Below, one piece after another: positions 1-64,000 of a stretch of 64,000 nucleotides of DNA (its first letter is position 1; each line of letters starts with the position of its first letter). Source of the stretch: an uncultured Allosphingosinicella sp. Its GTDB lineage: Bacteria > Pseudomonadota > Alphaproteobacteria > Sphingomonadales > Sphingomonadaceae. The notes beneath the pieces were generated by a model, which did not search any database, was not told the DNA's origin, and saw only the letters and a list, made by a program, of their open reading frames with translations. Position numbers and translations under genes: made by a program. Location of the stretch: NCBI GenBank assembly GCA_934539295.1, contig CAKTCN010000001.1:101249-165248 (forward strand), given 5' to 3'.

Positions 1-2
1 CG

Positions 3-896
3 GCGGAGAATATCAAGTTCCTGATCATGTGCTACCAGGCGCTGGGCGAGACGCGCGTCATGGACGCGATCACCCGGGCCATGAACGTCTTCCTGGTGAC
101 TCAGGGCCCTGCACCGCAGGCAGGCTGGTCGCTCCAATATACGCCGAGCGACCTGCAGCCCGCGGCCGCGCGCACCTATGAGCCCAAAGCGCTCAGCACG
201 CATACGACAGCGTCGAACATCGGCCAGCTCTTCAACTTCTACCGTATGACCGGCGATGCGCGTTTCCTGGCGCGGGTGCCGGAGGCGCTCGACTGGCTGG
301 AATCGGTACGGCTGCCGGTAGGGCAGGAGCGCGGCAACCGCGCCTTCCCGACCTTTGTCGAATATGGCACCAACCGGCCGATCTACGTCCACCGTCGCGG
401 GTCGAACATCGTCAACGGCGCATATTATTGGGATTACGATCCGGATGCGACGATCGGCCATTATTCGGCCTTCCGCGCGGTCGACGTGGCGAAGCTGCGC
501 GCCGAATATGAGGCGCTGAAGGCAATGCCGGTCGAGACCCTGCTCGCATCCTCGCCGCTTCACGCCAGGAACCAGGTCAAGCTGCCGCGTTACTTCGCGG
601 CCAATGTCGATGCGGGCTCGGACCTCAACGCATCGGGCCCTTCACCCGCACAGGCGCTGATCCGATCCCTCAATCGCGAAGGCTATTGGGCGACCCCGCT
701 CAAGGCGACGAGTAACCCGTATATTGGCCCGGGATCGGCAACCCCGACGCCGGGCGACTATCGCAGCACCAATGTCGGCGACGCGCATGACACCTCGCCC
801 TACAATACGGACAATCCGGTGATGGGGATCTCGACCGCCACCTACATCACCAACATGGCGACATTGATCGGCGCGCTGGAGGGGACGGGGAAGTAA
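3..896 (+). CDS. PL10-type pectate lyase, C-terminal part (5' truncated by window edge)
   Basis: The frame is open from the left edge; the ATG at 27 is internal, since codons AENIKFLI precede it. The visible 297 residues resemble the C-terminal half of the family-10 pectate lyase alpha/alpha-barrel: a GWSLQYTP segment, then RTYEPKALST, a helical segment FNFYRMTGDARFLARVPEAL, and TNRPIYVHR. The family cleaves polygalacturonate by beta-elimination and is normally secreted; the N-terminal signal and the GGWPQ-type half lie outside the window. It converges with cmk across a repeat-filled intergenic stretch. The family call rests on recognition of these motifs only. The tail after about residue 190 has no motif I know. 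Confidence 0.7.
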   Translation, partial: AENIKFLIMCYQALGETRVMDAITRAMNVFLVTQGPAPQAGWSLQYTPSDLQPAAARTYEPKALSTHTTASNIGQLFNFYRMTGDARFLARVPEALDWLESVRLPVGQERGNRAFPTFVEYGTNRPIYVHRRGSNIVNGAYYWDYDPDATIGHYSAFRAVDVAKLRAEYEALKAMPVETLLASSPLHARNQVKLPRYFAANVDAGSDLNASGPSPAQALIRSLNREGYWATPLKATSNPYIGPGSATPTPGDYRSTNVGDAHDTSPYNTDNPVMGISTATYITNMATLIGALEGTGK

Positions 897-912
897 GCTC
901 CCCGAGATGAGC

Positions 913-995
913 GTCATGCTGAACTTGTTTCAGCATCCATCCGGGTGACGGGCGAGGGGGCTCCGAAATGGACCCTGAAACAAGTTCAGGGTGAC
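913..995. repeat. Pair of REP-like palindromes in inverted orientation
   Basis: Two 26-bp units, at 913-938 and 970-995, are reverse complements of each other except for four bases. Each is itself a hairpin around CTGAACTTGTTTCAG. They lie between the convergent PL10 and cmk genes, where they could also serve as a bidirectional transcription stop. The motif matches the repeat type common between sphingomonad genes (from memory). Confidence 0.7.
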
Positions 996-1025
996 GCATG
1001 AGGGGGCGAATAGGGGCTTAAGTGG

Positions 1026-1661
1026 TCAGCCTCGCCCCAACGTCCGTTCCACGATGGCAATCGCAGCCGCCACGGCTTCCTCGACGCCCAGCGCACTCGT
1101 ATCCAGCACCACCGCGTCATCGGCCTGCTTGAGCGGCGCCGCGCTGCGCGAACTGTCGCGCTCGTCCCGCGCCCGGATGTCGATCAGCACATCCTCCAGA
1201 TGCACCGTCCGCCCCGCCTTGGTCAGCTCCTTGAAGCGCCGCTCGGCCCGCACTTCCGGCGTTGCCGTCACGAACAGTTTCGCCTCGGCCTCCGGTGCGA
1301 TCACCGTGCCGATGTCACGCCCGTCCAGCACCGCGCCGCCGGGCTGCCCCGCGAAGACCTTCTGCCGTTCCAGCAGATGCTGGCGCACCATCGGGTAGGC
1401 CGACACGCGGGAGGCCACGCCGCCCACCGCCTCGCTCTTGAGCTCCGGATCGTCGAAGCTGATCTGCGAGATGTCGCAGGCCCGCACCGCCGAAAATTCG
1501 CTGTCCGGGTCGCCGTCGGTCTGCAGCAGGTTCAGCGCCACCGCCCGGTAGAGCAGCCCCGTGTCGAGATGCGGCAGCCCGTAATGGTTCGCCAGCGCCC
1601 GCCCGATCGTGCCCTTGCCGCTTGCCGCGGGTCCGTCGACGGCGATGATCATGGCGGGCAT
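1026..1661 (-). CDS. cmk: Cytidylate kinase (d)CMP kinase
   Basis: Phosphorylates CMP and dCMP with ATP in pyrimidine nucleotide metabolism; cytoplasmic. The 211-residue protein has the usual length. It begins MPAMIIAVDGPAASGKGT, with the P-loop at residues 10-18, followed by the cmk-specific LDTGLLYRA segment and the central LDGRDIGTV motif. The arginine-rich lid region RARDERDSSR sits near residue 165. The ATG at 1661 lies just ahead of the conserved first strand, so the start is firm. It is divergent from the FYDLN-protein gene. In relatives cmk often sits beside aroA and rpsA, but neither is present here. Confidence 0.97.
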   Translation of the reverse strand: MPAMIIAVDGPAASGKGTIGRALANHYGLPHLDTGLLYRAVALNLLQTDGDPDSEFSAVRACDISQISFDDPELKSEAVGGVASRVSAYPMVRQHLLERQKVFAGQPGGAVLDGRDIGTVIAPEAEAKLFVTATPEVRAERRFKELTKAGRTVHLEDVLIDIRARDERDSSRSAAPLKQADDAVVLDTSALGVEEAVAAAIAIVERTLGRG

Positions 1662-1693
1662 TCTCCAGGCTCAGGGGTTGAAGCGGTTGGCTT

Positions 1694-1722
1694 TTGACAG
1701 CGCCCACCCCATGTGGCAAGGC
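1694..1722 (+). promoter_or_regulatory. Candidate sigma70 promoter for the FYDLN gene
   Basis: A TTGACA -35 box at 1694-1699 lies 91 bases ahead of the start codon at 1790. The -10 about 17 bases later is poor (CAAGGC). The TTGACAGCG core is shared with two sites in the GTA region (43639 and 47148). Confidence 0.35.
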
Positions 1723-1789
1723 GCACGCAACACGGCCAAGCCCACGCGCGGCCGCACCTTTTCTTTTTCTGTTGGAGGCTCTCTCACCC

Positions 1790-2116
1790 ATGGTGAAAGC
1801 TGAATGGGGTACCAAGCGCACCTGTCCGAAGTGCGCGACCCGTTTCTACGATCTGGGCAAGGAAGATCCCGTGACCTGCATCGAATGCGGCGTCTCGTGG
1901 GAGCCTGAGCCCGTGCTCAAGTCCAAGCAGCCGCTTCCGTTCGAAGTCGCCAAGCCGGCCGCCAATGCGGCTGCCGCGCCGGATTCGGACCTTGCCGCCG
2001 ACGACCTTGAACTGGTCGACGAGGACGCCGAAGAGAATCCCGACGACGAAGTTGATATCGGCGGTGACGAGGATATCGATCTGGCCGGTCCCTCGGACGA
2101 CGACGAAGAGCGCTAA
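1790..2116 (+). CDS. TIGR02300/FYDLN-acid family protein with zinc ribbon
   Basis: A 108-residue protein opening with EWGTKRTCPKCATRFYDLG and then a second CIEC pair, which gives a CxxC-x(n)-CxxC zinc ribbon at roughly residues 10-34. The C-terminal half is strongly acidic (runs of D and E), as in the FYDLN_acid family known from alphaproteobacteria. Function is unknown; a nucleic-acid or RNA-polymerase contact is possible but not shown. The start at 1790 is chosen because GGAGG lies at 1774-1778 and the conserved KAEWGTKR block follows at once; an upstream in-frame start would add an unconserved, poorly coding extension. A hairpin at 2131-2160 closes the unit. Confidence 0.9.
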   Translation: MVKAEWGTKRTCPKCATRFYDLGKEDPVTCIECGVSWEPEPVLKSKQPLPFEVAKPAANAAAAPDSDLAADDLELVDEDAEENPDDEVDIGGDEDIDLAGPSDDDEER

Positions 2117-2130
2117 TAATCCTCTTGGCA

Positions 2131-2160
2131 AGCGCCGCCTCCTGTCATAAAGGCGGCGCT
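2131..2160. terminator. Strong hairpin after the FYDLN gene
   Basis: A perfect 10-bp stem AGCGCCGCCT / AGGCGGCGCT encloses a 10-base loop, 14 bases after the stop codon. No T-run follows, so it may be an imperfect intrinsic terminator or an RNA 3'-end stabiliser. Confidence 0.55.
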
Positions 2161-2200
2161 CCAACACGGTGCCGCTTCCCAGGCGGTGCCAAAAAGGTTC

Positions 2201-2276
2201 GGGGCCGTAGCTCAGCTGGGAGAGCGTCGCAATGGCATTGCGAAGGTCAGGGGTTCGATCCCCCTCGGCTCCACCA
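2201..2276 (+). tRNA. tRNA-Ala, anticodon GGC
   Basis: A 76-base cloverleaf with all stems intact. The acceptor GGGGCCG pairs with CGGCTCC (one G-T). The D arm is GCTC...GAGC, the anticodon stem TCGCA/TGCGA has loop ATGGCAT (anticodon GGC at positions 34-36), and the T arm is AGGGG-TTCGATC-CCCCT. The terminal CCA is encoded (2274-2276). It reads GCC and GCU alanine codons. No integrase or direct-repeat attachment site was seen downstream. Confidence 0.97.
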
Positions 2277-2493
2277 CTTCCCGATATGATGAAGATCGAA
2301 AGCCGCGCCGGCTTATCGCCTCCGGGTTGAGCGCCTGCTGGCCGGGCTGGACTTAGCCGGCATCGCAGCCTGGGTCCGGGCCGCTGCGGGCCATGTTCGA
2401 ATCAAGCGCATCTGCCGCTGGACAGTGGAACGGCCCGGCATGACGTGTCCGGTCCGCCACGAATGTCCGGCACGGCCGGGCGGGGGATAACGA

Positions 2494-2519
2494 CCCGGCC
2501 CTGCGCGCGCACGGCCGGG
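2494..2519. terminator. GC-rich hairpin just past msrB
   Basis: CCCGGCC (2494-2500) pairs with GGCCGGG (2513-2519), 8 bases beyond the msrB stop on its strand. There is no T-run. The rest of 2277-2526 shows no credible gene. Confidence 0.3.
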
Positions 2520-2526
2520 CCTCGGG

Positions 2527-2970
2527 TCAGCCGATATCCTCGACCTGGTCCAGATACTCGCCATAGCCTTGCGCTTCCATCTCGGCCTTGGGCACGAAGC
2601 GCAGCGAGGCCGAGTTGATGCAGTAGCGCAGTCCGCCGCGATCGCGCGGGCCGTCGTTGAAGACGTGGCCGAGATGGCTGTCGCCATGCTTCGAACGCAC
2701 CTCGATACGCACCATGCCGTGGCTGGCGTCGTGAAACTCCTCGACATTGGCGATCGGCTTGGTGAAGCTCGGCCAGCCGCAGCCGGACTCATATTTGTCG
2801 GACGAGGCGAACAGCGGTTCGCCCGAGACGATGTCGACGAAGATGCCGGGGCGCTTCTCATGAAGCAGCGCGCCCGTGCCGGGCCGTTCGGTGCCGCTGT
2901 TCTGCGTGATGTGAAACTGCTCGGGGGTGAGGCGGCCGAGCGCTTCTTCGGTCTTGGCGTAAGTGACCAT
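2527..2970 (-). CDS. msrB: Peptide-methionine (R)-S-oxide reductase, zinc-free type
   Basis: Reduces the R epimer of methionine sulfoxide in proteins, using thioredoxin. The 147 residues cover one MsrB domain: [11 protein letters not shown] near residues 62-72, [10 protein letters not shown] near 99-108, and catalytic [11 protein letters not shown] with the active cysteine at about 117; Cys64 is a plausible resolving cysteine. The two CxxC zinc pairs of many MsrB enzymes are replaced (EPLFASS and KHGDSHLGH), so this should be the metal-free class. The ATG at 2970 begins [11 protein letters not shown], close to the conserved TPEQFHITQ helix. Confidence 0.95.
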
Positions 2971-3199
2971 AGGGATATCCTTCTGTTTGCAACGATATGG
3001 TCACTCGGCGGACGCTCTAAAAGGGCGCGCTGCGCGCGTGCGCGCCAGCCAGGCGGGCATCGGGCTTTCCCGCCGACAGCCCGGCGTGCAACACAAACGG
3101 AATAGCTTCGAAACAGAACCGAAACAGCCAGGCCGCCAAAGGGTAAGCTGTCCTGCTTAAGCGCCGTTCCAACGGGCCTCATGCCCGGGGGGAAAATTC

Positions 3200-5839
3200 A
3201 TGTCGCTTATGCCGCGCCTGTTCCAGGCAACCCTTCCGTTCACCCTGATCGCCCTGGGCCTTTCGCAGCCGGCGCACGCGCAGGGGGCGGCCGATGCGGA
3301 CCTGCCGGCCGAGGCACAGGATGAAGAGATCGTCATCACCGGGACCTATGCCCGAAGCCTGGCAGCCGCGACCGAGACCAAGCGCCAGGCGTCCTTCGGC
3401 GTGGACTCGATCAATGCGACGGACATCGGCAAGTTTCCAACCCAGAACGTCGCCGAGGCGCTTCAGCTGGTGACCGGCGTTGCCATTACCCGGCCGCGCG
3501 GTGAGGGCCTTTATGTGAGTGTGCGCGGCCTTGGTCCGCAGTTCCAGAACACCCTGCTCAACGGCCGCACGGTCGCGATCAACGACCTAATCGAAAATGG
3601 CGGCGCCAATGGCCGCCAGTTCCGGTTCGAGATGCTCCCGGCAGAGTTCGTCTCGCAGATCGACGTGGTGAAGACGCCGACCCCGGACATGACCGAGGGC
3701 GCGCTTGGCGGCAATATCGACGTCCGCACGGTCCAGCCGCTCGACGTGGGCAACAAGACCACGCTCAACCTTCGCGCCACCTACACCACGATGACCGAGA
3801 AGGTGAAGCCGAACGCAACGGTGATCACCAGCGCGGTCAGCGGCGACGAGAGCGTCGGCCTGCTGGTCGGTGCGCAATATTGGGGCAAGAACGTGCGCAA
3901 CGACCGCTGGTACAATACCGGCTGGACGCTCGACCGCTTCACCCCGGTGCTCGGTGCCGGCTACTACACGCCGACGCGCACGCGCCCGACCGTGGAGACC
4001 GAGAAGCGCGAGCGGCTTTCCGCCATCGTGTCGGCACAGTGGCGCCCGTCCGACGAACTCGAGACCAGCCTCGATATCCTCGCGACGCGTCTCGATGTCG
4101 CCTATGACGAATTCGGCCTCGACATCTATCCCGACGACACCAGCGTTGCCGGCCACCGTCCGGTGCTGGTGCCGGGATCCTACACGCTGGACGGCGACAC
4201 GGTGGTGGCCGCGACGATCAACGACGTGCGCTTCATGGCCTCGCGCGAATATAGCCTCAATCGCCACGACCTCGTCAGCGTGGGCCTGAAGCAAAGCTGG
4301 ACGCCCGAAAGCTGGGACATCTCGGCCAATGTGAACTGGTCCTACGCGCACAGCTTCCACCCCAGCTTTGACGTGGGCACGGTGCGCAGCCGCGCCATGT
4401 TCTTCGCGCCGCTCACCTATGATGCATCAGGCGGCTACAAGGTCGTTCCGACCTTCACGACCCCGATCGATCCGACCAATGCCGCCAATTACGTCCTCTA
4501 CCCGTTCAACATCGCGCCGAAGAACAGCAAGGATTGGGACACGTTCGCCCGTCTCGACGCCGCGCGCGTCATGGACGGCTTCCTCAGCAAGGTCGCGTTC
4601 GGCGGTGAATATCACCGCCGTAAGCGCGATTACTGGCGGCGCGACTTCACGGTCAATCCGGGCCAGGTCCCGCTGACGACCTTCGCGCCCGACGGCTACG
4701 AACCCATTCCGTTCGACGATTTGCTGGAAGACGTGCCCGGCAATGCGCCGCGCAACTGGATCGTACCGATCACCAGCGTCTTCTACGACAGGCTCTTCAC
4801 CGATGCGGTGGCGAACGCGCCGCTGGCGCCAGGCGACCTGCGCGCATCCTATGTCGTCAGCGAGGAAACGGCAGCCGCCTATGTCCGCGCCGATTATGCA
4901 TTCCCGCTCGGCAGCATCGACGTGACCGGCAATGTCGGCCTTCGCTACGTCCACACCGATCAGGTGGCGAGTGGCACGCTGACCATCGGCACCGCGCCGA
5001 CGCCGGCGAGCTTTCCCAAGACGTTCAACAATTGGCTGCCGAGCTTCAACCTGCGTGCCGAGTTCACGCCGGAGCTGATCGGCCGCCTTGCCGCCAGCCG
5101 CGTGCTCACCCGTCCCAACGTCACCCAAAGCGCGCCGCAGATCAGCGTCTCGACCGACGCCGCGACCGGCAGCGGCGGCAATCCGGAGCTCGTTCCCTTC
5201 CTTGCCACGCAGTTCGACGCGTCGCTGGAATGGTATTTCGACCGGGCCGCATCCCTAACCGGCGCCGTCTTCTACAAGAAGATGGACGATTATATCACCG
5301 CGCAGAACATCAATGTGGAGATACCGGGCCGCGGCACGATCCTGCTGAGCACGCAGGTCAATGGCGGCGATGCCAAGGTCTATGGCGTCGAGGCCGCCTA
5401 CAACCAGGTCTTCACTTTCCTGCCCGAGCCGTTCGACGGCCTCGGCATCCAGGCCTCCTATACCCACACGGAGGTCGAGGCGAGCTACACGGCCGGCGCA
5501 CGCACGATCACCGATCAGATGAGCGGCCTGTCGAAGAACAGCTTCAACATCGTCGGCTTCTATGATTACGGCCCGGTCTCGGCGCGGCTTTCCTATGTGT
5601 GGCGCGACAAATATCTGTCGAGTTCGGGTAGCACGACCACAACGCCGACCTATATCGATGCGTTCGGATCGCTGGACGGCAATTTGTCGTACCGCGTGAC
5701 GGACAGGACGATGCTGAGCCTTGAGGCGATCAACATCGCCGGCGCCCGCCAATATAGCTACAGCGACGACAAGCTGCGCTTCAACGAAATCCATTATTGG
5801 GGCCGCACCGTGTTGTTCGGCATCAGGACCGAATTCTGA
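3200..5839 (+). CDS. TonB-dependent receptor
   Basis: An 879-residue outer-membrane receptor. A signal peptide (about residues 1-27, ending HAQG) is followed by the TonB box EEIVITGTYARSL near residue 46. The plug domain has FPTQNVAEALQLVTGVAITR and an RGLGPQFQNTLLNGR motif, and an aromatic-rich beta-barrel ends in ...FGIRTEF. It matches the long TBDR class (TIGR01782 style) common in Caulobacter and sphingomonads for oligosaccharides and other large solutes; the substrate is not visible. A GGGGGGAAAA ribosome site precedes the ATG. Its stop overlaps the start of the phospholipase gene by 1 nt, which suggests a shared function. Confidence 0.93.
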   Translation: MSLMPRLFQATLPFTLIALGLSQPAHAQGAADADLPAEAQDEEIVITGTYARSLAAATETKRQASFGVDSINATDIGKFPTQNVAEALQLVTGVAITRPRGEGLYVSVRGLGPQFQNTLLNGRTVAINDLIENGGANGRQFRFEMLPAEFVSQIDVVKTPTPDMTEGALGGNIDVRTVQPLDVGNKTTLNLRATYTTMTEKVKPNATVITSAVSGDESVGLLVGAQYWGKNVRNDRWYNTGWTLDRFTPVLGAGYYTPTRTRPTVETEKRERLSAIVSAQWRPSDELETSLDILATRLDVAYDEFGLDIYPDDTSVAGHRPVLVPGSYTLDGDTVVAATINDVRFMASREYSLNRHDLVSVGLKQSWTPESWDISANVNWSYAHSFHPSFDVGTVRSRAMFFAPLTYDASGGYKVVPTFTTPIDPTNAANYVLYPFNIAPKNSKDWDTFARLDAARVMDGFLSKVAFGGEYHRRKRDYWRRDFTVNPGQVPLTTFAPDGYEPIPFDDLLEDVPGNAPRNWIVPITSVFYDRLFTDAVANAPLAPGDLRASYVVSEETAAAYVRADYAFPLGSIDVTGNVGLRYVHTDQVASGTLTIGTAPTPASFPKTFNNWLPSFNLRAEFTPELIGRLAASRVLTRPNVTQSAPQISVSTDAATGSGGNPELVPFLATQFDASLEWYFDRAASLTGAVFYKKMDDYITAQNINVEIPGRGTILLSTQVNGGDAKVYGVEAAYNQVFTFLPEPFDGLGIQASYTHTEVEASYTAGARTITDQMSGLSKNSFNIVGFYDYGPVSARLSYVWRDKYLSSSGSTTTTPTYIDAFGSLDGNLSYRVTDRTMLSLEAINIAGARQYSYSDDKLRFNEIHYWGRTVLFGIRTEF

Positions 5840-6939
5840 TGGGCATCGGCCTTGCCACCATCGCTGCGCTGGCGCTTGCCGGCGCAGCGCCGCCCCTGGC
5901 GATGAACGATGTCCAGGTCGTCGGCTCGCACAACAGCTTCAAGCGGCCGATCGCACCAGCCGTCATGGACAGGATCCGGGCCATGGAGCCACGGCTCGCC
6001 GACGGGCTCGAATATGATCACGTGTCGATCACCCGGCAGCTCGAAACGGGCGTCCGGCAATTGGAGCTCGATATCTTCGCCGATCCCGAGGGCGGGCGCT
6101 ATGCCGATCCCAAGGGCGAGGCCTGGGCGAGGGCGGCGGGCGAGACGACCGGCTTTGATCGCGCGGCGATGCTGAAGCCGGGCTTCAAGGTGCTCCACAT
6201 TCCCGACATCGACTATCTCAGCACCTGCCCGACCCTCATCGCCTGCCTGAAGGAGGTCGATGCCTGGTCGCGGGCGCATCCCGATCACCTGCCGGTCATG
6301 ATCACGATCAATGCGGCCGACCGGCCTTCGGGGCGGCCCGGCATCTCCGATCCGCTGCCGCTCGACAACGCGGTCCTGCTCGATGCGCTGGATGCCGAAA
6401 TCCGATCGGTGCTGCCGGGCAGGAGGCTGATCACGCCGGACGAGGTGCGCGGCGATGCGGCCAGCCTGCGCGAAGCGGTGCGGACACGGGGCTGGCCCTC
6501 CTTGTCGGCGGCGCGCGGACGGATTTACATCCTGCTCGACGTGCGAGATGCCGTTTCGGACGTCTATCGCGCGGGCCGGCCTTCGCTTGCGGGCCGTGCG
6601 ATGTTCGGCTGGTATCCGGACGGGCAGCCGGAGGCCGTGGTGCAGATCGTCCAGGACCCGCTGGTCGACGGCGACAAGATCAGGCGCTGGGTATCGGAAG
6701 GAATAATCGTCCGCACCCGCACCGACGCCAACACGGTCGAGGCACGCACCGGCGATTTCACCAAGGCGGAGGCCGCGATGGCGAGCGGCGCCCAGGCAAT
6801 CAGCACCGATTATTATCCGGGCGCTCCTGATCCCCTCGGCAAAGGCTTCGTCGTCTCTTTGCCCGGAAACGCCATCGCGCGCTGCAGTCCCGTGCGCGTA
6901 GCCGCGGGTTGCGCGGACCCGGACGCCGACCGACCGTAA
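5839..6939 (+). CDS. Secreted Ca2+-dependent phosphoinositide phospholipase C-like protein
   Basis: A 366-residue protein of the PI-PLC TIM-barrel superfamily, closest to the bacterial Ca-dependent PI-PLC-C1 group. A short signal peptide (residues 1-21) is followed by the catalytic VGSHNSF (His31), QLELDIF (Glu76/Asp78), KVLHIPDIDY near 115-124 and PVMITINAAD near 155, the expected positions of the first barrel strands. It should hydrolyse a phosphodiester in an inositol or related phospholipid; the true substrate is unknown. The ATG at 5839 is chosen because it overlaps the TBDR stop (TGATG) and gives a clean signal peptide; an in-frame ATG at 5797 lies inside the receptor gene. Probably co-translated with the receptor. 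Confidence 0.8.
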   Translation: MGIGLATIAALALAGAAPPLAMNDVQVVGSHNSFKRPIAPAVMDRIRAMEPRLADGLEYDHVSITRQLETGVRQLELDIFADPEGGRYADPKGEAWARAAGETTGFDRAAMLKPGFKVLHIPDIDYLSTCPTLIACLKEVDAWSRAHPDHLPVMITINAADRPSGRPGISDPLPLDNAVLLDALDAEIRSVLPGRRLITPDEVRGDAASLREAVRTRGWPSLSAARGRIYILLDVRDAVSDVYRAGRPSLAGRAMFGWYPDGQPEAVVQIVQDPLVDGDKIRRWVSEGIIVRTRTDANTVEARTGDFTKAEAAMASGAQAISTDYYPGAPDPLGKGFVVSLPGNAIARCSPVRVAAGCADPDADRP

Positions 6940-7097
6940 GTGCCTGGAGTCCGCCGGCTCCTCGACCGCGATGACAAAGAAGGTGGCGGCCACGCCGCCG
7001 CCTGCACATGCTGCTGCCGCCGTCAGGGTCGAGTGGCTTGCCGGCCGGGCGCAGCCGAAGACTTTCCGTTTTCCGCCGACATGGCTAACCGCCCGTC

Positions 7098-7916
7098 ATG
7101 ATGCGGTTCCGACTTTCAGCACTCGACTTGCCTGCCATGCGCGCGCCAAGTGTCGCGGCGCTCTGGGCGGGCGGGACGCTCCTGCTTTGGCTTCTCTATA
7201 CATGTGTCTTCGCTGCTACGCTCGGCGAACCCATCACGCAGGCGCTGACGGACGGGGCGGCAAATGTCCTGCCCCTGGCCCTACTGGCAGTGGCTATGCA
7301 CAGCCTGATCAAGGCGCACGTCATGCGTCGCGCCGTTCCGGTGCAGATCGTGTTCCATGCTGGCCTGGCCGTCATCTTCGCCACCACCTGGTACGCGCTC
7401 GTTCTCGTCATGCTGGCCTTCTTCAAGGGCCTGCAAGGCGGGGGCTTCGGCGTCGGCGGCTTTTCAGCGATAGCTTTCACCTGGCAGGTTTTCCAAGGCA
7501 TCATCCTTTACGCAACCATCGCATCGACCTGCTATGCAGTGCGGGGTGGCCGACAGGCGGCAGAGGTCGCAATCGTCACGACGCCCCAGCTTGATCGCTA
7601 TCTGACGCGCCGCGGCGACGAGATGGTGCCGGTCAGCGTGCGGGACATCGTCACCATCACCGGCGCCCAGGATTATTCGGAAGTCCAGACGCTCGACGGC
7701 AGGCGCCATCTGGTCCGCCTGAGCCTGGGTGAGTTCGAGCGGCGGCTGGATCCTGCCCGCTTTCTGCGCATCCACCGATCGGCAATCGTCAACTTCGACC
7801 ATGTGGCGCGTGTTGAGCCGGCGGGCGGCGGGCGCCTGCTTGCCCATATGACGACGGGCGATGCCGTCCAGACGAGCCGTTCGGGCACACAGTTGCTGCG
7901 CCAGTTCGTCGTCTGA
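7098..7916 (+). CDS. Membrane-anchored LytTR-domain transcriptional regulator
   Basis: A 272-residue protein with four hydrophobic segments (about 15-40, 58-80, 85-115, 128-155) followed by a LytTR DNA-binding domain (about 170-272). Visible LytTR marks are DEMVPVSVRDIVTITGAQDYSEV, FLRIHRSAIVNFDHV and the closing LLRQFVV. There is no receiver domain, so signalling would be sensed by or through the membrane part. It precedes the secreted hydrolase gene by 100 bases. ATG codons at 7098 and 7101 are adjacent; the first is used. The target genes are unknown; LytTR proteins of this form often regulate a neighbouring gene. Confidence 0.85.
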   Translation: MMRFRLSALDLPAMRAPSVAALWAGGTLLLWLLYTCVFAATLGEPITQALTDGAANVLPLALLAVAMHSLIKAHVMRRAVPVQIVFHAGLAVIFATTWYALVLVMLAFFKGLQGGGFGVGGFSAIAFTWQVFQGIILYATIASTCYAVRGGRQAAEVAIVTTPQLDRYLTRRGDEMVPVSVRDIVTITGAQDYSEVQTLDGRRHLVRLSLGEFERRLDPARFLRIHRSAIVNFDHVARVEPAGGGRLLAHMTTGDAVQTSRSGTQLLRQFVV

Positions 7917-8016
7917 GGCGTCCATTCGTCGGGTTGGCCGCAGGTTCATGGAAAAATTCCAACCTCCACGCGGTGGCGGGTGAAGGGAGGCGCGTCTTCC
8001 TGATCGGATATTCCCC

Positions 8017-9390
8017 ATGCGCCCTGTTCTCACCCTTCTATGTTCTTTCTTCCTCTTCCTGCTGACCCCGTCGCCGGCCTACGCCGATGGCGGCACGTTT
8101 GCGCCGTGCGCCGATCGATCCGATTTCCCGGAACTGAGGGGCACGGAGTGCCTTGTCGCCAAGGCGGCGCTTCACCCCGGCGCAAAGGGCGCGCAAGGCG
8201 AGGTCGAGCTCTTTGTCCGCAAGTTTCCGGTGGGCGATCGCGCCCGACGACGCGGGGACGTCTGGTTGATCGCCGGTGGCCCGGGTGAACCCGGCGCTTC
8301 CCTTTATCCGCTGATCCACGTCTTCCGCCGGGCATTCCCGCAGCACGACCTGATCGTTCCGGACCATCGCGGCACTGGCCGCTCGACCCGGCTCTGCCCT
8401 GAACAGGAGGCCATGGACGGCCTGAGCGGATCGAGCCTGGCCGATGCTGAATGGGGCGCCTGCATCGGCTTCCTCCATGCCGATGCTCCTCGCGCCCACG
8501 CCTTCAACATCACGAATGCGGCACGAGATCTTTCAGGCCTGATCGCCCGACATGGCGGTGACGGCGAGTCGCTCGTCTACTCGGTGTCTTACGGTACGCA
8601 GCTGGCGCTGCGCATGATGCAGGTCGCGCCGCCCGAACTCGATGGCTTGATCCTCGACGGCCTGGTGCCGCCAGAGGGAGCGACGCCGTGGGAGCTCAGC
8701 CGCAGAACGGCGTTGGTGGACCGCGTTGGGCGCGCAATCTTGAGCGCGGGACAGGAGCGAGCCTATCGGCGCCTGCTGACCCGTGCGGATGCGCCGTGGC
8801 ACTCAACCGTGCCTGGCGGCGACTTGCGAAGGTTCATGGGCTCTCTCCTGAACTTCCCCCGGCTGCGGGCACGAATTCCGATGCTCGTGCGCACCTTGTC
8901 GCGGGGTGACACCAGACTGCTTGCCCGCACCAGAACCGATCTGGAGGCGACCTTCGCGGCCATGCTGAAATTTCCACATTCCTCGCCTTCGATCCCGCTC
9001 GTGATGCTGATCAGCGCGTCGGAGAATAACAGCAGGCCAGGCCTCACTGCCGAGACGGTGGCCGATGAGGCAAGGGATGCGCTCTTCACCAGCCCACTTC
9101 CCGGCTTCCTGGTCGGCTCCCCCATGCCCCTCTACAAAGCGGACAGATGGCTCGGGCAATCGCCCGCGCGCCTGCCGCGGACGCTGATAATCCACGGAAC
9201 GCTCGATCCGAACACGGCCTATGAAGGCGCAATCGCACAGGCGAAGATGCTCGGGCGGGCGGGGAAAGTAAGCTTCGTGTCGGTTGACAGGGGCGCTCAC
9301 CTGCTCCCGCTGGTGGCGCCCGACTGCTTTGTTCGAAGCGTGTCACTGTTCGTCTCGCATCGTACCCCCGCAAAGCGGTGCCGAACGTGA
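8017..9390 (+). CDS. Secreted alpha/beta hydrolase, tricorn-interacting-aminopeptidase-like
   Basis: A 457-residue protein with signal peptide MRPVLTLLCSFFLFLLTPSPAYA (underlined by the hydrophobic run 4-16). The alpha/beta-hydrolase core has oxyanion segment IAGGPGEPG, LIVPDHRGTGRS, nucleophile elbow YSVSYGTQL (Ser in VSYG), acid segment LIIHGTLDPNTA and catalytic His in DRGAHLLPL. This matches the proline iminopeptidase/TAP-like hydrolases that cleave N-terminal residues of peptides; specificity cannot be read. Cysteines are paired (CADRS...TECLV, LCPEQ...ACIGF, PDCF), as expected for a periplasmic protein. Follows the LytTR gene. Confidence 0.8.
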   Translation: MRPVLTLLCSFFLFLLTPSPAYADGGTFAPCADRSDFPELRGTECLVAKAALHPGAKGAQGEVELFVRKFPVGDRARRRGDVWLIAGGPGEPGASLYPLIHVFRRAFPQHDLIVPDHRGTGRSTRLCPEQEAMDGLSGSSLADAEWGACIGFLHADAPRAHAFNITNAARDLSGLIARHGGDGESLVYSVSYGTQLALRMMQVAPPELDGLILDGLVPPEGATPWELSRRTALVDRVGRAILSAGQERAYRRLLTRADAPWHSTVPGGDLRRFMGSLLNFPRLRARIPMLVRTLSRGDTRLLARTRTDLEATFAAMLKFPHSSPSIPLVMLISASENNSRPGLTAETVADEARDALFTSPLPGFLVGSPMPLYKADRWLGQSPARLPRTLIIHGTLDPNTAYEGAIAQAKMLGRAGKVSFVSVDRGAHLLPLVAPDCFVRSVSLFVSHRTPAKRCRT

Positions 9391-9555
9391 GGCAAGGAGC
9401 ATCACATGCTGCTGCCGCATCTTCGCAAGAGTAGAGCTGGGCCTTTGCCACCCGCCGCCATCATCGGGGATGCCATGTCGCGCGCGGCATGGCCTCCTGG
9501 AAGGCGGCGGGCGGGAAGAGTGACCTGGCAGGTCCGGAACCCGCGCACTTGCCTC

Positions 9556-9576
9556 TTGACGAGATGATGTATCATC
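9556..9576 (+). promoter_or_regulatory. Candidate metal-responsive operator before the ZnuD-like receptor
   Basis: The palindrome GATGAT-GT-ATCATC lies at 9563-9576, directly after a TTGACG -35-like hexamer (9556-9561) and 40 bases ahead of the TTG start. A 13/14 match to its reverse complement recurs at 11934-11947 upstream of the next receptor. Placement over the promoter suggests repression; a Zur- or Fur-like repressor is an inference. Confidence 0.5.
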
Positions 9577-9615
9577 GCCAGAGACGCCGCTCCTGAATGT
9601 TCGAGGGGGTAACAA

Positions 9616-11862
9616 TTGTTCAAGATCTGCTTGGCAGGCGCACGCGTGCGCCTGCTGTCGATGGTATCCGTCGCGGCGCTCAATCCTGTTGCGGCCGCGG
9701 CGGAGGCACCTGCGGGTGAGGTTTCAACGCAAGCTGCGGACGAGATCGTGGTCGTCGGGCGCTCGCTGGGCCGGGACGTGGCGGAAGCGTTGCCCGTGCA
9801 GTTCCTGGCCGGGGACGAACTGGCCCATCGGCGCCTGGGCGGGCTGGGCGAGACGCTGGCCGGGCTGCCGGGCATCCATCTCGACAATTTTGGCGGCGGT
9901 GCATCGCGCCCGGTGATCCGCGGCCAGACTGTGCCGCGGATCGAGGTGCTAAGCGACGGCGCCAACCTGTTCGACGTGTCGTCGGTATCGCCCGATCATG
10001 CGATCACGACCGATCCGCTGCTGCTGGACGCGATCGAGATCCAGCGCGGACCGGCAGCGGCGCGCTATGGCGGGAATGCGCTGAACGGCGCGATCAACCT
10101 GATCGACAGCAAGGTTCCCCGGCGCGTGCCGGCCGGCGGCATCACCGGTGCTGCCGAGGCTCGCTTCGGCACGGGCGACGAGGAGAAGACGGTGGTCGGC
10201 CGGATCACCGCCGGGCTGGGCCAGTTCGCCGTCCACGCCGAAGGCGCACGCCGCGCGGCGGAGAATTACGACGTGCCGGACGCATATGGTTCCGACAAGC
10301 TGCGCGACTCCTTTGCGCAGAGCAGCAGCTACGCCGCGGGTGCGTCGTGGATCACCTCTAACGGGTATCTGGGCGCGTCGTACAGCCGGCTCGAAAGCCG
10401 ATATGGGCTGCCCGGGCACAGTCACGCCAATGGCGTGTGCCACCTCCACGCGCCCGACCTGCATTGCGAGCCGCATGGCAGCCTCATCGACCCGTTCGAA
10501 GGCCTGAACGATGCCGACACTGCCTATATCGACCTAGAGAGCGAGCGGGTCGACGTGCGGGCGGATTACGACAAGCTGCTGCCCGGGCTGGAGCATGCGC
10601 GCCTGCGCCTGTCCTACACCGACTACGGCCATGACGAGATTGACGGCCGGACATTGTTCTCGCGCTTCACCAACGAAGTCTATGACGCGCGGCTGGAGCT
10701 GACCCATGCGCCGTTGCTCGGCTTCACTGGCACGCTGGGCGGGCAATATACCGACGGCACCTTCAGCGGACTGGACGCGAACGACCTGCATCTTCCCCCG
10801 GAGGATCAGCGCGGCTTCATCAAGATGCGCGACGTCAGCACCGAGAATATCGCCGTCTTCCTCAGCGAGCGCCGCGCGATCGGGCCGGTCGATGTCGAGC
10901 TTGCCGGCCGCTACGACTGGCGCCGGAGCCGGCCGACCTATCCCGCGTTCGAGGAGGTCTATGGCTTGACGCGCGAGGCGGCGATGGCGCTCCCCCCGTT
11001 CGTTCGCAACCTGCTCCTCAACGAATATGACCAGCTCATCACCTTCCGCGAAGCGCGCCATGAACTCCTTTCGCTGTCCGCCAGCGCGAACTGGAACATC
11101 GGCAACGGCTATTCCGCCGCGCTGTCGATGGCGCGGTCCGAACGCGCGCCCAGCGTGCGTGAGCTTTATGCCGGGTCGAACAACCTGGCGACCAACAGCT
11201 ACGAGATCGGCTTGCTACGGACCCAGCTTCTCGGGGCCGGCTTCGGTAGCAACTCGCCCGGCATTACCGAGCGCGCCAAGTCGATCGACCTGACCTTGCG
11301 CAAGGCGGACGGCCCGCTCGGCTTCGAGGTCGGCCTGTTCTACCAGGATATCGGCGATTACGTGTTCGCCCGCTTCCTCGAGGAGGAGAACGAGACCGGC
11401 GTGCCGCAACGGCTGCTGCTCTACACCGCCTCGGACGTGCGCTTCATGGGGCTGGACGGCGAGCTGAGTTACCGGTTCACGCCGCAGTCGCGCGTCACCC
11501 TGTTCGGCGACTATGTCGATGCGAAGCTTGAAAGCGAGGACGACAACGTCCCGCGCATTCCGCCGGGCCGCCTGGGTGCGCGCTACGAGCACACCGCCGG
11601 GCCGATCGCGGGCAATGTGGAATATTACCACACCTTCGATCAGGACAAGGTCGCGGCTTATGAGACGCCCACGCCCGGCTACGACATCGTCAATGCGACA
11701 CTCGCCTACCGGTTCGACCTGGGCCGTGCCAGGCAGGTCGAATTCTACGTGCGCGGCACCAACCTGCTGAACGCGCTGGCATTCGTGCACACCTCCTTCG
11801 TCAAGGACCAGTCACCCTTGCGCGGGCGGAGCTTCGTCCTGGGAATGCGACACGCATTCTGA
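9616..11862 (+). CDS. ZnuD-like TonB-dependent receptor with His/Cys-rich loop
   Basis: A 748-residue receptor. After a signal sequence (about 1-30), a TonB box DEIVVVGRS (42-50) and a plug with RPVIRGQTVPRIEVLSDG, IEIQRGPAAARYGGNALNG and INLIDSKVP lead into the barrel. Residues 264-289 hold GLPGHSHANGVCHLHAP plus further His and Cys (about six His, two Cys), like the zinc-binding loop of Neisseria ZnuD; zinc uptake is therefore the best guess. The start is TTG at 9616, with GGGGG at 9604-9608; no in-frame ATG gives a full signal peptide. A shared palindromic operator links it to the downstream receptor/ABC genes. Confidence 0.85.
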   Translation: MFKICLAGARVRLLSMVSVAALNPVAAAAEAPAGEVSTQAADEIVVVGRSLGRDVAEALPVQFLAGDELAHRRLGGLGETLAGLPGIHLDNFGGGASRPVIRGQTVPRIEVLSDGANLFDVSSVSPDHAITTDPLLLDAIEIQRGPAAARYGGNALNGAINLIDSKVPRRVPAGGITGAAEARFGTGDEEKTVVGRITAGLGQFAVHAEGARRAAENYDVPDAYGSDKLRDSFAQSSSYAAGASWITSNGYLGASYSRLESRYGLPGHSHANGVCHLHAPDLHCEPHGSLIDPFEGLNDADTAYIDLESERVDVRADYDKLLPGLEHARLRLSYTDYGHDEIDGRTLFSRFTNEVYDARLELTHAPLLGFTGTLGGQYTDGTFSGLDANDLHLPPEDQRGFIKMRDVSTENIAVFLSERRAIGPVDVELAGRYDWRRSRPTYPAFEEVYGLTREAAMALPPFVRNLLLNEYDQLITFREARHELLSLSASANWNIGNGYSAALSMARSERAPSVRELYAGSNNLATNSYEIGLLRTQLLGAGFGSNSPGITERAKSIDLTLRKADGPLGFEVGLFYQDIGDYVFARFLEEENETGVPQRLLLYTASDVRFMGLDGELSYRFTPQSRVTLFGDYVDAKLESEDDNVPRIPPGRLGARYEHTAGPIAGNVEYYHTFDQDKVAAYETPTPGYDIVNATLAYRFDLGRARQVEFYVRGTNLLNALAFVHTSFVKDQSPLRGRSFVLGMRHAF

Positions 11863-11933
11863 CGGGGAGGGGCGGCGGTCCGCATCTGCCGCCTCCGCTC
11901 GCGCAAACATAGACGGCGCAGACGACACTCGAA

Positions 11934-11947
11934 GATGATACATCATT
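11934..11947. promoter_or_regulatory. Second copy of the GATGAT-N2-ATCAT palindrome
   Basis: GATGATACATCATT, 93 bases ahead of the siderophore-type receptor gene, matches the reverse complement of the 9563-9576 palindrome at 13 of 14 positions. No other copy was noticed in the window. Confidence 0.5.
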
Positions 11948-11971
11948 ACCATTGCACTGCAGCAGAGTGTT

Positions 11972-11994
11972 GGTATGGGATGATGCAACATACC
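11972..11994. promoter_or_regulatory. Inverted repeat GGTATG-N11-CATACC
   Basis: Six-base arms at 11972-11977 and 11989-11994, 45 bases before the ATG at 12040. Could be a second regulator site or a leader hairpin; only the symmetry supports it. Confidence 0.3.
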
Positions 11995-12039
11995 GATTAA
12001 TGCGGTCCTGCCGCGCTCGGCGATCCCAATGGAGTTAAC

Positions 12040-14109
12040 ATGCTTATCGTTGCCGCTGTGCCCGCACGTCTGTGTTCCTCCGCTCTTGCACTGGTGCTCG
12101 TGACGGGGGCGGCGCCGGCGTTCGCCCAGGCGCAGGATGGCGAGGACGAGCCGGAGATCGTCGTGCTGGGAACGCGCAACGCCGTCGATCGCACCTTGTC
12201 GTCCGATCGCGTGACGGAGCGCATGTCGCAGTCGAGCCGCTCGATCGAGCGCGACATATTGGACGCCGCGGGAACCTACCGCCTGAGCGACGCACTGGAA
12301 CTGGTCAGCGGGTTCAGCCAGCAGAATAATCGCGGCGGCGTGATCGACAATTTCGCCGTGCGCGGCTTCCTCGGCACGCCCGATGGGGGCGCCGAATATT
12401 ATCTGAACGGCTTCCTGGCGAACCGTGGCATGGCCCCGCCGCGCGATCCGGCCACGACCGAACGGATCGAGGTGCTGAAGGGGCCGGCCGGTGCCTTGTT
12501 CGGCGATGTCGATCCGGGTGGGCGGGTGAACATCGTCACCAAGACGCCGCGCTTCGCCTCCCACGCAAGCGCCATGGTCAGCTACGGCTCGTTCGACACG
12601 CGCCGCGCGGAAATCGACGTGACGGGACCGCTGGCGAGCAGGCTGGCGGCACGAATCGTGGTCGCGGCAGAGGATAGCGACGGGTGGCGCGATCATGTGT
12701 CGCTCCAACGCCGCATCGTGTCGCCTTCGCTCACCTGGCGCCCGGGCGAGGCGGTGCAGCTTACCTATGTCGGTGAGTTCAGCCGGTTCGACACGCCCTT
12801 CGATCGCGGCATCCCGGCGATCGACGGCGATGCCAACGCGCTGCCGCGCTCCGCTTATTATGGCGAGCCGTCCAACGGGCTTACCCGGTCGCGCAACGAC
12901 CAGCATCAGCTTACCGGCCAGGCGGAACTCGGCAGTGGCTGGTCGCTGAATGGCGGGCTGGTCTGGCGGACCGGCACGTTGAAGGGACTGTCCGCGGATC
13001 AGTCGCGCATCGTCGGCACGTCGCTGTGGCGCCAGCGCCGGTCGCGCGACTTCAGCGTGGACGACCTGTCGGCGCGGCTGGAGCTTGCGGGCCAGATCGG
13101 CAGCCATCGTGTCAGCGTCGGCCTCAAGGGCTATCGCTTCATCTACGGCGAACGCTGGCTGCGCATCAATCCGTCGGAGGCAGCGCCTTATGCGATCGAC
13201 CTGTTCGATCCAGTCTATGGCGCCGTCGCAGCTCCGCTGCGGCCGTTCACCAACAATGACGAGACCCGATGGGCCGGCACCTTCTACCTGCAGGACATGT
13301 GGAAGGTCACCGACCGGCTGACCGTGGTCGGCGGCGCGCGGATCGACCCCTATCGGCAGAAGATCGTCAACAACAATACGGGCAGCACCGGACGCAACAT
13401 CGACGAACCCGTCAGCCTGCGCCTCGGCGGCCGCTACCGCGTCAGCGACGTGATCGCCGTGCACGCAAATTGGGGCGAGAATTTCTCGCTCAACACCGGC
13501 ACCGACCGCAACGGCGACGGCTTCGGGCCGGAGACGGGGCGTGGCTACGAGGTCGGGATTGCAGCCAACCTGCCCGGTATCGACCTGGCCGCAACCTGGT
13601 TCGACATACGCAAGCGGGATATCCTCACCACCGACCCGGTGGACCCGAACTACCTTGCCCCGGTCGGCAGCATCGTCAGCCGTGGCATCGAGCTCGATGC
13701 ATCGGCCCGGCTCGGGACGCGCTGGCAGATCGTGGCCAATTACGCCTGGCTCGATGCAAAGGCGGACGACGCGGCATTCCCGTCGCCCGACGTGCTGAAC
13801 GTCGCGGAGCATTCGGGCACTGTGCTCCTCGTCCACCATTTCCCGACCGATCGCGGCAACTGGCAGCTCAGCGGCGGCGTCGCTTATGTCGGCGACCGCG
13901 CCGGATCGGTCGCGACCACCCCCGTGCTGCTGCCCGACTATGTGAAGGCAAAGGCCGCCATCGAAGCGCCGCTGACCGATCAGCTTCGCTTCCGGCTGGA
14001 GGCCGACAACCTATTCAACGCGCGCTACGCGGCCAGCTCCTACAGCGCGCTCTGGATCTACCCCGGCGCCCCGCGCACCGTCCGCGCCTCGCTTCGCCTC
14101 GCAATCTGA
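12040..14109 (+). CDS. TonB-dependent siderophore-type receptor
   Basis: A 689-residue outer-membrane receptor of the FhuA/FpvA kind. Signal peptide (about 1-30, ending AFAQA), TonB box EPEIVVLGTRN (about 39-49), plug with YRLSDALELVSGFSQQNNRGG, FAVRGF, IEVLKGPAGALFGDVDPGG and VNIVTKTP, then a barrel of canonical TBDR-siderophore spacing ending in RASLRLAI. The substrate may be a metal-chelate (siderophore or zincophore). The ABC ATPase gene begins 12 bases after its stop, so the receptor and ABC genes form one operon, expressed behind the palindrome at 11934. Confidence 0.88.
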   Translation: MLIVAAVPARLCSSALALVLVTGAAPAFAQAQDGEDEPEIVVLGTRNAVDRTLSSDRVTERMSQSSRSIERDILDAAGTYRLSDALELVSGFSQQNNRGGVIDNFAVRGFLGTPDGGAEYYLNGFLANRGMAPPRDPATTERIEVLKGPAGALFGDVDPGGRVNIVTKTPRFASHASAMVSYGSFDTRRAEIDVTGPLASRLAARIVVAAEDSDGWRDHVSLQRRIVSPSLTWRPGEAVQLTYVGEFSRFDTPFDRGIPAIDGDANALPRSAYYGEPSNGLTRSRNDQHQLTGQAELGSGWSLNGGLVWRTGTLKGLSADQSRIVGTSLWRQRRSRDFSVDDLSARLELAGQIGSHRVSVGLKGYRFIYGERWLRINPSEAAPYAIDLFDPVYGAVAAPLRPFTNNDETRWAGTFYLQDMWKVTDRLTVVGGARIDPYRQKIVNNNTGSTGRNIDEPVSLRLGGRYRVSDVIAVHANWGENFSLNTGTDRNGDGFGPETGRGYEVGIAANLPGIDLAATWFDIRKRDILTTDPVDPNYLAPVGSIVSRGIELDASARLGTRWQIVANYAWLDAKADDAAFPSPDVLNVAEHSGTVLLVHHFPTDRGNWQLSGGVAYVGDRAGSVATTPVLLPDYVKAKAAIEAPLTDQLRFRLEADNLFNARYAASSYSALWIYPGAPRTVRASLRLAI

Positions 14110-14121
14110 GAAAACATCCGA

Positions 14122-14862
14122 ATGACCCAAGAAAGCTCCACACCGATCCTGATCGACGGCCTGACCCTCGCTTATGGCGAGCATCGCGTGCTCGACGGCC
14201 TGTCCTTGCAGGTTCCGCCGGCAAGCATCACCGCTTTGCTGGGCGGCAATGGCGCCGGCAAGTCCACCACACTGGCTGCGCTGCTGGGCTTCGTGCGCGC
14301 GCAGTCGGGCACCATCGAGGTCGGCGGCGTGGATCCGGGGACCGACCCGGACGGCGCCCGGCGCCGCATCGCCTACCTGCCGGAAAATGTCGCCCTCTAC
14401 GAGCATCTCAGCGCGGTCGAGAATGCCGATTATCTCCTCGCACTGTCCGACGAGCGCAAGGGCCGGGACGTGATCACCGGTGCCTTTGCCGCCGCCGGTC
14501 TGCAGGAACGCGCCTGGGACCAGCGGCTCGGCGGCTTTTCGAAGGGCATGCGGCAGAAGGTGGCGATCGCCGTAGCGCTGCTGCGTGAAGTGCCCGTGCT
14601 GCTGCTCGACGAGCCGACGTCCGGGCTCGACCCGCGCGCCACGGCGGACTTCAACGCGCTGGTCCGCGCGGTTCGCGACCGCGGCACGGCGGTGCTGATG
14701 GTCACGCACGATCTGCTGTCGGCCGCCGACGTGGCCGACCGGATCGGCTTCCTCGAGGCCGGTCGCATCGTGGAAGAGGTGGAGGCGAGCGGCGCCGACC
14801 GGTTCGACGTGCGCGCGCTCCATGCCCGCTTCGCCGTGGGGGCCGGGGGGCTCGCCGCATGA
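14122..14862 (+). CDS. ABC transporter ATP-binding protein (ABC-2 type system)
   Basis: A 246-residue nucleotide-binding subunit with Walker A GGNGAGKST (41-49), Q-loop region LPENVALYEHL, signature LGGFSKGMRQK (about 137-147), Walker B VLLLDEPTSGLD (about 160) and H-loop MVTHDLL. Sequence style is that of the ABC-2 exporter class (CcmA/NosF-like) rather than ZnuC-type importers. Overlaps the next permease gene by 4 nt (ATGA). In operon with the siderophore-type receptor; how an ABC-2 pump would serve uptake is an open point. Confidence 0.9.
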   Translation: MTQESSTPILIDGLTLAYGEHRVLDGLSLQVPPASITALLGGNGAGKSTTLAALLGFVRAQSGTIEVGGVDPGTDPDGARRRIAYLPENVALYEHLSAVENADYLLALSDERKGRDVITGAFAAAGLQERAWDQRLGGFSKGMRQKVAIAVALLREVPVLLLDEPTSGLDPRATADFNALVRAVRDRGTAVLMVTHDLLSAADVADRIGFLEAGRIVEEVEASGADRFDVRALHARFAVGAGGLAA

Positions 14863-16298
14863 GCGTCACGCGCCTTGTCGCCCGCGACGAATTGCGGCTG
14901 ATGGCCCGCAACCGTGTCGCGGTGATCGCCTTCATCCTGCTGGTCCTGCTGACGCTCGTCGCCGTGCTGAGTTCCTGGTCGCACCAGAGCGGCAATGCCG
15001 AACTGCGCGCCCGGCATCAACATGAGGCGGAACATGCCTTTGATGCACAGCCCGACCGCCATCCCCACCGCGTGGTCCATTACGGCCATTTCATCTTTCG
15101 TCCGCTCGGGCCCTTGGCCGCCTTCGACCCTGGCGTCGACGCCTTCACGGGCAGCAGCATGTTCCTGGAAGGGCATCGGCAGAACACCGCCAATTTCGGC
15201 GATGTGCGGCAAAGCTCGCTGCTGGTCCGCTTCGGCCAGCTCACCCCCGCCTTCGTGCTTCAGGTGGTCGCACCGCTGCTGCTGATCTTCCTCGGCTATG
15301 GCGCGATCGCGCGTGAGACGGAGCGCGGCACGATGCGCCTGCTGATGCTGCAGGGCGCCTCGCGCAGCCAGGTGCTGCGGGGCAAGCTGCTGTCGCTGGG
15401 CATCGTGGCGCTGCTCGCCGGCCTGCCCGCCATGGCCGGCCTGGTGCTGATCGCCGGACAGCCCGGCGCGATGGCGCTGCCGATGGTGGTCATCGCGCTC
15501 GGCTATGCCGTCTATCTCGCGCTCTGGGTGGTGCTGATCACGCTCGTTTCCGTTCTGGTCCGGCGCAGCCGCGACGCGCTGCTCGCGCTGGTCGCCTTGT
15601 GGGCGGTGGCGGTGGTGCTGTTGCCGCGCGTCGCGCCGGACGTGGCGAGCGCCGCCGTGCCGCTCCAGAACCGGCTCCAGACCGATGTCGCCATTGCGCG
15701 CGACCTTCGCCAGATGGGCGACAGCCACAATCCGGACGATCCCCACTTCGCCGCCTTCAAGCAATCGGTGCTGGAACGCTACGGGGTGTCCCGCGTCGAG
15801 GATCTGCCGGTCAACTACAAGGGCCTGCTCGCGCTGGAAGGGGAGAGGCTCACCTCCGACCTGTTCGATCGCTACGCGGGGCGAAGCTATGCAGCCCAGG
15901 ACAAGCAGAACGCGCTGGTCGAAGCCGTGGGCGTGATGAGCCCCGCCATCGCGCTGCGATCGCTGTCGATGGCGGCGGCGGGCACCGATTTCGCCGGGCA
16001 TCGCCGTTTCCTCGAACAGGCGGAGGCGTATCGCTTCGCGCTCGTGCAGCGGCTCAACCGCATGCAGGCCGAAGCCGTCACCTACAGCGACGATACCGCG
16101 ACCGACGCCGGTGCCGATCGCCGCAAGCGCGTTTCAGGACAGAATTGGGAAGAGATGCCGGACTTCACTTACCGGGCGCCGACCGGCGCTGCGCTCGCCG
16201 CCGGCGCGCTGCCGGGGCTTGCCATCCTGCTGGCCTGGCTGGGTATCGCCGCTTTCCTGCTCGCCCGCGCAAGCCGCCGCCTGGGGAGCAGCCGATGA
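14859..16298 (+). CDS. ABC-2 type permease, DUF3526 family (first)
   Basis: A 479-residue membrane protein. An N-terminal helix (about 17-42) is followed by a large extracytoplasmic region and five or more C-terminal helices (about 125-260 and 445-472). The stretch just after helix 1 is His-rich (HQHEAEHAF, then HPHRVVHYGH, about residues 53-85), which suggests metal contact. The pattern ARDELRLMARNRVAVIAF and a long periplasmic domain between helices fit the DUF3526 permeases that usually occur in pairs next to TBDRs. ATGA overlaps on both sides show translational coupling. Confidence 0.78.
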   Translation: MSVTRLVARDELRLMARNRVAVIAFILLVLLTLVAVLSSWSHQSGNAELRARHQHEAEHAFDAQPDRHPHRVVHYGHFIFRPLGPLAAFDPGVDAFTGSSMFLEGHRQNTANFGDVRQSSLLVRFGQLTPAFVLQVVAPLLLIFLGYGAIARETERGTMRLLMLQGASRSQVLRGKLLSLGIVALLAGLPAMAGLVLIAGQPGAMALPMVVIALGYAVYLALWVVLITLVSVLVRRSRDALLALVALWAVAVVLLPRVAPDVASAAVPLQNRLQTDVAIARDLRQMGDSHNPDDPHFAAFKQSVLERYGVSRVEDLPVNYKGLLALEGERLTSDLFDRYAGRSYAAQDKQNALVEAVGVMSPAIALRSLSMAAAGTDFAGHRRFLEQAEAYRFALVQRLNRMQAEAVTYSDDTATDAGADRRKRVSGQNWEEMPDFTYRAPTGAALAAGALPGLAILLAWLGIAAFLLARASRRLGSSR

Positions 16299-17545
16299 CC
16301 TTGTGGATGCACGAACTGCGCCTGCTGCTGCGTGCGAGGCTGACGGTGATCGCACTTGCGCTGCTGGCGATCCTTGCAAGTGCGGCCGTGATTGCCGGCA
16401 TGGCGGAAGTGTCGCGCCAGCATGCCGCCATCGCCGCCATCCCCGCCGCCCAGGCCGAGGATATCGGTGCCGTCGCCGACTATGTCGACCGCACCAAGGA
16501 TGCCGGAAGCGCCGCTTATTACAGCTTCCATCCGACCTGGGATGCGCCGTCGCCGCTCGCCTTCGCGGCGCTCGGCATGCGCGATGTCTCGCCCTTCATC
16601 CTGCGCGTTCGCGCGCTGGGGCTGGAGGCGCAGATCTATGACGGGGACACGTTCAATCCCGAACTGGCGCTGCCCGGCCGGTTCGACTTCGCCTTCGTGC
16701 TGGTGTTCCTGGCACCCTTGTTCGTGATCGCGCTGTTCCATGACCTGGTCTCGGGCGAGCGCGAGGCAGGGCGCCTGCGCACGCTGACGGCCTTGCCGCG
16801 TGGTGGGGCAGGGCTGATGCGCCGCCGCACCATGCTCCGGCTCGCCTTGCTGTGGGCGGCCTTGGCGGTGCCGTTCACAATTGGCGCAATCGTCTCCGGC
16901 GTGGAGGCGACGGCGATCCTGCTGCTGCTCGCGGTGGTCGATGCCTATCTGTTGTTCTGGATCGGCCTGGCTGCGCTGATCGGCTGGCTGCGCTGGACGT
17001 CGGTCGCCAATGCCGCGACGCTCGCCGCCTTGTGGCTGGTGCTCGTGCTCGTCGCGCCCACGCTTGCGCATGTCGCGATCAACCGCGCGGTGCCGGTCGA
17101 CCAGGGCGCGGAGATCGCGCTGGCCCAGCGGGAGCGGGTGAACCACGCCTGGGACATCCCGCGCGAAGAAACGATGCGCCGCTTCTATGCCAACCACCCG
17201 CGCTGGGCGAACTCCGCGCCGCTGGGCACGGCGTTCCATTATAAATGGTATCTCGCATTCCATCAGAATGGCGACGAGAGCGTGGCTGGGCAGGTTCGCG
17301 CCTATCGCGCCGGGCTGGAGCGGCGCGATGCGGCGGCGCGGGCACTCGGCTGGGTGCTGCCGTCGGTCGGCGTGCAGGCGCTGCTCACGCGCGTGGCCGC
17401 AACCGATCTCCAGGCGCAGCTCGCCTATCAGGACCGGATCCGCGACTTCCACCGCCGCCTGCGCGAATTCTACTACGGCTATCTTTTCACCGACCGGCCG
17501 TTCGGCAAGGCCGACTTCGCACGCGCGCCTGTGTTCAGGGAGTAA
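16295..17545 (+). CDS. ABC-2 type permease, DUF3526 family (second)
   Basis: A 416-residue membrane protein paralogous to the preceding permease: N-terminal helix (about 16-34), extracytoplasmic domain with YYSFHPTWDAPSPLAFAALG, then helices around 128-150, 175-195, 200-222, 230-255 and 340-360. The start at 16295 is chosen for the ATGA overlap with the first permease; the frame is open further upstream but only antisense-like residues are encoded there. It likely forms the heterodimeric channel with the first permease. Last gene of the unit; 17546-17677 holds nothing recognised. Confidence 0.78.
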   Translation: MTLWMHELRLLLRARLTVIALALLAILASAAVIAGMAEVSRQHAAIAAIPAAQAEDIGAVADYVDRTKDAGSAAYYSFHPTWDAPSPLAFAALGMRDVSPFILRVRALGLEAQIYDGDTFNPELALPGRFDFAFVLVFLAPLFVIALFHDLVSGEREAGRLRTLTALPRGGAGLMRRRTMLRLALLWAALAVPFTIGAIVSGVEATAILLLLAVVDAYLLFWIGLAALIGWLRWTSVANAATLAALWLVLVLVAPTLAHVAINRAVPVDQGAEIALAQRERVNHAWDIPREETMRRFYANHPRWANSAPLGTAFHYKWYLAFHQNGDESVAGQVRAYRAGLERRDAAARALGWVLPSVGVQALLTRVAATDLQAQLAYQDRIRDFHRRLREFYYGYLFTDRPFGKADFARAPVFRE

Positions 17546-17677
17546 GGCCGCAAAGCGTCATGCTCGCACCCGGTTCCGACCGGCCAGGGGGCTGGGCATT
17601 CGGATGATTTGAACGTCTGCACCTGAGCCGGAAGCGGGATGTCTGCCGTGGCGAAAGCGCGTAGCGCCGATCGTTGC

Positions 17678-20026
17678 CTAGCGGTCGATCACTTCGCGGA
17701 CCTTGCTGGCGAGCGTCTGGAACGTAAACGGCTTGGCGAGCAGGTCCACGCCCTCGTCCAGCCGGCCGTCGTGCATGATCGTGTCGCGGGTATAGCCTGA
17801 ACTGTATAGGACCTTGAGCGAAGGCTGCAGCGCCTGCGCCACGCGCGCCAGTTCGCTGCCGGACATTTGCGGCATCACCACGTCCGTCATCAGCAGCGTG
17901 ATGGGCTTTTCCTGCCGCTCCAGCAGCCGGAGGCCCGAGGGGCCGTCATGCGCCTCGATCACGCGGTAGCCGAGTTCGCGCAGCGCGCCGACGCTATAGG
18001 CGCGCACGTCGTCATCGTCCTCGACCACCAGGATCGTTTCGTGGCTGTTGCCGCGGCCGGCCGCCGCGTTGTCGCTGCCCGCTTCCGATGCCTCTTCCGA
18101 TCGGGCGCGGGCGAGGAGCAGGGTGACGGTGGTGCCGCGGCCAAGTTCGGATTCCACGATCACGCCGCCGCCCGACTGGTGGGCGAAGCCATGCACCATC
18201 GACAGGCCCAGGCCCGTGCCCTTGCCGACATCCTTGGTGGTGAAGAAGGGGTCGAACACCTTGGCGAGCGTTTCGGGCGACATGCCGGTGCCGGTATCGG
18301 CCACGCTGATCGCGACATAATCGCCTGCGCCGACGCCTTCCACCTCGCCCGCCGCGACCCGGCGGTCGCGCGCGCAGATCGTCAGGGCGCCGCCTTCGGG
18401 CATGGCGTCGCGTGCATTCACCGCCAGGTTCAGGACGGCATTTTCCAGCTGGTGCGGGTCGGCCTCGATCCGCCACAGGTCGGCCGGGACGTCGAACGCG
18501 ACCGCGACCGCTTCCGTGATCGAGCGGCTGAGCAGGTCGGACATGCCGGCGATGAGCTTGGGCACGTCGATGCTGCGGGGCTTGAGCGGCTGGCGGCGCG
18601 AAAAGGCGAGCAGGCGGTGCGTCAGGGCCGCGGCACGTTCCGCGCCCTTGGCCGCATGTTCGAGCGAGCGGCGCAAGCGCGGATCGGCATCATTGTCGAG
18701 CCGCCGCACCGCCGTGTCGATCCCGCCGATGATGATGGTCAGCAGGTTGTTGAAGTCATGGGCGATGCCGCCGGTCAGCTGGCCCACCGCCTCCATCTTC
18801 TGCGCCTGGCGTAATTGTTCCTGCGCCGCCTGCAGCCGCGCTTCCGCCTGCATCCGGTCGGTCACTTCGTAGGAGGTGCTGGACGCGCCGATCTGCCGGC
18901 CCTTGTCGTCGAGCAGGGGGCTGAAACGGACATCGTACCACCGCCGGTCATGTTCGTCGGCCCCGAACTCCGCCACCAGCGAATAGGTCTCGCCCCCAAG
19001 CGCGCGGTCCCAGATCTCGCGCTGCTGCTCGCGTATCTCGGGCGTGGCCGCGAACAGCGACAGGAAATCTTCGCCCACCTGCGCGGGCCGGCCGAACACG
19101 GCGACGTGGGCGTCTGCATTGGCCCGGTTGATCGCCATGACCCGGTAGTTGCGGTCGAGCACCGTGACGGCCGCCGGCGACGTTTCGATCAGGTCGGCAT
19201 AGACCTTCTTCTCGGCAAGCTCGTCATCGATCCTTTGTTCCAGCCGCTCGTTCAGCGCGCGAAGCTCGGCCTCCTGCGCCTTGGCGCGGGTGATGTCGTA
19301 TATGGCGCCGAGCAGGCGGTAGCCGGAGCCCGCACCCTCGCGGATCACCTCGCCGCGGCGCGCGATCCAGCAGACGCGATCGTCGTCGTTCCGGCGGATG
19401 CGGAACTCGCCGTCGAGTGCGTCGGGTATCGCCGCTCCGCCGCCGCCCTCGATGATGAGCGGCCCGTCGCCCCATTCGACGACGCTGTTGATGGTGCGCA
19501 CCGGCAGGCGATCGGTCGGGTGGAGGCCGAGAAGGCGGCAGAATTCGTGGCTGACCGACACGGTCGCGAACCCGTCGCTATATTCGAAGGTGCCGACGCC
19601 GCCCGCGCTCTGGGCGATGCGAAGCCGCTCCTCCGTGCGCTTGCGCTCCGTGACGTCCACCAGCAGGCCGGTGAAGCGGGTCGGCTCGTCATCGGCATCG
19701 CGGTGGCTCTGGCCCCGGCCGTGCATCCACAGCACCGCGCCCGACGGGTCGATGATCCGGAATTCCTTGGAAAACAGCTCCGCCCCGCTCAGCAGCCCCG
19801 CGACCGCGATGCGGATGCGTGCGCGATCCTCCGGATGGATCGCGGCAAAGAAGCTGGAGGTTGGATAGCCATCGCCGAGGCCGGCCGGGTCGAGCCCGTA
19901 CAATTCGGCAAAGCGCGGATCGACGAACAGGCGGTCGCCGACAATGTCCCAGTCCCAAGAGCCGCTCGCTCCGGCTGCGGCAAGTACCGCGCGCAGCTGG
20001 TCCTCGCTGGACCGCGGTTCAGCCAT
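17678..20026 (-). CDS. Hybrid PAS sensor histidine kinase with C-terminal receiver
   Basis: 782 residues without a membrane segment. Domains in order: PAS/PAC (about 5-130, ending VDVTERKRTEERL), PAS (about 131-255), a short coiled coil, PAS (about 275-400), HisKA with phospho-accepting GGIAHDFNNLL (about 425), HATPase with NLAVNARDAMPEGG, DTGTGMSPE and GTGLGLSMVHG (about 500-630), and a receiver with LLMTDVVMPQMSG (about 660-780). Architecture resembles cytoplasmic CckA-like hybrid kinases. It is the last gene of the chemosensory operon and overlaps the CheC-like gene by 8 nt, so it may feed into or read from that pathway. Confidence 0.92.
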   Translation of the reverse strand: MAEPRSSEDQLRAVLAAAGASGSWDWDIVGDRLFVDPRFAELYGLDPAGLGDGYPTSSFFAAIHPEDRARIRIAVAGLLSGAELFSKEFRIIDPSGAVLWMHGRGQSHRDADDEPTRFTGLLVDVTERKRTEERLRIAQSAGGVGTFEYSDGFATVSVSHEFCRLLGLHPTDRLPVRTINSVVEWGDGPLIIEGGGGAAIPDALDGEFRIRRNDDDRVCWIARRGEVIREGAGSGYRLLGAIYDITRAKAQEAELRALNERLEQRIDDELAEKKVYADLIETSPAAVTVLDRNYRVMAINRANADAHVAVFGRPAQVGEDFLSLFAATPEIREQQREIWDRALGGETYSLVAEFGADEHDRRWYDVRFSPLLDDKGRQIGASSTSYEVTDRMQAEARLQAAQEQLRQAQKMEAVGQLTGGIAHDFNNLLTIIIGGIDTAVRRLDNDADPRLRRSLEHAAKGAERAAALTHRLLAFSRRQPLKPRSIDVPKLIAGMSDLLSRSITEAVAVAFDVPADLWRIEADPHQLENAVLNLAVNARDAMPEGGALTICARDRRVAAGEVEGVGAGDYVAISVADTGTGMSPETLAKVFDPFFTTKDVGKGTGLGLSMVHGFAHQSGGGVIVESELGRGTTVTLLLARARSEEASEAGSDNAAAGRGNSHETILVVEDDDDVRAYSVGALRELGYRVIEAHDGPSGLRLLERQEKPITLLMTDVVMPQMSGSELARVAQALQPSLKVLYSSGYTRDTIMHDGRLDEGVDLLAKPFTFQTLASKVREVIDR

Positions 20027-20657
20027 CTTCGCCGACGACGCGCGCGATGAATTCGTCGAGCAATTCCTTCAGCGCCGCGAGCGAGGGTATGTCCATCAGC
20101 ATGGCGATATAGCCGCGTATGTCGCGCTTGCGCACCGCGAAGTCGATGTAGAGGAACAGGACCAGGCCTTCATCCTCGGCCGCATCGCTCACTTCGAACA
20201 AGGTGGTGCCGTCGCCGCGCAGCACCTCGGGAATGGTCATGCTGAGCGAGCGCTTCAGCATGTTGGCCATGGTGGCGAGGCAGGAATTGAGGATCACGTT
20301 GCCGGTTTCGGCAAGCGCCTCATGCTCCATCTCGACCACTTCTTCGGCCGTGAGTTCGCCGCCGGTGACGGCGCGCACCAGTTCCAGGCTGTTCGATTCC
20401 GGGAAGATGAGCAGGGCGCGGCCGGAAAAGGGTCCGTCGAAATCCTGCCGCACCGCCACCAGTTCGGACGTCTCGCGCTCGCTGATCAGGCGCGCGGCGC
20501 GGCGCTGGCTGACCACTTCGATCGAGGGCACCGACAACAGCACCTGGTCGCCGATCATCTTGCGCAGGTTGGACGCCGCACGGCTGACGCCGATATTGAC
20601 GATCTCGGTCAGCGCGTCGCGTTCGAGCTCGCCGAGGTTCACCGCGTCGGGGATCAT
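20019..20657 (-). CDS. CheC-like CheY-P phosphatase
   Basis: 212 residues with two copies of the CheC/CheX/FliY active-site pattern (E-x2-N and a Pro about 21 further): LTEIVNIGVSRAASNLRK (about 17-34) and LAETGNVILNSCLATMANM (about 115-133). Two intact sites make it CheC-type rather than CheX. It should dephosphorylate the response regulator encoded just upstream, with which it overlaps by 4 nt. CheC is uncommon in alphaproteobacteria, and no CheD partner gene is present in the operon. Confidence 0.8.
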   Translation of the reverse strand: MIPDAVNLGELERDALTEIVNIGVSRAASNLRKMIGDQVLLSVPSIEVVSQRRAARLISERETSELVAVRQDFDGPFSGRALLIFPESNSLELVRAVTGGELTAEEVVEMEHEALAETGNVILNSCLATMANMLKRSLSMTIPEVLRGDGTTLFEVSDAAEDEGLVLFLYIDFAVRKRDIRGYIAMLMDIPSLAALKELLDEFIARVVGEDG

Positions 20658-21037
20658 GCCCTCGTGTTTCTCAGCTTGAGCGCCGCGCCGGACAGGAAGC
20701 CGGAAAGCGCCTCGCTGGTGACGGGCTTGGCGATGAAGGCGGCGCCGACCTCGCGGGCACGGGCGACCACTTCATCCTGGATGTTGGCCGTGATGATCGC
20801 GATCGGCATTTCTGGGCGCAGCGCGCGCAGTTCGGCGGCAAGTTCCAGCCCGTCCTTTTCCGCCATGTTGAAATCGATGAGGGCCAGATCGATCGCCTGC
20901 CCGGCAAGCATGTCCAGCGCCTGCGCGGCGCTGCCCGCCTCGACCCTGGTCCAGTCCGGCTGCAGCTCGGCAACAGCGCGGCCGGCGACGATCCGCGCCA
21001 GCTTGCTGTCGTCCACAATCATGACGGTCATGCTCAT
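20654..21037 (-). CDS. CheY-like single-domain response regulator
   Basis: 127 residues forming one receiver domain: acidic pocket MIVDDSK (8-14), phospho-acceptor Asp in LALIDFNMAEKDG (about 55), the T in AIITANIQD and the conserved Lys in IAKPVTSE (about 106). No output domain. Position between the STAS-like and CheC genes in the chemosensory operon indicates it is the pathway's phosphorylated messenger. Its downstream partner (motor, enzyme or kinase) is not visible. Confidence 0.88.
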   Translation of the reverse strand: MSMTVMIVDDSKLARIVAGRAVAELQPDWTRVEAGSAAQALDMLAGQAIDLALIDFNMAEKDGLELAAELRALRPEMPIAIITANIQDEVVARAREVGAAFIAKPVTSEALSGFLSGAALKLRNTRA

Positions 21038-21073
21038 TCGCGACTCTGCGTCCCTTGTCCCGGAATCCTGCGG

Positions 21074-21355
21074 CTATAGGTGATCGTTACGCCCACCGAT
21101 ATCCCCTTGTCCCTGCTCCATCGCCTGCAATGCCGGCATCAGCAGATCGCGCAGGAACGGATCGGCGGGCGGTGCCCCGATGGCGGGGCGCGCCACCAGC
21201 AGGACCTGCACCACCGCGCTGTGCAGCCGGGTGGCTTCGGACAGGTCGATCCTGCGCGACGGCGCCTCCGTCAGTGCGACCAGCAAGGGCTCCGCATCCT
21301 CCACGGCGCAATGGCCGGCCAGGTGGATGATCCCGTCCGCGATCCGCACCGTCAT
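21074..21355 (-). CDS. STAS-like small protein in the chemosensory operon
   Basis: 93 residues. MTVRIADGIIHLAGHCAVEDAEPLL and RRIDLSEATRLHSAVVQVLL match the strand-helix rhythm of STAS (anti-sigma-antagonist-like) domains, though the usual conserved Ser/Thr position reads HSAVV. ATGA overlap with cheA ties the two together. It could be a phosphate-sensitive scaffold or partner-switch element; no biochemical role can be read. Confidence 0.6.
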   Translation of the reverse strand: MTVRIADGIIHLAGHCAVEDAEPLLVALTEAPSRRIDLSEATRLHSAVVQVLLVARPAIGAPPADPFLRDLLMPALQAMEQGQGDIGGRNDHL

Positions 21356-23262
21356 GCGAGCAACTCCGCCAGGTCGATCACCAGCAGCACGCTGCCGTCG
21401 ACGAGCACGCAGGTGCCCGCAATGCCCGGCACGTTCGCCAGCAGTCCCGACCGTTCACGGACAAGCGCGTCCAGCCGGTCGCCGAGCGCATCCACCCGCA
21501 AAGCCACCGTGTCGCCGGCGGCCTGCGTCACTACGATGCGCGCCGCCCCGTCACCGCCATGCCCGGCCTGACCCAGGAGGCTGCCGAGGTCGACGATCGG
21601 CACCGTCTGGTCGCGGATCACGCAGGCCTCGCCCGCGCCGACGGCGTGGATCGCGTGCCGCTCCACCCGCATCGTCTCGACGATCTGGTCGAGCCGGATG
21701 CCGACGCGCATCCCGCCCGCGGTCACCGTCATCAGCCGTGTCGTGATGGCGTTGAGCGGAAGATCGAGGTGGAAGGCAGTGCCCGCGCCGGGCGTGGAGC
21801 GCAGGTCGATACTGCCCTGCAGCCGCTCCACCGTGCGCAGCACCGCGTCCATGCCGATGCCGCGCCCCGAAATGCTGGACACGTCCGCGGCGGTCGAGAA
21901 GCCCGGCGTGAAGATCAGCCGCTGCGCCTGCATGTCGGTGAGCGCGGCTGCCGCCTCTTCGGGCACCAGCCCCTTGGCGACCGCGCTTCTGCGCACCCGG
22001 TCGGGATCGATGCCGCCGCCGTCGTCGCGCAGCGTCACCGCAAGACGGTCGCCGCGCACGGCGAGGTCGAGCACGACCTTGCCGCGCCCCGCCTTGCCCG
22101 CGGCCTCGCGTTGTTCGGACGGTTCGATGCCGTGGTCGATGGCATTGCGCACCAGGTGCAGCAGCGGCTCGAACAGGGCGTCTGCGATATGCTTATCGAC
22201 CTGGGCACCGTCGCCGCCGAGGCTGAATTCCACATCCTTGCCGAGCGACAGCGCCAGTTCGCGCGCGAGCCGGGGGAGGCGGCGCAGGACGGGGGTGAGC
22301 GACACCAGCCTGATGTCGGCGATCGATCCGCGGATCGCCGCCTCGGCCCGCGCAATCCCATCCTCCGCACGGCGCAGGTCATCGGCCAAGGCGCGGTCGA
22401 CCCGCTCCACCCGCGCGGCGAACCCACGAAGGCCATGCACCGCCGCCGCCAGCTCGCCCGCCTGCCGCGCAAGCCGGTCGAGCCTTGCGCCCTCGACACG
22501 CAGCACGGCCGTCTGCCCCTCCGCTTCGCCGCCGATCTCCAGCGGCATGGCGGCGGGGTCGAGCGGCGCGAGGCGCACCTGGTCCTGCACCAGCCGGAAG
22601 GCCGCGCGCACGTCGCCCGGCGAAGCATCGCTGACGCCCTCGATGGCCATGGTGCAACGGAACGGGTCCATGTCGGCCAGCGCCGTGGAATCTTCGGGCA
22701 GGAGCGCGATCGCCAGGAGGCCCGGCACCCCGGCGACCAGGGCAAGCGGATCCTCGCCGCGGAAGAAGCAGTCGGGATCGGGCGCATAGCGGAATGCGGA
22801 CCGGGCGGAGGAAAGGTGCGGCGCAAGCGACGGCCGCCCGCGCAGCGCGTCCAGCCACGCTTCGCCCGCGCCGACCGGCCCGCCATCGGTCGCGCCCGCC
22901 AGCAGGGCACGAAGCTGATCCGACAGCGAAGCCGCATCGGCGGGCAGCCCGCCATCGCGTTCCATCGCGTCGATCCAGCGGTCGACCTGGTCGATCGTGC
23001 CGACCAGCGCCTCGCGCATGTGCGCGCTGATCGGCGCATCGCCCTTGCGTGCGGCGGCGAGCTGGTCCTCGGCCGCGTGCAGCAATGTCTCGGCCGGCGC
23101 CATGTCGAACAGCGCGACCGATCCCTTGAGCGTGTGAATCGCCCGGAACAGCCCGTCGATCGCCGCGCGATCGTCGCGATCCTTCAGCCGCGCGAGCGCC
23201 GCATGCGCATCGGCCACCAGCTCGCGGCCTTCGATCAGGAATTGTTCGAGCAGCTCGTCCAT
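21352..23262 (-). CDS. cheA: Chemotaxis histidine kinase CheA
   Basis: 636 residues. P1/HPt at 1-105 with phospho-accepting FRAIHTLKGS (His43), a linker where P2 is reduced or divergent, dimerisation P3 (about 290-345), HATPase P4 with LVRNAIDHGIEP, LRDDGGGIDP and GRGIGMDAV (about 350-495), and a CheW-like P5 at the C-terminus (about 500-636). The start at 23262 gives MDELLEQFLIEG and a 1-nt TGATG overlap with cheR; the frame continues upstream only within cheR. Passes phosphate to the CheY-like protein and CheB of the same operon. Confidence 0.93.
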   Translation of the reverse strand: MDELLEQFLIEGRELVADAHAALARLKDRDDRAAIDGLFRAIHTLKGSVALFDMAPAETLLHAAEDQLAAARKGDAPISAHMREALVGTIDQVDRWIDAMERDGGLPADAASLSDQLRALLAGATDGGPVGAGEAWLDALRGRPSLAPHLSSARSAFRYAPDPDCFFRGEDPLALVAGVPGLLAIALLPEDSTALADMDPFRCTMAIEGVSDASPGDVRAAFRLVQDQVRLAPLDPAAMPLEIGGEAEGQTAVLRVEGARLDRLARQAGELAAAVHGLRGFAARVERVDRALADDLRRAEDGIARAEAAIRGSIADIRLVSLTPVLRRLPRLARELALSLGKDVEFSLGGDGAQVDKHIADALFEPLLHLVRNAIDHGIEPSEQREAAGKAGRGKVVLDLAVRGDRLAVTLRDDGGGIDPDRVRRSAVAKGLVPEEAAAALTDMQAQRLIFTPGFSTAADVSSISGRGIGMDAVLRTVERLQGSIDLRSTPGAGTAFHLDLPLNAITTRLMTVTAGGMRVGIRLDQIVETMRVERHAIHAVGAGEACVIRDQTVPIVDLGSLLGQAGHGGDGAARIVVTQAAGDTVALRVDALGDRLDALVRERSGLLANVPGIAGTCVLVDGSVLLVIDLAELLA

Positions 23263-24095
23263 CAGTCGCGTCGATAGACCATCGCGTCGCCCAGGCGAAC
23301 CAGCCTGTATCGGGGATCGATGCGCGCCATCGACTCGCTGTGGCCCAGGCACAGATAGCCGCCGGGATTCAGCGCCTCGTAAAGATGCGCGGCCGCGGTC
23401 ATGCGCGCCTCATCGTCGAAGTAGATGAGGAGGTTGCGGCACAGGATGACGTCGAACTGGCCGGCGGCCGCGACTTCGGCCGGGTCGATCAGGTTCACCT
23501 GGCTGAACGCCACCGACTGGCGAAGATCCTCGATGATCCGGCGCTGGAACCGCTGTTCCGGTTCGAAATAGGCATCGCGCACCCGGTCCGGCAGCCGGGC
23601 CAGCGCGCGCTCGCCATACAAACCCTCGCGCGCGGCCAGCAGCGCGTCGGTGTCGATGTCCGATCCCACGATCTCGACATGATAGGCATCGACCAGCGGC
23701 CAGTTTTCCAGCAGCCAGATCGCGATCGAATAGCCTTCCTCTCCCGTCGCGCAGGGCAGGGACCAGATGCGGACGCGGTCGCCCGGCCGGCGGCCCTGGA
23801 CGATGTCGGGCAGGATCGACGCGGTGAGAGCGGCGAGCTGCTGGTCCTCGCGGTAGAAATAGGTTTCGTTGATGGTGACCGCGTTGATCAGCGCCTGCCG
23901 CTCGGCCGGATCGCTGAGCAGGCGGGCGAAGTAGATGCGCATGTCCTCGCTGTCGGTACGCCGCAGCCGTTCGCCGATCCGACGTTCGAGATAATAGCGC
24001 TTGTTCTCGCCGAACGTCATGCCGGTCCAGCGGTTCAGCAGGGCGCTGATCCGCTGGAGCTCCTCGCCGGTGAGAAGATGGGGCGCGGGGTTCAC
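23262..24095 (-). CDS. cheR: Chemotaxis protein methyltransferase CheR
   Basis: 277 residues. N-terminal helical domain with LNRWTGMTFGENKRYYLERRI, then the SAM-binding domain: INETYFYRE, WSLPCATGEEGYSIAIWL, GSDIDTDALLAAREGLY and FDVILCRNLLIYFD, all diagnostic of CheR. It methylates receptor glutamates, presumably on the MCP of this operon. The GTG at 24095 is chosen: it overlaps the cheB stop (GTGA) and precedes TGEELQRI, whereas the in-frame ATG at 24191 is inside cheB. Confidence 0.93.
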   Translation of the reverse strand: MNPAPHLLTGEELQRISALLNRWTGMTFGENKRYYLERRIGERLRRTDSEDMRIYFARLLSDPAERQALINAVTINETYFYREDQQLAALTASILPDIVQGRRPGDRVRIWSLPCATGEEGYSIAIWLLENWPLVDAYHVEIVGSDIDTDALLAAREGLYGERALARLPDRVRDAYFEPEQRFQRRIIEDLRQSVAFSQVNLIDPAEVAAAGQFDVILCRNLLIYFDDEARMTAAAHLYEALNPGGYLCLGHSESMARIDPRYRLVRLGDAMVYRRD

Positions 24096-25177
24096 GCCTG
24101 CGCCCACTGGATCAGGCGGGCCGGGATCTCGGGCAGGGGCAGCACGGCATCCGCGCCGTCCAGCGCGACGAGCGCGCCGGGCATGCCCCACACGATCGAA
24201 CTGGCTTCATCCTGTGCGATCACATGCCCCCCGGCCTCCCGCACGCGCGCAAGCGCCTGCGCGCCGTCGGCTCCCATGCCCGTCATCAACACGCCGACCA
24301 GCCTTTCGGGGCTGAGAACGTCGGCGGCGCTTTCGACTAGCCGCTCGACGCTGGGATGCCAGGGATAGTCGGCCTGGGAAGGCGCCGGGACCAGTGTCGC
24401 GCCGCCTGACCGCCGGGACAGGATCAGGTCCGCATCTCCCCGGCCGATATAGACGTGGCCCGGCTCCAGCAGCGTGGGCCGGGTGACTTCCGACACGCGC
24501 AGCGCGCAGGTGCGGTCGAGCCGGCGGGCGAGCGGCCCGGTGAAGCTGGCCGGCATGTGCTGCGCGATCACGATCGGCCAGGGAAAGTCGTGCGGCAACG
24601 GACCCAGCAGCGCATCGAGCGCGGGCGGCCCGCCGGTCGACACCCCGACGATTACCGCCGCGACATTGTCGATCGGCGCGGTCCGGCCGGGTCGTGCCGG
24701 CGCGATCTTCGGCGTCGCCTCGGCCCGGATGCGCGATCCTGCGCGCAGGCGTACCCGTTCCGACAGGCGCATCGTGCGCGAGATGCGCGCCTTTGCCGCC
24801 GCGCGCACCTTGGCGAGCAGTTCGGCGGCGATCCCTTCGATTTCCAGCGACACCGGTCCGCGCGGCTTGGTGACGAAATCCACGGCGCCCAGCGATAGCG
24901 CCTCCAGGGTCTCGTCGGCGCCGTCCGCCGTCACCGACGACACCATCACGACGGGGCAGGGGCGTTCGACCATGATCCGGTCAAGGCAGGCAAGCCCGTC
25001 CATGCCCGGCATGTGGATGTCGAGCGTCATCACGTCGGGCGCGAAGCCGTGCATCTGTTCGAGCGCTTCCGCCCCGCCACGCGCAACCGCGACCTCGAAC
25101 CCGCCGGCTTCCGCGAATATCTCGACCAGCAGCTTCCGCATCAGCGGGGAATCATCCACGATCAGCAGCCTGGTCAT
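24092..25177 (-). CDS. cheB: Chemotaxis protein-glutamate methylesterase CheB
   Basis: 361 residues. Receiver domain MTRLLIVDDSPLMRKLL with phospho-Asp in VMTLDIHMPGMDG (about 54), then a linker and the esterase domain: active Ser in IVGVSTGGPPAL, His in VIAQHMPASFT and Asp in GMGADGAQAL. Removes methyl groups added by CheR. Start at 25177 is fixed by the ATGA overlap with the CheW gene stop; the frame upstream is antisense-like filler. Confidence 0.94.
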   Translation of the reverse strand: MTRLLIVDDSPLMRKLLVEIFAEAGGFEVAVARGGAEALEQMHGFAPDVMTLDIHMPGMDGLACLDRIMVERPCPVVMVSSVTADGADETLEALSLGAVDFVTKPRGPVSLEIEGIAAELLAKVRAAAKARISRTMRLSERVRLRAGSRIRAEATPKIAPARPGRTAPIDNVAAVIVGVSTGGPPALDALLGPLPHDFPWPIVIAQHMPASFTGPLARRLDRTCALRVSEVTRPTLLEPGHVYIGRGDADLILSRRSGGATLVPAPSQADYPWHPSVERLVESAADVLSPERLVGVLMTGMGADGAQALARVREAGGHVIAQDEASSIVWGMPGALVALDGADAVLPLPEIPARLIQWAQA

Positions 25178-26463
25178 CCGCGCAGATCCGCTTCGATCCG
25201 GCTGAACAGCGCATCGGGCGACAGGACCAGCGTGACGCGCTCGCCTGACGCAAGGATGGCGGTGCGCCCGGCCAGCGAAGGCGCAGGCGGCATGTCCGCG
25301 CCCGCCACGTGCGCGATCCCGCCCACCGCCTCGACCAGCAGGCCGGCCTGTGCGCCCGCAATGGCGACGACCAGCATGCGGGCCTTGGACCCAAGGGTCG
25401 CGGCCGCACCCAGCTGCACGGACAGGTCGATCACCGGCAATGCCTCGCCGCGGCGGGCGGCGACCCCGCGCAGGGCCGGCGCCGCGTTGGGAACCGGCGT
25501 ATAGAGCGCCGGGACCTCGGCCACTTCGACCACTGCCGACAGCGGCAGGGCCATTTGCTGCCCGGCAGAGGTGAACAGCAGCAGCGCCTCGCCGGCTACG
25601 TCGCTGCCCCGGCTTTCCACGGGAATGTCGGGCGTGGCGACCAGGCGGGCCGTGATGTCGGCGCGTAGCAGGCGATCGGCGGCCAGCAGCGAGATCAGCC
25701 GGCCGCCCGCCTCGGGCCGGACGATCGCCTGGATTACTGCCTCGCTCGTCCAGTCGCGCAGCAGCGCGGGCGGCACCGGGTCGATCCGCGCCCGCGGCGG
25801 CCGTGCCAGCCCCTCGACCCGGTCCACCACGAACCCCGCCACCGTGCCGCCGATCCTCACCATGACCGCGCGGCTGTGAACCCCGCCGCTCGCCTTCAGC
25901 CCGAGCAATGCGCAAAGTCGGAACAGCGGCACGGTGCGGTCGCGCCATGCCACCGTGCCGACGGTCGCGTCATCGCCATGCGGGACGGCGGCAACGGCAT
26001 CCGGCACAGGCATGACCCCTGCAACATCCTCCACCGGCAGTGCGAACAGCTGGTCGCCGAGGGCAAAGGTGAGCAGGGTTTGCCGTGGCACCGACGCGCC
26101 ATCGGCCTTCGCATCGGCCCGGCCGCGCGCACCGGCCTCGGGGCGCGGCGGAAAGGCGGCTGCAAGCAACGGCGCGAAATTGAGCGCTTCCTCCCCGTCG
26201 CCTGCACGCAGCCCGTAAATTTCGTCCACCGCCAGCGCCGTCGCCTCGCCCGCCAGCAGGATCAATTGCTGCGGCGCGCCCGCAGCCAGTTCGAGCAGGG
26301 GAGCAAGGGCAATCACGGCCACCGCCTCGCCGCGAACATTGGCGAGGCCCATCAGGCTGGGCGGCGCCTGCGGCACCGGCGTCAGGCGCGGCAGCCGCCC
26401 GACTTCGCGGACGGTGGCGGCCGGAATGGCGAAGCGCCGTTCGCCGGCGCGGAACGCCAGCAT
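25174..26463 (-). CDS. Triple CheW-domain coupling protein
   Basis: 429 residues containing three consecutive CheW-like beta-barrels: about 1-130 (FAIPAATVREVGRLPRLTPVP), about 140-285 (LFALPVEDVAGVMPVPDAVAAVP) and about 300-429 (MALPLSAVVEVAEVPALYTPVP), each with its own 'LRGVA/NVRGEAV' turn. Standard CheW has one such domain. Three in tandem could bridge several CheA or receptor units in one array. ATG at 26463 used; a TTG at 26478 fits equally well next to the MCP stop at 26480. Confidence 0.88.
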   Translation of the reverse strand: MLAFRAGERRFAIPAATVREVGRLPRLTPVPQAPPSLMGLANVRGEAVAVIALAPLLELAAGAPQQLILLAGEATALAVDEIYGLRAGDGEEALNFAPLLAAAFPPRPEAGARGRADAKADGASVPRQTLLTFALGDQLFALPVEDVAGVMPVPDAVAAVPHGDDATVGTVAWRDRTVPLFRLCALLGLKASGGVHSRAVMVRIGGTVAGFVVDRVEGLARPPRARIDPVPPALLRDWTSEAVIQAIVRPEAGGRLISLLAADRLLRADITARLVATPDIPVESRGSDVAGEALLLFTSAGQQMALPLSAVVEVAEVPALYTPVPNAAPALRGVAARRGEALPVIDLSVQLGAAATLGSKARMLVVAIAGAQAGLLVEAVGGIAHVAGADMPPAPSLAGRTAILASGERVTLVLSPDALFSRIEADLRG

Positions 26464-26479
26464 CGGCCGGGTGCCCAAC

Positions 26480-28384
26480 CTATCCGCCTTGCCGGTTGGC
26501 GAGCGAGGCGGCGAGGGCGGCGATATCTTCGATCGCGGCGGCGAGATCCTCCGCACCGTGCGACTGCTCCCGCGCCGTCGCGCCGGCCTCGCGCGCCGCC
26601 CCGGATGCGAGTTCGGCGGCCGTCGCGATCTGGTCGCAGCCGAGCCTCACCTCACGCGCTGCGCGCAGCACGATATCGGCACGGTCCTGGATAACGGCAT
26701 TGGCGGCGCTGGCATCGTCGAGCATGGCCACCATGTCGCCGAACCGCTCGATCATCGCCTGATTGCGCGCTGCCTCGGCCTCGCTGGCGGCGGCGATCTG
26801 CTCCAGGTCGCGGCGCACGGTGCCGAGCTGGTCCTGGATCGCGCGGACCACGTCCTTGGCATCCTCGGCATTGCGTGCCGCTTCGCGCGCCAGCTTGCGG
26901 ATGTCGGCGGTGACGGTGGCGAAGCCTGCGCCGGCATCGCCGGCCCGGGTCGCCTCCACCGCGCCGCTCACCGCCAGCATGTTGGTCTGCAATGCCACCA
27001 GCGCCAGGCCGTCCGCGATCTTTTCGATCCGCCGGGAAATGTCTCCGATGCCGGATAGGAGGTCGATCACGGCCCGCGTTTCCGCCGCTGCGGCGATCAC
27101 GCCGGCGACCAGCGTGGCAAGCCCGTCCTGGCCATCCCCGACAGACAGGACGAGCGCGCCCAGCCGTTCGGACGCGGCACGGGCACGCTCTTCGGCAAGC
27201 TGCGCGCTCTTTTCGATCTGCGCCATGGCGGTGCCGGACTGGAGCGTTGCCGCACTTTGCAGCTGCGCCCCGCGCGCGATCTGTTCAACGGCGACCAGTA
27301 TCTCGCCCGCCGCACCCGACAATTGCTGCACGGTGGCCGACAATTGCTCCGCCGCCGCCGCGATCTCGTCCGTCGCGGAGCCGCCATCCTCGCCCCCGAC
27401 GCGAACGGCAAGGCCGCTCAGCGCCTCGGCGGTCTGCTGGCTCTGGTCGAGCGAGACAGCCTGCTGCGCGATCGCCTGCTGCGCTTCGGCCGCGGCGGCC
27501 GATTGCTCCTCGGCCGCGGTCGCCACCTGCTCCGCGCCTTTTTCCGCCTCCACCGCGGCGAGTTCCGCCTCAACGGCGGTGCTTGCGATATCCTGAGCAC
27601 TGCGCGTCAGCAGCGCCAGCTGCTCGCGCGCTGACTGTATGCGATCCGCGATCGCGCTTCCGGATGCGGCCTGGTCGCGGCCGGTGGCGGCGGCCGTGCC
27701 GATCCGGCTCGACGCGTCGCGGATCTCGCCCACGATCTGTTCGGCGAGCGTGCGGATGTCGTCGGCGCTCCGCTCGGCACTCTCGGCCAGCTCGCGAACC
27801 TCTTCCGCGACGATGGCGAAGCCCTTGCCGCCTTCGCCCGCACGTGCCGCCTCGATCGACGCGTTGAGCGCCAGCATGCCGGTCTGTTCCGACAGGTCGC
27901 CGACCGTGGCACCGATCGCCACGATCCCGCCTGCCGCCGCTTCCAGCTTCTGCGCGATCGACACCGACGCGACCTGCCGTGTCGCATTCAGCGTGATCGC
28001 CGCAATCGACGCCTCGATCTGCGTGGCGGCCTCGCCGAAGCCGGTATGCAGCAATTCGGTCTGGCGCTGCGATGCGGCCGCGCGATCGCTGGCATCGCGA
28101 AAGCCGCTACGCAGATTGCCGATCAGCCCCAGCGATTCCTGCGCGGCGCCGGCCGCTTCCTCCGCGCCGCTCGAAATCTGGTCCATTGCGCGCTGGAGCT
28201 CGGCCGCGGCTGCCGCTGCCTCGCCGAGGCCGCCGGCCAGTTCCTGCGTCGCCTCGTCGAGCCGCTCCACCGCGCTCACCGACCGTTTGCGCGCTGGCCG
28301 GCGCATGGCGGGCGAGGGCGCTGGGTCCGCCTCCGGCGCTATGGAAGGGCGGCTGCCGAGAGCGGCTTTCTTGACCAGAGGCAT
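26480..28384 (-). CDS. Soluble methyl-accepting chemotaxis protein with two signalling hairpins
   Basis: 634 residues, almost entirely alpha-helical coiled coil, Ala/Glu-rich, with no membrane segment and no recognised sensor domain. It holds two hairpin tips: [17 protein letters not shown] (about residue 175) and [17 protein letters not shown] (about 475), each flanked by the methylation-helix type heptads, so the signalling module is duplicated. Cytoplasmic clusters of this type respond to internal signals. ATG at 28384 ([11 protein letters not shown]) is preferred; an in-frame ATG at 28423 would add 13 residues. First gene of the operon that runs to 17678. Confidence 0.88.
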
Positions 28385-28477
28385 GCAGGTTCCGCTGACG
28401 GGAGGGACGGGAGCACCCGGCATAAGCGAGCCCGCAACGATCCGCCACCCAATTGGCAGCGGCGACCCGAGGTCGGC

Positions 28478-29026
28478 TCAGCGCCAGAGCGCCGACAGCG
28501 GGTACAGGGCGATCAGCCATGCAAGGCATGCGATCACGACGCCCCGCCGCTTCACCGCGATGGCGAGCGCCGTCACCGGAAAGAAGGACCAGGTCAATAT
28601 GGCGGACCTGAGATCGAAAGCCGGCATCGCCCCGAGCGCCGCGGCCGTCGCCACCAATGCCAGGTTGCACAGGAACACGCCGGCAAGGACCTTGCGCCCA
28701 TGCAGGTCGAAATGGCTGTCCAGGTCGCCCCATTCGTCGGGATCGTCCGGGAAGATCAGCGAGGCCGACACGAAGTAGATGGCCGTCACCGCGAAACCGC
28801 CGAACAGCACCGGCCAGGTGAGCGGAAGCAGGTCGCGAATCGACCAGCCATAGATCCAGAACGTCACCACGTCGCACGACACGAACAGGCCGAGCAAGGC
28901 GGTCGGGTAGCCGATCCGTACCCGATGGCGCGCCTTGATCGATCGTGCCAACCCGCTCAACCCTTCGGCCAGCGAAAGGCCCAGCACCAGGCCGAACAGC
29001 GAAAAGAAGAATTCGAACCCACTCAC
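28478..29026 (-). CDS. Hypothetical multi-pass membrane protein
   Basis: 182 residues with about five hydrophobic helices (residues about 5-25, 37-57, 62-85, 118-140, 150-178) and a polar acidic turn FPDDPDEWGDLDSH between helices 3 and 4. Not recognised. GTG at 29026 is used because GGGGGGAT lies 10 bases ahead and the first helix (FEFFFSLFGLVLGL) follows; upstream codons to 29164 are charged and overlap nothing conserved. It sits just before the MCP gene on the same strand but 94 bases apart, so membership of that operon is uncertain. Confidence 0.65.
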   Translation of the reverse strand: MSGFEFFFSLFGLVLGLSLAEGLSGLARSIKARHRVRIGYPTALLGLFVSCDVVTFWIYGWSIRDLLPLTWPVLFGGFAVTAIYFVSASLIFPDDPDEWGDLDSHFDLHGRKVLAGVFLCNLALVATAAALGAMPAFDLRSAILTWSFFPVTALAIAVKRRGVVIACLAWLIALYPLSALWR

Positions 29027-29232
29027 GCGATATCCCCCCGCCCTTGGCCGCAGCGCCCCCGCCCGGTCGATTAGATCTTCGGTCCGCACAGGTGACAGAT
29101 CGGGCGCGACTGGGAAAGTCCGCCGCCTCATCGATCCGCTCGACGCGCGGCCGATCTTGGGCAATCATGGGACGGCACGCGGGGAGCGGCCGGGCCAAAC
29201 GCCGGGCGAGGGCGGGCGAGGGGGAGCAAGAA

Positions 29233-31908
29233 ATGAGCGTGACCGGGTTCTTGCGTACTTTGTGTCTCTTTCTTGTGTGCCTGTGCTCGGGGCAGGGCAC
29301 CGCCCTTGCCCAGCGCGAGCGTGTTTCGATCAACGATGGCTGGCGGTTCCGAATGGGCGATCCGCCCGGCACCACCGCTGACCTTCGCTACGAAGTGCGC
29401 CCCGAACTGAAGCTGCGCCCCGATGGTGCGGATTTCGATGCCGGCGGCATGGAGGGCGTTCAGGCGCGCGACCGTGCCGGCATCCTCAAGCCCTACATCC
29501 TGCCGACCGGCAATGCCTTCGTCCGCGATCCGTCCCGCCGGCACGTGCGCCCGGCCGGCAATCCCGGCGGAGACGTGCCCTATGTGTCCGCCGCGTTCGA
29601 CGACAGCGGCTGGACCGCGCTCAACCTGCCGCACGACTGGGCGATCAGCCAGCCGTTCATCGAAAAGGGGCCGTTCGGCGGCATGGGGCGCCTGCCGAGC
29701 TGGGGCATCGGCTGGTATCGGCGCAAGCTCGACATACCTGCTGCCAATCGTGGCAAGTCGATCTTCCTCGATGTCGACGGCGCGATGTCCTACGCGGCCG
29801 TGTGGATCAACGGGCAGCTCGCCGGTGGCTGGCCTTATGGCTATAACAGCTGGCGGATCGACCTGACGCCCCACGTGGTGCCCGGCGGCGTCAACCAGAT
29901 CGCGATCCGCCTCGACAATCCCATGGAATCCTCGCGCTGGTATCCGGGCGGCGGCATCTACCGCAACGTCTGGCTCACCACCGCAAACCCGGTCCACGTG
30001 GCGCAGTTCGGCACCCGCGTCACGACGCCGCAGGTGTCGGCCGAGGCTGCGCAGGTGGACCTCGCCGTCACCGTCGAGAACGGATCGATAGAAGCGGCGT
30101 CGGTCGTCGCCACGACCGACATCTTCCCGATCGATCGGGCCGACCGGCGCATCGGCAAGGCGGTGGCGCGCATCGCGGCGCAGACGATCGCTGTTCCGCC
30201 GGGCAAGCGCGTGAGCGTCACCGGATCCACCAGCATCGCCAGGCCCCGCTTGTGGGGGCCGCCGCCGACCCAGACGCCGCATCGCTACGTGGCGGTCACC
30301 ACGCTGCGACAGGGCGGGCGCGTGATCGACAGCTACGAGACGCCGTTCGGCGTGCGTTCGCTCGCCTTCGATCCCGATCGCGGCGTGATCATCAATGGCG
30401 AGCACGTGCTGATGAACGGCGTCAACCAGCATCACGATCTCGGCGCGCTCGGCGCGGCCTGGAACGATCGGGCGGCGCAGCGGCAGCTCGACATCCTTGC
30501 CGGCATGGGCGTGAATGCAATCCGCACCAGCCACAATCCCGTCGCGCCCGAGCTGCTCGACATGACCGACCGCATGGGCATCCTGGTGGTTGACGAGGTG
30601 TTCGACGCCTGGCGGCAGCGCAAGACCCCGCTGGATTTCCACCTGATCTTCGACGACTGGGCCGAACAGGATCTGCGTTCCATGATGCAGCGCGACCGCA
30701 ACCACCCGTCGGTGATCCTGTGGAGCGTCGGCAACGAAGTGCCCGAACAGAATCGCGACACGGAGGGGGTGGAGATCGCCCGCAGGCTGGTGGGGATCGC
30801 GCATGAAGAGGATGATCGCCCCGTGTTCGCCGCGATGAACACGGCGCGGCCGGATTCCGCCTATGCGGCCGAATTCGACGCGGTCGGCCTCAATTATCAG
30901 GGTGCGGGCGTGCGCACCCGCGCACCGACCTTTCCGATGTTCCGTGCCAGGCACCCGGACAAGATTATATTCAGTTCGGAAAGCGCCGCCGCCTACAGCA
31001 GCCGCGGCGAATACCAGTTTCCGGTCCCGGGCGGTGTCAGCAATCCCGTCCGCCCCGGCGCTGGTGCGGACTGGGACACGCGACAGGTCAGCGCCTATGA
31101 GATCTTTTCCAGCGACTTCGGCGGATCGGCCGACCGCACCTGGGCCGCGCAGGACCAGAACCCCTTCGTCGCGGGCGAGTTCGTGTGGACGGGCTTCGAT
31201 TATCTGGGCGAGCCGGCGCCTTTCTATGAAGTGCGCAGCTCCTATTTCGGGATCGTCGATCTCGCCGGTTTCCCGAAGGATCGCTACTGGCTCTACAAGG
31301 CACGCTGGAAGCCGGACGAGCGCTTCGTCCACATCGTGCCGCACTGGACATTCCCCGGACGGGAGGGCCAGTTCACGCCCGTTCACGCCTTCAGCTCGGC
31401 GGACGAGGCGGAATTGTTCATCAACGGCAAGTCGCAGGGCCGCCAGAAGAAGCTACCTCACCAATATCGCTTCCGCTGGGATTATGCGCGGTACGAGCCC
31501 GGCGAGGTCAAGGTAGTGGCCTACAAGGAGGGTAAGCCCTGGGCCGAGCAAAGCGTGCAGACCGCAGGCGCCGCTGTCCGCATCGACGCATCGGCCGACC
31601 GGAGTGCGATCGCCGCCGACGGCAAGGACCTGTCCTTTGTCAGGGTGGAATTGCGTGACGCGGACGGCAACCATGTCCCGGCGGACGACCGCAGCCTCGC
31701 CTTCTCGATCGATGGGGCAGGGGAGATCGCCGCTACCGACAATGGCGATCCGACCGACTTCACCGCCTTCCCGTCGCCCGAGCGCAAGCTGTTCAACGGG
31801 CGGGCGCTCGCCATCATCCGCGGCGTCCCGGGCAGGCGCGGGCCGATCACCCTGCGCATCCGTGCCGCGGGGTTGCCCGACGCCGTCGTCCGTCTGACCG
31901 CGCGGTGA
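29233..31908 (+). CDS. Secreted glycoside hydrolase family 2 (beta-galactosidase-like)
   Basis: 891 residues. Signal peptide about 1-27; sugar-binding jelly roll (about 30-235, LPHDWAISQPF, GIGWYRRKL); Ig-like domain (about 240-345); TIM barrel with acid/base Glu in WSVGNEVPEQ (about 499) and nucleophile Glu in SSESAAAYS (about 580); DUF4982-like segment (FTPVHAFSSADEAELFINGK) and a C-terminal GH2-C5-like beta domain. Exo-acting on beta-linked sugars in the periplasm or outside. ATG at 29233 follows GGGGGAGCAAG; the longer in-frame upstream start is unsupported. The GH39 gene follows after 41 bases, likely one operon for plant cell-wall side chains. Confidence 0.88.
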   Translation: MSVTGFLRTLCLFLVCLCSGQGTALAQRERVSINDGWRFRMGDPPGTTADLRYEVRPELKLRPDGADFDAGGMEGVQARDRAGILKPYILPTGNAFVRDPSRRHVRPAGNPGGDVPYVSAAFDDSGWTALNLPHDWAISQPFIEKGPFGGMGRLPSWGIGWYRRKLDIPAANRGKSIFLDVDGAMSYAAVWINGQLAGGWPYGYNSWRIDLTPHVVPGGVNQIAIRLDNPMESSRWYPGGGIYRNVWLTTANPVHVAQFGTRVTTPQVSAEAAQVDLAVTVENGSIEAASVVATTDIFPIDRADRRIGKAVARIAAQTIAVPPGKRVSVTGSTSIARPRLWGPPPTQTPHRYVAVTTLRQGGRVIDSYETPFGVRSLAFDPDRGVIINGEHVLMNGVNQHHDLGALGAAWNDRAAQRQLDILAGMGVNAIRTSHNPVAPELLDMTDRMGILVVDEVFDAWRQRKTPLDFHLIFDDWAEQDLRSMMQRDRNHPSVILWSVGNEVPEQNRDTEGVEIARRLVGIAHEEDDRPVFAAMNTARPDSAYAAEFDAVGLNYQGAGVRTRAPTFPMFRARHPDKIIFSSESAAAYSSRGEYQFPVPGGVSNPVRPGAGADWDTRQVSAYEIFSSDFGGSADRTWAAQDQNPFVAGEFVWTGFDYLGEPAPFYEVRSSYFGIVDLAGFPKDRYWLYKARWKPDERFVHIVPHWTFPGREGQFTPVHAFSSADEAELFINGKSQGRQKKLPHQYRFRWDYARYEPGEVKVVAYKEGKPWAEQSVQTAGAAVRIDASADRSAIAADGKDLSFVRVELRDADGNHVPADDRSLAFSIDGAGEIAATDNGDPTDFTAFPSPERKLFNGRALAIIRGVPGRRGPITLRIRAAGLPDAVVRLTAR

Positions 31909-31949
31909 CGCACCATCCGTTCGCACGATATTTCTGGGGGGAACATACA

Positions 31950-33686
31950 ATGAAGACACACAGGTTCGGCCCTATGCTGCGCGGCGCGTTGCTGGCCGGC
32001 GCGATCCTGGCGCAGCCGGCGCAGGCGCAGGCCCAGGCGCCGGCCGATCCGGCACCGGTCGCAGCGCCGCAGCAGGCACTTCCCGTCACGATCGATGTCG
32101 ATGCAGGGAAAACGCAAGGCACGTTGAAGCCCGTGTGGCGCTTCTTCGGCGCGGACGAGCCCAATTATGCGACCATGAAGGACGGGCAGAAGCTGATGAA
32201 GGGCCTGGGCGACCTCAAGCCCAAGCAGGTCTATTTCCGCGCCCACAACCTGCTCAACAACGGCGACGGCACCGCGGCCTTCAAATGGGGCAGCACCAAC
32301 GTCTATACCGAGGACAAGGACGGGAACCCGGTCTACAACTGGATGCTGGTCGACATGATGATCGACAGCTACCTGGCCCGCGGCGTCCGGCCCTATTTGC
32401 AACTCGGCTTTATGCCCGAACCGATGTCGTCGGCGCCGGAAAGCGAGCAATATCGCCACAATTGGCGGCCGGGCTTCCCCTATAATCTGATCGAGGGCCG
32501 CTGGAACGCGCCGCCCAAGGATTATGCCAGATGGGCCGAGCTCATCTACCAGTGGACCAAGCACAATGTGGAACGCTACGGCCGCGAGGAGGTCGAGAGC
32601 TGGTATTTCGAGGTTTGGAACGAGCCCAATGGCCGCTCCTACTGGCGCGGCACGCAGGAGGAGTTCAACAAGCTCCACGACTATGCCATCGACGCCGTGC
32701 GCCGGGCACTGCCGACCGCGCGGGTGGGCGGGCCTGACTCGGCGGGTGCCGGCGGCAAGTGGATGGACGCGTTCCTGGCCCATGTCGCGCGCGGCACCAA
32801 CCATGTGACGGGGCAGAAGGGCACCCCGACCGACTTCCTCGCCTTCCATGCCAAGGGGCAGCCGCGTTTCGTGGACGGCCATGTCCGCATGGGCATTTCC
32901 ACCCACCTCAACGTCGTGTCGGACGGCTTCGCCAAGATCGCCGCCGTTCCGGAGCTTGCCGACAAGCCGATCGTGATCGGCGAAAGCGATCCCGAAGGCT
33001 GCGCCGCCTGCCCGGGCCCGCAGAACGGCTATCGCAACGGCACCATGTATTCGAGCTACACCGCCGCGAGCTTCGCGCGCATCTGGGAGCTGGCCGACCG
33101 GCACAAGGTCAATCTGGAAGGCGTGCTGACTTGGGCCTTCACGTTCGAGGACCAGCCCTATTTCGCCGGCTACCGCCAGCTTGCCAGCAACGGCATCGAC
33201 CTGCCGGTGCTGAACGTATTCCGCCTGTTCGCCAGGATGGGCGAGACGCGCATTCCCGCGCGCAGCAGCGGCCAGATCCCGCTGGACGAGATCACGGCCA
33301 AGGGCGTCGGCGGCCGGCCGGACGTCGGCACCATCGCCACCAGGACGCCGGACGGCAAGGTCCAGGTGCTGGTGTGGAATTACCATGACGACGACCTGCC
33401 CGGCCCCGACGCGCAGGTGACGCTGAACGTCGCCGGGCTGGACGCGACCCGCATCCGCCGCATCGTCGAGTGGCGTGTCGACAAGACCCACGCCAATGCC
33501 TACACCGCCTGGCAGGCCATGGGCTCGCCCCAGTCACCCGACGACAAGCAATATGCGATGCTGGAAAATGCATCGCGCCTGCTGTCGGAACCGAGCCGGT
33601 CCGTATCCGTCCATGGCGGCCGTGCCAGCGTCGACGTGGTGGTGCCGCGCCAGGGCGTGACCCTGGTCGTGTTCGACACTTACTGA
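31950..33686 (+). CDS. Secreted glycoside hydrolase family 39 (beta-xylosidase-like)
   Basis: 578 residues with signal peptide (about 1-30, ending AQAQA). GH39 barrel marks: GADEPNYATMKDGQ, YFRAHNLLNNGDG, acid/base Glu in YFEVWNEPNG (about 225) and nucleophile Glu in VIGESDPEGC (about 344), then a C-terminal beta domain. Family members hydrolyse beta-xylosides or alpha-L-iduronides; xylan is more likely here beside GH115 and GH2. ATG at 31950 is chosen for the GGGGGGAACATACA ribosome site; an ATG at 31905 overlaps the GH2 stop. Confidence 0.85.
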   Translation: MKTHRFGPMLRGALLAGAILAQPAQAQAQAPADPAPVAAPQQALPVTIDVDAGKTQGTLKPVWRFFGADEPNYATMKDGQKLMKGLGDLKPKQVYFRAHNLLNNGDGTAAFKWGSTNVYTEDKDGNPVYNWMLVDMMIDSYLARGVRPYLQLGFMPEPMSSAPESEQYRHNWRPGFPYNLIEGRWNAPPKDYARWAELIYQWTKHNVERYGREEVESWYFEVWNEPNGRSYWRGTQEEFNKLHDYAIDAVRRALPTARVGGPDSAGAGGKWMDAFLAHVARGTNHVTGQKGTPTDFLAFHAKGQPRFVDGHVRMGISTHLNVVSDGFAKIAAVPELADKPIVIGESDPEGCAACPGPQNGYRNGTMYSSYTAASFARIWELADRHKVNLEGVLTWAFTFEDQPYFAGYRQLASNGIDLPVLNVFRLFARMGETRIPARSSGQIPLDEITAKGVGGRPDVGTIATRTPDGKVQVLVWNYHDDDLPGPDAQVTLNVAGLDATRIRRIVEWRVDKTHANAYTAWQAMGSPQSPDDKQYAMLENASRLLSEPSRSVSVHGGRASVDVVVPRQGVTLVVFDTY

Positions 33687-33705
33687 GGGGCATCGCGTCC
33701 TTCCC

Positions 33706-33734
33706 GCCTGCAATACCACCCGGGTGGAGCAGGC
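33706..33734. terminator. Bidirectional hairpin between convergent GH39 and GH115 genes
   Basis: Nested symmetry: GCCTGC (33706-33711), palindrome CCACCCGGGTGG (33716-33727) and GCAGGC (33729-33734) form a long stem. No T-runs; the convergent placement supports a terminator role. Confidence 0.45.
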
Positions 33735-33769
33735 CACAGCGCAGCGGAGTTGTCTCCGCAGATGCTGGC

Positions 33770-36508
33770 TCAGGAAACCGGCGGCGCGCCGTAATAATCG
33801 GGCGCGCCGTCCAGCCGCACGTCGATGCGGTCGAGCAGGATACCCGGGTCCAGCGCATGGATGCGGACGACGTGCGCGCCCGCCGCGAGGACCGGCAGGC
33901 GGATGACGCGCACCGCGCTGTTGGACAGGACGTTGCGCTTCCACTCGTCGCTGCGGCCATGCGTCTCGTAGTCGAGTAGCTGGAGCGGGCCGTCGTCGAC
34001 CTGAACCGCGATGCGCTGCCGCGTCTCCGACGTGAGCGGATGAACGGGCAGGGTCACCACCCGAAGCTCGGCATCGGCTTCGGCGCCCGTGTTGAAGCGG
34101 AAGGCGATGGCGGCGCCCGGCTCGGCCGGCTCACGCGAGGGAAGGGTGAGGCGGGAGCGTAAAGCCGTGCCGCGCGAGCCGAGGCCGGGAACAAGCTCCC
34201 AATCGGCACGATCGCCTTCTGCCGCATCTGCGGCCAGCGAGATGATCCGGTTGACCGGCGCGCCTGCCGGCAGCAGCCTTGTCGTCACCTTGATCGGGCG
34301 CGGGCCGCAGCTGAGCGTGCCGCCGTCGATCGGCCCGCGTCCTTCATAGTCCACCCGCACGCGCTGCTCGAACCCGTTGCCGGCATCGAGCCGCCCGCTG
34401 ATGGCGCCGAGCCTGAGACCCTTCTGCCCGCTGATCGACCAGTCGGCCGCTGTTCCGCCGCTATGAACCGTCAGCCAGTGGGTGGCGGGTCGGCCGGTCA
34501 CGAACAGCAGGTCCGACGCGTCGGCCGTGCAGGCGCCGCCTGCGGGCAGCTGCATCTTCGGATAAGCGGGCTCGGCAAAGACCGGCAGGCGGCGCGGGGC
34601 CATGTCCATCATGCCCCGCCATTTGCCGCCGCCCTGTTCGTTATAGGCGGCGGTGTCGGCGACGATCGTCGCATGGGCGGCACGTGCCTGGTCGGCATAG
34701 GCGTTGACGTTGGCGCGGCCCTGGCGCGCATGGAGCGCGGCAAGGTCGAGCTTCAGGTTGCGTTCGTTGATCTTGGACGCGCCGCGCACCGGATAGAGGA
34801 CAAGCTGGAAGAAGGCGTCCTTGCGGTCGGCGGGCATGCGCGCGGCCAATGCCTCGGCGCGTGCCTGCAGGTCGGCATAGCGCGCGATCCGCGCCTGCGC
34901 CTCGTTCCCGCCCGACCGGACATAGTCGCCGATCCGGATCGGGCTGGTCGGCTCGACGGTGCTGAAGCCCATGAATTCGGGCCGTCTTTCCCAGGCGAGG
35001 TCGTAATAGGCGGTCATGAGGTCCGCGACCTCCGCAGCGTCGGCGGCGCCGAACTGCCGCGCCGCCCAGCCTTCCAGATGCGCGCGCGGTGTCTGTGCAA
35101 AGCCGCGCTGGTCGAAGGCGAGGTCGAGGAAATATTGGCTGAGATATTCGGCCGGCTTGATGTCGCCGACATTCACCACCCAGATCCGCCGCGCTCCCAT
35201 CTGCCAGGCACGGTCCATCTGCTCGCGGACGAGCGCAGGATGGGTGGTGCCGAGCCACAGATAATCGTGCGGCCTGCCCCAATAGGAAACGTGGTAATAA
35301 ACGCCGCCGCCGCCGCTGCGCGCCTGTTCACTCGGGGTCGGAAGCTGGCTGATATAGCCGTAATTGTCCTCCGGCCAGACGAGCGTCACGTCGTCCGGCA
35401 CCTTGAGGCCGGTGCCGTATATGTCCAGCACCTCCTTGTAGAGCGTCAGTGCCTGCGGCACCCGATCGGCCGGCTTGCCCTGCGCTCGGGCGAGCAGGTC
35501 GCGCTGGATCGCCATGACCTCGCCCAGCGCCTCGCGCGCCGCTTCGGGCGTGGCGGCGCCCTCCATGCCGGAATCGTGCTTGCCCCTCAGCCCGATCGTA
35601 TAGATGTTCTCATAGGCTTTCACTTCCTCCGCCCGCTCGCGCCAGTAATCGACGAGCGCCTGGCGATTGGTGAAGAAATTGAACTCGCCCCGGGCATCAT
35701 CGTCCCATTCGCGCACATTGTTGCGCATCATGGGTTCGGCATGAGAGGTGCCGACCACGATATCATAGGCCTTTGCCGCCTCGGCATTGCCCGGCACCTG
35801 GTAGAAGGGCCGGGTGCTGTCGTGCATCGCCGGCCAGATCAGATTGGCCTTGAGGCGCCACATCAGCTCGAAGATGCGCCCGTAGGTCCTGGGTCCGATA
35901 TCGGCCACGTCCGGCTCGAACGTCTTCGCCGCCCAGGGCTGCAGCCCCCAATCCTCGTCGTTGAGGAATATCCCGCGATATTGGACCGACGGGGAAGGCG
36001 CGTCCCTGCGTGCGCCGTCGACGGCGAGGCGGCTCACCTTTCGCGGCGCGACGTCGGCCCACCATTCCCAGGCGGATACGCCCAGTTCGCGTGTGAGGTC
36101 GATCACGCCCCATACGGTGCCGCGGCGGTCCGAACCGGCGATGAGCAGATAGGAGAGGCCCGGCCGCCGCCGCGACGCCACCACCACCCGCTCGTAGCGC
36201 TCCCACTGGTCGCGAAGGGTGGAAAGGTCGATCCCCGCCTCGCGCGCCACTGCAGCGGCGATCGGGGAATCGTGCCGTCCCACCACCACGCAAAGCCGGT
36301 CGCACCCGCCAAGGTCCGATGAGACCCGAACGGCCTTGCCGGTCAGGGCATGGAGATCGCGCCCCAGCAATTCGGCGGACAAGCGGATGGTGGGATCATC
36401 TTCATGAACGACCGATGCGACCTGCCGCCCATCGAACAGGATGGCCTGCTTGGCCTTCGCCTCGCCCGCGGCGAGGGCCAGCCCGATCGCCAAGAACTTC
36501 CAGTGCAT
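33770..36508 (-). CDS. Secreted glycoside hydrolase family 115 (xylan alpha-1,2-glucuronidase)
   Basis: 912 residues. Signal peptide about 1-18 (MHWKFLAIGLALAAGEAKA), N-terminal domain with GRDLHALTGKAVRVSSDLGG, then the GH115 barrel: SAWEWWADVAP, YRGIFLNDEDWGLQPWA, RLKANLIWPAMHDSTRPF, VWPEDNYGYISQLP and YYHVSYWGRPHDYLWLG. C-terminal beta-sandwich with closing LDRIDVRLDG. Removes (4-O-methyl)glucuronic acid from polymeric glucuronoxylan. ATG at 36508 is preceded by GGAGA; the ATG 33 bases upstream lacks a signal sequence. Converges with GH2-GH39 and completes a xylan-directed set. Confidence 0.92.
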   Translation of the reverse strand: MHWKFLAIGLALAAGEAKAKQAILFDGRQVASVVHEDDPTIRLSAELLGRDLHALTGKAVRVSSDLGGCDRLCVVVGRHDSPIAAAVAREAGIDLSTLRDQWERYERVVVASRRRPGLSYLLIAGSDRRGTVWGVIDLTRELGVSAWEWWADVAPRKVSRLAVDGARRDAPSPSVQYRGIFLNDEDWGLQPWAAKTFEPDVADIGPRTYGRIFELMWRLKANLIWPAMHDSTRPFYQVPGNAEAAKAYDIVVGTSHAEPMMRNNVREWDDDARGEFNFFTNRQALVDYWRERAEEVKAYENIYTIGLRGKHDSGMEGAATPEAAREALGEVMAIQRDLLARAQGKPADRVPQALTLYKEVLDIYGTGLKVPDDVTLVWPEDNYGYISQLPTPSEQARSGGGGVYYHVSYWGRPHDYLWLGTTHPALVREQMDRAWQMGARRIWVVNVGDIKPAEYLSQYFLDLAFDQRGFAQTPRAHLEGWAARQFGAADAAEVADLMTAYYDLAWERRPEFMGFSTVEPTSPIRIGDYVRSGGNEAQARIARYADLQARAEALAARMPADRKDAFFQLVLYPVRGASKINERNLKLDLAALHARQGRANVNAYADQARAAHATIVADTAAYNEQGGGKWRGMMDMAPRRLPVFAEPAYPKMQLPAGGACTADASDLLFVTGRPATHWLTVHSGGTAADWSISGQKGLRLGAISGRLDAGNGFEQRVRVDYEGRGPIDGGTLSCGPRPIKVTTRLLPAGAPVNRIISLAADAAEGDRADWELVPGLGSRGTALRSRLTLPSREPAEPGAAIAFRFNTGAEADAELRVVTLPVHPLTSETRQRIAVQVDDGPLQLLDYETHGRSDEWKRNVLSNSAVRVIRLPVLAAGAHVVRIHALDPGILLDRIDVRLDGAPDYYGAPPVS

Positions 36509-36594
36509 CCGATCTCCATGACGATTGACCTCGCCCGGCAATCGATAGCGCGGCGGGCGCCCGGGGTGAAGATCGCGCGGCCTGGCGAGGGGAT

Positions 36595-37029
36595 CTAGCT
36601 TGCGTCCTGCGGGGACAGGCGGCGCGGCACGATGCCGGAATCGCGGGCGAACTGGATGCCCATGTGCAGGCTGTCGGCGATGCGGGCCGCTTTCTCGCGC
36701 AGCACGGCGGCCGCCTCCCTGCCGACGACTTCATCGGCGGTTTCGCCCCACATTTCGAGCCAGCGCGAGAAGGCGGCGCGATCGATCCGATCGGCATGGC
36801 GCAGGTGCACGGCCAGCGGCTGCCCCTTGTAGCTACCGGTGCCGAGCAGCACCGAAGACCAGAAGGATTTCAGCCGTTCGAGATGGGTCGGCCAGTCGTC
36901 GATCGCGTTCAGGAAGACCGGGCCGATCATGGGATCCAGCCGGACCCTGGCATAGAAGCGCTCCACGAGCGCACCGATCTGCGCCTCGTCGATCCGTCCG
37001 CCCGTCACCCCTTCATTCCCGTTCGTCAT
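36595..37029 (-). CDS. Group III truncated haemoglobin
   Basis: 144 residues of the 2-on-2 globin fold. RIDEAQIGALVERFYARVRLDPMIGPVF is the A/B/C helix region; FWSSVLLGTGSYKGQPLAVHL and HADRIDRAAFSRWLEMW carry the distal pocket Trp and proximal His region of group III members. Binds haem and handles O2, NO or peroxide-type ligands; the cellular role is not clear. Start at 37029 (MTNGNEGV) follows GGTGGATGG; the longer frame upstream runs into the divergent hydrolase promoter. Confidence 0.88.
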   Translation of the reverse strand: MTNGNEGVTGGRIDEAQIGALVERFYARVRLDPMIGPVFLNAIDDWPTHLERLKSFWSSVLLGTGSYKGQPLAVHLRHADRIDRAAFSRWLEMWGETADEVVGREAAAVLREKAARIADSLHMGIQFARDSGIVPRRLSPQDAS

Positions 37030-37156
37030 CCGCCATCCACCTTGCCGCCGCGATATGGTGTGCCGCGATCCCAACCGCCAGCGACGGGTCTTCGGCTCGG
37101 GCCGTAGATCGTGTATAAGGGCGCTCGTCCCGCAGCATCCATGAATGGAGGCAAGG

Positions 37157-37963
37157 ATGTCCAAGACGATCATGCTGATCCACGGTGCGTGGCTGAATGC
37201 ACGCAGCTGGGAGGGTTTCAAGGCACGATATGAGGCAACGGGTCATATGGTGATCGCACCGGACTGGCCGCTCGACGACCGGACCCCGGCGGAGCTTCGC
37301 CAGCGGCCCGATCCCGCGCTCGCCCGCATCGGCCAGCGCGAGATCGTGAACCATTATGCGCGCATCATCCGCGACCTGCCCGAACAGCCGATCCTGATCG
37401 GCCATTCGCTAGGCGGCGTGATCGTGCAGCATCTGCTCGACCGCGGGCTCGGCGTCGCAGGGGTTGCGATCGACCCGGCACCGACGCCGGGCGTTCCGCT
37501 CGGGCCGCATGCGATCGTGTCGGCGCTGCCGGTGTTCGGCGACCCGTTCAGCTGGCGCAAGCTCAAGACCATGTCGCGGCGCTTCTTCCGCACCCGCTTC
37601 GCGCAGACCGCGCCGGCGGGGGAGAGCGATGCGCTTTACGACCGCTACATCGTGCCGACCGCCGGCCGCGTCTATTGGAACGGAGTGGTGCGCCCGATGA
37701 AGATCAGGTGGGACAATCCGGACCGCGCGCCGCTGCTGCTGATCGGCGGGGGCAAGGACCTGATCGCCGACGCGTCCATGACGCGGGCCATCTACCGCAA
37801 GCAGCGGCGTGCCCCGTCCGCGACCGAGCTCAAGGTCTATGAGGAACGGTCGCACTGGACCTGCCTCGATGCCGGGTGGGAGGAAGTGGCCGACCACGCG
37901 CTGGACTGGGCGGTTCGCCATGCCCGGGCCGCCACGCCGGAGCGGAGCGCGGTTGCCGCCTAG
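37157..37963 (+). CDS. Alpha/beta hydrolase, cytoplasmic
   Basis: 268 residues, no signal peptide. Core motifs: IMLIHGAWLNARSWEG (oxyanion region, 5-20), nucleophile elbow LIGHSLGGVIVQHL (Ser about 86), acid strand LLLIGGGKDLIA and catalytic His in ERSHWTCLD. Resembles the PGAP1/lipase-like and YqiA/'alpha/beta hydrolase 1' groups; substrate unknown. ATG at 37157 is picked because GGAGG (37147-37151) sits 5 bases ahead; an in-frame ATG at 37145 lacks one. Confidence 0.85.
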   Translation: MSKTIMLIHGAWLNARSWEGFKARYEATGHMVIAPDWPLDDRTPAELRQRPDPALARIGQREIVNHYARIIRDLPEQPILIGHSLGGVIVQHLLDRGLGVAGVAIDPAPTPGVPLGPHAIVSALPVFGDPFSWRKLKTMSRRFFRTRFAQTAPAGESDALYDRYIVPTAGRVYWNGVVRPMKIRWDNPDRAPLLLIGGGKDLIADASMTRAIYRKQRRAPSATELKVYEERSHWTCLDAGWEEVADHALDWAVRHARAATPERSAVAA

Positions 37964-38018
37964 CCCGTGGCCGTGTCGGGTAATGCAGCCTTATTGAGGC
38001 ACGCGCCGTTGTGCCGCC

Positions 38019-38576
38019 ATGCTGGTATTCCTCGACCTCGAAGCCTCGTCTCTCGCCAAGGAAGGATATCCGATCGAGGTCGGATGGGTGTTCGAGGACG
38101 GCCGGTCGGAAGGGCATCTGATCCGCCCCGCGCCCGACTGGACCGACTGGGATCCGCGGGCCGAGGCGATCCACCGGATCAGCCGTGCAATGCTGGAGCG
38201 CGACGGCGTGCCGCATGGCGAGGTGGCGGCCCGCATGGTGGAGCAGCTGCACGGCCACGATCTGGTCGCGAGTGCGCCGTCGTGGGACGGCAAGTGGCTG
38301 AGCCGCCTGCTGCGCGCGGCCGGGCTGCCGCGCCACAGCCTGCGGCTGCGCGACAGCGACGATGCCGTGCGCGAAGCGGCGGCGGCGCTGCTTGGCCCTG
38401 CCTTTCCCCACGGCGGGCTGGAGGAGGCGGTCAGCAGCCTGGTCGGCGCGATCGACCGCGAGTCGCCGGCTGCGGCGCCGGCCCACCGCGCGGTTGCGGA
38501 TGCGGAGGGGGAGCGGCAGCTCTGGCTGGCGGTGAGGACGGCGGCAGAGGCGCACGCGGCGGGGGCTCCCCGCTAA
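38019..38576 (+). CDS. DEDD-type 3'-5' exonuclease
   Basis: 185 residues. The four DEDDh positions are visible: FLDLEAS (Asp6/Glu8), SAPSWDGKWL (Asp about 89) and AHRAVADAEGE (His about 154 / Asp about 159). Short RNase T/epsilon-like family enzyme without other domains, probably acting on RNA or DNA 3' ends. The region 38577-38710 downstream shows no gene. Confidence 0.75.
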   Translation: MLVFLDLEASSLAKEGYPIEVGWVFEDGRSEGHLIRPAPDWTDWDPRAEAIHRISRAMLERDGVPHGEVAARMVEQLHGHDLVASAPSWDGKWLSRLLRAAGLPRHSLRLRDSDDAVREAAAALLGPAFPHGGLEEAVSSLVGAIDRESPAAAPAHRAVADAEGERQLWLAVRTAAEAHAAGAPR

Positions 38577-38710
38577 CCTTGGATATAGCTATGTTGTGCG
38601 GGGGTTAGCGCTCGTTTTCGCCGTTCGCGCAATGGGGCGACTCAGTCGGCGGCGGCATATCGGTTTCAACGCAACGGGGCCCGCCTGGCCCGGAACGGGG
38701 AAACTGAACC

Positions 38711-39271
38711 ATGAAGAAGATCGCTCTCGCCGCCATTGCCGCCGCCGCCACGCTGGTTTCGGCCCAGCCCGCCTTTGCGCAGGCTTCGGGCACCGTGCAG
38801 GTCAACGGCACCGTGGCCGCCAAGTGCGCGGCGATCACGCCGATCTCCGGCACGATCGCGCTGGGCGAGCTTGCCAATGCCAACGGCACGATCGAGGGCA
38901 CCTTCGCCGGCAATAGCGGCGGCCTCACCCGCCAGTTCACCGTGCGCTGCACCGGTGCCAACCCGAACCTGTCGGTCAAGGCTTCGCCGCTGGTGAACGC
39001 CGCCGTGACGACGCCGGCTTCGGGCTACACCAACACCGTCCATTACACCGCCACCATGTCGGCCACCAAGGCGGGCGGCGGTTCGACCAGCCTGTCCAAC
39101 CTGTCCAGCAACGCCAATGCGACCACCGGCGCCGTCGGCGACCGCCTGGCCGCGTCGGCCAACAACATCACGCTCGCCATCTCGGCCGGCACCACGGCCG
39201 ACGCCGGCGCGGTGCTCGAGGCCGGCACCTACAGCGGCTCGGTGGCTTTGACCGTATCGCCAGCCGCTTAA
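38711..39271 (+). CDS. Secreted pilin-like/spore-coat-U-like beta-sandwich protein
   Basis: 186 residues with a clear signal peptide (about 1-23, ending AFAQA) and a Gly/Ala/Thr/Asn-rich mature chain of alternating strands: GTVQVNGTVAAKCAAITPI, RQFTVRCTGANPNLSVKASP (two Cys likely disulfide-bonded) and a final GTYSGSVALTVSPAA strand typical of SCPU/DUF4402 fimbrial-type domains. Probably an extracellular or surface protein. Codon use is strongly biased (many GCC, ACC), which suggests high expression. Confidence 0.7.
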   Translation: MKKIALAAIAAAATLVSAQPAFAQASGTVQVNGTVAAKCAAITPISGTIALGELANANGTIEGTFAGNSGGLTRQFTVRCTGANPNLSVKASPLVNAAVTTPASGYTNTVHYTATMSATKAGGGSTSLSNLSSNANATTGAVGDRLAASANNITLAISAGTTADAGAVLEAGTYSGSVALTVSPAA

Positions 39272-39301
39272 TCCCGCCGGACACGGCTCCGGCCTGCCGA
39301 A

Positions 39302-39325
39302 GCGCCTTCCTCCCTCGCAAGGCGC
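39302..39325. terminator. Hairpin after the pilin-like gene
   Basis: GCGCCTT (39302-39308) pairs with AAGGCGC (39319-39325), 30 bases past the stop. No T-run directly after the stem. Confidence 0.35.
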
Positions 39326-39410
39326 CTCACGGCACGGCCGAACCGCACCGCGGAGGTGGAAGGGCGTCGTTCCGAAGGGGACGGCGCTCTTTTCACGTGC
39401 GTGCGGATTG

Positions 39411-39437
39411 TTTCTCGACTTCGCTCGAAACGAACGG
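39411..39437. repeat. Dispersed TCGA-rich repeat unit (family A)
   Basis: TTTCTCGACTTCGCTCGAA followed by ACGAACGG. Related units lie at 40915-40966, 41565-41587, inside the portal gene (47985-48060) and in a tail chaperone gene (56123-56168). All share TCGA-GCTCG cores and an ACGG/AACGG end. Confidence 0.6.
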
Positions 39438-39519
39438 CTTTTTGAGGAAGTGGGAGCGGGAGGAGCGGAGGGTCGACTTGTTGGACATGGGCCTGTAGTC
39501 CGGCCGGCCTTCAGGGAGA

Positions 39520-40908
39520 ATGATCGTGTCGGGGACGGAGCGGGCCGCGTGGGCCGAGGAGGCGCGGGCGACGGTTCGGCTGTCCTATCCGCTGGTGCTG
39601 ACCAACCTGGCGCAGGCGTTGATCCATGCGACGGACGTGGTGCTGCTCGGCTGGGTGGGCGCGTCGACGCTGGCGGCGGGCACCTTGGGCGTCAACATCT
39701 TCACCCCGTTCCTGATCTTCGGCATGGGCCTGATGACCGCGACCGCGCCGATGATCGCGCGCGAGATCGGGCGCAGGGCGTCGAGCGTGCGCGACGTGCG
39801 CAGGACCGTGCGGCAGGCGATGTGGGCGGCGGTGATCGTGTCGCTGATCGGCTGGGCCGTGCTTTGGCATGCCGAGCAATTGCTGGTGCTGCTGGGGCAG
39901 GACCGGAACCTCGCGCGCGAGGCGGCCAAGTTCGTGCGGGCGGTGCAATGGGGCCTGCTGCCGTTCCTGTGGTTCGTGGTGCTGCGATCGTTCGTGTCGG
40001 GGCTGGAGCGGGCGCAATGGGTGCTGGCGATCGGCGCGGCGGCGGTGATCTTCAACGCGGTGGTCAATTACGGGCTGATCTTCGGGCGGCTGGGCCTGCC
40101 GCAGCTGGGGCTGTCGGGGGCGGGGATCGGCAGCGCGCTCACCAACGCGCTGATGTTTCTGGGTCTGGCCGCGGTCGTGGTGCGAGACAGGAGGTTCCGG
40201 CGATACCGGCTGTTCGGCCATTTCTGGCGGCCGGACTGGAAGCGCTTCGCTGACGTGTGGAAGCTCGGCCTGCCGATCGCGGTGACGCTGGCATTGGAAG
40301 TCACCGTGTTCAATGCGGCGGTGTTCCTGATGGGGTGGTTCGGGACGGCGGCGCTGGCCGCACATGCGGTGGCGCTGCAACTGGCGGCGCTGACCTTCAT
40401 GGTGCCGTTGGGGCTGAGCCAGGCGGCGACGGTGCGGGTCGGGCTGGCGGCAGGGCGCGGCGATCCGGCGGGGATCGCGCGGGCCGGGTGGACTGCGTTC
40501 GCGCTCGGCACCGGATTCATGGCACTGACGGGCATCGTGATGGTGGCGATGCCGGACCTGCTGGTCGGCCTGTTCCTCGATCCGGCGGTGCCGGAGAACC
40601 GGCCGGTCATGGCGCTGGCGGTCAGTTTCCTGATGGTCGCGGCCTTGTTCCAGGTGGTGGACGGGGCGCAGGCGGTGGGCGCGGGCATGCTGCGCGGGCT
40701 GCACGACACGACGCTGCCGATGATATTCGCCGCATTCGGTTACTGGGTGGTCGGGATCGGCGTCGGCTGGTGGCTGGCGTTCGAAGCCGGGATGGGCGGC
40801 GTCGGCATCTGGCTGGGCCTGGCGACGGGGCTGGCGGTGGTGTCGGTGCTGATGCTGTGGCGCTGGATGGCGCGGGGGCGGCTGGGGTTGGTGGGGGCGA
40901 AGGCCTGA
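39520..40908 (+). CDS. MATE-family multidrug/Na+ (or H+) antiporter
   Basis: 462 residues with about twelve hydrophobic helices in two pseudo-symmetric halves. MATE marks include LSYPLVLTNLAQALIHATDVVLLG in helix 1, GMGLMTATAPMIAREIG, and in the second half LPIAVTLALEVTVFNAAVFLMG and LGLSQAATVRVGLAAGRGD. NorM-like exporter of cationic compounds in the inner membrane. ATG at 39520 is only 2 bases from the GGGAG; a GTG at 39526 (VSGTERAAW) has better spacing and may be the true start. Confidence 0.92.
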   Translation: MIVSGTERAAWAEEARATVRLSYPLVLTNLAQALIHATDVVLLGWVGASTLAAGTLGVNIFTPFLIFGMGLMTATAPMIAREIGRRASSVRDVRRTVRQAMWAAVIVSLIGWAVLWHAEQLLVLLGQDRNLAREAAKFVRAVQWGLLPFLWFVVLRSFVSGLERAQWVLAIGAAAVIFNAVVNYGLIFGRLGLPQLGLSGAGIGSALTNALMFLGLAAVVVRDRRFRRYRLFGHFWRPDWKRFADVWKLGLPIAVTLALEVTVFNAAVFLMGWFGTAALAAHAVALQLAALTFMVPLGLSQAATVRVGLAAGRGDPAGIARAGWTAFALGTGFMALTGIVMVAMPDLLVGLFLDPAVPENRPVMALAVSFLMVAALFQVVDGAQAVGAGMLRGLHDTTLPMIFAAFGYWVVGIGVGWWLAFEAGMGGVGIWLGLATGLAVVSVLMLWRWMARGRLGLVGAKA

Positions 40909-40914
40909 GCCTGG

Positions 40915-40966
40915 TTTCTCGAACCCTCGACGATGCTCGGGACAGGCTTCGCTCGAGACGGACGGG
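40915..40966. repeat. Dispersed TCGA-rich repeat unit (family A), longer copy
   Basis: TTTCTCGAACCCTCGACGAT continues into a CTTCGCTCGAGACGGACGGG end. It fills the gap between the MATE and lipoprotein stops, so it may also act as a convergent terminator. Confidence 0.55.
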
Positions 40967-40972
40967 TTGGGT

Positions 40973-41488
40973 TTAGCGCAGGCGGGCGAGGACTTCGCTC
41001 GCCGTGAAGACGCCTTCGCCGGAGGGCACTTCGCCCCGGCCGATTTCGATAATGGCGCTGGCTTCCAGGGCTTCGCGGCCGCGGGCGCGGCGGAAGAGGG
41101 CGGGGATGAAGCCGAGCCCCGACGCGGTGTAGAAGCTGCCGTAATTGCGCCAGCTGCCATAGCCGGCGCCGCGGGAGACGCGGACGCGCCCAAGGCGGGT
41201 GTCGATCTCGCGCACCTCGCCCTCCGTCGCCTGCTGCGAGACGCGGAACCAGGTGGCGCCCTGGTCGCGGGTGAGTTCGGCGGCGCGGCGCAGGAGGCCG
41301 TTGCCGACCGCCTCGGCCGACGTGGCGGCATTGCCCGAGAAGACCACGCGGTAGCTGTTGTTGCCGAGCTGGCGTTCGGCATAGCCGCCGCGGCCGGGCG
41401 CGAAGGCTTGGTAGGGGGTGGCGGTGGTGCAGCCGGCGAGGGCCGCGAGCGCGGCGAGGGCGAGCAGGGGGCGAGGCGGCTTGGGCAA
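40973..41488 (-). CDS. CC0125/CC1285-type outer-membrane lipoprotein
   Basis: 171 residues. Lipobox LAALAGC (Cys about 20) after a short hydrophobic signal. Mature part: TPYQAFAPGRGGYAERQLGNNSYRVVFSGNA, CxxxR absent, GLLRRAAELTRDQGATWFRV, which recalls the CC0125/CC1285 lipoprotein family of Caulobacter and sphingomonads (function unknown). It converges with the MATE gene. Confidence 0.72.
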   Translation of the reverse strand: MPKPPRPLLALAALAALAGCTTATPYQAFAPGRGGYAERQLGNNSYRVVFSGNAATSAEAVGNGLLRRAAELTRDQGATWFRVSQQATEGEVREIDTRLGRVRVSRGAGYGSWRNYGSFYTASGLGFIPALFRRARGREALEASAIIEIGRGEVPSGEGVFTASEVLARLR

Positions 41489-41564
41489 CGTGCGATCCTT
41501 CCGGGGGTATAACGTCGCAGTGCGCCTTCAGGTTCAAGAGGAGGCGGCTGCTAAAGGGGCGGAC

Positions 41565-41587
41565 GTCGACAGGCTCAGTCCGAACGG
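41565..41587. repeat. Dispersed TCGA-rich repeat unit (family A), short copy
   Basis: GTCGACAGGCTCAGTC then CGAACGG. Sits between the lipoprotein start and the DUF6456 gene end. Confidence 0.55.
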
Positions 41588-41628
41588 TTTTGGGGAGGGG
41601 TGACTGGATTTTGGACGCCCTTGCGCGC

Positions 41629-41665
41629 CGCACCCCTAGCCCCTCCCGCAAGCGGAAGGGGGATG
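41629..41665. repeat. GC-rich palindromic repeat at the end of the DUF6456 gene
   Basis: CCCCTCCCGC-AAG-CGGAAGGGGG is a near-perfect hairpin of the REP kind frequent in sphingomonad genomes (from memory). On the minus strand it directly follows the DUF6456 stop, so it may end that transcript. Confidence 0.55.
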
Positions 41666-41667
41666 CG

Positions 41668-42147
41668 TCAGCGGATGCGGTAATGGTCGGCGAGGCGGTC
41701 GAGCGCGAGGGTGAGGACGAGGCGGCCGGCGCGGGCGGGCCAGCCGAGCGCCTGCTCGGCATCGCGCATGCCTTCGCCCGCGCAGACGATGCGCCACAGG
41801 ATGTCGGACAGGCCGGGGCCGGCGGCGGCGACGGCTTCGTCGAAGCGGCGGCGGGCGGCGAGCTGCCCGTGGGTGAGATCGGCGATCGCATCGCCCGTGC
41901 CGGAGCGCCCGGCCGATGGCGCCGCGGTCCAGCGCATGGTGACGGACGGGGCGAGCTGGGCACGTTCCCAATCGTCGCGCAGCTGTTCGCCGGCAAGGAA
42001 CTGGCGATCGGTGACGAGGCCGCGGGCCTTGAGCCAGCCCAGGGGCGATTCGGCGAGGTTGACGGTGACCGTGCGCGCGGGGCGCCGTCCGCGGGGCGGA
42101 GGCGCGGCGTCGGGCAGGGCGCGTTCGGTGATGAGGCGGTTCGGCAT
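41668..42147 (-). CDS. DUF6456-type protein, divergent from an XRE regulator
   Basis: 159 residues. A basic N-terminal tail is followed by RTVTVNLAESPLGWLKARGLVTDRQF, AGEQLRDDWERAQLAPSVTMRW and SDILWRIVCAGEGMRDAEQALGWPARAGRLVLTLALDRLADHYR, which is the helical domain I recall as DUF6456. Function is unknown; the ending resembles phage/host replication-control helices. ATG at 42147; the upstream frame overlaps the regulator. Divergent from the XRE gene across 139 bases that contain the palindrome AACCGGTT (42218-42225). Confidence 0.7.
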   Translation of the reverse strand: MPNRLITERALPDAAPPPRGRRPARTVTVNLAESPLGWLKARGLVTDRQFLAGEQLRDDWERAQLAPSVTMRWTAAPSAGRSGTGDAIADLTHGQLAARRRFDEAVAAAGPGLSDILWRIVCAGEGMRDAEQALGWPARAGRLVLTLALDRLADHYRIR

Positions 42148-42217
42148 GGCAAGGCTCCTGAAGTGAATCGTTGAAGCCGGGGCTTGCCATTTTGGATTTG
42201 TTGTAGGAAAGTCGTTT

Positions 42218-42225
42218 AACCGGTT
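42218..42225. promoter_or_regulatory. Candidate operator AACCGGTT in the divergent intergenic region
   Basis: An 8-bp palindrome in an unusually T-rich stretch (42190-42240) between the DUF6456 and XRE starts. A self-regulatory site for the XRE protein is an inference. Confidence 0.25.
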
Positions 42226-42286
42226 TGGTTTTACCTGGTGGCTGCGCGGCGCGGCGATGCGGGCGACGCACGATGGGGATGACAGG

Positions 42287-42850
42287 ATGATCACGCGAAT
42301 TCGCGAGGTGCGGCGGGCCAAGAAGATGACGTTGCAGGACGTCGCCGACCGCTGCGTGCCGCCGACCACGCCGCAGACGGTGGGACGGCTGGAGATGGGC
42401 ACGCGCACCGTGTCGGTCGGCTGGCTGAACCGTATCGCCAAGGCGCTGGGCGTGGAGGCGGCGGACCTGGTGACGCTGCCCGAACGGTCGGACGTTCCCG
42501 TGGCGGCGCTGCTGGGCGCGGACGGGGCCAGGGCGCCGCGGCGCGAGGCGGTGGTGCTGCCGCCCCAGGCCGAGCCGGGGCTGGTGGCGGTGACGGTCGA
42601 GAGCGGGATCGGCGATTATCGCAGCGGCGACGAGATCTGGCTGGACCGGCTGGGGCCGGAGGCGTTCGGCAAGGCGATGAACCGGGACGTGCTGGTGCCG
42701 CGTCCGGCGGGCCGGTTCCTGTTCGGGCGGCTGATCGGGCGCGAGGGCGGCAAGCTGCAGGTGCTGCCGCTGGGCGCGGGCGGGCGGCAGACGGTGGTGA
42801 GCGATCCGCCATGGGTGGCGGTCGCGGCGCGGCTGATCCGGCGCTTGTAA
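42287..42850 (+). CDS. XRE-family transcriptional regulator
   Basis: 187 residues. N-terminal Cro/C1 helix-turn-helix: MITRIREVRRAKKMTLQDVADR, TTPQTVGRLEMGTRTVSVGWLNRIAKAL (about 1-60). The C-terminal part (VAVTVESGIGDYRSGDEIWL, RDVLVPRPAGRFLFGRLIGR) has the beta-rich look of a S24/LexA-like dimerisation domain, without an obvious Ser-Lys protease pair. ATG at 42287 directly precedes the HTH; the upstream in-frame start adds only ten residues. A candidate regulator of the adjacent GTA cluster. Confidence 0.82.
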   Translation: MITRIREVRRAKKMTLQDVADRCVPPTTPQTVGRLEMGTRTVSVGWLNRIAKALGVEAADLVTLPERSDVPVAALLGADGARAPRREAVVLPPQAEPGLVAVTVESGIGDYRSGDEIWLDRLGPEAFGKAMNRDVLVPRPAGRFLFGRLIGREGGKLQVLPLGAGGRQTVVSDPPWVAVAARLIRRL

Positions 42851-42893
42851 GCGGCAAGGGCAACCCGGCGCGAGGTTCTTCGTTGCCTTTGTC

Positions 42894-43169
42894 ATGATCT
42901 CCGATGAAGAAGCCGTGGTCATCCGGGCCGAAGTGGTCGCGCTGCAGGCGGTGATGATGGCCGTGTTCCGGCGGCTCGCCACCGACCGGCCGGAAATGGG
43001 CGCGACCTTGTGCAAGGCGTTCGATGACGCGGAGACGATATTGTCGGGGGTGGCGGTCCGGATCGGGCTCGACGCCCCGCTCGAATCCACGATGGGCGCG
43101 CTGCGCGTGATCGAGGAGATGCGTGCCGGTGTGATACGCGACGAAAGCGTCTGCGCCCGGCGCGGGTGA
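42894..43169 (+). CDS. Small helical hypothetical protein
   Basis: 91 residues, mainly amphipathic helices (EEAVVIRAEVVALQAVMMAVFRRL, ALRVIEEMRAGVIRDESV). Not recognised. No good ribosome site precedes the ATG, so it is moderately supported. Same strand as the XRE gene, 43 bases after it. Confidence 0.55.
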   Translation: MISDEEAVVIRAEVVALQAVMMAVFRRLATDRPEMGATLCKAFDDAETILSGVAVRIGLDAPLESTMGALRVIEEMRAGVIRDESVCARRG

Positions 43170-43339
43170 AGGCGCGAAAAGGGCCGCCGTTCGGCGGTCT
43201 GCCGACCGGCAAAGGCGGCCTGCACATTCGTCGAAAAGGGCGATGCCTTGGTCGAAGGCGCGTCGCGGCGGCTGTATTGCGGATCTATAACAGCTCCATC
43301 AACGACGGGCATCGGGCACGTCGCGATCGAGGGAGTGAG

Positions 43340-43618
43340 ATGATGCGCAAGAGCTGGATTTCCGCCGCGGCCGTGGTCGTGGCGATGGCCGTGACCACCC
43401 CGGCGATGGCCGAGAAGGCTGCGGAGAAGGGCAAGAGCCTGGGCGTGGCCAGCGCGGCGGCAGCGACGCAGGCCGGCACTGCGGCCAAGCCCACCAAATA
43501 TTGCATGAACACCGAGGCGACCGGCAGCCGCATGCTGCGCAAGTCGTGCCAGACGGCCGAGCAATGGGCAGCCCAGGGCGTCGACCTGGAGCGCGAACTG
43601 AAGCGGAGCCGCCGTTGA
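43340..43618 (+). CDS. Small secreted protein with C-x(n)-TGSR-x(n)-C-xT motif
   Basis: 92 residues. Signal peptide (about 1-25, MAVTTPAMA). The C-terminal module YCMNTEATGSRMLRKSCQTAEQW has two Cys around a TGSR motif; the same layout (ICKKEMQSGSRVSGKRVCLT) occurs in the minus-strand gene at 50019-50249, so the two are paralogues. Likely periplasmic with one disulfide. Adjacent ATGs at 43340 and 43343. Lies immediately before the GTA promoter-like element. Confidence 0.68.
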   Translation: MMRKSWISAAAVVVAMAVTTPAMAEKAAEKGKSLGVASAAAATQAGTAAKPTKYCMNTEATGSRMLRKSCQTAEQWAAQGVDLERELKRSRR

Positions 43619-43631
43619 TCCAGATGGGTTC

Positions 43632-43667
43632 ATAATGCTTGACAGCGTCGCGCTGATCGGGTAACAG
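43632..43667 (+). promoter_or_regulatory. Promoter/operator element P1 before the GTA cluster
   Basis: ATAATGCT, then TTGACA (43639-43644) with the inverted repeat CAGCG-TCG-CGCTG (43643-43655), and a TAACAG -10 at 43662-43667 after 17 bases. A near copy (P2) lies at 47139. The symmetric core overlapping the -35 suggests a regulator site. Confidence 0.5.
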
Positions 43668-43691
43668 GGACCAGGATCGGGAAGAAACATC

Positions 43692-43727
43692 AAGGGCGTC
43701 CGGGCAGTGCCGGGGCGCCCTTTCTTC
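43692..43727 (+). terminator. Intrinsic-terminator-like hairpin before GTA g1
   Basis: AAGGGCG (43692-43698) pairs with CGCCCTT (43716-43722), with inner CCGG/CCGG pairing, followed by TTTCTT. Lies between P1 and the small terminase gene. Confidence 0.5.
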
Positions 43728-43775
43728 GTGGTCGCGGAGGCGATCGCGCGCGTGAGCGGGTGGGTGGCGGTGTCG

Positions 43776-43794
43776 AAAGGCGCCGCCTTTTTTT
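43776..43794 (+). terminator. Second terminator-like hairpin before GTA g1
   Basis: AAAGGC-GCC-GCCTTT (43776-43790) running into seven T (43788-43794), directly before the GGGGAGGCGGG ribosome site of the ATG at 43811. Confidence 0.5.
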
Positions 43795-43810
43795 GTTGGG
43801 GAGGCGGGAC

Positions 43811-44341
43811 ATGGCGAGGAAAGCCACGGGCAGAGGAAAGCGCAAGGCAAGTCGGCGGGCGCCGGCATGGACGGAGGCGCGGCGGCAGGCGTTCCTGGAG
43901 GCGCTGGCGAACAGCTGCAACGTCAGCAAAGCGTGCCAGGAGGTGGGGATGCACACGGGATCCGTCTATCGCGAGCGGCAGGCCAATGCGGCCTTTCGCG
44001 CAGGCTGGGCCCAGGCGCTGAGCGAGGGTTATGCGCGGCTGGAACTGATGCTGCTGCGCCGTGCGCTGGACGGCACGGTCAAGGAAGTGCGGCGCGGGGA
44101 CGGCGTGACGGAAAAGGTTGTCGAATATTGCGATCGCCTGGCGCTCCAGCTGTTGAAGCAGCACAAGGATGCGGCGGAGCGATACCAGGCGGCCGAGGCG
44201 CGGCCGGACGAGGACGTCGCGGGCGTGCGGTCGCGGATCGCGCGCAAGCTGGACGGCGTGCGGCGCCGGCTAGGGCTGGAGGATGATGGCGGCGACAAGG
44301 ACGGGGATGAAGGCGGGGAGGACGTGCCATGCCCCGCATGA
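43811..44341 (+). CDS. GTA small terminase-like protein (g1)
   Basis: 176 residues. Basic N-terminus (MARKATGRGKRKASRRAP), helix-turn-helix FLEALANSCNVSKACQEVGMHTGSVYRER, then YARLELMLLRRALDG and a long charged C-terminal helix ending DDGGDKDGDEGGED. Terminase small subunits recognise DNA and regulate the packaging ATPase; in GTAs the host genome is packaged. ATG at 43811 has GGGGAGGCGGG; an in-frame ATG at 43760 lies inside the hairpin region. Overlaps the large-terminase gene by 13 nt. Confidence 0.82.
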   Translation: MARKATGRGKRKASRRAPAWTEARRQAFLEALANSCNVSKACQEVGMHTGSVYRERQANAAFRAGWAQALSEGYARLELMLLRRALDGTVKEVRRGDGVTEKVVEYCDRLALQLLKQHKDAAERYQAAEARPDEDVAGVRSRIARKLDGVRRRLGLEDDGGDKDGDEGGEDVPCPA

Positions 44342-45684
44342 TGAGCATGAGCCCGGCGGGCATGCGCGGGTTGGTGGAAAGGCTTGCCGCGCTGCCGGCC
44401 GAGGAGCGGACGCGGCTGATCGCCAGCATGACGGTGGATGACCTGGAAAAGCTGGACCGGGCGTTCGAGGCATGGGCGCACCCGGCGCAGCGGCCGCCGG
44501 AGGGGAATTGGCGCGTGTGGCTGATCCAGGCGGGGCGCGGCTTCGGCAAGACGCGGGCGGGGGCGGAATGGGTGCTGCGCCTTGCCACCGTGCCGGGAAG
44601 GCCGGTGCGGATCGCGCTGGTGGGCGCGACGGCCGACGAGGTCCGTAGCGTCATGGTGGAAGGGGAGAGCGGCATCCTGGCCAGCGCGCGGGGGCGGCCG
44701 CGGCCGAAATGGGAGCCGAGCCTGGGGCGGCTGACCTGGCCCAACGGCAGCATGGCGTTCGTGCATTCGGCCGAGAATCCGGACGGGCTGCGCGGGCCGC
44801 AGCATCATCATGCCTGGTGCGACGAGGTCGCCAAATGGTCGCATGCCGAGGAGACTTGGAACAACCTGCAGATGGGCATGCGACTGGGCGAGGCACCGCG
44901 CACGATGGTCACGACCACGCCGCGGCCGGTGCCGATCATGCGGCGGCTGGCGGCGATGCAGGATGCGGTGGTGACGCGCGGCACGACGGCGGAGAATGTG
45001 ACACTGCCGCCCGCCTTCCTGGCGGCGATGGAGGCGGATTATGGCGCGACGCGGCTGGCGCGGCAGGAATTGGGCGGCGAGTTGATCGACGAGGTCCAGG
45101 GCGCACTGTGGAGCCGTGACCTGATCGAGCGAAGCCGCGCCTCCGCCGAGCCGGCGGGCGACGTGGAGCGCGACTATGCGCGGGTGGTGATCGGGGTCGA
45201 TCCGCCGGCAAGCAGCGGCGGCGATGCCTGCGGGATCGTGGCCGTGGGGCTGGGGCATGACGGCGTCGGCTATGTGATCGGGGATCATAGCGTCGCGGGC
45301 GTGTCGCCCGAAGGGTGGGCGAGCCGGGTGGCGGCCGCGGCCGAGGCGCACCGCGCGGACCTGGTGGTGGCGGAAAAGAATATGGGCGGGGACATGGTCG
45401 AAGCCGTGCTGCGCAGCGCCGACATCGCCCTGCCGGTGCGCGGCGCGCATGCGGGCAAGGGCAAGTGCGCGCGGGCGGAGCCCGTGTCGCTGCTGTTCGA
45501 ACGGGGCAAGGCGCGGCTGGCCGGGTGCTTCCCGGAACTGGAGGACGAGATGGCCGGCATGGTGATGGGCGGACCCTATCAAGGGCCGGGACGCAGCCCC
45601 GATCGCGCCGACGCCATGGTGTGGGCGATGAGCGAGGTTATGATCGGCCATGCGCGGGCGCAGCCGCGGGTGCGATTGCTATAG
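44329..45684 (+). CDS. GTA large terminase (g2)
   Basis: 451 residues. ATPase: Walker A IQAGRGFGKTRAG (66-78, key AGRGFGKT), Walker B region HHHAWCDEVAKW, coupling TTTPRPVPIM. Nuclease: VIGVDPPASSGGD, VVAEKNMGGDMV and RSPDRADAMVWA, which supply the metal-binding acidic residues. Cuts and drives DNA into the capsid. The gene continues intact to the stop at 45684, where the glycolipid-binding gene on the other strand overlaps by 6 nt. Confidence 0.94.
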   Translation: MPRMMSMSPAGMRGLVERLAALPAEERTRLIASMTVDDLEKLDRAFEAWAHPAQRPPEGNWRVWLIQAGRGFGKTRAGAEWVLRLATVPGRPVRIALVGATADEVRSVMVEGESGILASARGRPRPKWEPSLGRLTWPNGSMAFVHSAENPDGLRGPQHHHAWCDEVAKWSHAEETWNNLQMGMRLGEAPRTMVTTTPRPVPIMRRLAAMQDAVVTRGTTAENVTLPPAFLAAMEADYGATRLARQELGGELIDEVQGALWSRDLIERSRASAEPAGDVERDYARVVIGVDPPASSGGDACGIVAVGLGHDGVGYVIGDHSVAGVSPEGWASRVAAAAEAHRADLVVAEKNMGGDMVEAVLRSADIALPVRGAHAGKGKCARAEPVSLLFERGKARLAGCFPELEDEMAGMVMGGPYQGPGRSPDRADAMVWAMSEVMIGHARAQPRVRLL

Positions 45685-46239
45685 CGGCAGGCCGGCCTCC
45701 ATCTCCCACAGGTCGGGATAAAGGCTGACGAAGCCGTTGGCGGCGAGGCGGAGCGTGGCGCGATAGGGACCCTGCGGCGAGTCATAGTCGTAGGCGTCGG
45801 CAGCAGTGCGGCGGTAGATCTGGGGCAAGGGGGTCAGCGTGGCTTCGTTCACGTCGATCCAGGCGACGGTGATGCGGCCGGTCTGCCCTACGTCCAGCGC
45901 CATGCGCCGCAGTTGCGGGTAGTTGGTCGCGGGCGTGAAGCCGAAATCGAGATCGACGAGGCCGTCCACCGCGGGCTGAGCCATGCCGTTCAGCGTCCAG
46001 CGCTGCCCATGGCGTTCGATATGCACGCTGATCGGCCGGGCGCCGACGAAGCCGTCGATCGTGCCGGTGGTGGCCGACCAGTCGGGGGCGATGTCGAGCG
46101 CGTAGCGGATGGAGGCGGGTTCACCGTCCAGGAGGTAGATGGCACTGCCTTCCAGCCGGTAGCCGTCGGGCGTTTCGGCCAGCGCGGCGGCGTCGCGGCC
46201 GGACGTATAAAGTGCCTTCCAGAACGCGATGCTTGCCAT
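45679..46239 (-). CDS. Putative glycolipid-binding protein (DUF1089 family)
   Basis: 186 residues: GYRLEGSAIYLLDGEPASIRYALDIAPDW, RPISVHIERHGQRWTLNG, GLVDLDFGFTPATNYPQLRRM and PLPQIYRRTAADAYDYDSP match the putative glycolipid-binding (Glycolipid_bind) family found in many bacteria. Cytoplasmic, function poorly known. ATG at 46239. It is the first opposite-strand gene inside the GTA cluster and probably an independent insertion. Confidence 0.8.
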   Translation of the reverse strand: MASIAFWKALYTSGRDAAALAETPDGYRLEGSAIYLLDGEPASIRYALDIAPDWSATTGTIDGFVGARPISVHIERHGQRWTLNGMAQPAVDGLVDLDFGFTPATNYPQLRRMALDVGQTGRITVAWIDVNEATLTPLPQIYRRTAADAYDYDSPQGPYRATLRLAANGFVSLYPDLWEMEAGLPL

Positions 46240-46431
46240 GGCCTGCTCCACGAGGGCGGGCGGATGGCATAGCATGGTTGCGGGGGCGGACCAAAGGCCG
46301 TGCAGCGGCGAAGCCGGGCCCGTGCGAGGCGCGGCGGCGATGAACCGGCAGTGACCGGACGGTTCATGGCGCGATCAGGGGCGGGGTGGCTAAGGCGCTC
46401 TATTCACGGGCTTTCGTGTGAGGTGGACGGC

Positions 46432-46662
46432 ATGCGTTACCATTTCCATGTGGTTGCCGGCGGCGAGGTGATGCTGGACGAGGAAGGCTGCGAGATGGCC
46501 GAAGCGGACCTGCGGGCCTTCGCGCTGCAGGGCGCGCGGTCGTTGATCATGGCAGACGTGCGGGCGGGCACGCTCGACCTTTCGGGGCGGATCGACGTGG
46601 TCGACGAATATGGCCGCCAGGTCATGGTGCTGCCGTTCCGGGACGCGGTGGAATTGCGCTAG
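46432..46662 (+). CDS. DUF6894-type small protein
   Basis: 76 residues: MRYHFHVVAGGEVMLDEEGCEM, LRAFALQGARSLIMADVRAGTLDLSGRIDVVDEYG. The pattern (Tyr-His-Phe start, D-x2-G, A-x3-A-R-x-L-I, G-x-I-x-V-x-D-x2-G) is the DUF6894 family, common in alphaproteobacteria; function unknown. ATG at 46432 follows AGGTGGA; the longer frame upstream is filler. Confidence 0.78.
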   Translation: MRYHFHVVAGGEVMLDEEGCEMAEADLRAFALQGARSLIMADVRAGTLDLSGRIDVVDEYGRQVMVLPFRDAVELR

Positions 46663-46709
46663 CGTCGGCGCCACGACTGATCTAGCATCGGCGGTTAAAG
46701 GGGGTGGCC

Positions 46710-47102
46710 ATGAGTTTATCCACTATCGCGGGCGCGTTGCTGCTGTTGGGGGCTCCGGCCGTGCCCAATACGCCCGTCGTCACGGCGCCGATCGTGGCGG
46801 TTACGCCGCCAGTCCCACGAAGGCCGCTTGAGCGTCTGTTCTCGCCCATGGACTATCCCGCGGCGGCGCAGGAGACCGGAGCGCAGGGGCGCGTCGATGT
46901 GGCAATGCTGATCTCGCCCGCGGGCCGCGTTGCCGGGTGCGTTATCAAGAGTTCGAGCGGTTCGAGCCCGCTTGATGCCGCCACCTGCCGGATCCTGCGA
47001 TCGCGCGCGCAATTCAAGCCAGCACGCGACGGAGACGGGCAGGCGACTATGGGCGTCTTCGCCTTTTCCAAGACGTGGAAGGCGCCTGCGGGCGAAAATT
47101 AG
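46710..47102 (+). CDS. TonB C-terminal-domain protein
   Basis: 130 residues. A short signal or anchor helix (about 5-22) is followed by a Pro-rich stretch (NTPVVTAPIVAVTPPVPRR) and a TonB-C-like fold: YPAAAQETGAQGRVDVAMLISPAGRVAGCVIKSSSGSSPLDAATCRILRSRAQFKPAR, the last Cys residues likely paired. Without the usual long periplasmic rod, so probably a short energy-transducer relative or secreted TonB-fold protein. Starts at ATG 46710 behind GGGGGTGGCC. Confidence 0.75.
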   Translation: MSLSTIAGALLLLGAPAVPNTPVVTAPIVAVTPPVPRRPLERLFSPMDYPAAAQETGAQGRVDVAMLISPAGRVAGCVIKSSSGSSPLDAATCRILRSRAQFKPARDGDGQATMGVFAFSKTWKAPAGEN

Positions 47103-47138
47103 ACGCAAACACTCAGCCTCAGACGCGAACCAAATGGG

Positions 47139-47170
47139 ATAATGCTATTGACAGCGTCACGCTGTTATGG
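47139..47170 (+). promoter_or_regulatory. Promoter/operator element P2, copy of P1
   Basis: ATAATGCT (47139-47146), TTGACA (47148-47153) and CAGCG-TCA-CGCTG (47152-47164) repeat the P1 layout with one base change in the symmetric core. The -10 is less clear (CACAAG at the 17-base spacing). Confidence 0.45.
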
Positions 47171-47449
47171 CACAAGCGAGTCACGCTGGTGAATTGCGCC
47201 GGGGCGGGGGCAGCGATGTTTCGGATCGGCGAAGTGGTAAGACGCGGCTGGTTCGACAGCCGGGTGCAGGTGATCGGCGCGTCTAGGTGCTGGATTTCTG
47301 ACGTAATAGGCTTCCGTCGGCAGCGCGCCCTAGGGCGGCGTGCGGGAAGTGGCCTAACAGGTGATATTGAAGGTCATCCGGTCGGAAGTCCGCGTCCGGG
47401 CGGCGCCACCCATATTTGCACGAACCTTATAGTGCTGCTGACCCGTGGG

Positions 47450-47623
47450 TTAGTCTCGTGCGTCGCATGCCGGGCACAGGCTGAACCCTGCGGTCACCAT
47501 GCCCGTGTTCGCCATGAATGGATTGTGACAGTAGGAGCAGATGACGGTCGGCTTGTCTCGCGAGATTGATGAACCCCGCGGGCGACGCGTGGGAACAGGC
47601 TTAAGATTGCGCTCTCCGTCCAT
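47450..47623 (-). CDS. Small zinc-finger (CxxC-CxxC) protein, 57 aa
   Basis: MDGERNLKPVPTRRPRGSSI at the start, then VICSYCHNPF and FSLCPACDARD: two CxxC pairs 17 residues apart, a compact zinc-ribbon arrangement, after a basic tail. Too regular to be chance in a short frame. Function unknown; DNA/RNA binding is an inference. ATG at 47623, stop TAA at 47450-47452. A weak ribosome site (CGGAA). Lies opposite to GTA transcription. Confidence 0.65.
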   Translation of the reverse strand: MDGERNLKPVPTRRPRGSSISRDKPTVICSYCHNPFMANTGMVTAGFSLCPACDARD

Positions 47624-47792
47624 GGTTCCGGGCTAATACGGAAGGACTAACGGGTTCTTAATAGAGCGAATTGCGCGGCTTCGGAGACGAGATTTCTTGA
47701 TGGCGTGCCTCAATCCTCGGTTCTCCCTTCTGAGAATGGAGAGTGGATAGGGCGATCTAGCGAGGGGTGAGATCATGAGATGGTTCGGTCGT

Positions 47793-47824
47793 AAGGCCGC
47801 GTCCGGTGGGGCGCGGCCTTTTTT
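47793..47824 (+). terminator. Terminator-like hairpin in the portal 5' coding sequence
   Basis: AAGGCCGCG (47793-47801) pairs perfectly with CGCGGCCTT (47812-47820), followed by TTTTTT (47819-47824). It lies in codons 7-17 of the portal frame. Confidence 0.55.
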
Positions 47825-47984
47825 GTTGCGTGGGTGGTCCGCAGGCTCGGCGGACGTGCCGCGGGGATATGAGGCGCAGGTTCGGGAGGCGTATCTTTCC
47901 AACCCCGTGGCGCAGCGGGCGGTGCGGATGGTGGCGGAGGCCTGTTCGGGAGCAGTGGTCTATGACCTTGGCGGAGGGGCTTCG

Positions 47985-48060
47985 GCCCTTCGAGACGGGG
48001 CTTTGGTCCTTCGAGACGGGCCTTCGACAAGCTCAGTCCCTCCTCAGGATGAGCGGGGAG
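47985..48060. repeat. Dispersed TCGA-rich repeat cluster (family A) inside the portal gene
   Basis: CCTTCGAGACGGGGCTTTGG, CCTTCGAGACGGGCCTTCG and ACAAGCTCAGTCCCTCCTCA follow one another. The unit repeats CCTTCGAGACGGG and is translated in frame. Confidence 0.6.
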
Positions 48061-49039
48061 GGGGAGTGTCCGGAAGCGAGCGGGGAAGTGGAGCCTCCGC
48101 GAGAGAGCGGGAAAGGGCGGTTTCCGGAGGAGAGCGGCGGGAGGTGGTGCCGGGCCTGGTGACGCCGGCGCTTCTCGAAACGGTGACGACGCAGTTGCTG
48201 CTGCATGGCAATGCGTTCGTGCAGCTGATCTGCGGCGGCGACGGGTTGCCGGGGAATTGTTCGCGCTGCGGCCGGAGCGGGTGAAGGTGGAGGCGGATGC
48301 GGGCGGGTGGCCTGCCGCTTATGTCTACAAGGCGGGTGCGTCGAGGAGCCGGATCGCGGCGCGGGACGGGATGGGACGGCCGGGGCTAGTGCATGTGCGC
48401 TCGGCCCATCCGCTGGACGACCATTATGGACTGGGGTGCCTGGGTGCGGCGGCAGGGGCGGTGGCGATCCACAATGCGGCGACGCGGTGGAACAAGGCCT
48501 TGCTCGACAATGCGGCGCGGCCTTCGGGGGCGTTGCTGTTCGATCCGGGCGACGGGAGTGTCTTGAGCGAGGCGCAATATGCCAAGCTGCGCGACGAATT
48601 GGAGTTGACGTTCCAGGGGGCGGCCAATGCCGGGCGGCCGATGCTGCTGGAAGGCGGATTGAAATGGCAGGCGATGAGCATGACGCCGGCCGACATGGAC
48701 TTCGTGGGGCTGAAGGCCGCGGCGGCGCGCGAGATCGCGCTGGCGTTTGGGGTGCCGCCGATGCTGATCGGACTGCTGGGGGATGCGACCTATGCCAATT
48801 ATCGGGAGGCGAACCGGGCGCTTTGGCGGTTGACGGTGCTGCCGATGTGCGAGCGGATATTGGGGGCGCTGTCGGCGGGGCTTTCGGCGTGGTGGCCTGG
48901 GCTCAAGCTGGCGGTCGATGTGGACCAGGTGACGGCGCTGGCCGAGGATCGCGAGGCGCTTTGGCGGCAGGTGGGGGCGGCGGCGTTCCTGTCTGACGCG
49001 GAGAAGCGCGAGATGCTGGGGTTCGAGAGAAGGATCTGA

Positions 49040-49236
49040 TCACGCGAAGGCGCGAAGGCGCGAAGAAGAAGGTTAGGGTTCGCGCAGAGGCGCAGAGGCG
49101 CGGAGGGGCTGCGGTGGGTGGCTTGAGTGGTGGCAATGGAGGATCGATTGGCGGGCTTTGCCCGCGTTTTTCGTTTCTCCGCGTCTCTGCGTCTCTGCGC
49201 GAGCTCTTCTCTTCGCGGCTTCGCGCCGTCGCGTGA
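49040..49236. repeat. Long imperfect inverted-repeat element 1 between portal and DUF6127 genes
   Basis: Left arm 49040-49105 (TCACGCGAAGGCGCGAAGGC ... CGCAGAGGCGCAGAGGCGCG) pairs with right arm 49176-49236 read in reverse (TCACGCGACGGCGCGAAG ... CGCAGAGACGCAGAGACGCG) at about 85% by eye. A terminator hairpin sits near the apex. A relative occupies 55608-55766. Confidence 0.7.
49151..49171 (+). terminator. Terminator at the apex of inverted-repeat element 1
   Basis: GCGGGC-TTT-GCCCGC followed by GTTTTT. Confidence 0.65.
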
Positions 49237-49253
49237 AATAGTGGGAGGCGATC

Positions 49254-49562
49254 ATGGCGGATGTGGCGATGTTGGCGGCCTTGTTGCGGCAGGCCGAGGG
49301 CGAGGGTGCGGGCGTGGCGACGTTGAAGGCGCTGGCCGAGGAAGCGAGCGACGCGGGCGCGGAGCGGGCGCTGGGGCGGCTGGGGCTGGACGGGGCGGAG
49401 GCGCGGCGGGACATGGACGAACTGCGCGAGCTGCTGCGGGCATGGCGCGACGCCAAGAAGACGGCGCGCAATGCGGTGGTCGCATGGTGCGTGCGGATCG
49501 TGCTGGCGCTGGTGGTGCTGGGGATGAGCGTTCGGCTTGGGCTGCTGGAGATGGTGCGGTGA
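49254..49562 (+). CDS. GTA-associated small membrane protein (DUF6127-like)
   Basis: 102 residues. Amphipathic helices with MLAALLRQAEGEGAGVATLKALAEE, RRDMDELRELLRAWRDAKK, then one membrane helix VRIVLALVVLGMSVRLGLLEM at the C-terminus. I recall this type beside the GTA portal in sphingomonads (DUF6127); position equals RcGTA g3.5. Function unknown. GTGA overlap couples it to the protease gene. GGGAGG lies before the ATG. Confidence 0.7.
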   Translation: MADVAMLAALLRQAEGEGAGVATLKALAEEASDAGAERALGRLGLDGAEARRDMDELRELLRAWRDAKKTARNAVVAWCVRIVLALVVLGMSVRLGLLEMVR

Positions 49563-50005
49563 GCGACGGGCAGCTGCGCGCGCCGACTTCGCGCGGGACC
49601 AGCGAGGATTTGGCGCGGCGTCCGGTTAGGTTCGCGGGCTATGCGGCCGTGTTCGGGCGCGTGGATCGCGGCGGCGACGTGGTGCGATGCGGGGCGTTTG
49701 CGCGGTCGTTGCGGCGAGGCGCGGCGGTGCCGCTATTGTGGGAGCATGACGGGCGGCGGCGGATCGGGCGGGTCGAGTATCTGCGCGAGGACCGGCGCGG
49801 GCTGCGGGTGATCGGGCGGGTGATGGACGCCCAGGCCGCGGCGCTGCTGCGCGGCGGAGACGTGTCGGGCCTGAGCTTCGGCTACCGCGTGCGGACGGCG
49901 CGAGGGCAGGCGCCACGGGAGATCGGAGAATTGGAGTTGGTGGAGGTGAGCCTGGTAGCGCGGCCGATGCAACCCGCGGCGCGGGTGCATGCGATCGCAA
50001 ACTGA
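49559..50005 (+). CDS. GTA prohead protease, HK97 family (g4)
   Basis: 148 residues. FAGYAAVFGRVDRGGDVVRCGAF, catalytic His63 in PLLWEHD, Ser106 in GLSFGYR, and ELELVEVSLVARPM with a conserved Glu. Processes the capsid protein's N-terminus during head maturation. GTG start overlapping the upstream stop. The gene ends at 50005, 14 nt before the minus-strand gene's stop. Confidence 0.88.
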   Translation: MSDGQLRAPTSRGTSEDLARRPVRFAGYAAVFGRVDRGGDVVRCGAFARSLRRGAAVPLLWEHDGRRRIGRVEYLREDRRGLRVIGRVMDAQAAALLRGGDVSGLSFGYRVRTARGQAPREIGELELVEVSLVARPMQPAARVHAIAN

Positions 50006-50018
50006 GCCGCGGTGGTCC

Positions 50019-50249
50019 TTACTTGATTGCCCGAGCGCCATTCTGGCTGTTCAGAGCGCGCTGAGCTTCTTCGGCGCGTTGCTTCCACTCGGCTTGGGTC
50101 AGGCAGACGCGCTTGCCGCTGACACGGGAGCCGCTCTGCATCTCCTTCTTGCAGATCTTCTTTTCGGCCCCTGCGGGCGCGGCTTCCTGCTGGGCGACCG
50201 GGACCGGCGTAGCGAGCGCGAGCGAGACGATGAGCAGAAACGAAGACAT
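50019..50249 (-). CDS. Small secreted protein, paralogue of the 43340 gene
   Basis: 76 residues: signal peptide (MSSFLLIVSLALATPVPVA), KKICKKEMQSGSRVSGKRVCLTQAEW with two Cys about an SGSR motif, then a helical tail EEAQRALNSQNGARAIK. Opposite strand inside the GTA cluster, between protease and capsid genes. Function unknown; likely periplasmic. Confidence 0.7.
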   Translation of the reverse strand: MSSFLLIVSLALATPVPVAQQEAAPAGAEKKICKKEMQSGSRVSGKRVCLTQAEWKQRAEEAQRALNSQNGARAIK

Positions 50250-50367
50250 GGCGGGGACCTGACGCGCAAAAGGGCAATAATTCAAATGAGTAGGCCTGCG
50301 TGATCGCACGGTGTCAAGCAGATGCGGGTGTATGCCGCCAGATTGGCGTGAAATGGCAACAGCTTCG

Positions 50368-50405
50368 AGCCCTCGTTCCTCAGCGGAGCGGGGGCTTTTT
50401 CTTTT
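50368..50405 (+). terminator. Terminator-like hairpin before the capsid gene
   Basis: AGCCCTCG (50368-50375) pairs with CGGGGGCT (50389-50396, one G-T), then TTTTTCTTTT (50396-50405); 20 bases before the capsid ATG. Confidence 0.6.
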
Positions 50406-50424
50406 GGTGAGCGGGAGTGTGAGC

Positions 50425-51546
50425 ATGACGGATGTGACGACGAATGGCCTGGAGGCGTCGTTCGAGGCGCTGGAGCAGGGGAGCGAGGTGGAAGCGCTGC
50501 GTGAGGAGGTGGCTTTGCTGAAGGGGCGGATCGAGGACCGGGTGCTGGCTGCGGGACGGCCGGCGCTGGCGGGTGCGGGCGTGCAGGGGAGTGCGTTCGG
50601 GAACGACTATCTGCGGCGCGGGATCGAGAGCGGGTTGGAGGTGAAGGCCATGTCGGGGGTGACCGACACGGCCGGCGGCTATGCGGTGCCGGACGAGATC
50701 GACGGCGAGATCGACAAGTTGCTGACGGCGATCTCGCCGATCCGTCAGATCGCCCAGGTGGTGAAGGTCGGGTCGGCGGGGTATCGCAAGCTGGTGACGA
50801 AGGGCGGCACGCCGTCGGGCTGGGTGTCGGAGGATGCGGGGCGGCCGGAGACTGCGACGCCCGACTTCCTGGAGATCGCGCCGCCGTTCGGGGAGCTTTA
50901 CGCCAATCCGGCAGCATCCCAGGCGATGCTGGACGATGCGGCGTTCGACGTCGAGGCGTGGCTCGCCATCGAGATCGCCAACGAGTTCGCGCGGGCGGAA
51001 GGGCAGGCGTTCGTCAGCGGTTCGGGGGTGAGCCGGCCCAAGGGGTTCCTGTCGCAGCCGACCAGTGCGCAGGGCGATGCGGCGCGGCCGTTCGGGACGC
51101 TCCAATATGTGAGTTCGGGTGCGGCGGGCGCGTTTGCGGCGGCCAATCCGCAGGATCGGCTGGTGGACCTGGTCCAGAGCCTGCGGCCGCCATATCGCCA
51201 GGGCGCGGTGTTCGTGATGAATTCGGCGACGGCGAGCGTGATCAGGAAGTTCAAGACGAGCGACGGCGCATTCCTGTGGCAGCCGGGGCTGGTGGCGGGG
51301 CAGCCGGATACCTTGCTCGGCTATCCGGTGGTGGAGGCCGAGGACATGCCGGACATCGCGGCGGCGTCGCTGTCGATCGCGTTCGGCAACTTCAAGGCGG
51401 GCTATCTGATTGCCGAGCGGACGGAGACGCAGATCCTGCGCGATCCGTACACGCACAAGCCGTTCGTTCATTTCTACGCGACCAAGCGGGTCGGCGGGCA
51501 GGTGGTGAATAGCGAGGCGATCAAGCTGATGCGGTTCGCCCTGTAA
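50425..51546 (+). CDS. GTA major capsid protein, HK97 fold (g5)
   Basis: 373 residues. N-terminal scaffold-like coiled coil (EALEQGSEVEALREEVALLKGRIE, about 15-40), then the HK97 core from about residue 70: SGVTDTAGGYAVPDEIDGEI, KLVTKGGTPSGWVSEDAGRP, LYANPAASQAMLDDAAFDVEAWLA and PFVHFYATKRVGGQVV. Cleaved by g4 protease at about residue 75 in relatives. ATG at 50425 follows GAGCGGGAGTGTGAGC; the frame upstream is non-coding. Two terminators follow at once. Confidence 0.93.
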   Translation: MTDVTTNGLEASFEALEQGSEVEALREEVALLKGRIEDRVLAAGRPALAGAGVQGSAFGNDYLRRGIESGLEVKAMSGVTDTAGGYAVPDEIDGEIDKLLTAISPIRQIAQVVKVGSAGYRKLVTKGGTPSGWVSEDAGRPETATPDFLEIAPPFGELYANPAASQAMLDDAAFDVEAWLAIEIANEFARAEGQAFVSGSGVSRPKGFLSQPTSAQGDAARPFGTLQYVSSGAAGAFAAANPQDRLVDLVQSLRPPYRQGAVFVMNSATASVIRKFKTSDGAFLWQPGLVAGQPDTLLGYPVVEAEDMPDIAAASLSIAFGNFKAGYLIAERTETQILRDPYTHKPFVHFYATKRVGGQVVNSEAIKLMRFAL

Positions 51547-51576
51547 GTCAAAGTGGTACTTTGACTTAGTTTTTAG
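51544..51576 (+). terminator. Tandem terminator 1 after capsid gene
   Basis: Perfect 11-bp stem TAAGTCAAAGT / ACTTTGACTTA, loop GGT, followed by GTTTTTAG. The stem starts with the capsid stop codon. Confidence 0.85.
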
Positions 51577-51581
51577 ACGGT

Positions 51582-51631
51582 CTCGAAGTCACCCCGGAGC
51601 AAGTCCGGGGTGACTTCGAGGCTTTGTTTTT
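51582..51631 (+). terminator. Tandem terminator 2 after capsid gene (REP-type hairpin)
   Basis: Perfect 17-bp stem CTCGAAGTCACCCCGGA / TCCGGGGTGACTTCGAG with 5-base loop, then GCTTTGTTTTT. The centre equals the 'GTCACCCCGGAC' repeat type of sphingomonads (from memory). Confidence 0.85.
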
Positions 51632-51642
51632 AGGGGTGGAAG

Positions 51643-51906
51643 ATGTCCGATCAATTCTTTGCGCATGGCGATACGGTGAGTGCGCCGGCGCGTGGGGCGG
51701 TGGGGGTGGTGGCGCATGACGTCAACCCACTGCCGGTGGTGCCCAAGGCCTTGTTCGTGGGAACGGGCGGCAATGTGGTGGCGGCGGGGATGCAGGGCGG
51801 CGACGTGACATTCCGCAACGTGGCCGACGGGGCGGTGCTGCCGTTCCGGGCGGTGTTCGTGCGGGCGAGCGGGACGACGGCGGCCGATATCGTGGCGCTT
51901 TACTGA
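51643..51906 (+). CDS. GTA head spike base protein (Rcc01079-like)
   Basis: 87 residues: ANPARG-type SAPARGAVGVVAHDVNPLP, VPKALFVGTGGNVVAAGMQGGDVTFRNVADGAVLPFRAVFVRASGTTAADIVALY. This is the short spike-base fold of the RcGTA head-spike component (named Rcc01079 as I recall). TGATG overlap with the next gene. RBS GGGGTGGAAG. Confidence 0.78.
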   Translation: MSDQFFAHGDTVSAPARGAVGVVAHDVNPLPVVPKALFVGTGGNVVAAGMQGGDVTFRNVADGAVLPFRAVFVRASGTTAADIVALY

Positions 51907-52664
51907 TGCTGGCGCTGGGGCTTTCGATCGCGTTGGCGAGGATGGGCGGCCGGCCGGAACAGTGGGTCGGCCCGGCGCTGAGGGCGCTGTGGGATGCCGA
52001 GCGGATCGGAAGCCTGCAACTGGCGGGATCGAACGTGACGGCCTGGACCGACGTGGCGGGCGGGCATGTGATGAGCCAGCCGGTGTCCGCGTCCAAGCCG
52101 CTGTGGGTGGCGAACGGCTTTGGCGGGCGGCCCGGATTGCTGTTCGACGGGACGGACGACTTCCTGAACCTGGAGGCGGTGCCGTTTCCGACCGGGAGCG
52201 CGGCGTCGGAAATCTGGGTGCTTGCCGACTGGCTGATGCCGGTGACCGACACGGCGACGCGAACGCTGGTCGGCTATGGCGGGATCGGCACGGCGGACAG
52301 CCGGCGGGTGCAGCGCGGCGCGGTGGGCGGACGCAACGTCGCCCGCATCGCCGTCGGCACCGGCACGAGCGCGCAATCGATCAGCGATGGCAGCGATTAT
52401 GGCGGCCGCCACCTGGCACGCGGCGTGTTCGGGCCGGTGAGCCGGATCGTGGTCGACGGAACAGGCGGGGCGAGCAACGGCGACGCACCCAATAGCGGTA
52501 CGGTGCGCAGCCGCATCGGCGCGCGCACGTCGGTCGCGGTGGTCGAGCATGCGCATGCGATGTTCAGCGCGGTGGCGATCATCGACCCGGCCGAGCCCGG
52601 ATGGGACGAGGCCAAGGCGGCGCGGCTGACCGCATGGATGCTGCGGAGGAAGGGAGCGGGCTGA
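51906..52664 (+). CDS. Lectin-like head spike/fibre protein
   Basis: 252 residues. SNVTAWTDVAGGHVMSQPVSASKPLW, GGRPGLLFDGTDDFLNLEAVPFPTG and VGTGTSAQSISDGSDY show a jelly-roll (concanavalin-like/LamG) fold as used by phage fibres that bind capsule or LPS sugars. Follows the spike base with 1-nt overlap, so probably the receptor-contact tip. Not matched to a named family. Confidence 0.62.
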   Translation: MLALGLSIALARMGGRPEQWVGPALRALWDAERIGSLQLAGSNVTAWTDVAGGHVMSQPVSASKPLWVANGFGGRPGLLFDGTDDFLNLEAVPFPTGSAASEIWVLADWLMPVTDTATRTLVGYGGIGTADSRRVQRGAVGGRNVARIAVGTGTSAQSISDGSDYGGRHLARGVFGPVSRIVVDGTGGASNGDAPNSGTVRSRIGARTSVAVVEHAHAMFSAVAIIDPAEPGWDEAKAARLTAWMLRRKGAG

Positions 52665-52927
52665 TGTCGAAGGTGGTGATATTCGCCGACGGCCAGGAAG
52701 CGGCGGCCGACCTGTATCTGGCATGGTGCAACGCGCACAATCCGGACCCGGAGCCGGGTGCGATCTGGTATCTGGCGGATGCGGTGGATGCAGAGGGGCG
52801 GCGCGTGGTCGGCTATCTGGGCCCGGGCGGCCAGTGGAATGGCGGCGACTGGCCGGAGCCGGACGGCGGCGAGGCGGCGCGCGGGACGGGGATGTTAAGC
52901 GCCCTGGTGCGATGGCCAGACGGTTGA
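52664..52927 (+). CDS. Small protein in the spike module
   Basis: 87 residues; MSKVVIFADGQEAAADLYLAWCNAHNPDPEPGAIWYLADAV. Not recognised. TGATG overlap with the spike gene and a good fold-like mix suggest a real member of that unit. ATG at 52664. Confidence 0.62.
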   Translation: MSKVVIFADGQEAAADLYLAWCNAHNPDPEPGAIWYLADAVDAEGRRVVGYLGPGGQWNGGDWPEPDGGEAARGTGMLSALVRWPDG

Positions 52928-52978
52928 GTCCTGATGCTGCGGCGCATAAGCGCGGGATGACACGCAAGGAGGGTGAGA

Positions 52979-53365
52979 GTGGCGAGGAGCAGATTGGGTT
53001 CGGCGGCGATGGCGGCGTTCCTCGCATCCTTGTTGATCGGCACCATCGTGATGTTCCCGGCCTGGTCGCATCACGACGTGCGCGTGGACAGCCCGATACT
53101 TGCCGGCCGCGCGCAGGCGAATGCGTGGCTGCGCGCGTTCGAGGCAGGCGAGGGTGTGCGCTGCCTGAACTGGTCGGTCGAGACCAAGGTGATCGAGCAG
53201 GCCTATGACGGCGGCACGTTCGTGCAGTTCCGGTGCAATACGGAGCGGGCGCTGGTGCGCGTCGCACTTGGCTATGCAGTGCCGGCGGTGGTGGTGCTGG
53301 TGCTGGCCTTCTTGCTCGCGCCGCGGCGCGAGCATGCGGCGGGGCGCAGGAGAAAGAAGGGCTGA
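52979..53365 (+). CDS. Hypothetical protein with two membrane helices
   Basis: 128 residues: helices about 10-28 (AAFLASLLIGTIVMFPAW) and 100-118 (YAVPAVVVLVLAFLLAP) flank a polar, Cys-containing extracytoplasmic segment (GVRCLNWSVETKV...FVQFRCNTE). C-terminus is basic (RRKKG). GTG at 52979 has GGAGG six bases ahead. Not recognised; position suggests a GTA accessory or a cell-envelope gene that landed here. Confidence 0.6.
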   Translation: MARSRLGSAAMAAFLASLLIGTIVMFPAWSHHDVRVDSPILAGRAQANAWLRAFEAGEGVRCLNWSVETKVIEQAYDGGTFVQFRCNTERALVRVALGYAVPAVVVLVLAFLLAPRREHAAGRRRKKG

Positions 53366-53678
53366 GCCCTAGCCGTCAGCAGGCGTAGCCGAGATCGCCG
53401 TCGTGGCGACCGGCACGATGGAACAGGTCCAGGTAGCGCCCAGCCTCCATATAATGAGTGCGGCGCACTTCCTCGTCCTCGGCCGCTTGCGCCAGGGCGA
53501 GTTCGATCTCCGCACGCTGGCCGAAAGCCGACACTTCCTGTTCCGACATTCTGGTCCCCCAACCCGAATCGATGCGCAAGACTAGCACGTCTGCTGCGCT
53601 GCACAATGCGCCACTTTAGAGAGGCTTAGCGGCCGGGCGGCCGCTGCGGGGAGAAACGACATGGAGAAAGAAGGGCTG
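53349..53678. repeat. 16-bp direct repeats bracketing the 53376 gene
   Basis: GGAGAAAGAAGGGCTG occurs exactly at 53349-53364 and 53663-53678. The first copy ends the membrane-protein gene; the second provides the ribosome-site region of g6. The minus-strand gene at 53376-53549 lies between. Confidence 0.75.
53376..53549 (-). CDS. Small conserved-looking cytoplasmic protein, 57 aa
   Basis: MSEQEVSAFGQRAEIELALA, then QAAEDEEVRRTHYMEAGRYLDLF. A two-helix protein with the 'Q-A-x2-A-x2-E-E-x-R-x2-H-Y-x2-A-x-R-Y' pattern seen in small sphingomonad proteins (from memory). Function unknown. Opposite to the GTA genes. Confidence 0.6.
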   Translation of the reverse strand: MSEQEVSAFGQRAEIELALAQAAEDEEVRRTHYMEAGRYLDLFHRAGRHDGDLGYAC

Positions 53679-53680
53679 CG

Positions 53681-54226
53681 ATGCTGAGTGCGGAGGCGAT
53701 GGTGCTGCCGCAGGCGGCGGCGGACGAGGTGAAGGCCTATCTGCGGATGTTCACGACCGACGAGAATGGCGAGGTTCGAGCGTGCCTCGCCGCCGCGGCC
53801 GAACTGTGCGAGCGGTTCACGGGACAGGCGTTGCTGGTGCGCACGCATGAGGAGAGGCTGGCGAGCAGCGGGGGATGGATGCGGCTGTCGGCCGGGCCGG
53901 TGACGGCGATCGGCGGGGTGCAGGCGTTAGGGCCGGATGGGAGCGCGGTGGCGGTCCCGGTCGATGCCTATGCGATCGACATCGATGCGGACGGGCAGGG
54001 CTGGGTACGAACCGGCGCCGGGCGGGTCAGGGTGAGCTACCAGGCGGGGCTGACGACGGGGTGGAGCGGACTGCCGGAGGCGCTTCGGCACGGGATCGTG
54101 CGGCTGGCGGCGCACCTGTTCATGGAACGGGGCGAAATGCGCACGGCGCCGCCGGCGGCGGTGAGTGCGCTGTGGCGGCCATGGCGGCAAATGCGGATCG
54201 GGGGCGGTCATGTTCGAACGGCTTGA
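53681..54226 (+). CDS. GTA head-tail connector (g6-like)
   Basis: 181 residues: EVKAYLRMFTTDENGEVRACLAAAAELCERFTGQ opens the domain, then VTAIGGVQALG, IDIDADGQGWVRTGAGRVRVSYQAGL, ALRHGIVRLAAHLFMERGE and LWRPWRQMRI. This is the gp6/HK97 adaptor family. ATG at 53681. Confidence 0.82.
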   Translation: MLSAEAMVLPQAAADEVKAYLRMFTTDENGEVRACLAAAAELCERFTGQALLVRTHEERLASSGGWMRLSAGPVTAIGGVQALGPDGSAVAVPVDAYAIDIDADGQGWVRTGAGRVRVSYQAGLTTGWSGLPEALRHGIVRLAAHLFMERGEMRTAPPAAVSALWRPWRQMRIGGGHVRTA

Positions 54227-54404
54227 GGACAAGATGCGGGAGACCGCCGAGCGGCGGGTCCGGGCGCGAGTGGCGGATCTCGCCGGACAGGAGGTGCCAG
54301 CCGGAGTGCGGGTGAGCGTGGAGGACGGACAGGTGACGCTGAGCGGGCGCGGGCTGATGCGGCGGCTGGTCGGCGATGGAGCGCTGCGGGAGTGGCGGCC
54401 GTGA
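54210..54404 (+). CDS. Small GTA protein at g7 position
   Basis: 64 residues: MFERLEDKMRETAERRVRAR, VPAGVRVSVEDGQVTLSGRGLMRRL. Mixed helix-strand; overlaps g6 end by 17 nt and g8 start by 4 nt, so translationally tied. RcGTA g7 (stopper) is larger; relation unclear. Confidence 0.65.
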   Translation: MFERLEDKMRETAERRVRARVADLAGQEVPAGVRVSVEDGQVTLSGRGLMRRLVGDGALREWRP

Positions 54405-54781
54405 GTGGCGCGGCTGCGGCGCTGCGGGCGGCAGCGCGGGAGGCCCTGTCGGCGATCGGCGGGTTCGGCCTGTTCGATGCGGCGCCGGGCCAGGCCGCGT
54501 TTCCATATGTGGTGCTGGAGTGCGGGCCGGAGACGGATTGGGGGCACAAGAGCGGTGCGGGGCGTGAGCTGCGCATGGCAGCGGCGGTGCGAGACAGGGG
54601 CGAGGCACCGGAGCGGCTGGAGGCGATAGCGCAGGCCTGCGAGACAGAATTGTGCGCGATGAGCGGCGTGGTCGACGGGTGGCAGCTGGTCAGCCTGCGC
54701 CACCTGCGCACGCGAACGGCGCGGGAGCGCGACGGCTGGATCGCCGCGGCCGAGTTCAGGGCGCGGATGTTGAAGGTCTAG
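54401..54781 (+). CDS. GTA tail terminator, DUF3168 family (g8)
   Basis: 126 residues: LRAAAREALSAIGGFGLFDAAPGQAAFPYVVL, TDWGHKSGAGRELRMAAAVRDRGEAPERLEAIA, WQLVSLRHLRTRTARERDGWIAAAEFRARML, the DUF3168 pattern. GTG start overlapping the previous stop; a GTG at 54392 is also in frame. Confidence 0.85.
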   Translation: MSGAAAALRAAAREALSAIGGFGLFDAAPGQAAFPYVVLECGPETDWGHKSGAGRELRMAAAVRDRGEAPERLEAIAQACETELCAMSGVVDGWQLVSLRHLRTRTARERDGWIAAAEFRARMLKV

Positions 54782-54828
54782 GCGATCACCTCCGTCCTTC
54801 GCGCGGGGGACGGGGTGCGCGGCAGCCC

Positions 54829-55146
54829 TTATTCCTGTGGCGCTTCGTAGCGGGCCTGGGTTTCGGCGAGATAATCGTCGATCTGGGCCTGCGCGCCCTG
54901 GTTGGCGGCGGCGGCAGTGGCGCCCGCCTTTACGTCATAATCGACCACCGCCTTGCGGAAGGCCGCTTCCTCCGTCTTGCAGCCGGCCTTGAGCGCGGTT
55001 TCGAAGGCGGACTTGCTGGCTTTGTCCTGCTCGCTCTTCTTCACGATGGCGGAGAGGCAGGCGGCATAGGTCTTGCGCGGCTGGACAATCGCCTCGGCCT
55101 GCACAGCGGCGGCCGAAAGCGCGGCCGCAGCGATCAGGGTGATCAT
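54829..55146 (-). CDS. Small secreted protein on the opposite strand
   Basis: 105 residues: signal peptide (MITLIAAAALSAAAVQAEA), YAACLSAIVKKSEQDKASKSAFETALKAGCKTEEAAF, RYEAPQE end. Alpha-helical, two Cys. Not recognised. It resembles small conserved periplasmic proteins; codon use is like the host's. Confidence 0.68.
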   Translation of the reverse strand: MITLIAAAALSAAAVQAEAIVQPRKTYAACLSAIVKKSEQDKASKSAFETALKAGCKTEEAAFRKAVVDYDVKAGATAAAANQGAQAQIDDYLAETQARYEAPQE

Positions 55147-55192
55147 GGCAGCATCCTTTCCAACTTTATCTTTTATCGAGGGAGAATGACTC

Positions 55193-55600
55193 ATGCCTGC
55201 GGAAAAGGGAAGCGCGTTCCTGCTGAAGGTCGGCAACGGCGCGCAGCCGCCCGCCTTTGCCACGGTGGCCGGGATGCGGACCACGCAAATGTCGGTGAAC
55301 GGGGAGGGCGTGAACGTCACGTCCAAGGATAGCGGAGGCTGGCGCGAGCTTCTGTCCGGTGCGGGCGTCCGGTCCGTGTCGGTGGCGGCGAGCGGGATCT
55401 TTACCGGGTCTGCGGCGGAGACGCGGGTGAAGGCCCATGCACTGGCCGGCACGCTGGACGAATATGAGCTGAGCTTCGAGAGCGGCGAGCGGCTGCGCGG
55501 GCGGTTCCTGGTCACGCGGCTCGATTATTCGGGCGATTACAATGGTGAGCGCAATTATGCGCTGAACCTGGAGAGTTCGGGCGCTGTGGCGGCTGTCTGA
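55193..55600 (+). CDS. GTA major tail (tube) protein (g9)
   Basis: 135 residues: MPAEKGSAFLLKVGNG, FATVAGMRTTQMSVNGEGVNVTSKDS, GWRELLSGAGVRSVSVAASGIF, LDEYELSFESGERLRGRFLVTRLDYSGDYNGERNYALNLESSG. TP901-1/major-tail family, forms the tube of the short non-contractile tail. GAGGGAGAATGACTC before the ATG. Confidence 0.88.
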   Translation: MPAEKGSAFLLKVGNGAQPPAFATVAGMRTTQMSVNGEGVNVTSKDSGGWRELLSGAGVRSVSVAASGIFTGSAAETRVKAHALAGTLDEYELSFESGERLRGRFLVTRLDYSGDYNGERNYALNLESSGAVAAV

Positions 55601-55607
55601 GGTTTGA

Positions 55608-55766
55608 TCACGCGAAGGCGCGGAGGCGCTAGGAAGACGCGCAGAGACGCAGAGACGCAGAGGCGCGGAAGGGGCGTTGCTGTTGTTGAGGCGGCGTGGA
55701 TCTGTTGGCTGAGGATGGCGGGCGATGCCCGCCTTTTTTGTCTCTGCGTCTCTGCGTCTCTGGGCG
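55608..55766. repeat. Long inverted-repeat element 2 between g9 and g10
   Basis: Left arm TCACGCGAAGGCGCGGAGG ... CGCAGAGACGCAGAGACGCAG (55608-55670), apical terminator at 55717-55739, shorter right arm TCTCTGCGTCTCTGCGTCTC (55741-55766). Resembles element 1 but the right arm lacks the GCGAA half. Confidence 0.65.
55717..55739 (+). terminator. Terminator at the apex of inverted-repeat element 2
   Basis: GGCGGGC-GAT-GCCCGCC then TTTTTT (55734-55739): a textbook intrinsic terminator. Confidence 0.75.
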
Positions 55767-55788
55767 AAATCAACTTGGGGAGGGCGAA

Positions 55789-56100
55789 ATGGCGCAGGCG
55801 AATGGGGTGCGGGGTGAGGCGGCCTTGCTCGTGGGGGGCGAGATGCTGGTGTTGCGGCCTTCGTTCGAGGCCCTGGTGGCGGCGGAGGAGGAACTGGGGT
55901 CGCTGTTCGCGCTGGTTGAGCGGGCGAGCGGGGGCGGGCTGAAGCTGGCCGAGATGGCGGGCCTGTTCTGGCACTGCGTCGGGGAGCGGCCGGCGCATGT
56001 GACGCGCGAGGCGGTGGGCGCGGCTTTGGTCGAGGGCGGGGTGGCGAGGGCGACCCCCGTGCTGAAGCTGCTGCTCGTGCAGATCCTGCAGGGACGGTGA
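55789..56100 (+). CDS. GTA gene product 10-like tail chaperone
   Basis: 103 residues: MAQANGVRGEAALLVGGEML, LRPSFEALVAAEEELGSLFALVERASGGGLKL, FWHCVGERPAHVTREAVGAALVEGGVARATPVLKLLLVQIL. GTA gp10/TAC family, helps load the tape measure. ATG at 55789 follows GGGGAGGGCGAA; the earlier start lies in the inverted repeat. Confidence 0.82.
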   Translation: MAQANGVRGEAALLVGGEMLVLRPSFEALVAAEEELGSLFALVERASGGGLKLAEMAGLFWHCVGERPAHVTREAVGAALVEGGVARATPVLKLLLVQILQGR

Positions 56101-56354
56101 TGGACGGGCGCGGGTTTCGCGATCTCTCGACACCGATCGAGACAGGCTCCGCTCGACCCGAACGGGGGTTCGGGGAGGGGGCGATGCGGCTGGCTGGTGT
56201 GACGGGCGTGCTGCTCGGGTGGCGGCCGGCGGAGTTCTGGGCGGCAACGCCGGCCGAGCTTGCGGCGGTACTGGGGGCGATGATGCCGGCCGAGGCGGCG
56301 GTGCCGTCGCGAGGGGAACTGGCACGATTGATGGAGATGTTTCCCGATGGATGA
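56100..56354 (+). CDS. GTA tail assembly chaperone (g10.1-like), with repeat-encoded N-terminus
   Basis: 84 residues. The conserved core RLAGVTGVLLGWRPAEFWAATPAELAAVL (from about residue 30) is the phage TAC/DUF2376-type helix pair. The first about 28 residues include LSTPIETGSARPERGFGEG, translated from a family-A repeat unit (56123-56168). ATG 56100 overlaps the previous stop (TGATG); ATG 56184 behind GGGGAGGGGGC would skip the repeat. Overlaps the tape-measure start by 8 nt. Confidence 0.72.
   Translation: MDGRGFRDLSTPIETGSARPERGFGEGAMRLAGVTGVLLGWRPAEFWAATPAELAAVLGAMMPAEAAVPSRGELARLMEMFPDG
56123..56168. repeat. Dispersed TCGA-rich repeat unit (family A) within g10.1
   Basis: TCTCGACACCGATCGAGACA, then GGCTCCGCTCGACCCGAACGG. 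Contributes codons for the chaperone's N-terminus. Confidence 0.6.
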
Positions 56355-56898
56355 AGAGATCGAGCGGCTGGTGATCGGGGTGCGGGCCGACACGGCAGCC
56401 TTTGCGCAGGATGTGCGCGCGATGCGGGCAGAACTGGACGGGCCGATGGGGGCGAGTGCGAACCGGGCCGGGGCGGCACTGGAACATGCGCTAGGCCGTG
56501 CGGTGCGGAGCGGCAAGGTCGGGTTCGAGGATCTGAAGCGATATGCGCTGGCCGCGATGGGGGAGATTGCGGCGGGGGCGTTGCGTTCTGCGGCAGGCGG
56601 CGGGGGCATGGGGCAGATGGCGACATCCCTGGTGAGCGGGCTGTTGGGGCTGCCGGGCCGGGCGACCGGCGGACCGGTGACGCCGGGGCGGGCCTATCTG
56701 GTCGGCGAGCGTGGGCCGGAGATGTTCGTGCCGACGTCGAGCGGTCGGGTGGAAGCATCCGGCGAAGGCGGTGGCGCGCGCGAGGTGCGGGTGAGCATTT
56801 CCGTCAATGCGCCTTCGGGGGCGGAGCCGCGGGCGCTGGCGCAGTCGGGCCGGCAGGTGGCGCGCGAGGTGAAGCGGGCGCTGATGCGGGTGGACTAG
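56347..56898 (+). CDS. GTA tape measure protein (g11-like)
   Basis: 183 residues. MDEEIERLVIGVRADTAAFA, MRAELDGPMGASANRAGAALEHAL, FEDLKRYALAAMGEIAAGAL, GLPGRATGGPVTPGRAYLVGERGPEMFVP: the last motif is the common end of tape-measure proteins. Short, as in the RcGTA homologue, matching a short tail. The C-terminal 60 residues are polar/basic. Confidence 0.82.
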   Translation: MDEEIERLVIGVRADTAAFAQDVRAMRAELDGPMGASANRAGAALEHALGRAVRSGKVGFEDLKRYALAAMGEIAAGALRSAAGGGGMGQMATSLVSGLLGLPGRATGGPVTPGRAYLVGERGPEMFVPTSSGRVEASGEGGGAREVRVSISVNAPSGAEPRALAQSGRQVAREVKRALMRVD

Positions 56899-56940
56899 CT
56901 GCCGCCCCGAGGGCGGTCATCAAGATCAAGGAACGGATAT

Positions 56941-59190
56941 ATGGCACATTGGCTGGCGACGCCGGGCGATGCGAAGGCGTTTGGGCATGTGAAACGGTTC
57001 GATCCGCGGTTCTGGACGGTGGATTTCGCGCGGCCGATGATGGCTTCGGTGGTGACCATCGCGCCTGACGCGCTGCGGGTGGATGCGACATTCTATACGC
57101 GGGGCGACCTGGCGGGACTGATCTGGGAAGCGGAGGACCGGTGGGATCATCCGCTGCTTCGTTACGCGACGAGCCGGGATTTCAGGCGCTGCGTGCTGCG
57201 GTTCCGGTGGCGGAGCGGCGGGGTGCGGGCGCTGGATGAAGTGAACGGACCGACGCTGACCATCGAGGGGCGGGATGCGGATGGTGCGCCGCGCAGCTGG
57301 TACGTGCGGTTGTGGAACCATGCGCAAGGCACGCCGGAGGATGCACAGCTGGTGCTCGATTTCGGCGCGCTGGCCGGCGGGTGGAGCGGCGACGATCCGG
57401 TCTGGGCGGGCGACATCGACCGGATGTTCGTGTCGCTGGCTGGCGCGGATTATGATGGAAGTGCGGCCGCGCTGCCGGCGGCGCAGGAGGGATGGGCGGA
57501 GCTCAGTGGCATAAGCTGCGACGGATCGGGATCGGTGCTGTCGATCGGCGAGGTGGTGGTGCCCGAGCACAGGCTGCGCATCGCGACCGGATATGACGAC
57601 CATTATCACCTGGCGCCCGCGCGCGTGCTGAGGAACTGCCTGCAGCTGGGCTATCGCGGGCCGATCAACCATTATGTCGGCATGAGCCATTATTTCCGGC
57701 TCGAGCCGCAGGGAGGTGGGTTCTACGTCAGCCTGGCGGGCGGCGTGCTGAATGCACCATGCGCGGCGTGGCACCGGGACTTTGCGGAGCGGGCGGACGC
57801 CCTCGGCTATGGGCTGATCCTGTCGCTGTCCTACGAATTGCTGGACGCGCATTGCTGGGGCGACTGGAAGCAGAGAGCGATCGACGGGGCACCGGCGCTG
57901 ACCGGGTGGGAGCCGCCGTCGGCCTTGCTCTCGCCCGCGCATGAAGGGGCGATGGGCTATCTTCGGGCGGTGGCGCGGGCGTTTGCGGCGATCGCGCGCG
58001 ATGCGGGCCTCAGCCTGCGGTTCCAGGTCGGGGAACCATGGTGGTGGGTGCACAGCGATGGACAGATCTGCATCCACGACGCGGCAGCGGTGGCAGCGTT
58101 CGCGCCGGTGCCGATTGGCGACGTGCGCGGCAGCCTGGATGCGGCGCAGAGGACGACGCTGGACAGGGCGGGGGCATGCCTTGCCGCCTCCACGGCTGCC
58201 CTTTGCGCCGCAGTGAAGGCGGAGGCGCCGGGCACGGAGACGTTGCTGCTGGTCTATCTGCCGACGGTAATGGAAGGAGCGGAGGCGCGGCGGGCGAACG
58301 TGCCGGTCGGCTGGGCATCGCCGGCCTTCGATGTGCTGCAACTGGAAGATTATGACTGGGTGACGGCCGGAAACTTGGGCGCGAGCGCACGGGGACGAGC
58401 GGAGGCGGCGGCGCGGCTCGGCTACCCGCCGGAGCGGCAGCATTATCTGTCGGGCTTCGTGCTGCGGGCGGAAGACAAGCGGCAGTGGCGGCACATCGCG
58501 GAGGCGGCGGCGGGAAGCGGCGCCGCCGAGACGTTCGTGTGGGCGCTGCCGCAGGTGCTGCGCGACGGCTTCACCTGGTTCGATGCGGGGGAGGATGAGG
58601 TGGAGGCTTTCGACGACATAGCGTTTCCGATCGCGCTGGGCTGGGAGGCGAGCGTGGAGACGGCGTTTTCGACCCAGGTGGTGACCACCGCGAACGGGCA
58701 TGAGCAGAGGAACAGCGACTGGGCCGATGCGCGAATGCGGTTCGATGCGGGACCGGGCGTAAGGGGCGAGGCGGAGTTGAAGGAGCTGGCCGCCTTCTTT
58801 CGCGCGCGGCGCGGGGCGGCGGTGGGATTTCGCTTTCGCGATCCGTTCGATCACCATGGCGAGCAGGAAGTGCTCGGGACCGGCGACGGCGTGCGCACGG
58901 CCTTCGAACTGGTGAAGCATTATGGCGGTCAGACGCGGCGGATCACGCGGCCGGTAGTGGGGAGCGTGCGGGTGTTCGTGGCCGGGGTCGAACGGGTGAG
59001 CGGGTGGGCGCTGGAGCCGAAGGGCATCGTGCGCTTCGTGGAAGCGCCTCCCGCCGACGCCGAGGTGCGGGCGAGCTTCGGCTTCGACGTGCCCGTCCGC
59101 TTCGCGGAAGATCGGCTGGCGGTGAGCGCGGCGACCTTTGCGGCGGGCGAGGTGCCGTCCGTGCCGTTGATCGAGGTGCGGGAGGCCTGA
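56941..59190 (+). CDS. GTA distal tail protein: TIM-barrel-like domain fused to DUF2460 (g12)
   Basis: 749 residues. About 1-190: beta-rich carbohydrate-like region (TLTIEGRDADGAPRSWYVRL). About 195-545: TIM-barrel/glycosidase-like segment (YHLAPARVLRNCLQLGYRGP, GYGLILSLSYELLDAHCWGDW, LRFQVGEPWWWVHSDG, VLQLEDYDWVTAG, FVWALPQVLRDGFTWFDAG). About 553-749: DUF2460 (FPIALGWEASVETAFSTQVV, NSDWADARMRFDAGPG, FFRARRGAAVGFRFRDPFD), the RcGTA g12 equivalent. The N-terminal two thirds is an addition relative to RcGTA gp12 (about 200 residues from memory). May bind or cut envelope polysaccharide. Confidence 0.8.
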   Translation: MAHWLATPGDAKAFGHVKRFDPRFWTVDFARPMMASVVTIAPDALRVDATFYTRGDLAGLIWEAEDRWDHPLLRYATSRDFRRCVLRFRWRSGGVRALDEVNGPTLTIEGRDADGAPRSWYVRLWNHAQGTPEDAQLVLDFGALAGGWSGDDPVWAGDIDRMFVSLAGADYDGSAAALPAAQEGWAELSGISCDGSGSVLSIGEVVVPEHRLRIATGYDDHYHLAPARVLRNCLQLGYRGPINHYVGMSHYFRLEPQGGGFYVSLAGGVLNAPCAAWHRDFAERADALGYGLILSLSYELLDAHCWGDWKQRAIDGAPALTGWEPPSALLSPAHEGAMGYLRAVARAFAAIARDAGLSLRFQVGEPWWWVHSDGQICIHDAAAVAAFAPVPIGDVRGSLDAAQRTTLDRAGACLAASTAALCAAVKAEAPGTETLLLVYLPTVMEGAEARRANVPVGWASPAFDVLQLEDYDWVTAGNLGASARGRAEAAARLGYPPERQHYLSGFVLRAEDKRQWRHIAEAAAGSGAAETFVWALPQVLRDGFTWFDAGEDEVEAFDDIAFPIALGWEASVETAFSTQVVTTANGHEQRNSDWADARMRFDAGPGVRGEAELKELAAFFRARRGAAVGFRFRDPFDHHGEQEVLGTGDGVRTAFELVKHYGGQTRRITRPVVGSVRVFVAGVERVSGWALEPKGIVRFVEAPPADAEVRASFGFDVPVRFAEDRLAVSAATFAAGEVPSVPLIEVREA

Positions 59191-59192
59191 CG

Positions 59193-60008
59193 ATGAGCGA
59201 CTTCCTTCAAGGCGAACTGACCACGGCCGCCTTCTGCTGGCGCGTGGAGCGGCGGGACGGCGTGGTGATGGGATTCACAACCCACGATCGCGACCTGGAG
59301 GTGGAGGGGCTCGGCTATCGTGCGGCGCCGGGCATGTTGCCGAGCGCGGTGACGCTGGCGAGCGGGTTCGAGGCGGGCGCGCTGGACGTGAGCGGGGCGC
59401 TGAACAGCCGAGCGATCACGGGCGCCGACCTGATGGCGGGGCGCTGGGACGGCGCATCGGTGCGCCTGTTCATGGTGGATTGGGAGGCGCCGGATGCCGG
59501 CACGATCCCGCTTGCTACCGGCGAGATCGGCGAGGTGTCGATGCGTGGGCAGGGCTTCGAGGCTGAGCTGCGCGGACCGGCGGCGGCGCTGGAGCAGGCA
59601 GTGGCCGAGCAGACTTCGCCCGAATGCAGGGCGATGCTGGGCGACAGGCGCTGCCGGGTCGACATGGCCCTGCGCACGCGGCTGACGCGGGTGGCGGCGG
59701 TGCCCGGGGAGGACCGAATCGAGGTGGCGAGCGCTGCCGGCGGCGACGCTTATGGTTATGGGCGGCTGCGCTGGATGAGTGGGGCGAATAGCGGGCTGTC
59801 GAGCGCGGTGCTGCGATCGGACGAGGCGGTGATCGTGCTGCGCGAGGCGCCGGCCTTTGCGCCTGCCATGGGCGATCTCGTGGAGATATCCGAAGGCTGC
59901 GACAAGCGGCTGGAAAGCTGCTGCGCGCGGTTCGCCAATGCCGCGAACTTTCGCGGCGAGCCGCACCTGCCCGGCACCGACCTGCTGACGCGCTATCCAG
60001 GCGTTTGA
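59193..60008 (+). CDS. GTA baseplate hub protein, DUF2163 family (g13)
   Basis: 271 residues: LTTAAFCWRVERRDGVVMGFTTHDRDL, LDVSGALNSRAITGADLMAGRWDGASV, then a Cys-bearing C-terminal part SPECRAMLGDRRCRVDM, EGCDKRLESCCARFANAANFRGEPHLPG. The conserved Cys set could hold a metal or Fe-S cluster, as proposed for related hub proteins. ATG 59193, two bases after the g12 stop. Confidence 0.85.
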   Translation: MSDFLQGELTTAAFCWRVERRDGVVMGFTTHDRDLEVEGLGYRAAPGMLPSAVTLASGFEAGALDVSGALNSRAITGADLMAGRWDGASVRLFMVDWEAPDAGTIPLATGEIGEVSMRGQGFEAELRGPAAALEQAVAEQTSPECRAMLGDRRCRVDMALRTRLTRVAAVPGEDRIEVASAAGGDAYGYGRLRWMSGANSGLSSAVLRSDEAVIVLREAPAFAPAMGDLVEISEGCDKRLESCCARFANAANFRGEPHLPGTDLLTRYPGV

Positions 60009-60021
60009 AAGGACAAGCAAC

Positions 60022-60456
60022 ATGACAGGTGAGGAAGTGGTCGAGCGCGCCCGCGCGCTCGTCGGCACGCGTTTTCGCCCGCAGGGGCGCAAGCCGGGCG
60101 TGGGGCTGGACTGCGTCGGCACGGTGGTGGCCGCGACCGGACGCAACCCCGCCACGGTGCGCAGCGACTATCGGATGCGCGGGGGCGCGATGGAGGACAT
60201 GGAGCGCGAGCTGATCTTCGCCGGCTTTGCACCGGTTGCGCGCAGCTGGGCACGGCCGGGCGACGTGATGGTGCTGTCGGCGGGCGGCATGCAGCTGCAC
60301 ATGGCGATCCTGACGGAACGCGGCTTTGTCCATGCCGATGCGGGACTGGGGCTGGTGGTGGAGCGGCCAGGCGACCCGCCATGGCCCGTGCTGGGCGTGT
60401 GGCGGACGACGGCGGATGCGCCTTCGCCATTGCCCCGCGTTCGGGAGAGTAAGTGA
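60022..60456 (+). CDS. GTA NlpC/P60-type peptidase (g14)
   Basis: 144 residues. Cys31 in GVGLDCVGTV and His93 in MQLHMAIL form the Cys-His pair of NlpC/P60 cysteine peptidases; RARALVGTRFRPQGR starts the fold. Expected to open the recipient's peptidoglycan during DNA delivery. Overlaps the tail-tip gene by 1 nt. Confidence 0.88.
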   Translation: MTGEEVVERARALVGTRFRPQGRKPGVGLDCVGTVVAATGRNPATVRSDYRMRGGAMEDMERELIFAGFAPVARSWARPGDVMVLSAGGMQLHMAILTERGFVHADAGLGLVVERPGDPPWPVLGVWRTTADAPSPLPRVRESK

Positions 60457-62597
60457 TGGCGACGCTGGTGCTGACGGCCGTGGGAACGGCATTGGGCGGC
60501 CCGCTGGGCGGTGCGGTCGGTGCGCTGCTGGGGCAACAGGCGGATGCGGCGATCTTTGCGCCCAAGCCGCGGCACGGGCCGAGGATCGGCGACCTTGCAG
60601 TGCAGACATCGTCCTACGGTACGGCGATCCCGAAGCTGTTCGGGACCATGCGCGTGGCGGGCACGGTGATTTGGTCGACCGAGCTTCAGGAGCGGCGATC
60701 GGCGAGCGGGGGCGGCAAGGGTCGGCCCACGACGGTCGAGTATAGCTATTCGGCATCCTTTGCAGTGGCGCTGTCCGGCAGGCGGGTGGGCGAGGTGCGG
60801 CGCATCTGGGCCGATGGAAAGCTGCTGCGCGGTGCGGCGGGGGACTTCAAGAGCCAGACGGGATTTCGGCTGTATCGGGGCGACGAGGACCAGGCGCCCG
60901 ATCCGCTGATCGCATCGGTGGAAGGGATCGACCGCGCGCCTGCCTATCGCGGGATCGCCTATGCGGTGTTCGAGACGATGGAACTGGGCGATTACGGCAA
61001 TCGCATCCCATCGCTGACCTTCGAGGTCGTGGCGGAGGATGGGCCGGTGAGCGTGGGGCAGATCGCGGCCGAGCTTACGGGCGGGCGGGCGGTGGACGCG
61101 GGTACGCCGGCGCTGTCCGGCTATGCCGCCCATGGCGACAGCATGCGCGGCGCGGTGGCGGACATGGTGGAGATCATGGCGTTGCCGGTCGTGGAATACG
61201 GTGCCGGGCTGCGGATCGGCGGGGAGGCGGCGCCCGGAACGACCATTGCGGGCGAGGCCGTGACGGGGCCGGCGGAGTTGTTGCGCAAGGGCGCGGATGC
61301 GATGCCGGGCGAGGTGTCGATCGCTTATTACGACCCCGCGCGAGATTATCAGAGCGGGCTGCAGCGGGCGTCGCTGGGGACCGGCGCGCGGGGCGAGCGC
61401 TTTGCACTGGCGGCCGTGATGGAGGCGGGCGCGGCCAAGAAGGTCGCCGAGCAGCGGTTGGCGAGCGTGCAGGCGGCCCGCGTGACGGCGCGGCTTCGGC
61501 TGGGGCCACGGCATGCTGCATTGCGGCCTGGCGCAGTCGTCAGGATCGAGGGGCAGGCCGGATTGTGGCGGGTCGAGCGCTGGACGCTGCAGGAGATGGA
61601 AGTGGCGTTGGAGTTGGTGCGGATCGCGCCGGGCTCTGCGGTCGTGCCGGTGGCGAGCGGGGGGCGGGCGCTGGGTGCGCCGGACCAACTGATCGGTGCG
61701 ACGCAATTGATGCTGTTCGACCTGCCGATCGGGGAAGCGGCAGGTGCGGGCGGTCCGAGGCTGCTCGCGCTGACGACAGGCGCGGGCGAGGGGTGGCGCA
61801 GTGCGAGCCTGTTGCTGAGCCTGGACGACGGGGCGAGCTGGGCACCGGCGGGCAGCAGCGCCGCACCGGCCACGATCGGCGCGGCGAGGACGCGGCTGGG
61901 CCTAGGCGGCGGCGCGCTCATCGACGCGGTCAATGTGGTCGAGGTGGAACTGACGGGGGAGCAGATGTGGCTGCAATCCTGCACCGATGCGGCGCTGGCC
62001 AGAGGAGCGAACCTGGCGGTGCTGGGGCGTGAGCTCATCCAGTTCGGCGTGGCCGAGCATGTGGCGGGCAGGCGGTTCCGACTGTCGCGCCTGCTGCGCG
62101 GGCGGCGAGGCACCGAATGGGCGAGCGGCGACCATCAGGCGGGCGAATCCTTTGCACTGCTGGAGCGCGAAACGGTGGCAGCGATAGAACTGCCGGCGGC
62201 GGCGCTGGGAACGGAGGTGCGGGTGCGGGCCTTCGGGCGTGCCGATGCGCCGGGCGGCGTGGAGGCGCGCATCGGGGCGGATGGCGCCGGGCTGCGACCG
62301 CCTTCGCCCGTGCACCTGCGGGCGGTGCGTGGGCCGGGCGGAGAGGTGGCGATCAGCTGGGTGCGACGGAGCCGGGCCGGTTGGGACTGGCTGAATGGAG
62401 CCGACACCCCGTTGGGTGAGGATGGCGAGACCTACCTGCTGAGCCTGCGGGGCGGAGGGCAGGTGCGCACCTTCGATTTGCATGAGCCAAAATTCCTCTA
62501 CGCGGCGGGGGACGCGCTGGCAGGGCCGCTGGAGATCGAAGTGGCGCAGACAGGTGCCGCCGGCCTGTCGCGGGCGGCGCGCACATATTTGAACTGA
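60456..62597 (+). CDS. GTA tail-tip/megatron protein (g15), without TIM-barrel domain
   Basis: 713 residues. N-terminus MATLVLTAVGTALGGPLGGAVGALLGQQAD, then YGTAIPKLFGTMRVAGTVIWSTEL, YSYSASFAVALSGRRVGEVRRIWADGKLLRG (phage-tail_3 type) and a beta-rich C-terminal half ending FDLHEPKFLYAAGDAL. RcGTA gp15 is about 1,300 residues with a GTA TIM-barrel-like domain; that block is missing here. ATG 60456 overlaps the g14 stop. Confidence 0.86.
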   Translation: MATLVLTAVGTALGGPLGGAVGALLGQQADAAIFAPKPRHGPRIGDLAVQTSSYGTAIPKLFGTMRVAGTVIWSTELQERRSASGGGKGRPTTVEYSYSASFAVALSGRRVGEVRRIWADGKLLRGAAGDFKSQTGFRLYRGDEDQAPDPLIASVEGIDRAPAYRGIAYAVFETMELGDYGNRIPSLTFEVVAEDGPVSVGQIAAELTGGRAVDAGTPALSGYAAHGDSMRGAVADMVEIMALPVVEYGAGLRIGGEAAPGTTIAGEAVTGPAELLRKGADAMPGEVSIAYYDPARDYQSGLQRASLGTGARGERFALAAVMEAGAAKKVAEQRLASVQAARVTARLRLGPRHAALRPGAVVRIEGQAGLWRVERWTLQEMEVALELVRIAPGSAVVPVASGGRALGAPDQLIGATQLMLFDLPIGEAAGAGGPRLLALTTGAGEGWRSASLLLSLDDGASWAPAGSSAAPATIGAARTRLGLGGGALIDAVNVVEVELTGEQMWLQSCTDAALARGANLAVLGRELIQFGVAEHVAGRRFRLSRLLRGRRGTEWASGDHQAGESFALLERETVAAIELPAAALGTEVRVRAFGRADAPGGVEARIGADGAGLRPPSPVHLRAVRGPGGEVAISWVRRSRAGWDWLNGADTPLGEDGETYLLSLRGGGQVRTFDLHEPKFLYAAGDALAGPLEIEVAQTGAAGLSRAARTYLN

Positions 62598-62610
62598 AAT
62601 GGAGACGATC

Positions 62611-63105
62611 ATGACCGAGGCGAGTGCACGTTTCTCGCTGCCCTTCATACTTGCCGGGCAGGCCCAGAAGGAGTTGTTCCACAACGAGGCGCTGGCGCGG
62701 GTGGACGCGCTGCTTCACGCGGCCGTGGAGGGGGTAGCGGCGGCACCGCCTGCGGCGCCGGCGGTCGGGGCATGCTGGATCGTAGGGGCGGGGGCCGCGG
62801 GCGAGTGGGCGGGGCAGGCCGATGCGATTGCCGCCTGGACGGACGGCGGGTGGCGCTTCATCGCGCCGAAGCCCGGAACCAGGGTGTGGAACCAGGCGCA
62901 AGGCCTTTGGATTCACTGGAACGGGGCCGGATGGAGCGACGGCAGCCTTCCCGCCTCTTCAATCCGGATCGGCGGCGAGAAAGTGGTCGGTGCCCGCCAG
63001 CCGGCGATCGCAAGTCCTTCAAACGGCACGATAATCGACGCAGAAGGCCGCGCCGCGATCACCCAGATAATCGTTGCACTTAGGACACACGGCATGATCC
63101 ATTGA
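62611..63105 (+). CDS. DUF2793 tail-fibre-like protein
   Basis: 164 residues: FSLPFILAGQAQKELFHNEALARVDALLHAAVEG is the hallmark of DUF2793, followed by CWIVGAGAAGEWAGQADAIAAWTDGGWRFIAPKPGTRVWNQ and a short distinctive end. Present at the 3' end of GTA clusters in relatives; likely a tail appendage. ATG 62611 has GGAG nine bases ahead; an in-frame ATG at 62599 lacks one. Nothing more of the cluster follows. Confidence 0.82.
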   Translation: MTEASARFSLPFILAGQAQKELFHNEALARVDALLHAAVEGVAAAPPAAPAVGACWIVGAGAAGEWAGQADAIAAWTDGGWRFIAPKPGTRVWNQAQGLWIHWNGAGWSDGSLPASSIRIGGEKVVGARQPAIASPSNGTIIDAEGRAAITQIIVALRTHGMIH

Positions 63106-63225
63106 AGAAAAAAATGCGGCCGCGTGCAACCTACCCATGGGGGTGGCGTTACCGCACCGTCTGCACCGGGGCTTCGTTTCGCTTGTTCATCAAAGTGATG
63201 CGCCCGGGCAACAGTGCGGAGGTTC

Positions 63226-63239
63226 CGGCGCTTGCGCCG
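63226..63239. other. Hairpin in the leader of the outer-membrane protein gene
   Basis: CGGCGC-TT-GCGCCG lies 65 bases upstream of the ATG at 63304. Could end the GTA transcript or form a 5' UTR structure. No T-run. Confidence 0.3.
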
Positions 63240-63303
63240 AAACTTTCATTGCCGTAATGAGTTTGGGTCGTTCCAAGTAAACCCAGTAGAAAGGGGATGT
63301 TTT

Positions 63304-64000
63304 ATGCGGAAGCTTGCCATCGCAGTGGCGCTTTCATCCACCGTTCTCGCTGCTCCTGCCGTGGCGCGCGATGGCGCCGGGTATGTGGGCCTCGATTTCG
63401 GTCCCATGATCGTCGAAGACACCGACATCGACCTCGGCACCATCGAGGACGGTATCAGCATCGATTCCGACACGGGCTATGACGGCTCGATCTTCGCCGG
63501 TTTCGACCTGGGTGCGTTCCGCCTCGAGGCGGAAGCTGCCTACAAGAAGGCGGCTGCTGAATCGATCACCACCGCAACGGGCGTTGGCGTTCCGGGCTTC
63601 CCGGGCACGGCCGGCCGTACCGCAGCTGCCTTCGGCGGCATGCGCGTGTTCAGCGTGATGGGCAACGCCCTGCTGGACTTCGGTGACGACGAAGGCGTTT
63701 CGGGCTTCATCGGCGGCGGCGCTGGCTACGGCTGGGCCGAGGTCGAAGTGGGCGGTTCGCCGTCGCTCCCGGGCGTTGTCGACGACAAGGACAGCGGTTT
63801 CGCGTGGCAGGTTCTCGCCGGCGTTCGCCAGGCGATCACTCCGAACGTGGACGCGCACCTCAAGTATCGCTTCTTCAACATGGACCTCAATGGTCTTGAA
63901 GCGCAGACGATCGCTGGTAGTCCGGACTCCGAGGGTCGTTTCCGTTCGCACTCGATCATGGGTGGTCTGACCTTCAACTTCGGTGAGCCTGTGGCTCCGC
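63304..64000 (+). CDS. Outer-membrane beta-barrel (OmpA-like) protein, 3' truncated by window edge
   Basis: At least 232 residues. Signal peptide MRKLAIAVALSSTVLAAPAVA; strands with GYVGLDFGPMIVEDTDIDLG, YDGSIFAGFDLGAFRLEAEAAYKK, VFSVMGNALLDFGDDEG, GFIGGGAGYGWAEVEVGG, WQVLAGVRQAITPNVDAHLKYRFFNMDLNGLE and a last strand MGGLTFNFGEPVAP. Matches the OmpA-type 8-stranded barrel; the text ends where a Pro-rich linker to an OmpA C-terminal domain is expected. AAAGGGG ribosome site. Codon bias suggests strong expression. Confidence 0.85.
   Translation, partial: MRKLAIAVALSSTVLAAPAVARDGAGYVGLDFGPMIVEDTDIDLGTIEDGISIDSDTGYDGSIFAGFDLGAFRLEAEAAYKKAAAESITTATGVGVPGFPGTAGRTAAAFGGMRVFSVMGNALLDFGDDEGVSGFIGGGAGYGWAEVEVGGSPSLPGVVDDKDSGFAWQVLAGVRQAITPNVDAHLKYRFFNMDLNGLEAQTIAGSPDSEGRFRSHSIMGGLTFNFGEPVAP

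Follow-up and report, generated by a model that had tools for sequence, protein, structure and literature searches.

Terminator-like hairpins, promoter copies and a candidate antiterminator gene in and beside the gene transfer agent cluster of an uncultured Allosphingosinicella

How could a gene transfer agent (GTA) cluster be switched as one unit when terminator-like hairpins face its own direction of transcription, several of them next to the genes for the particle? The question is raised by the window, a 64,000-nucleotide stretch of the genome of an uncultured Allosphingosinicella sp., in which terminase, portal, protease, capsid and tail genes follow one another in the GTA order of an RcGTA-type cluster. 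The best explanation, which we consider probable, is a GafZ-type antiterminated GTA operon with several conserved gates (43692/43766, 47793, 50368 and 51544/51580).

Hairpins of the window and of related loci

The original prediction placed at least eight hairpins with T-runs on the plus strand, and each of the eight sites listed indeed folds as a hairpin (table 1). The stem at 51582, described as perfect over 17 bp, comprises 17 perfect pairs (51582-51598/51604-51620), and the location of hairpins just 5′ of start codons holds for terS (43811), the capsid gene (50425) and an open reading frame at 51643. Their form is that of intrinsic terminators, a G+C-rich hairpin with a T-run directly after it, the exceptions being 51544, whose stem is A/T-rich and starts with the capsid stop codon, and 43692; these two have the weaker tails.

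Table 1. Features of the GTA cluster and its borders (window positions; energies in kcal/mol).
Feature	Position	Strand	Details
GafZ-like gene (DUF6456), candidate processive antiterminator	41668..42147	-	PF20057, E 5.5e-41
HTH gene, LexA/CI-like predicted fold, divergent from GafZ-like gene	42287..42850	+	HTH_3
GTA promoter copy 1 (P_terS)	43619..43675	+	TTGACA at 43639; inverted repeat CAGCG-TCG-CGCTG, 43643-43655; 37.0 bits
Leader hairpin	43692-43722	+	-24.9; tail TCTTCG; approx. +17 from inferred start site
Terminator-like hairpin (predicted as 43776)	43766-43787	+	-17.0; tail TTTTTTTG, 7 T; 23 nt upstream of terS
terS, small terminase	43811..44341	+	phrog_4044, E 3.9e-13
terL, large terminase	44329..45684	+	Terminase_6N, Terminase_6C
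GTA promoter copy 2 (P_portal)	47128..47183	+	TTGACA at 47148; inverted repeat CAGCG-TCA-CGCTG, 47152-47164; 67.7 bits
Portal gene, two frames	47775..49039 (47775-48284, 48257-49039)	+	Phage_portal, E 1.9e-60 (second piece)
Terminator-like hairpin in portal coding region, codons 7-16	47793-47820	+	-24.8; TTTTG after stem with TT end
Palindromic repeat, copy 1	49040..49236		terminator-like centre 49151-49165
Hairpin	49151-49165	+	-10.4; tail GTTTTTCG
Terminator-like hairpin, 28 nt 5′ of capsid gene	50368-50396	+	-22.1; tail TTTTCTTTTG
Capsid gene	50425..51546	+	Phage_capsid, E 2.5e-88
Hairpin after capsid gene, first of tandem pair (51544..51622)	51544-51568	+	-10.7; tail GTTTTTAG
Hairpin after capsid gene, second of tandem pair (51544..51622)	51580-51622	+	-38.6
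Palindromic repeat, copy 2	55602..55768		terminator-like centre 55717-55733
Hairpin	55717-55733	+	-13.7; tail TTTTTTG

A loose terminator scan of both strands between 40000 and 59999 returned 17 sites, against 8.8 ± 3.3 in shuffles. A stricter rule, which asks for an energy ≤ -9 and six or more T among the 8 bases 3′ of the stem, leaves six plus-strand sites in the 64-kb window, all located in 43766-55733 and all belonging to the eight hairpins, and no minus-strand site; relaxing the rule to at least 5 T in 8 gives 12 plus-strand sites, seven of which are among the eight, and 3 minus-strand sites.

To regard the cluster as studded with eight such elements nevertheless overstates a single design, as two of them (49151 and 55717) belong to a repeat. 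Because each is the centre of one of the two copies of this palindromic repeat, they were dropped from the regulatory set, and they are probably incidental. Among eight relative genomes, the repeat word was found in one place in G003 and in three in G010, the reversed control also matching in five of the eight; a facing pair of words 114 bases apart in G010 is the only instance that looks real. That the 51582 hairpin could be a common REP was also considered and is not supported, the pattern occurring in just three of eight relatives (1, 1 and 2 places).

Within 80 related GTA loci, cluster-internal sites of the stricter kind number 87 on the plus strand versus 7 on the minus strand. A hairpin is found upstream of the capsid gene in 45 of the 80 relatives (3.45 in shuffles; 45 plus-strand versus 4 minus-strand), at the 5′ end of the portal gene in 24 of 72 (2.65), within 200 nt after the capsid gene in 18 of 80 (3.45) and upstream of terS in 13 of 54 (1.25), while the region upstream of the protease gene displays no enrichment (1 of 77 relatives, 1.30 in shuffles). 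Leaving aside the two repeat-borne hairpins, the conserved positions thus counted lie above every one of 20 shuffles. A decaying cluster littered with repeats of no regulatory meaning, as could be suspected from these two hairpins and from a portal reading frame that is broken in this copy, is for this reason very improbable.

Leaders are less uniform. Compact hairpins were detected in 20 of 59 leaders and not in the other 39, by a tighter rule set after the result of a first, looser test, which was useless as a test (35 of 59 leaders versus 18-20 after shuffling, and 15 of 58 among control segments). This set of 59 excludes L017 and L067, where the gene is more than 1500 nt away, and L035, with more than two substitutions; a consensus fold of 18 leaders contains no pairs.

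Before the capsid gene, the position of the hairpin is kept and the stems differ, because the hairpins of the relatives fall into 33 groups that share no common 11-mer. By the same rule as for the 45 positive loci, the hairpin is absent in 35 of the 80 relatives, and L001, among the closest relatives, does not possess it. Its presence rises with the distance between the protease and capsid genes (0 of 12 loci with less than 60 nt, 15 of 32 with 60-160 nt, 12 of 14 with 160-300 nt and 18 of 23 with more than 300 nt), these gaps being measured to the start of the capsid match and therefore possibly overestimated. In a class-wide sample restricted to the best loci, only 2 of the 28 loci outside L109/L110 have a capsid gate, so that this gate looks specific to sphingomonads.

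The association with wide gaps is also what would be expected if the hairpins were insulators only, protecting the portal and capsid genes against transcription that comes from inserted host genes and being crossed by partial read-through with no dedicated antiterminator. In L008, L009, L016 and L018, moreover, the inserted genes are on the minus strand, so a hairpin that faces the plus strand is not the terminator of these genes, an origin that can be rejected wherever such genes are so oriented. However, the leader hairpins that follow P_terS precede any inserted gene of the operon, and a GafZ-like gene adjoins the cluster; insulation by itself is thus unlikely.

Promoter copies and neighbouring regulator genes

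A scan with the sigma-70 consensus detected no promoter, and relatives were compared instead because the -10 of the GTA promoter is far from consensus. The resulting matrix, built without the sequence of the window, matches it above 15 bits at 43639 and 47148 only. Both copies carry CAGCG-N3-CGCTG between -35 and -10, a repeat that is imperfect in many relatives. P_terS, whose start site is placed by spacing at approximately 43675, has a poor -10, weaker than that of P_portal, and scores 30 bits lower. The promoter was retrieved in 60 of the 75 relatives scanned, all of which have a match to terS, terL or the portal gene; the five remaining loci out of 80 have no such match and were skipped. 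Whole-genome scans of 17 genomes gave 19 matches, with at least one in 16 genomes, against a single match in the reversed control; 17 of the 19 have terS, terL or the portal gene at most 1.5 kb away.

Hairpins 43692, 43766 and 47793 stand between a promoter and most of the cluster, and P_portal has no promoter-proximal hairpin. The original prediction offered an antiterminator or separate promoters as alternatives. Each finds support, but the evidence favours both together rather than one or the other: additional promoters alone would be insufficient, because hairpins still separate each promoter from the coding sequence to be expressed.

The search for a processive antiterminator that had been proposed led to a candidate beside the cluster, the GafZ-like DUF6456 gene. 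Its orthologue adjoins the same divergent HTH gene in all eight relative genomes examined, and among 14 control genomes the family was detected in Caulobacter vibrioides only. An AlphaFold2 model of the GafZ-like protein has no PDB match at E ≤ 0.001, and its sequence has no relative in the PDB at E ≤ 1. The model of the HTH protein (mean pLDDT 77.8) gave 17 matches in the PDB at E ≤ 0.001, each of them a LexA or lambda/186 repressor. An N-terminal HTH (HTH_3) and a C-terminal domain of predicted LexA/CI-like fold correspond to the make-up of RogA, and the gene may be called RogA-like by description only. Sequence comparison, then, shows the hairpins, with conservation of both position and polarity, as well as the promoter copies and the regulator genes.

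A proposed circuit and its relation to known systems

Under GafZ-type antitermination, RNA polymerase would start at both copies of the GTA promoter. Unmodified, it would halt at the hairpins of the leader and of the portal gene; polymerase coming from genes inserted in the cluster would halt before the portal and capsid genes. Once the repressor adjoining gafZ is relieved, polymerase would be loaded with the GafZ-like protein at the inverted repeat lying between -35 and -10, and would then pass the gates. Termination in vivo, GafZ binding with read-through, and the target of the repressor are what we infer here, the binding of GafZ at the inverted repeat being suggested by analogy of place only. 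A broader view, which we hold tentatively at somewhat less than even chances, is that sphingomonad GTAs use distributed terminator checkpoints, one of them in portal codons, to silence particle genes despite host inserts, that one GafZ-modified polymerase, loaded at each promoter copy, clears them all, and that the pieces of split clusters each keep a promoter copy.

As described in the papers cited here, GTA control in Caulobacter crescentus (GafY, GafZ, IHF and RogA) likewise has a terminator after the promoter of the GTA cluster and a LexA-like repressor gene in the circuit (PMC11150451, PMC9632790), together with a GafZ-family gene and an inverted repeat between -35 and -10 (PMC11150451). 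There, GafZ allows polymerase past terGTA and rrnB T1, and is described as having no similarity to known antiterminators (PMC11150451). However, the Caulobacter terGTA lies downstream of the first gene and consists of three 150-bp repeats, whereas the T-run hairpins of the window are found in the leader, among the codons of the portal gene and around the capsid gene; the -35 is AATCAT instead of TTGACA, and the -10 and inverted-repeat sequences also differ (PMC11150451). Unlike in the Caulobacter system as described, the gafZ-like gene of the window adjoins the repressor gene, there are two promoter copies, and no GafY was found in eight relatives with the Bac_DnaA_C profile, which is not GafY-specific (one match in seven genomes, two in G012). 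In Rhodobacter capsulatus, GafA is also a DUF6456-family activator of the GTA cluster, but it is reported as one fused protein that acts via the omega subunit (PMC9638019), and antitermination by GafA is only suggested (PMC11150451).

The gate might operate as in the lambda Q-type systems. Their promoter-proximal terminator is tR′. In both cases a factor would load at a promoter element, with the promoter-proximal terminator as the gate (PMC11150451), a likeness of working only, since the system of the window is not a member by any test applied here.

No account of terminators or of a promoter motif of sphingomonad GTA clusters was found among the open-licence PMC papers searched. If the proposal is true, GTA antitermination, known from Caulobacter in the literature found, would extend to sphingomonads, where it would involve several gates rather than one, and their GTAs would have a searchable promoter signature. 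It would also account for the way in which the operon of a domesticated phage, though broken up by host genes and divided into pieces, stays silent in the off state and can still be switched as a whole.

The portal hairpin

The portal hairpin begins 18 nt 3′ of the start codon, inside the coding sequence. Across relatives, 95.7% of its cells are paired, and its covariation amounts to 0.271 versus 0.092 in shuffles, none of 500 reaching the observed value. Its Phe codon is TTT in 13 of 13 sequences (background 16.3%) and its Pro codon CCT in 12 of 13 (background 8.3%), CCT-TTT thus being rare codons. These codon and pair counts describe the element-bearing clade, because L160, L161 and L163 (68-71% portal identity), which lack the hairpin or the R-P-F motif, were excluded. 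The sequences show selection on the hairpin at the coding level.

An attenuator had been suspected at this site. A conserved, covarying terminator-like element is indeed present, but it bears no sign of a riboswitch, as an Rfam search of the window at gathering thresholds gave tRNA only. Attenuation or translational coupling, by which a ribosome or an alternative RNA fold would set read-through at single hairpins and notably at this one, would suit a hairpin so close to the start codon, and termination can be suppressed when a ribosome follows polymerase closely (PMC4824070). However, other clades have the hairpin either ahead of the portal start or farther into the gene, which, with the Rfam result, makes this reading improbable. 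That the hairpins serve RNA processing or stability rather than termination, as strong stems at gene borders might suggest, is very improbable, given that the T-run lies 3′ on the plus strand (45 versus 4 upstream of the capsid gene) and that portal codons are chosen for it.

As an observation in its own right, a terminator held within portal codons through rare-codon choice would be a specific instance in which selection acts on RNA over protein coding.

Terminator-like hairpins in the GTA cluster and related loci

The GTA cluster (terS, terL, portal, a DUF6127 gene, protease, capsid and tail genes, interspersed with genes lacking a GTA relative) had been predicted to carry at least eight hairpins with T-runs on the plus strand, and folding of each listed site recovered all eight. 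Under a strict rule (folding energy no higher than −9 kcal/mol, 6 or more T among the 8 bases 3' of the stem), 6 sites are detected over the 64-kb window, all on the plus strand and all within the cluster; relaxing to at least 5 T yields 12 plus-strand versus 3 minus-strand sites, and a looser scan of positions 40000–59999 gives 17 terminator-like sites versus 8.8 ± 3.3 in shuffles. T tails are weaker at hairpins 43692 and 51544. The terminator-like centres of two palindromic repeat copies look like incidental parts of the repeat, and both copies may still halt polymerase.

Positions of the main features in window coordinates (ORFs without a family match were called from the open frame alone)
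Feature	Position	Strand	Remark
DUF6456 gene	41668–42147	minus	domain match
GTA promoter copy 1 (P_terS)	43639 (TTGACA)		37.0 bits
Leader hairpins	43692, 43766	plus
Glycolipid-binding-family gene	between terL and portal	minus
TonB_C gene	between terL and portal	plus
Small Cys-rich ORF	between terL and portal	minus
GTA promoter copy 2 (P_portal)	47148 (TTGACA)		67.7 bits
Portal hairpin	47793	plus
Palindromic repeat, copy 1	49040–49236		terminator-like centre
Small ORF	between protease and capsid	minus	no family match
Hairpin before capsid	50368	plus
Hairpins after capsid	51544, 51580	plus
Further ORFs	near 53.4 and 55 kb	minus	no family match
Palindromic repeat, copy 2	55602–55768		terminator-like centre

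Relatives were sampled as the best 80 of at least 539 confirmed loci (at least 592 stretches) matching the window capsid. By title, all are sphingomonads or relatives except L002, an unassigned Alphaproteobacteria MAG; the first four, which include Allosphingosinicella and Sphingosinicella, show 72–78% capsid identity. Strict-rule sites number 87 on the plus versus 7 on the minus strand inside these clusters (859,562 bases), and 19 versus 8 in the flanks (644,545 bases). Site by site (at least 5 T; in brackets, the mean of 20 dinucleotide shuffles, then the count on the opposite strand of each segment), in counts that come from related species and are thus not independent samples, a hairpin occurs in the 260 nt upstream of capsid in 45/80 loci (3.45; 4), from −60 to +115 of portal in 24/72 (2.65; 4), in the 200 nt after capsid in 18/80 (3.45; 4) and upstream of terS in 13/54 (1.25; 3). 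Counts upstream of gp6 (9/75; 1.70; 7), gp9 (6/71; 2.40; 3) and gp10 (8/71; 3.75; 1) likewise exceed shuffles somewhat, with little polarity at gp6, and no excess is seen upstream of protease (1/77; 1.30; 3).

The 45 capsid-upstream hairpins form 33 groups without a common 11-mer: the position is conserved and the stems differ. Among the best loci of the class sample, a capsid-type hairpin is found in 2/28 outside the sphingomonad range, and the sphingomonad-like locus L110 of that sample lacks one. The GTA cluster of one relative, locus L004, has a TCACTCCGG-N7-CCGGGGTGA palindrome near the end of terL, at about 6066 (computed position), that resembles the one at window 51582.

The portal hairpin

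The portal proteins of the window and 12 close relatives start with M-K/R-(W)-...-G-R-K, then R-P-F within approximately 20 codons, and the stem and T-run of the hairpin are encoded by these codons. The R-P-F Phe codon is TTT in 13/13 (versus 16.3% of 104 Phe codons elsewhere in the same genes), the Pro codon is CCT in 12/13 (versus 8.3% of 252), and the following codon is TTG or TTA in 8/13. Across 12 of the 13 sequences, 95.7% of 140 cells are paired and both partners vary in 5/12 pairs; none of 500 shuffles (mean 0.092) and no slid version reaches the covariation score of 0.271. The element is absent from loci L160, L161 and L163, and L157 has its codons with no scored hairpin at that place; other clades carry their portal hairpins near +22, between +55 and +78, or near −50.

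The window portal gene is split over two overlapping frames, with a switch at 48240–48284 within a G-rich stretch, which is either a real break or a misread. Portal frames of close relatives are open and stop-free; intact copies therefore exist. Within the portal coding region (47970–48140), a stretch with the word ccttcgacaagctcag seems inserted in frame; this word resembles a dispersed repeat of alphaproteobacteria.

Promoter copies and their leaders

The GTA promoter, whose sequence common to relatives is approximately accaaatnGGnanaannnncTTGACAtCGtcACGCTgnTntGGnACAtancngGAAcg, is found with at most 3 substitutions in 60 of the 75 relatives (of the best 80 loci) for which terS, terL or portal was matched. 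The window has two copies, and no other position in it exceeds 15 bits by a promoter matrix trained with the window left out. At the scale of whole genomes, with one mismatch allowed, the pattern occurs in 16/17 sphingomonads, once each except in G002 (2) and G004 (3), and the reversed-pattern control gives 1 match over the 17 genomes. Seventeen of the 19 matches are within 1.5 kb of terS, terL or portal; the remaining two (L103, L105) are 3.3–3.5 kb upstream of terS. A class-wide search matched 11/385 genomes, exactly only in G001 and G029. The window resembles G002, where one copy is upstream of terS-terL and the other, on a separate contig, upstream of portal: both have a terS-terL block, a portal block and two promoter copies. 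In G004, extra copies precede other terminase genes. Besides its main cluster, the genome of L006 has two more copies (L090, L106), each near another terminase-like gene (terL identity 52% and 39%). The copies at L017:1442 and L067:2129, sole matches of their genomes and 3.3–3.5 kb upstream of terS, precede a gene starting MSVLSS, with a different leader without hairpin.

Judging by spacing, the P_terS transcript would start near 43675, which puts hairpin 43692 at about +17 and hairpin 43766 at about +91, both ahead of terS. No hairpin lies near the start of P_portal, for which the portal hairpin would be the first gate. A compact hairpin with T-run is found near the same place in 20/59 leaders, versus 0–4 in ten shuffles and 1/116 control segments, under a rule tightened after a first leader test failed to discriminate. 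In the 59 promoter leaders (L001–L080 and the window), a word close to GAgAAATTGCG is conserved 3' of the inferred start, before the leader hairpin, and might serve in pausing or antitermination.

Passage of the hairpins and candidate regulators

The original prediction called for either an antiterminator or separate promoters. Two promoter copies do exist, but they cannot by themselves explain expression, because hairpins separate each promoter from its genes. A GafZ-type antiterminator that loads at the promoter would allow passage of these gates; such a mechanism fits the conserved parts, and GafZ antitermination has experimental precedent in Caulobacter (PMC11150451). The promoter spacer holds a repeat, CAGCG-N3-CGCTG (less perfect in many relatives), in the place taken in the Caulobacter promoter, according to the same paper, by a GafZ-binding element of different sequence.

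The proposed search for a processive antiterminator yielded a candidate, the GafZ-like DUF6456 gene, its domain being one noted for GafA homologues in part of PMC9638019. It is present in 8/8 relative genomes examined, each time adjoining the same divergent HTH gene. No PDB entry matches the model of the window's DUF6456 protein (mean pLDDT 70.4) at E ≤ 0.001; the weak matches include several sigma region 4 domains, in agreement with the sigma-like HTH reported for Caulobacter GafZ in PMC11150451. The HTH protein model has 17 matches at E ≤ 0.001, to LexA and lambda/186 repressors, and so resembles, by description only, the Caulobacter repressor RogA, termed LexA-like in part of PMC9632790. 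GafY, the partner of GafZ, was not identified: in the 8 relative genomes, the Bac_DnaA_C profile, which is not GafY-specific, gave 1 match in 7 and 2 in G012.

Capsid gates go with room for inserted genes. The capsid hairpin is found in 0/12 protease-capsid gaps below 60 nt, 15/32 of 60–160, 12/14 of 160–300 and 18/23 above 300 (gaps were measured to the capsid match start and can be overestimated). That its frequency tracks gap size suggests a second use of the gates before capsid, as insulators. Between terL and portal, the three-gene insertion of the window spans 45679–47623, its small Cys-rich ORF sitting between P_portal and portal.
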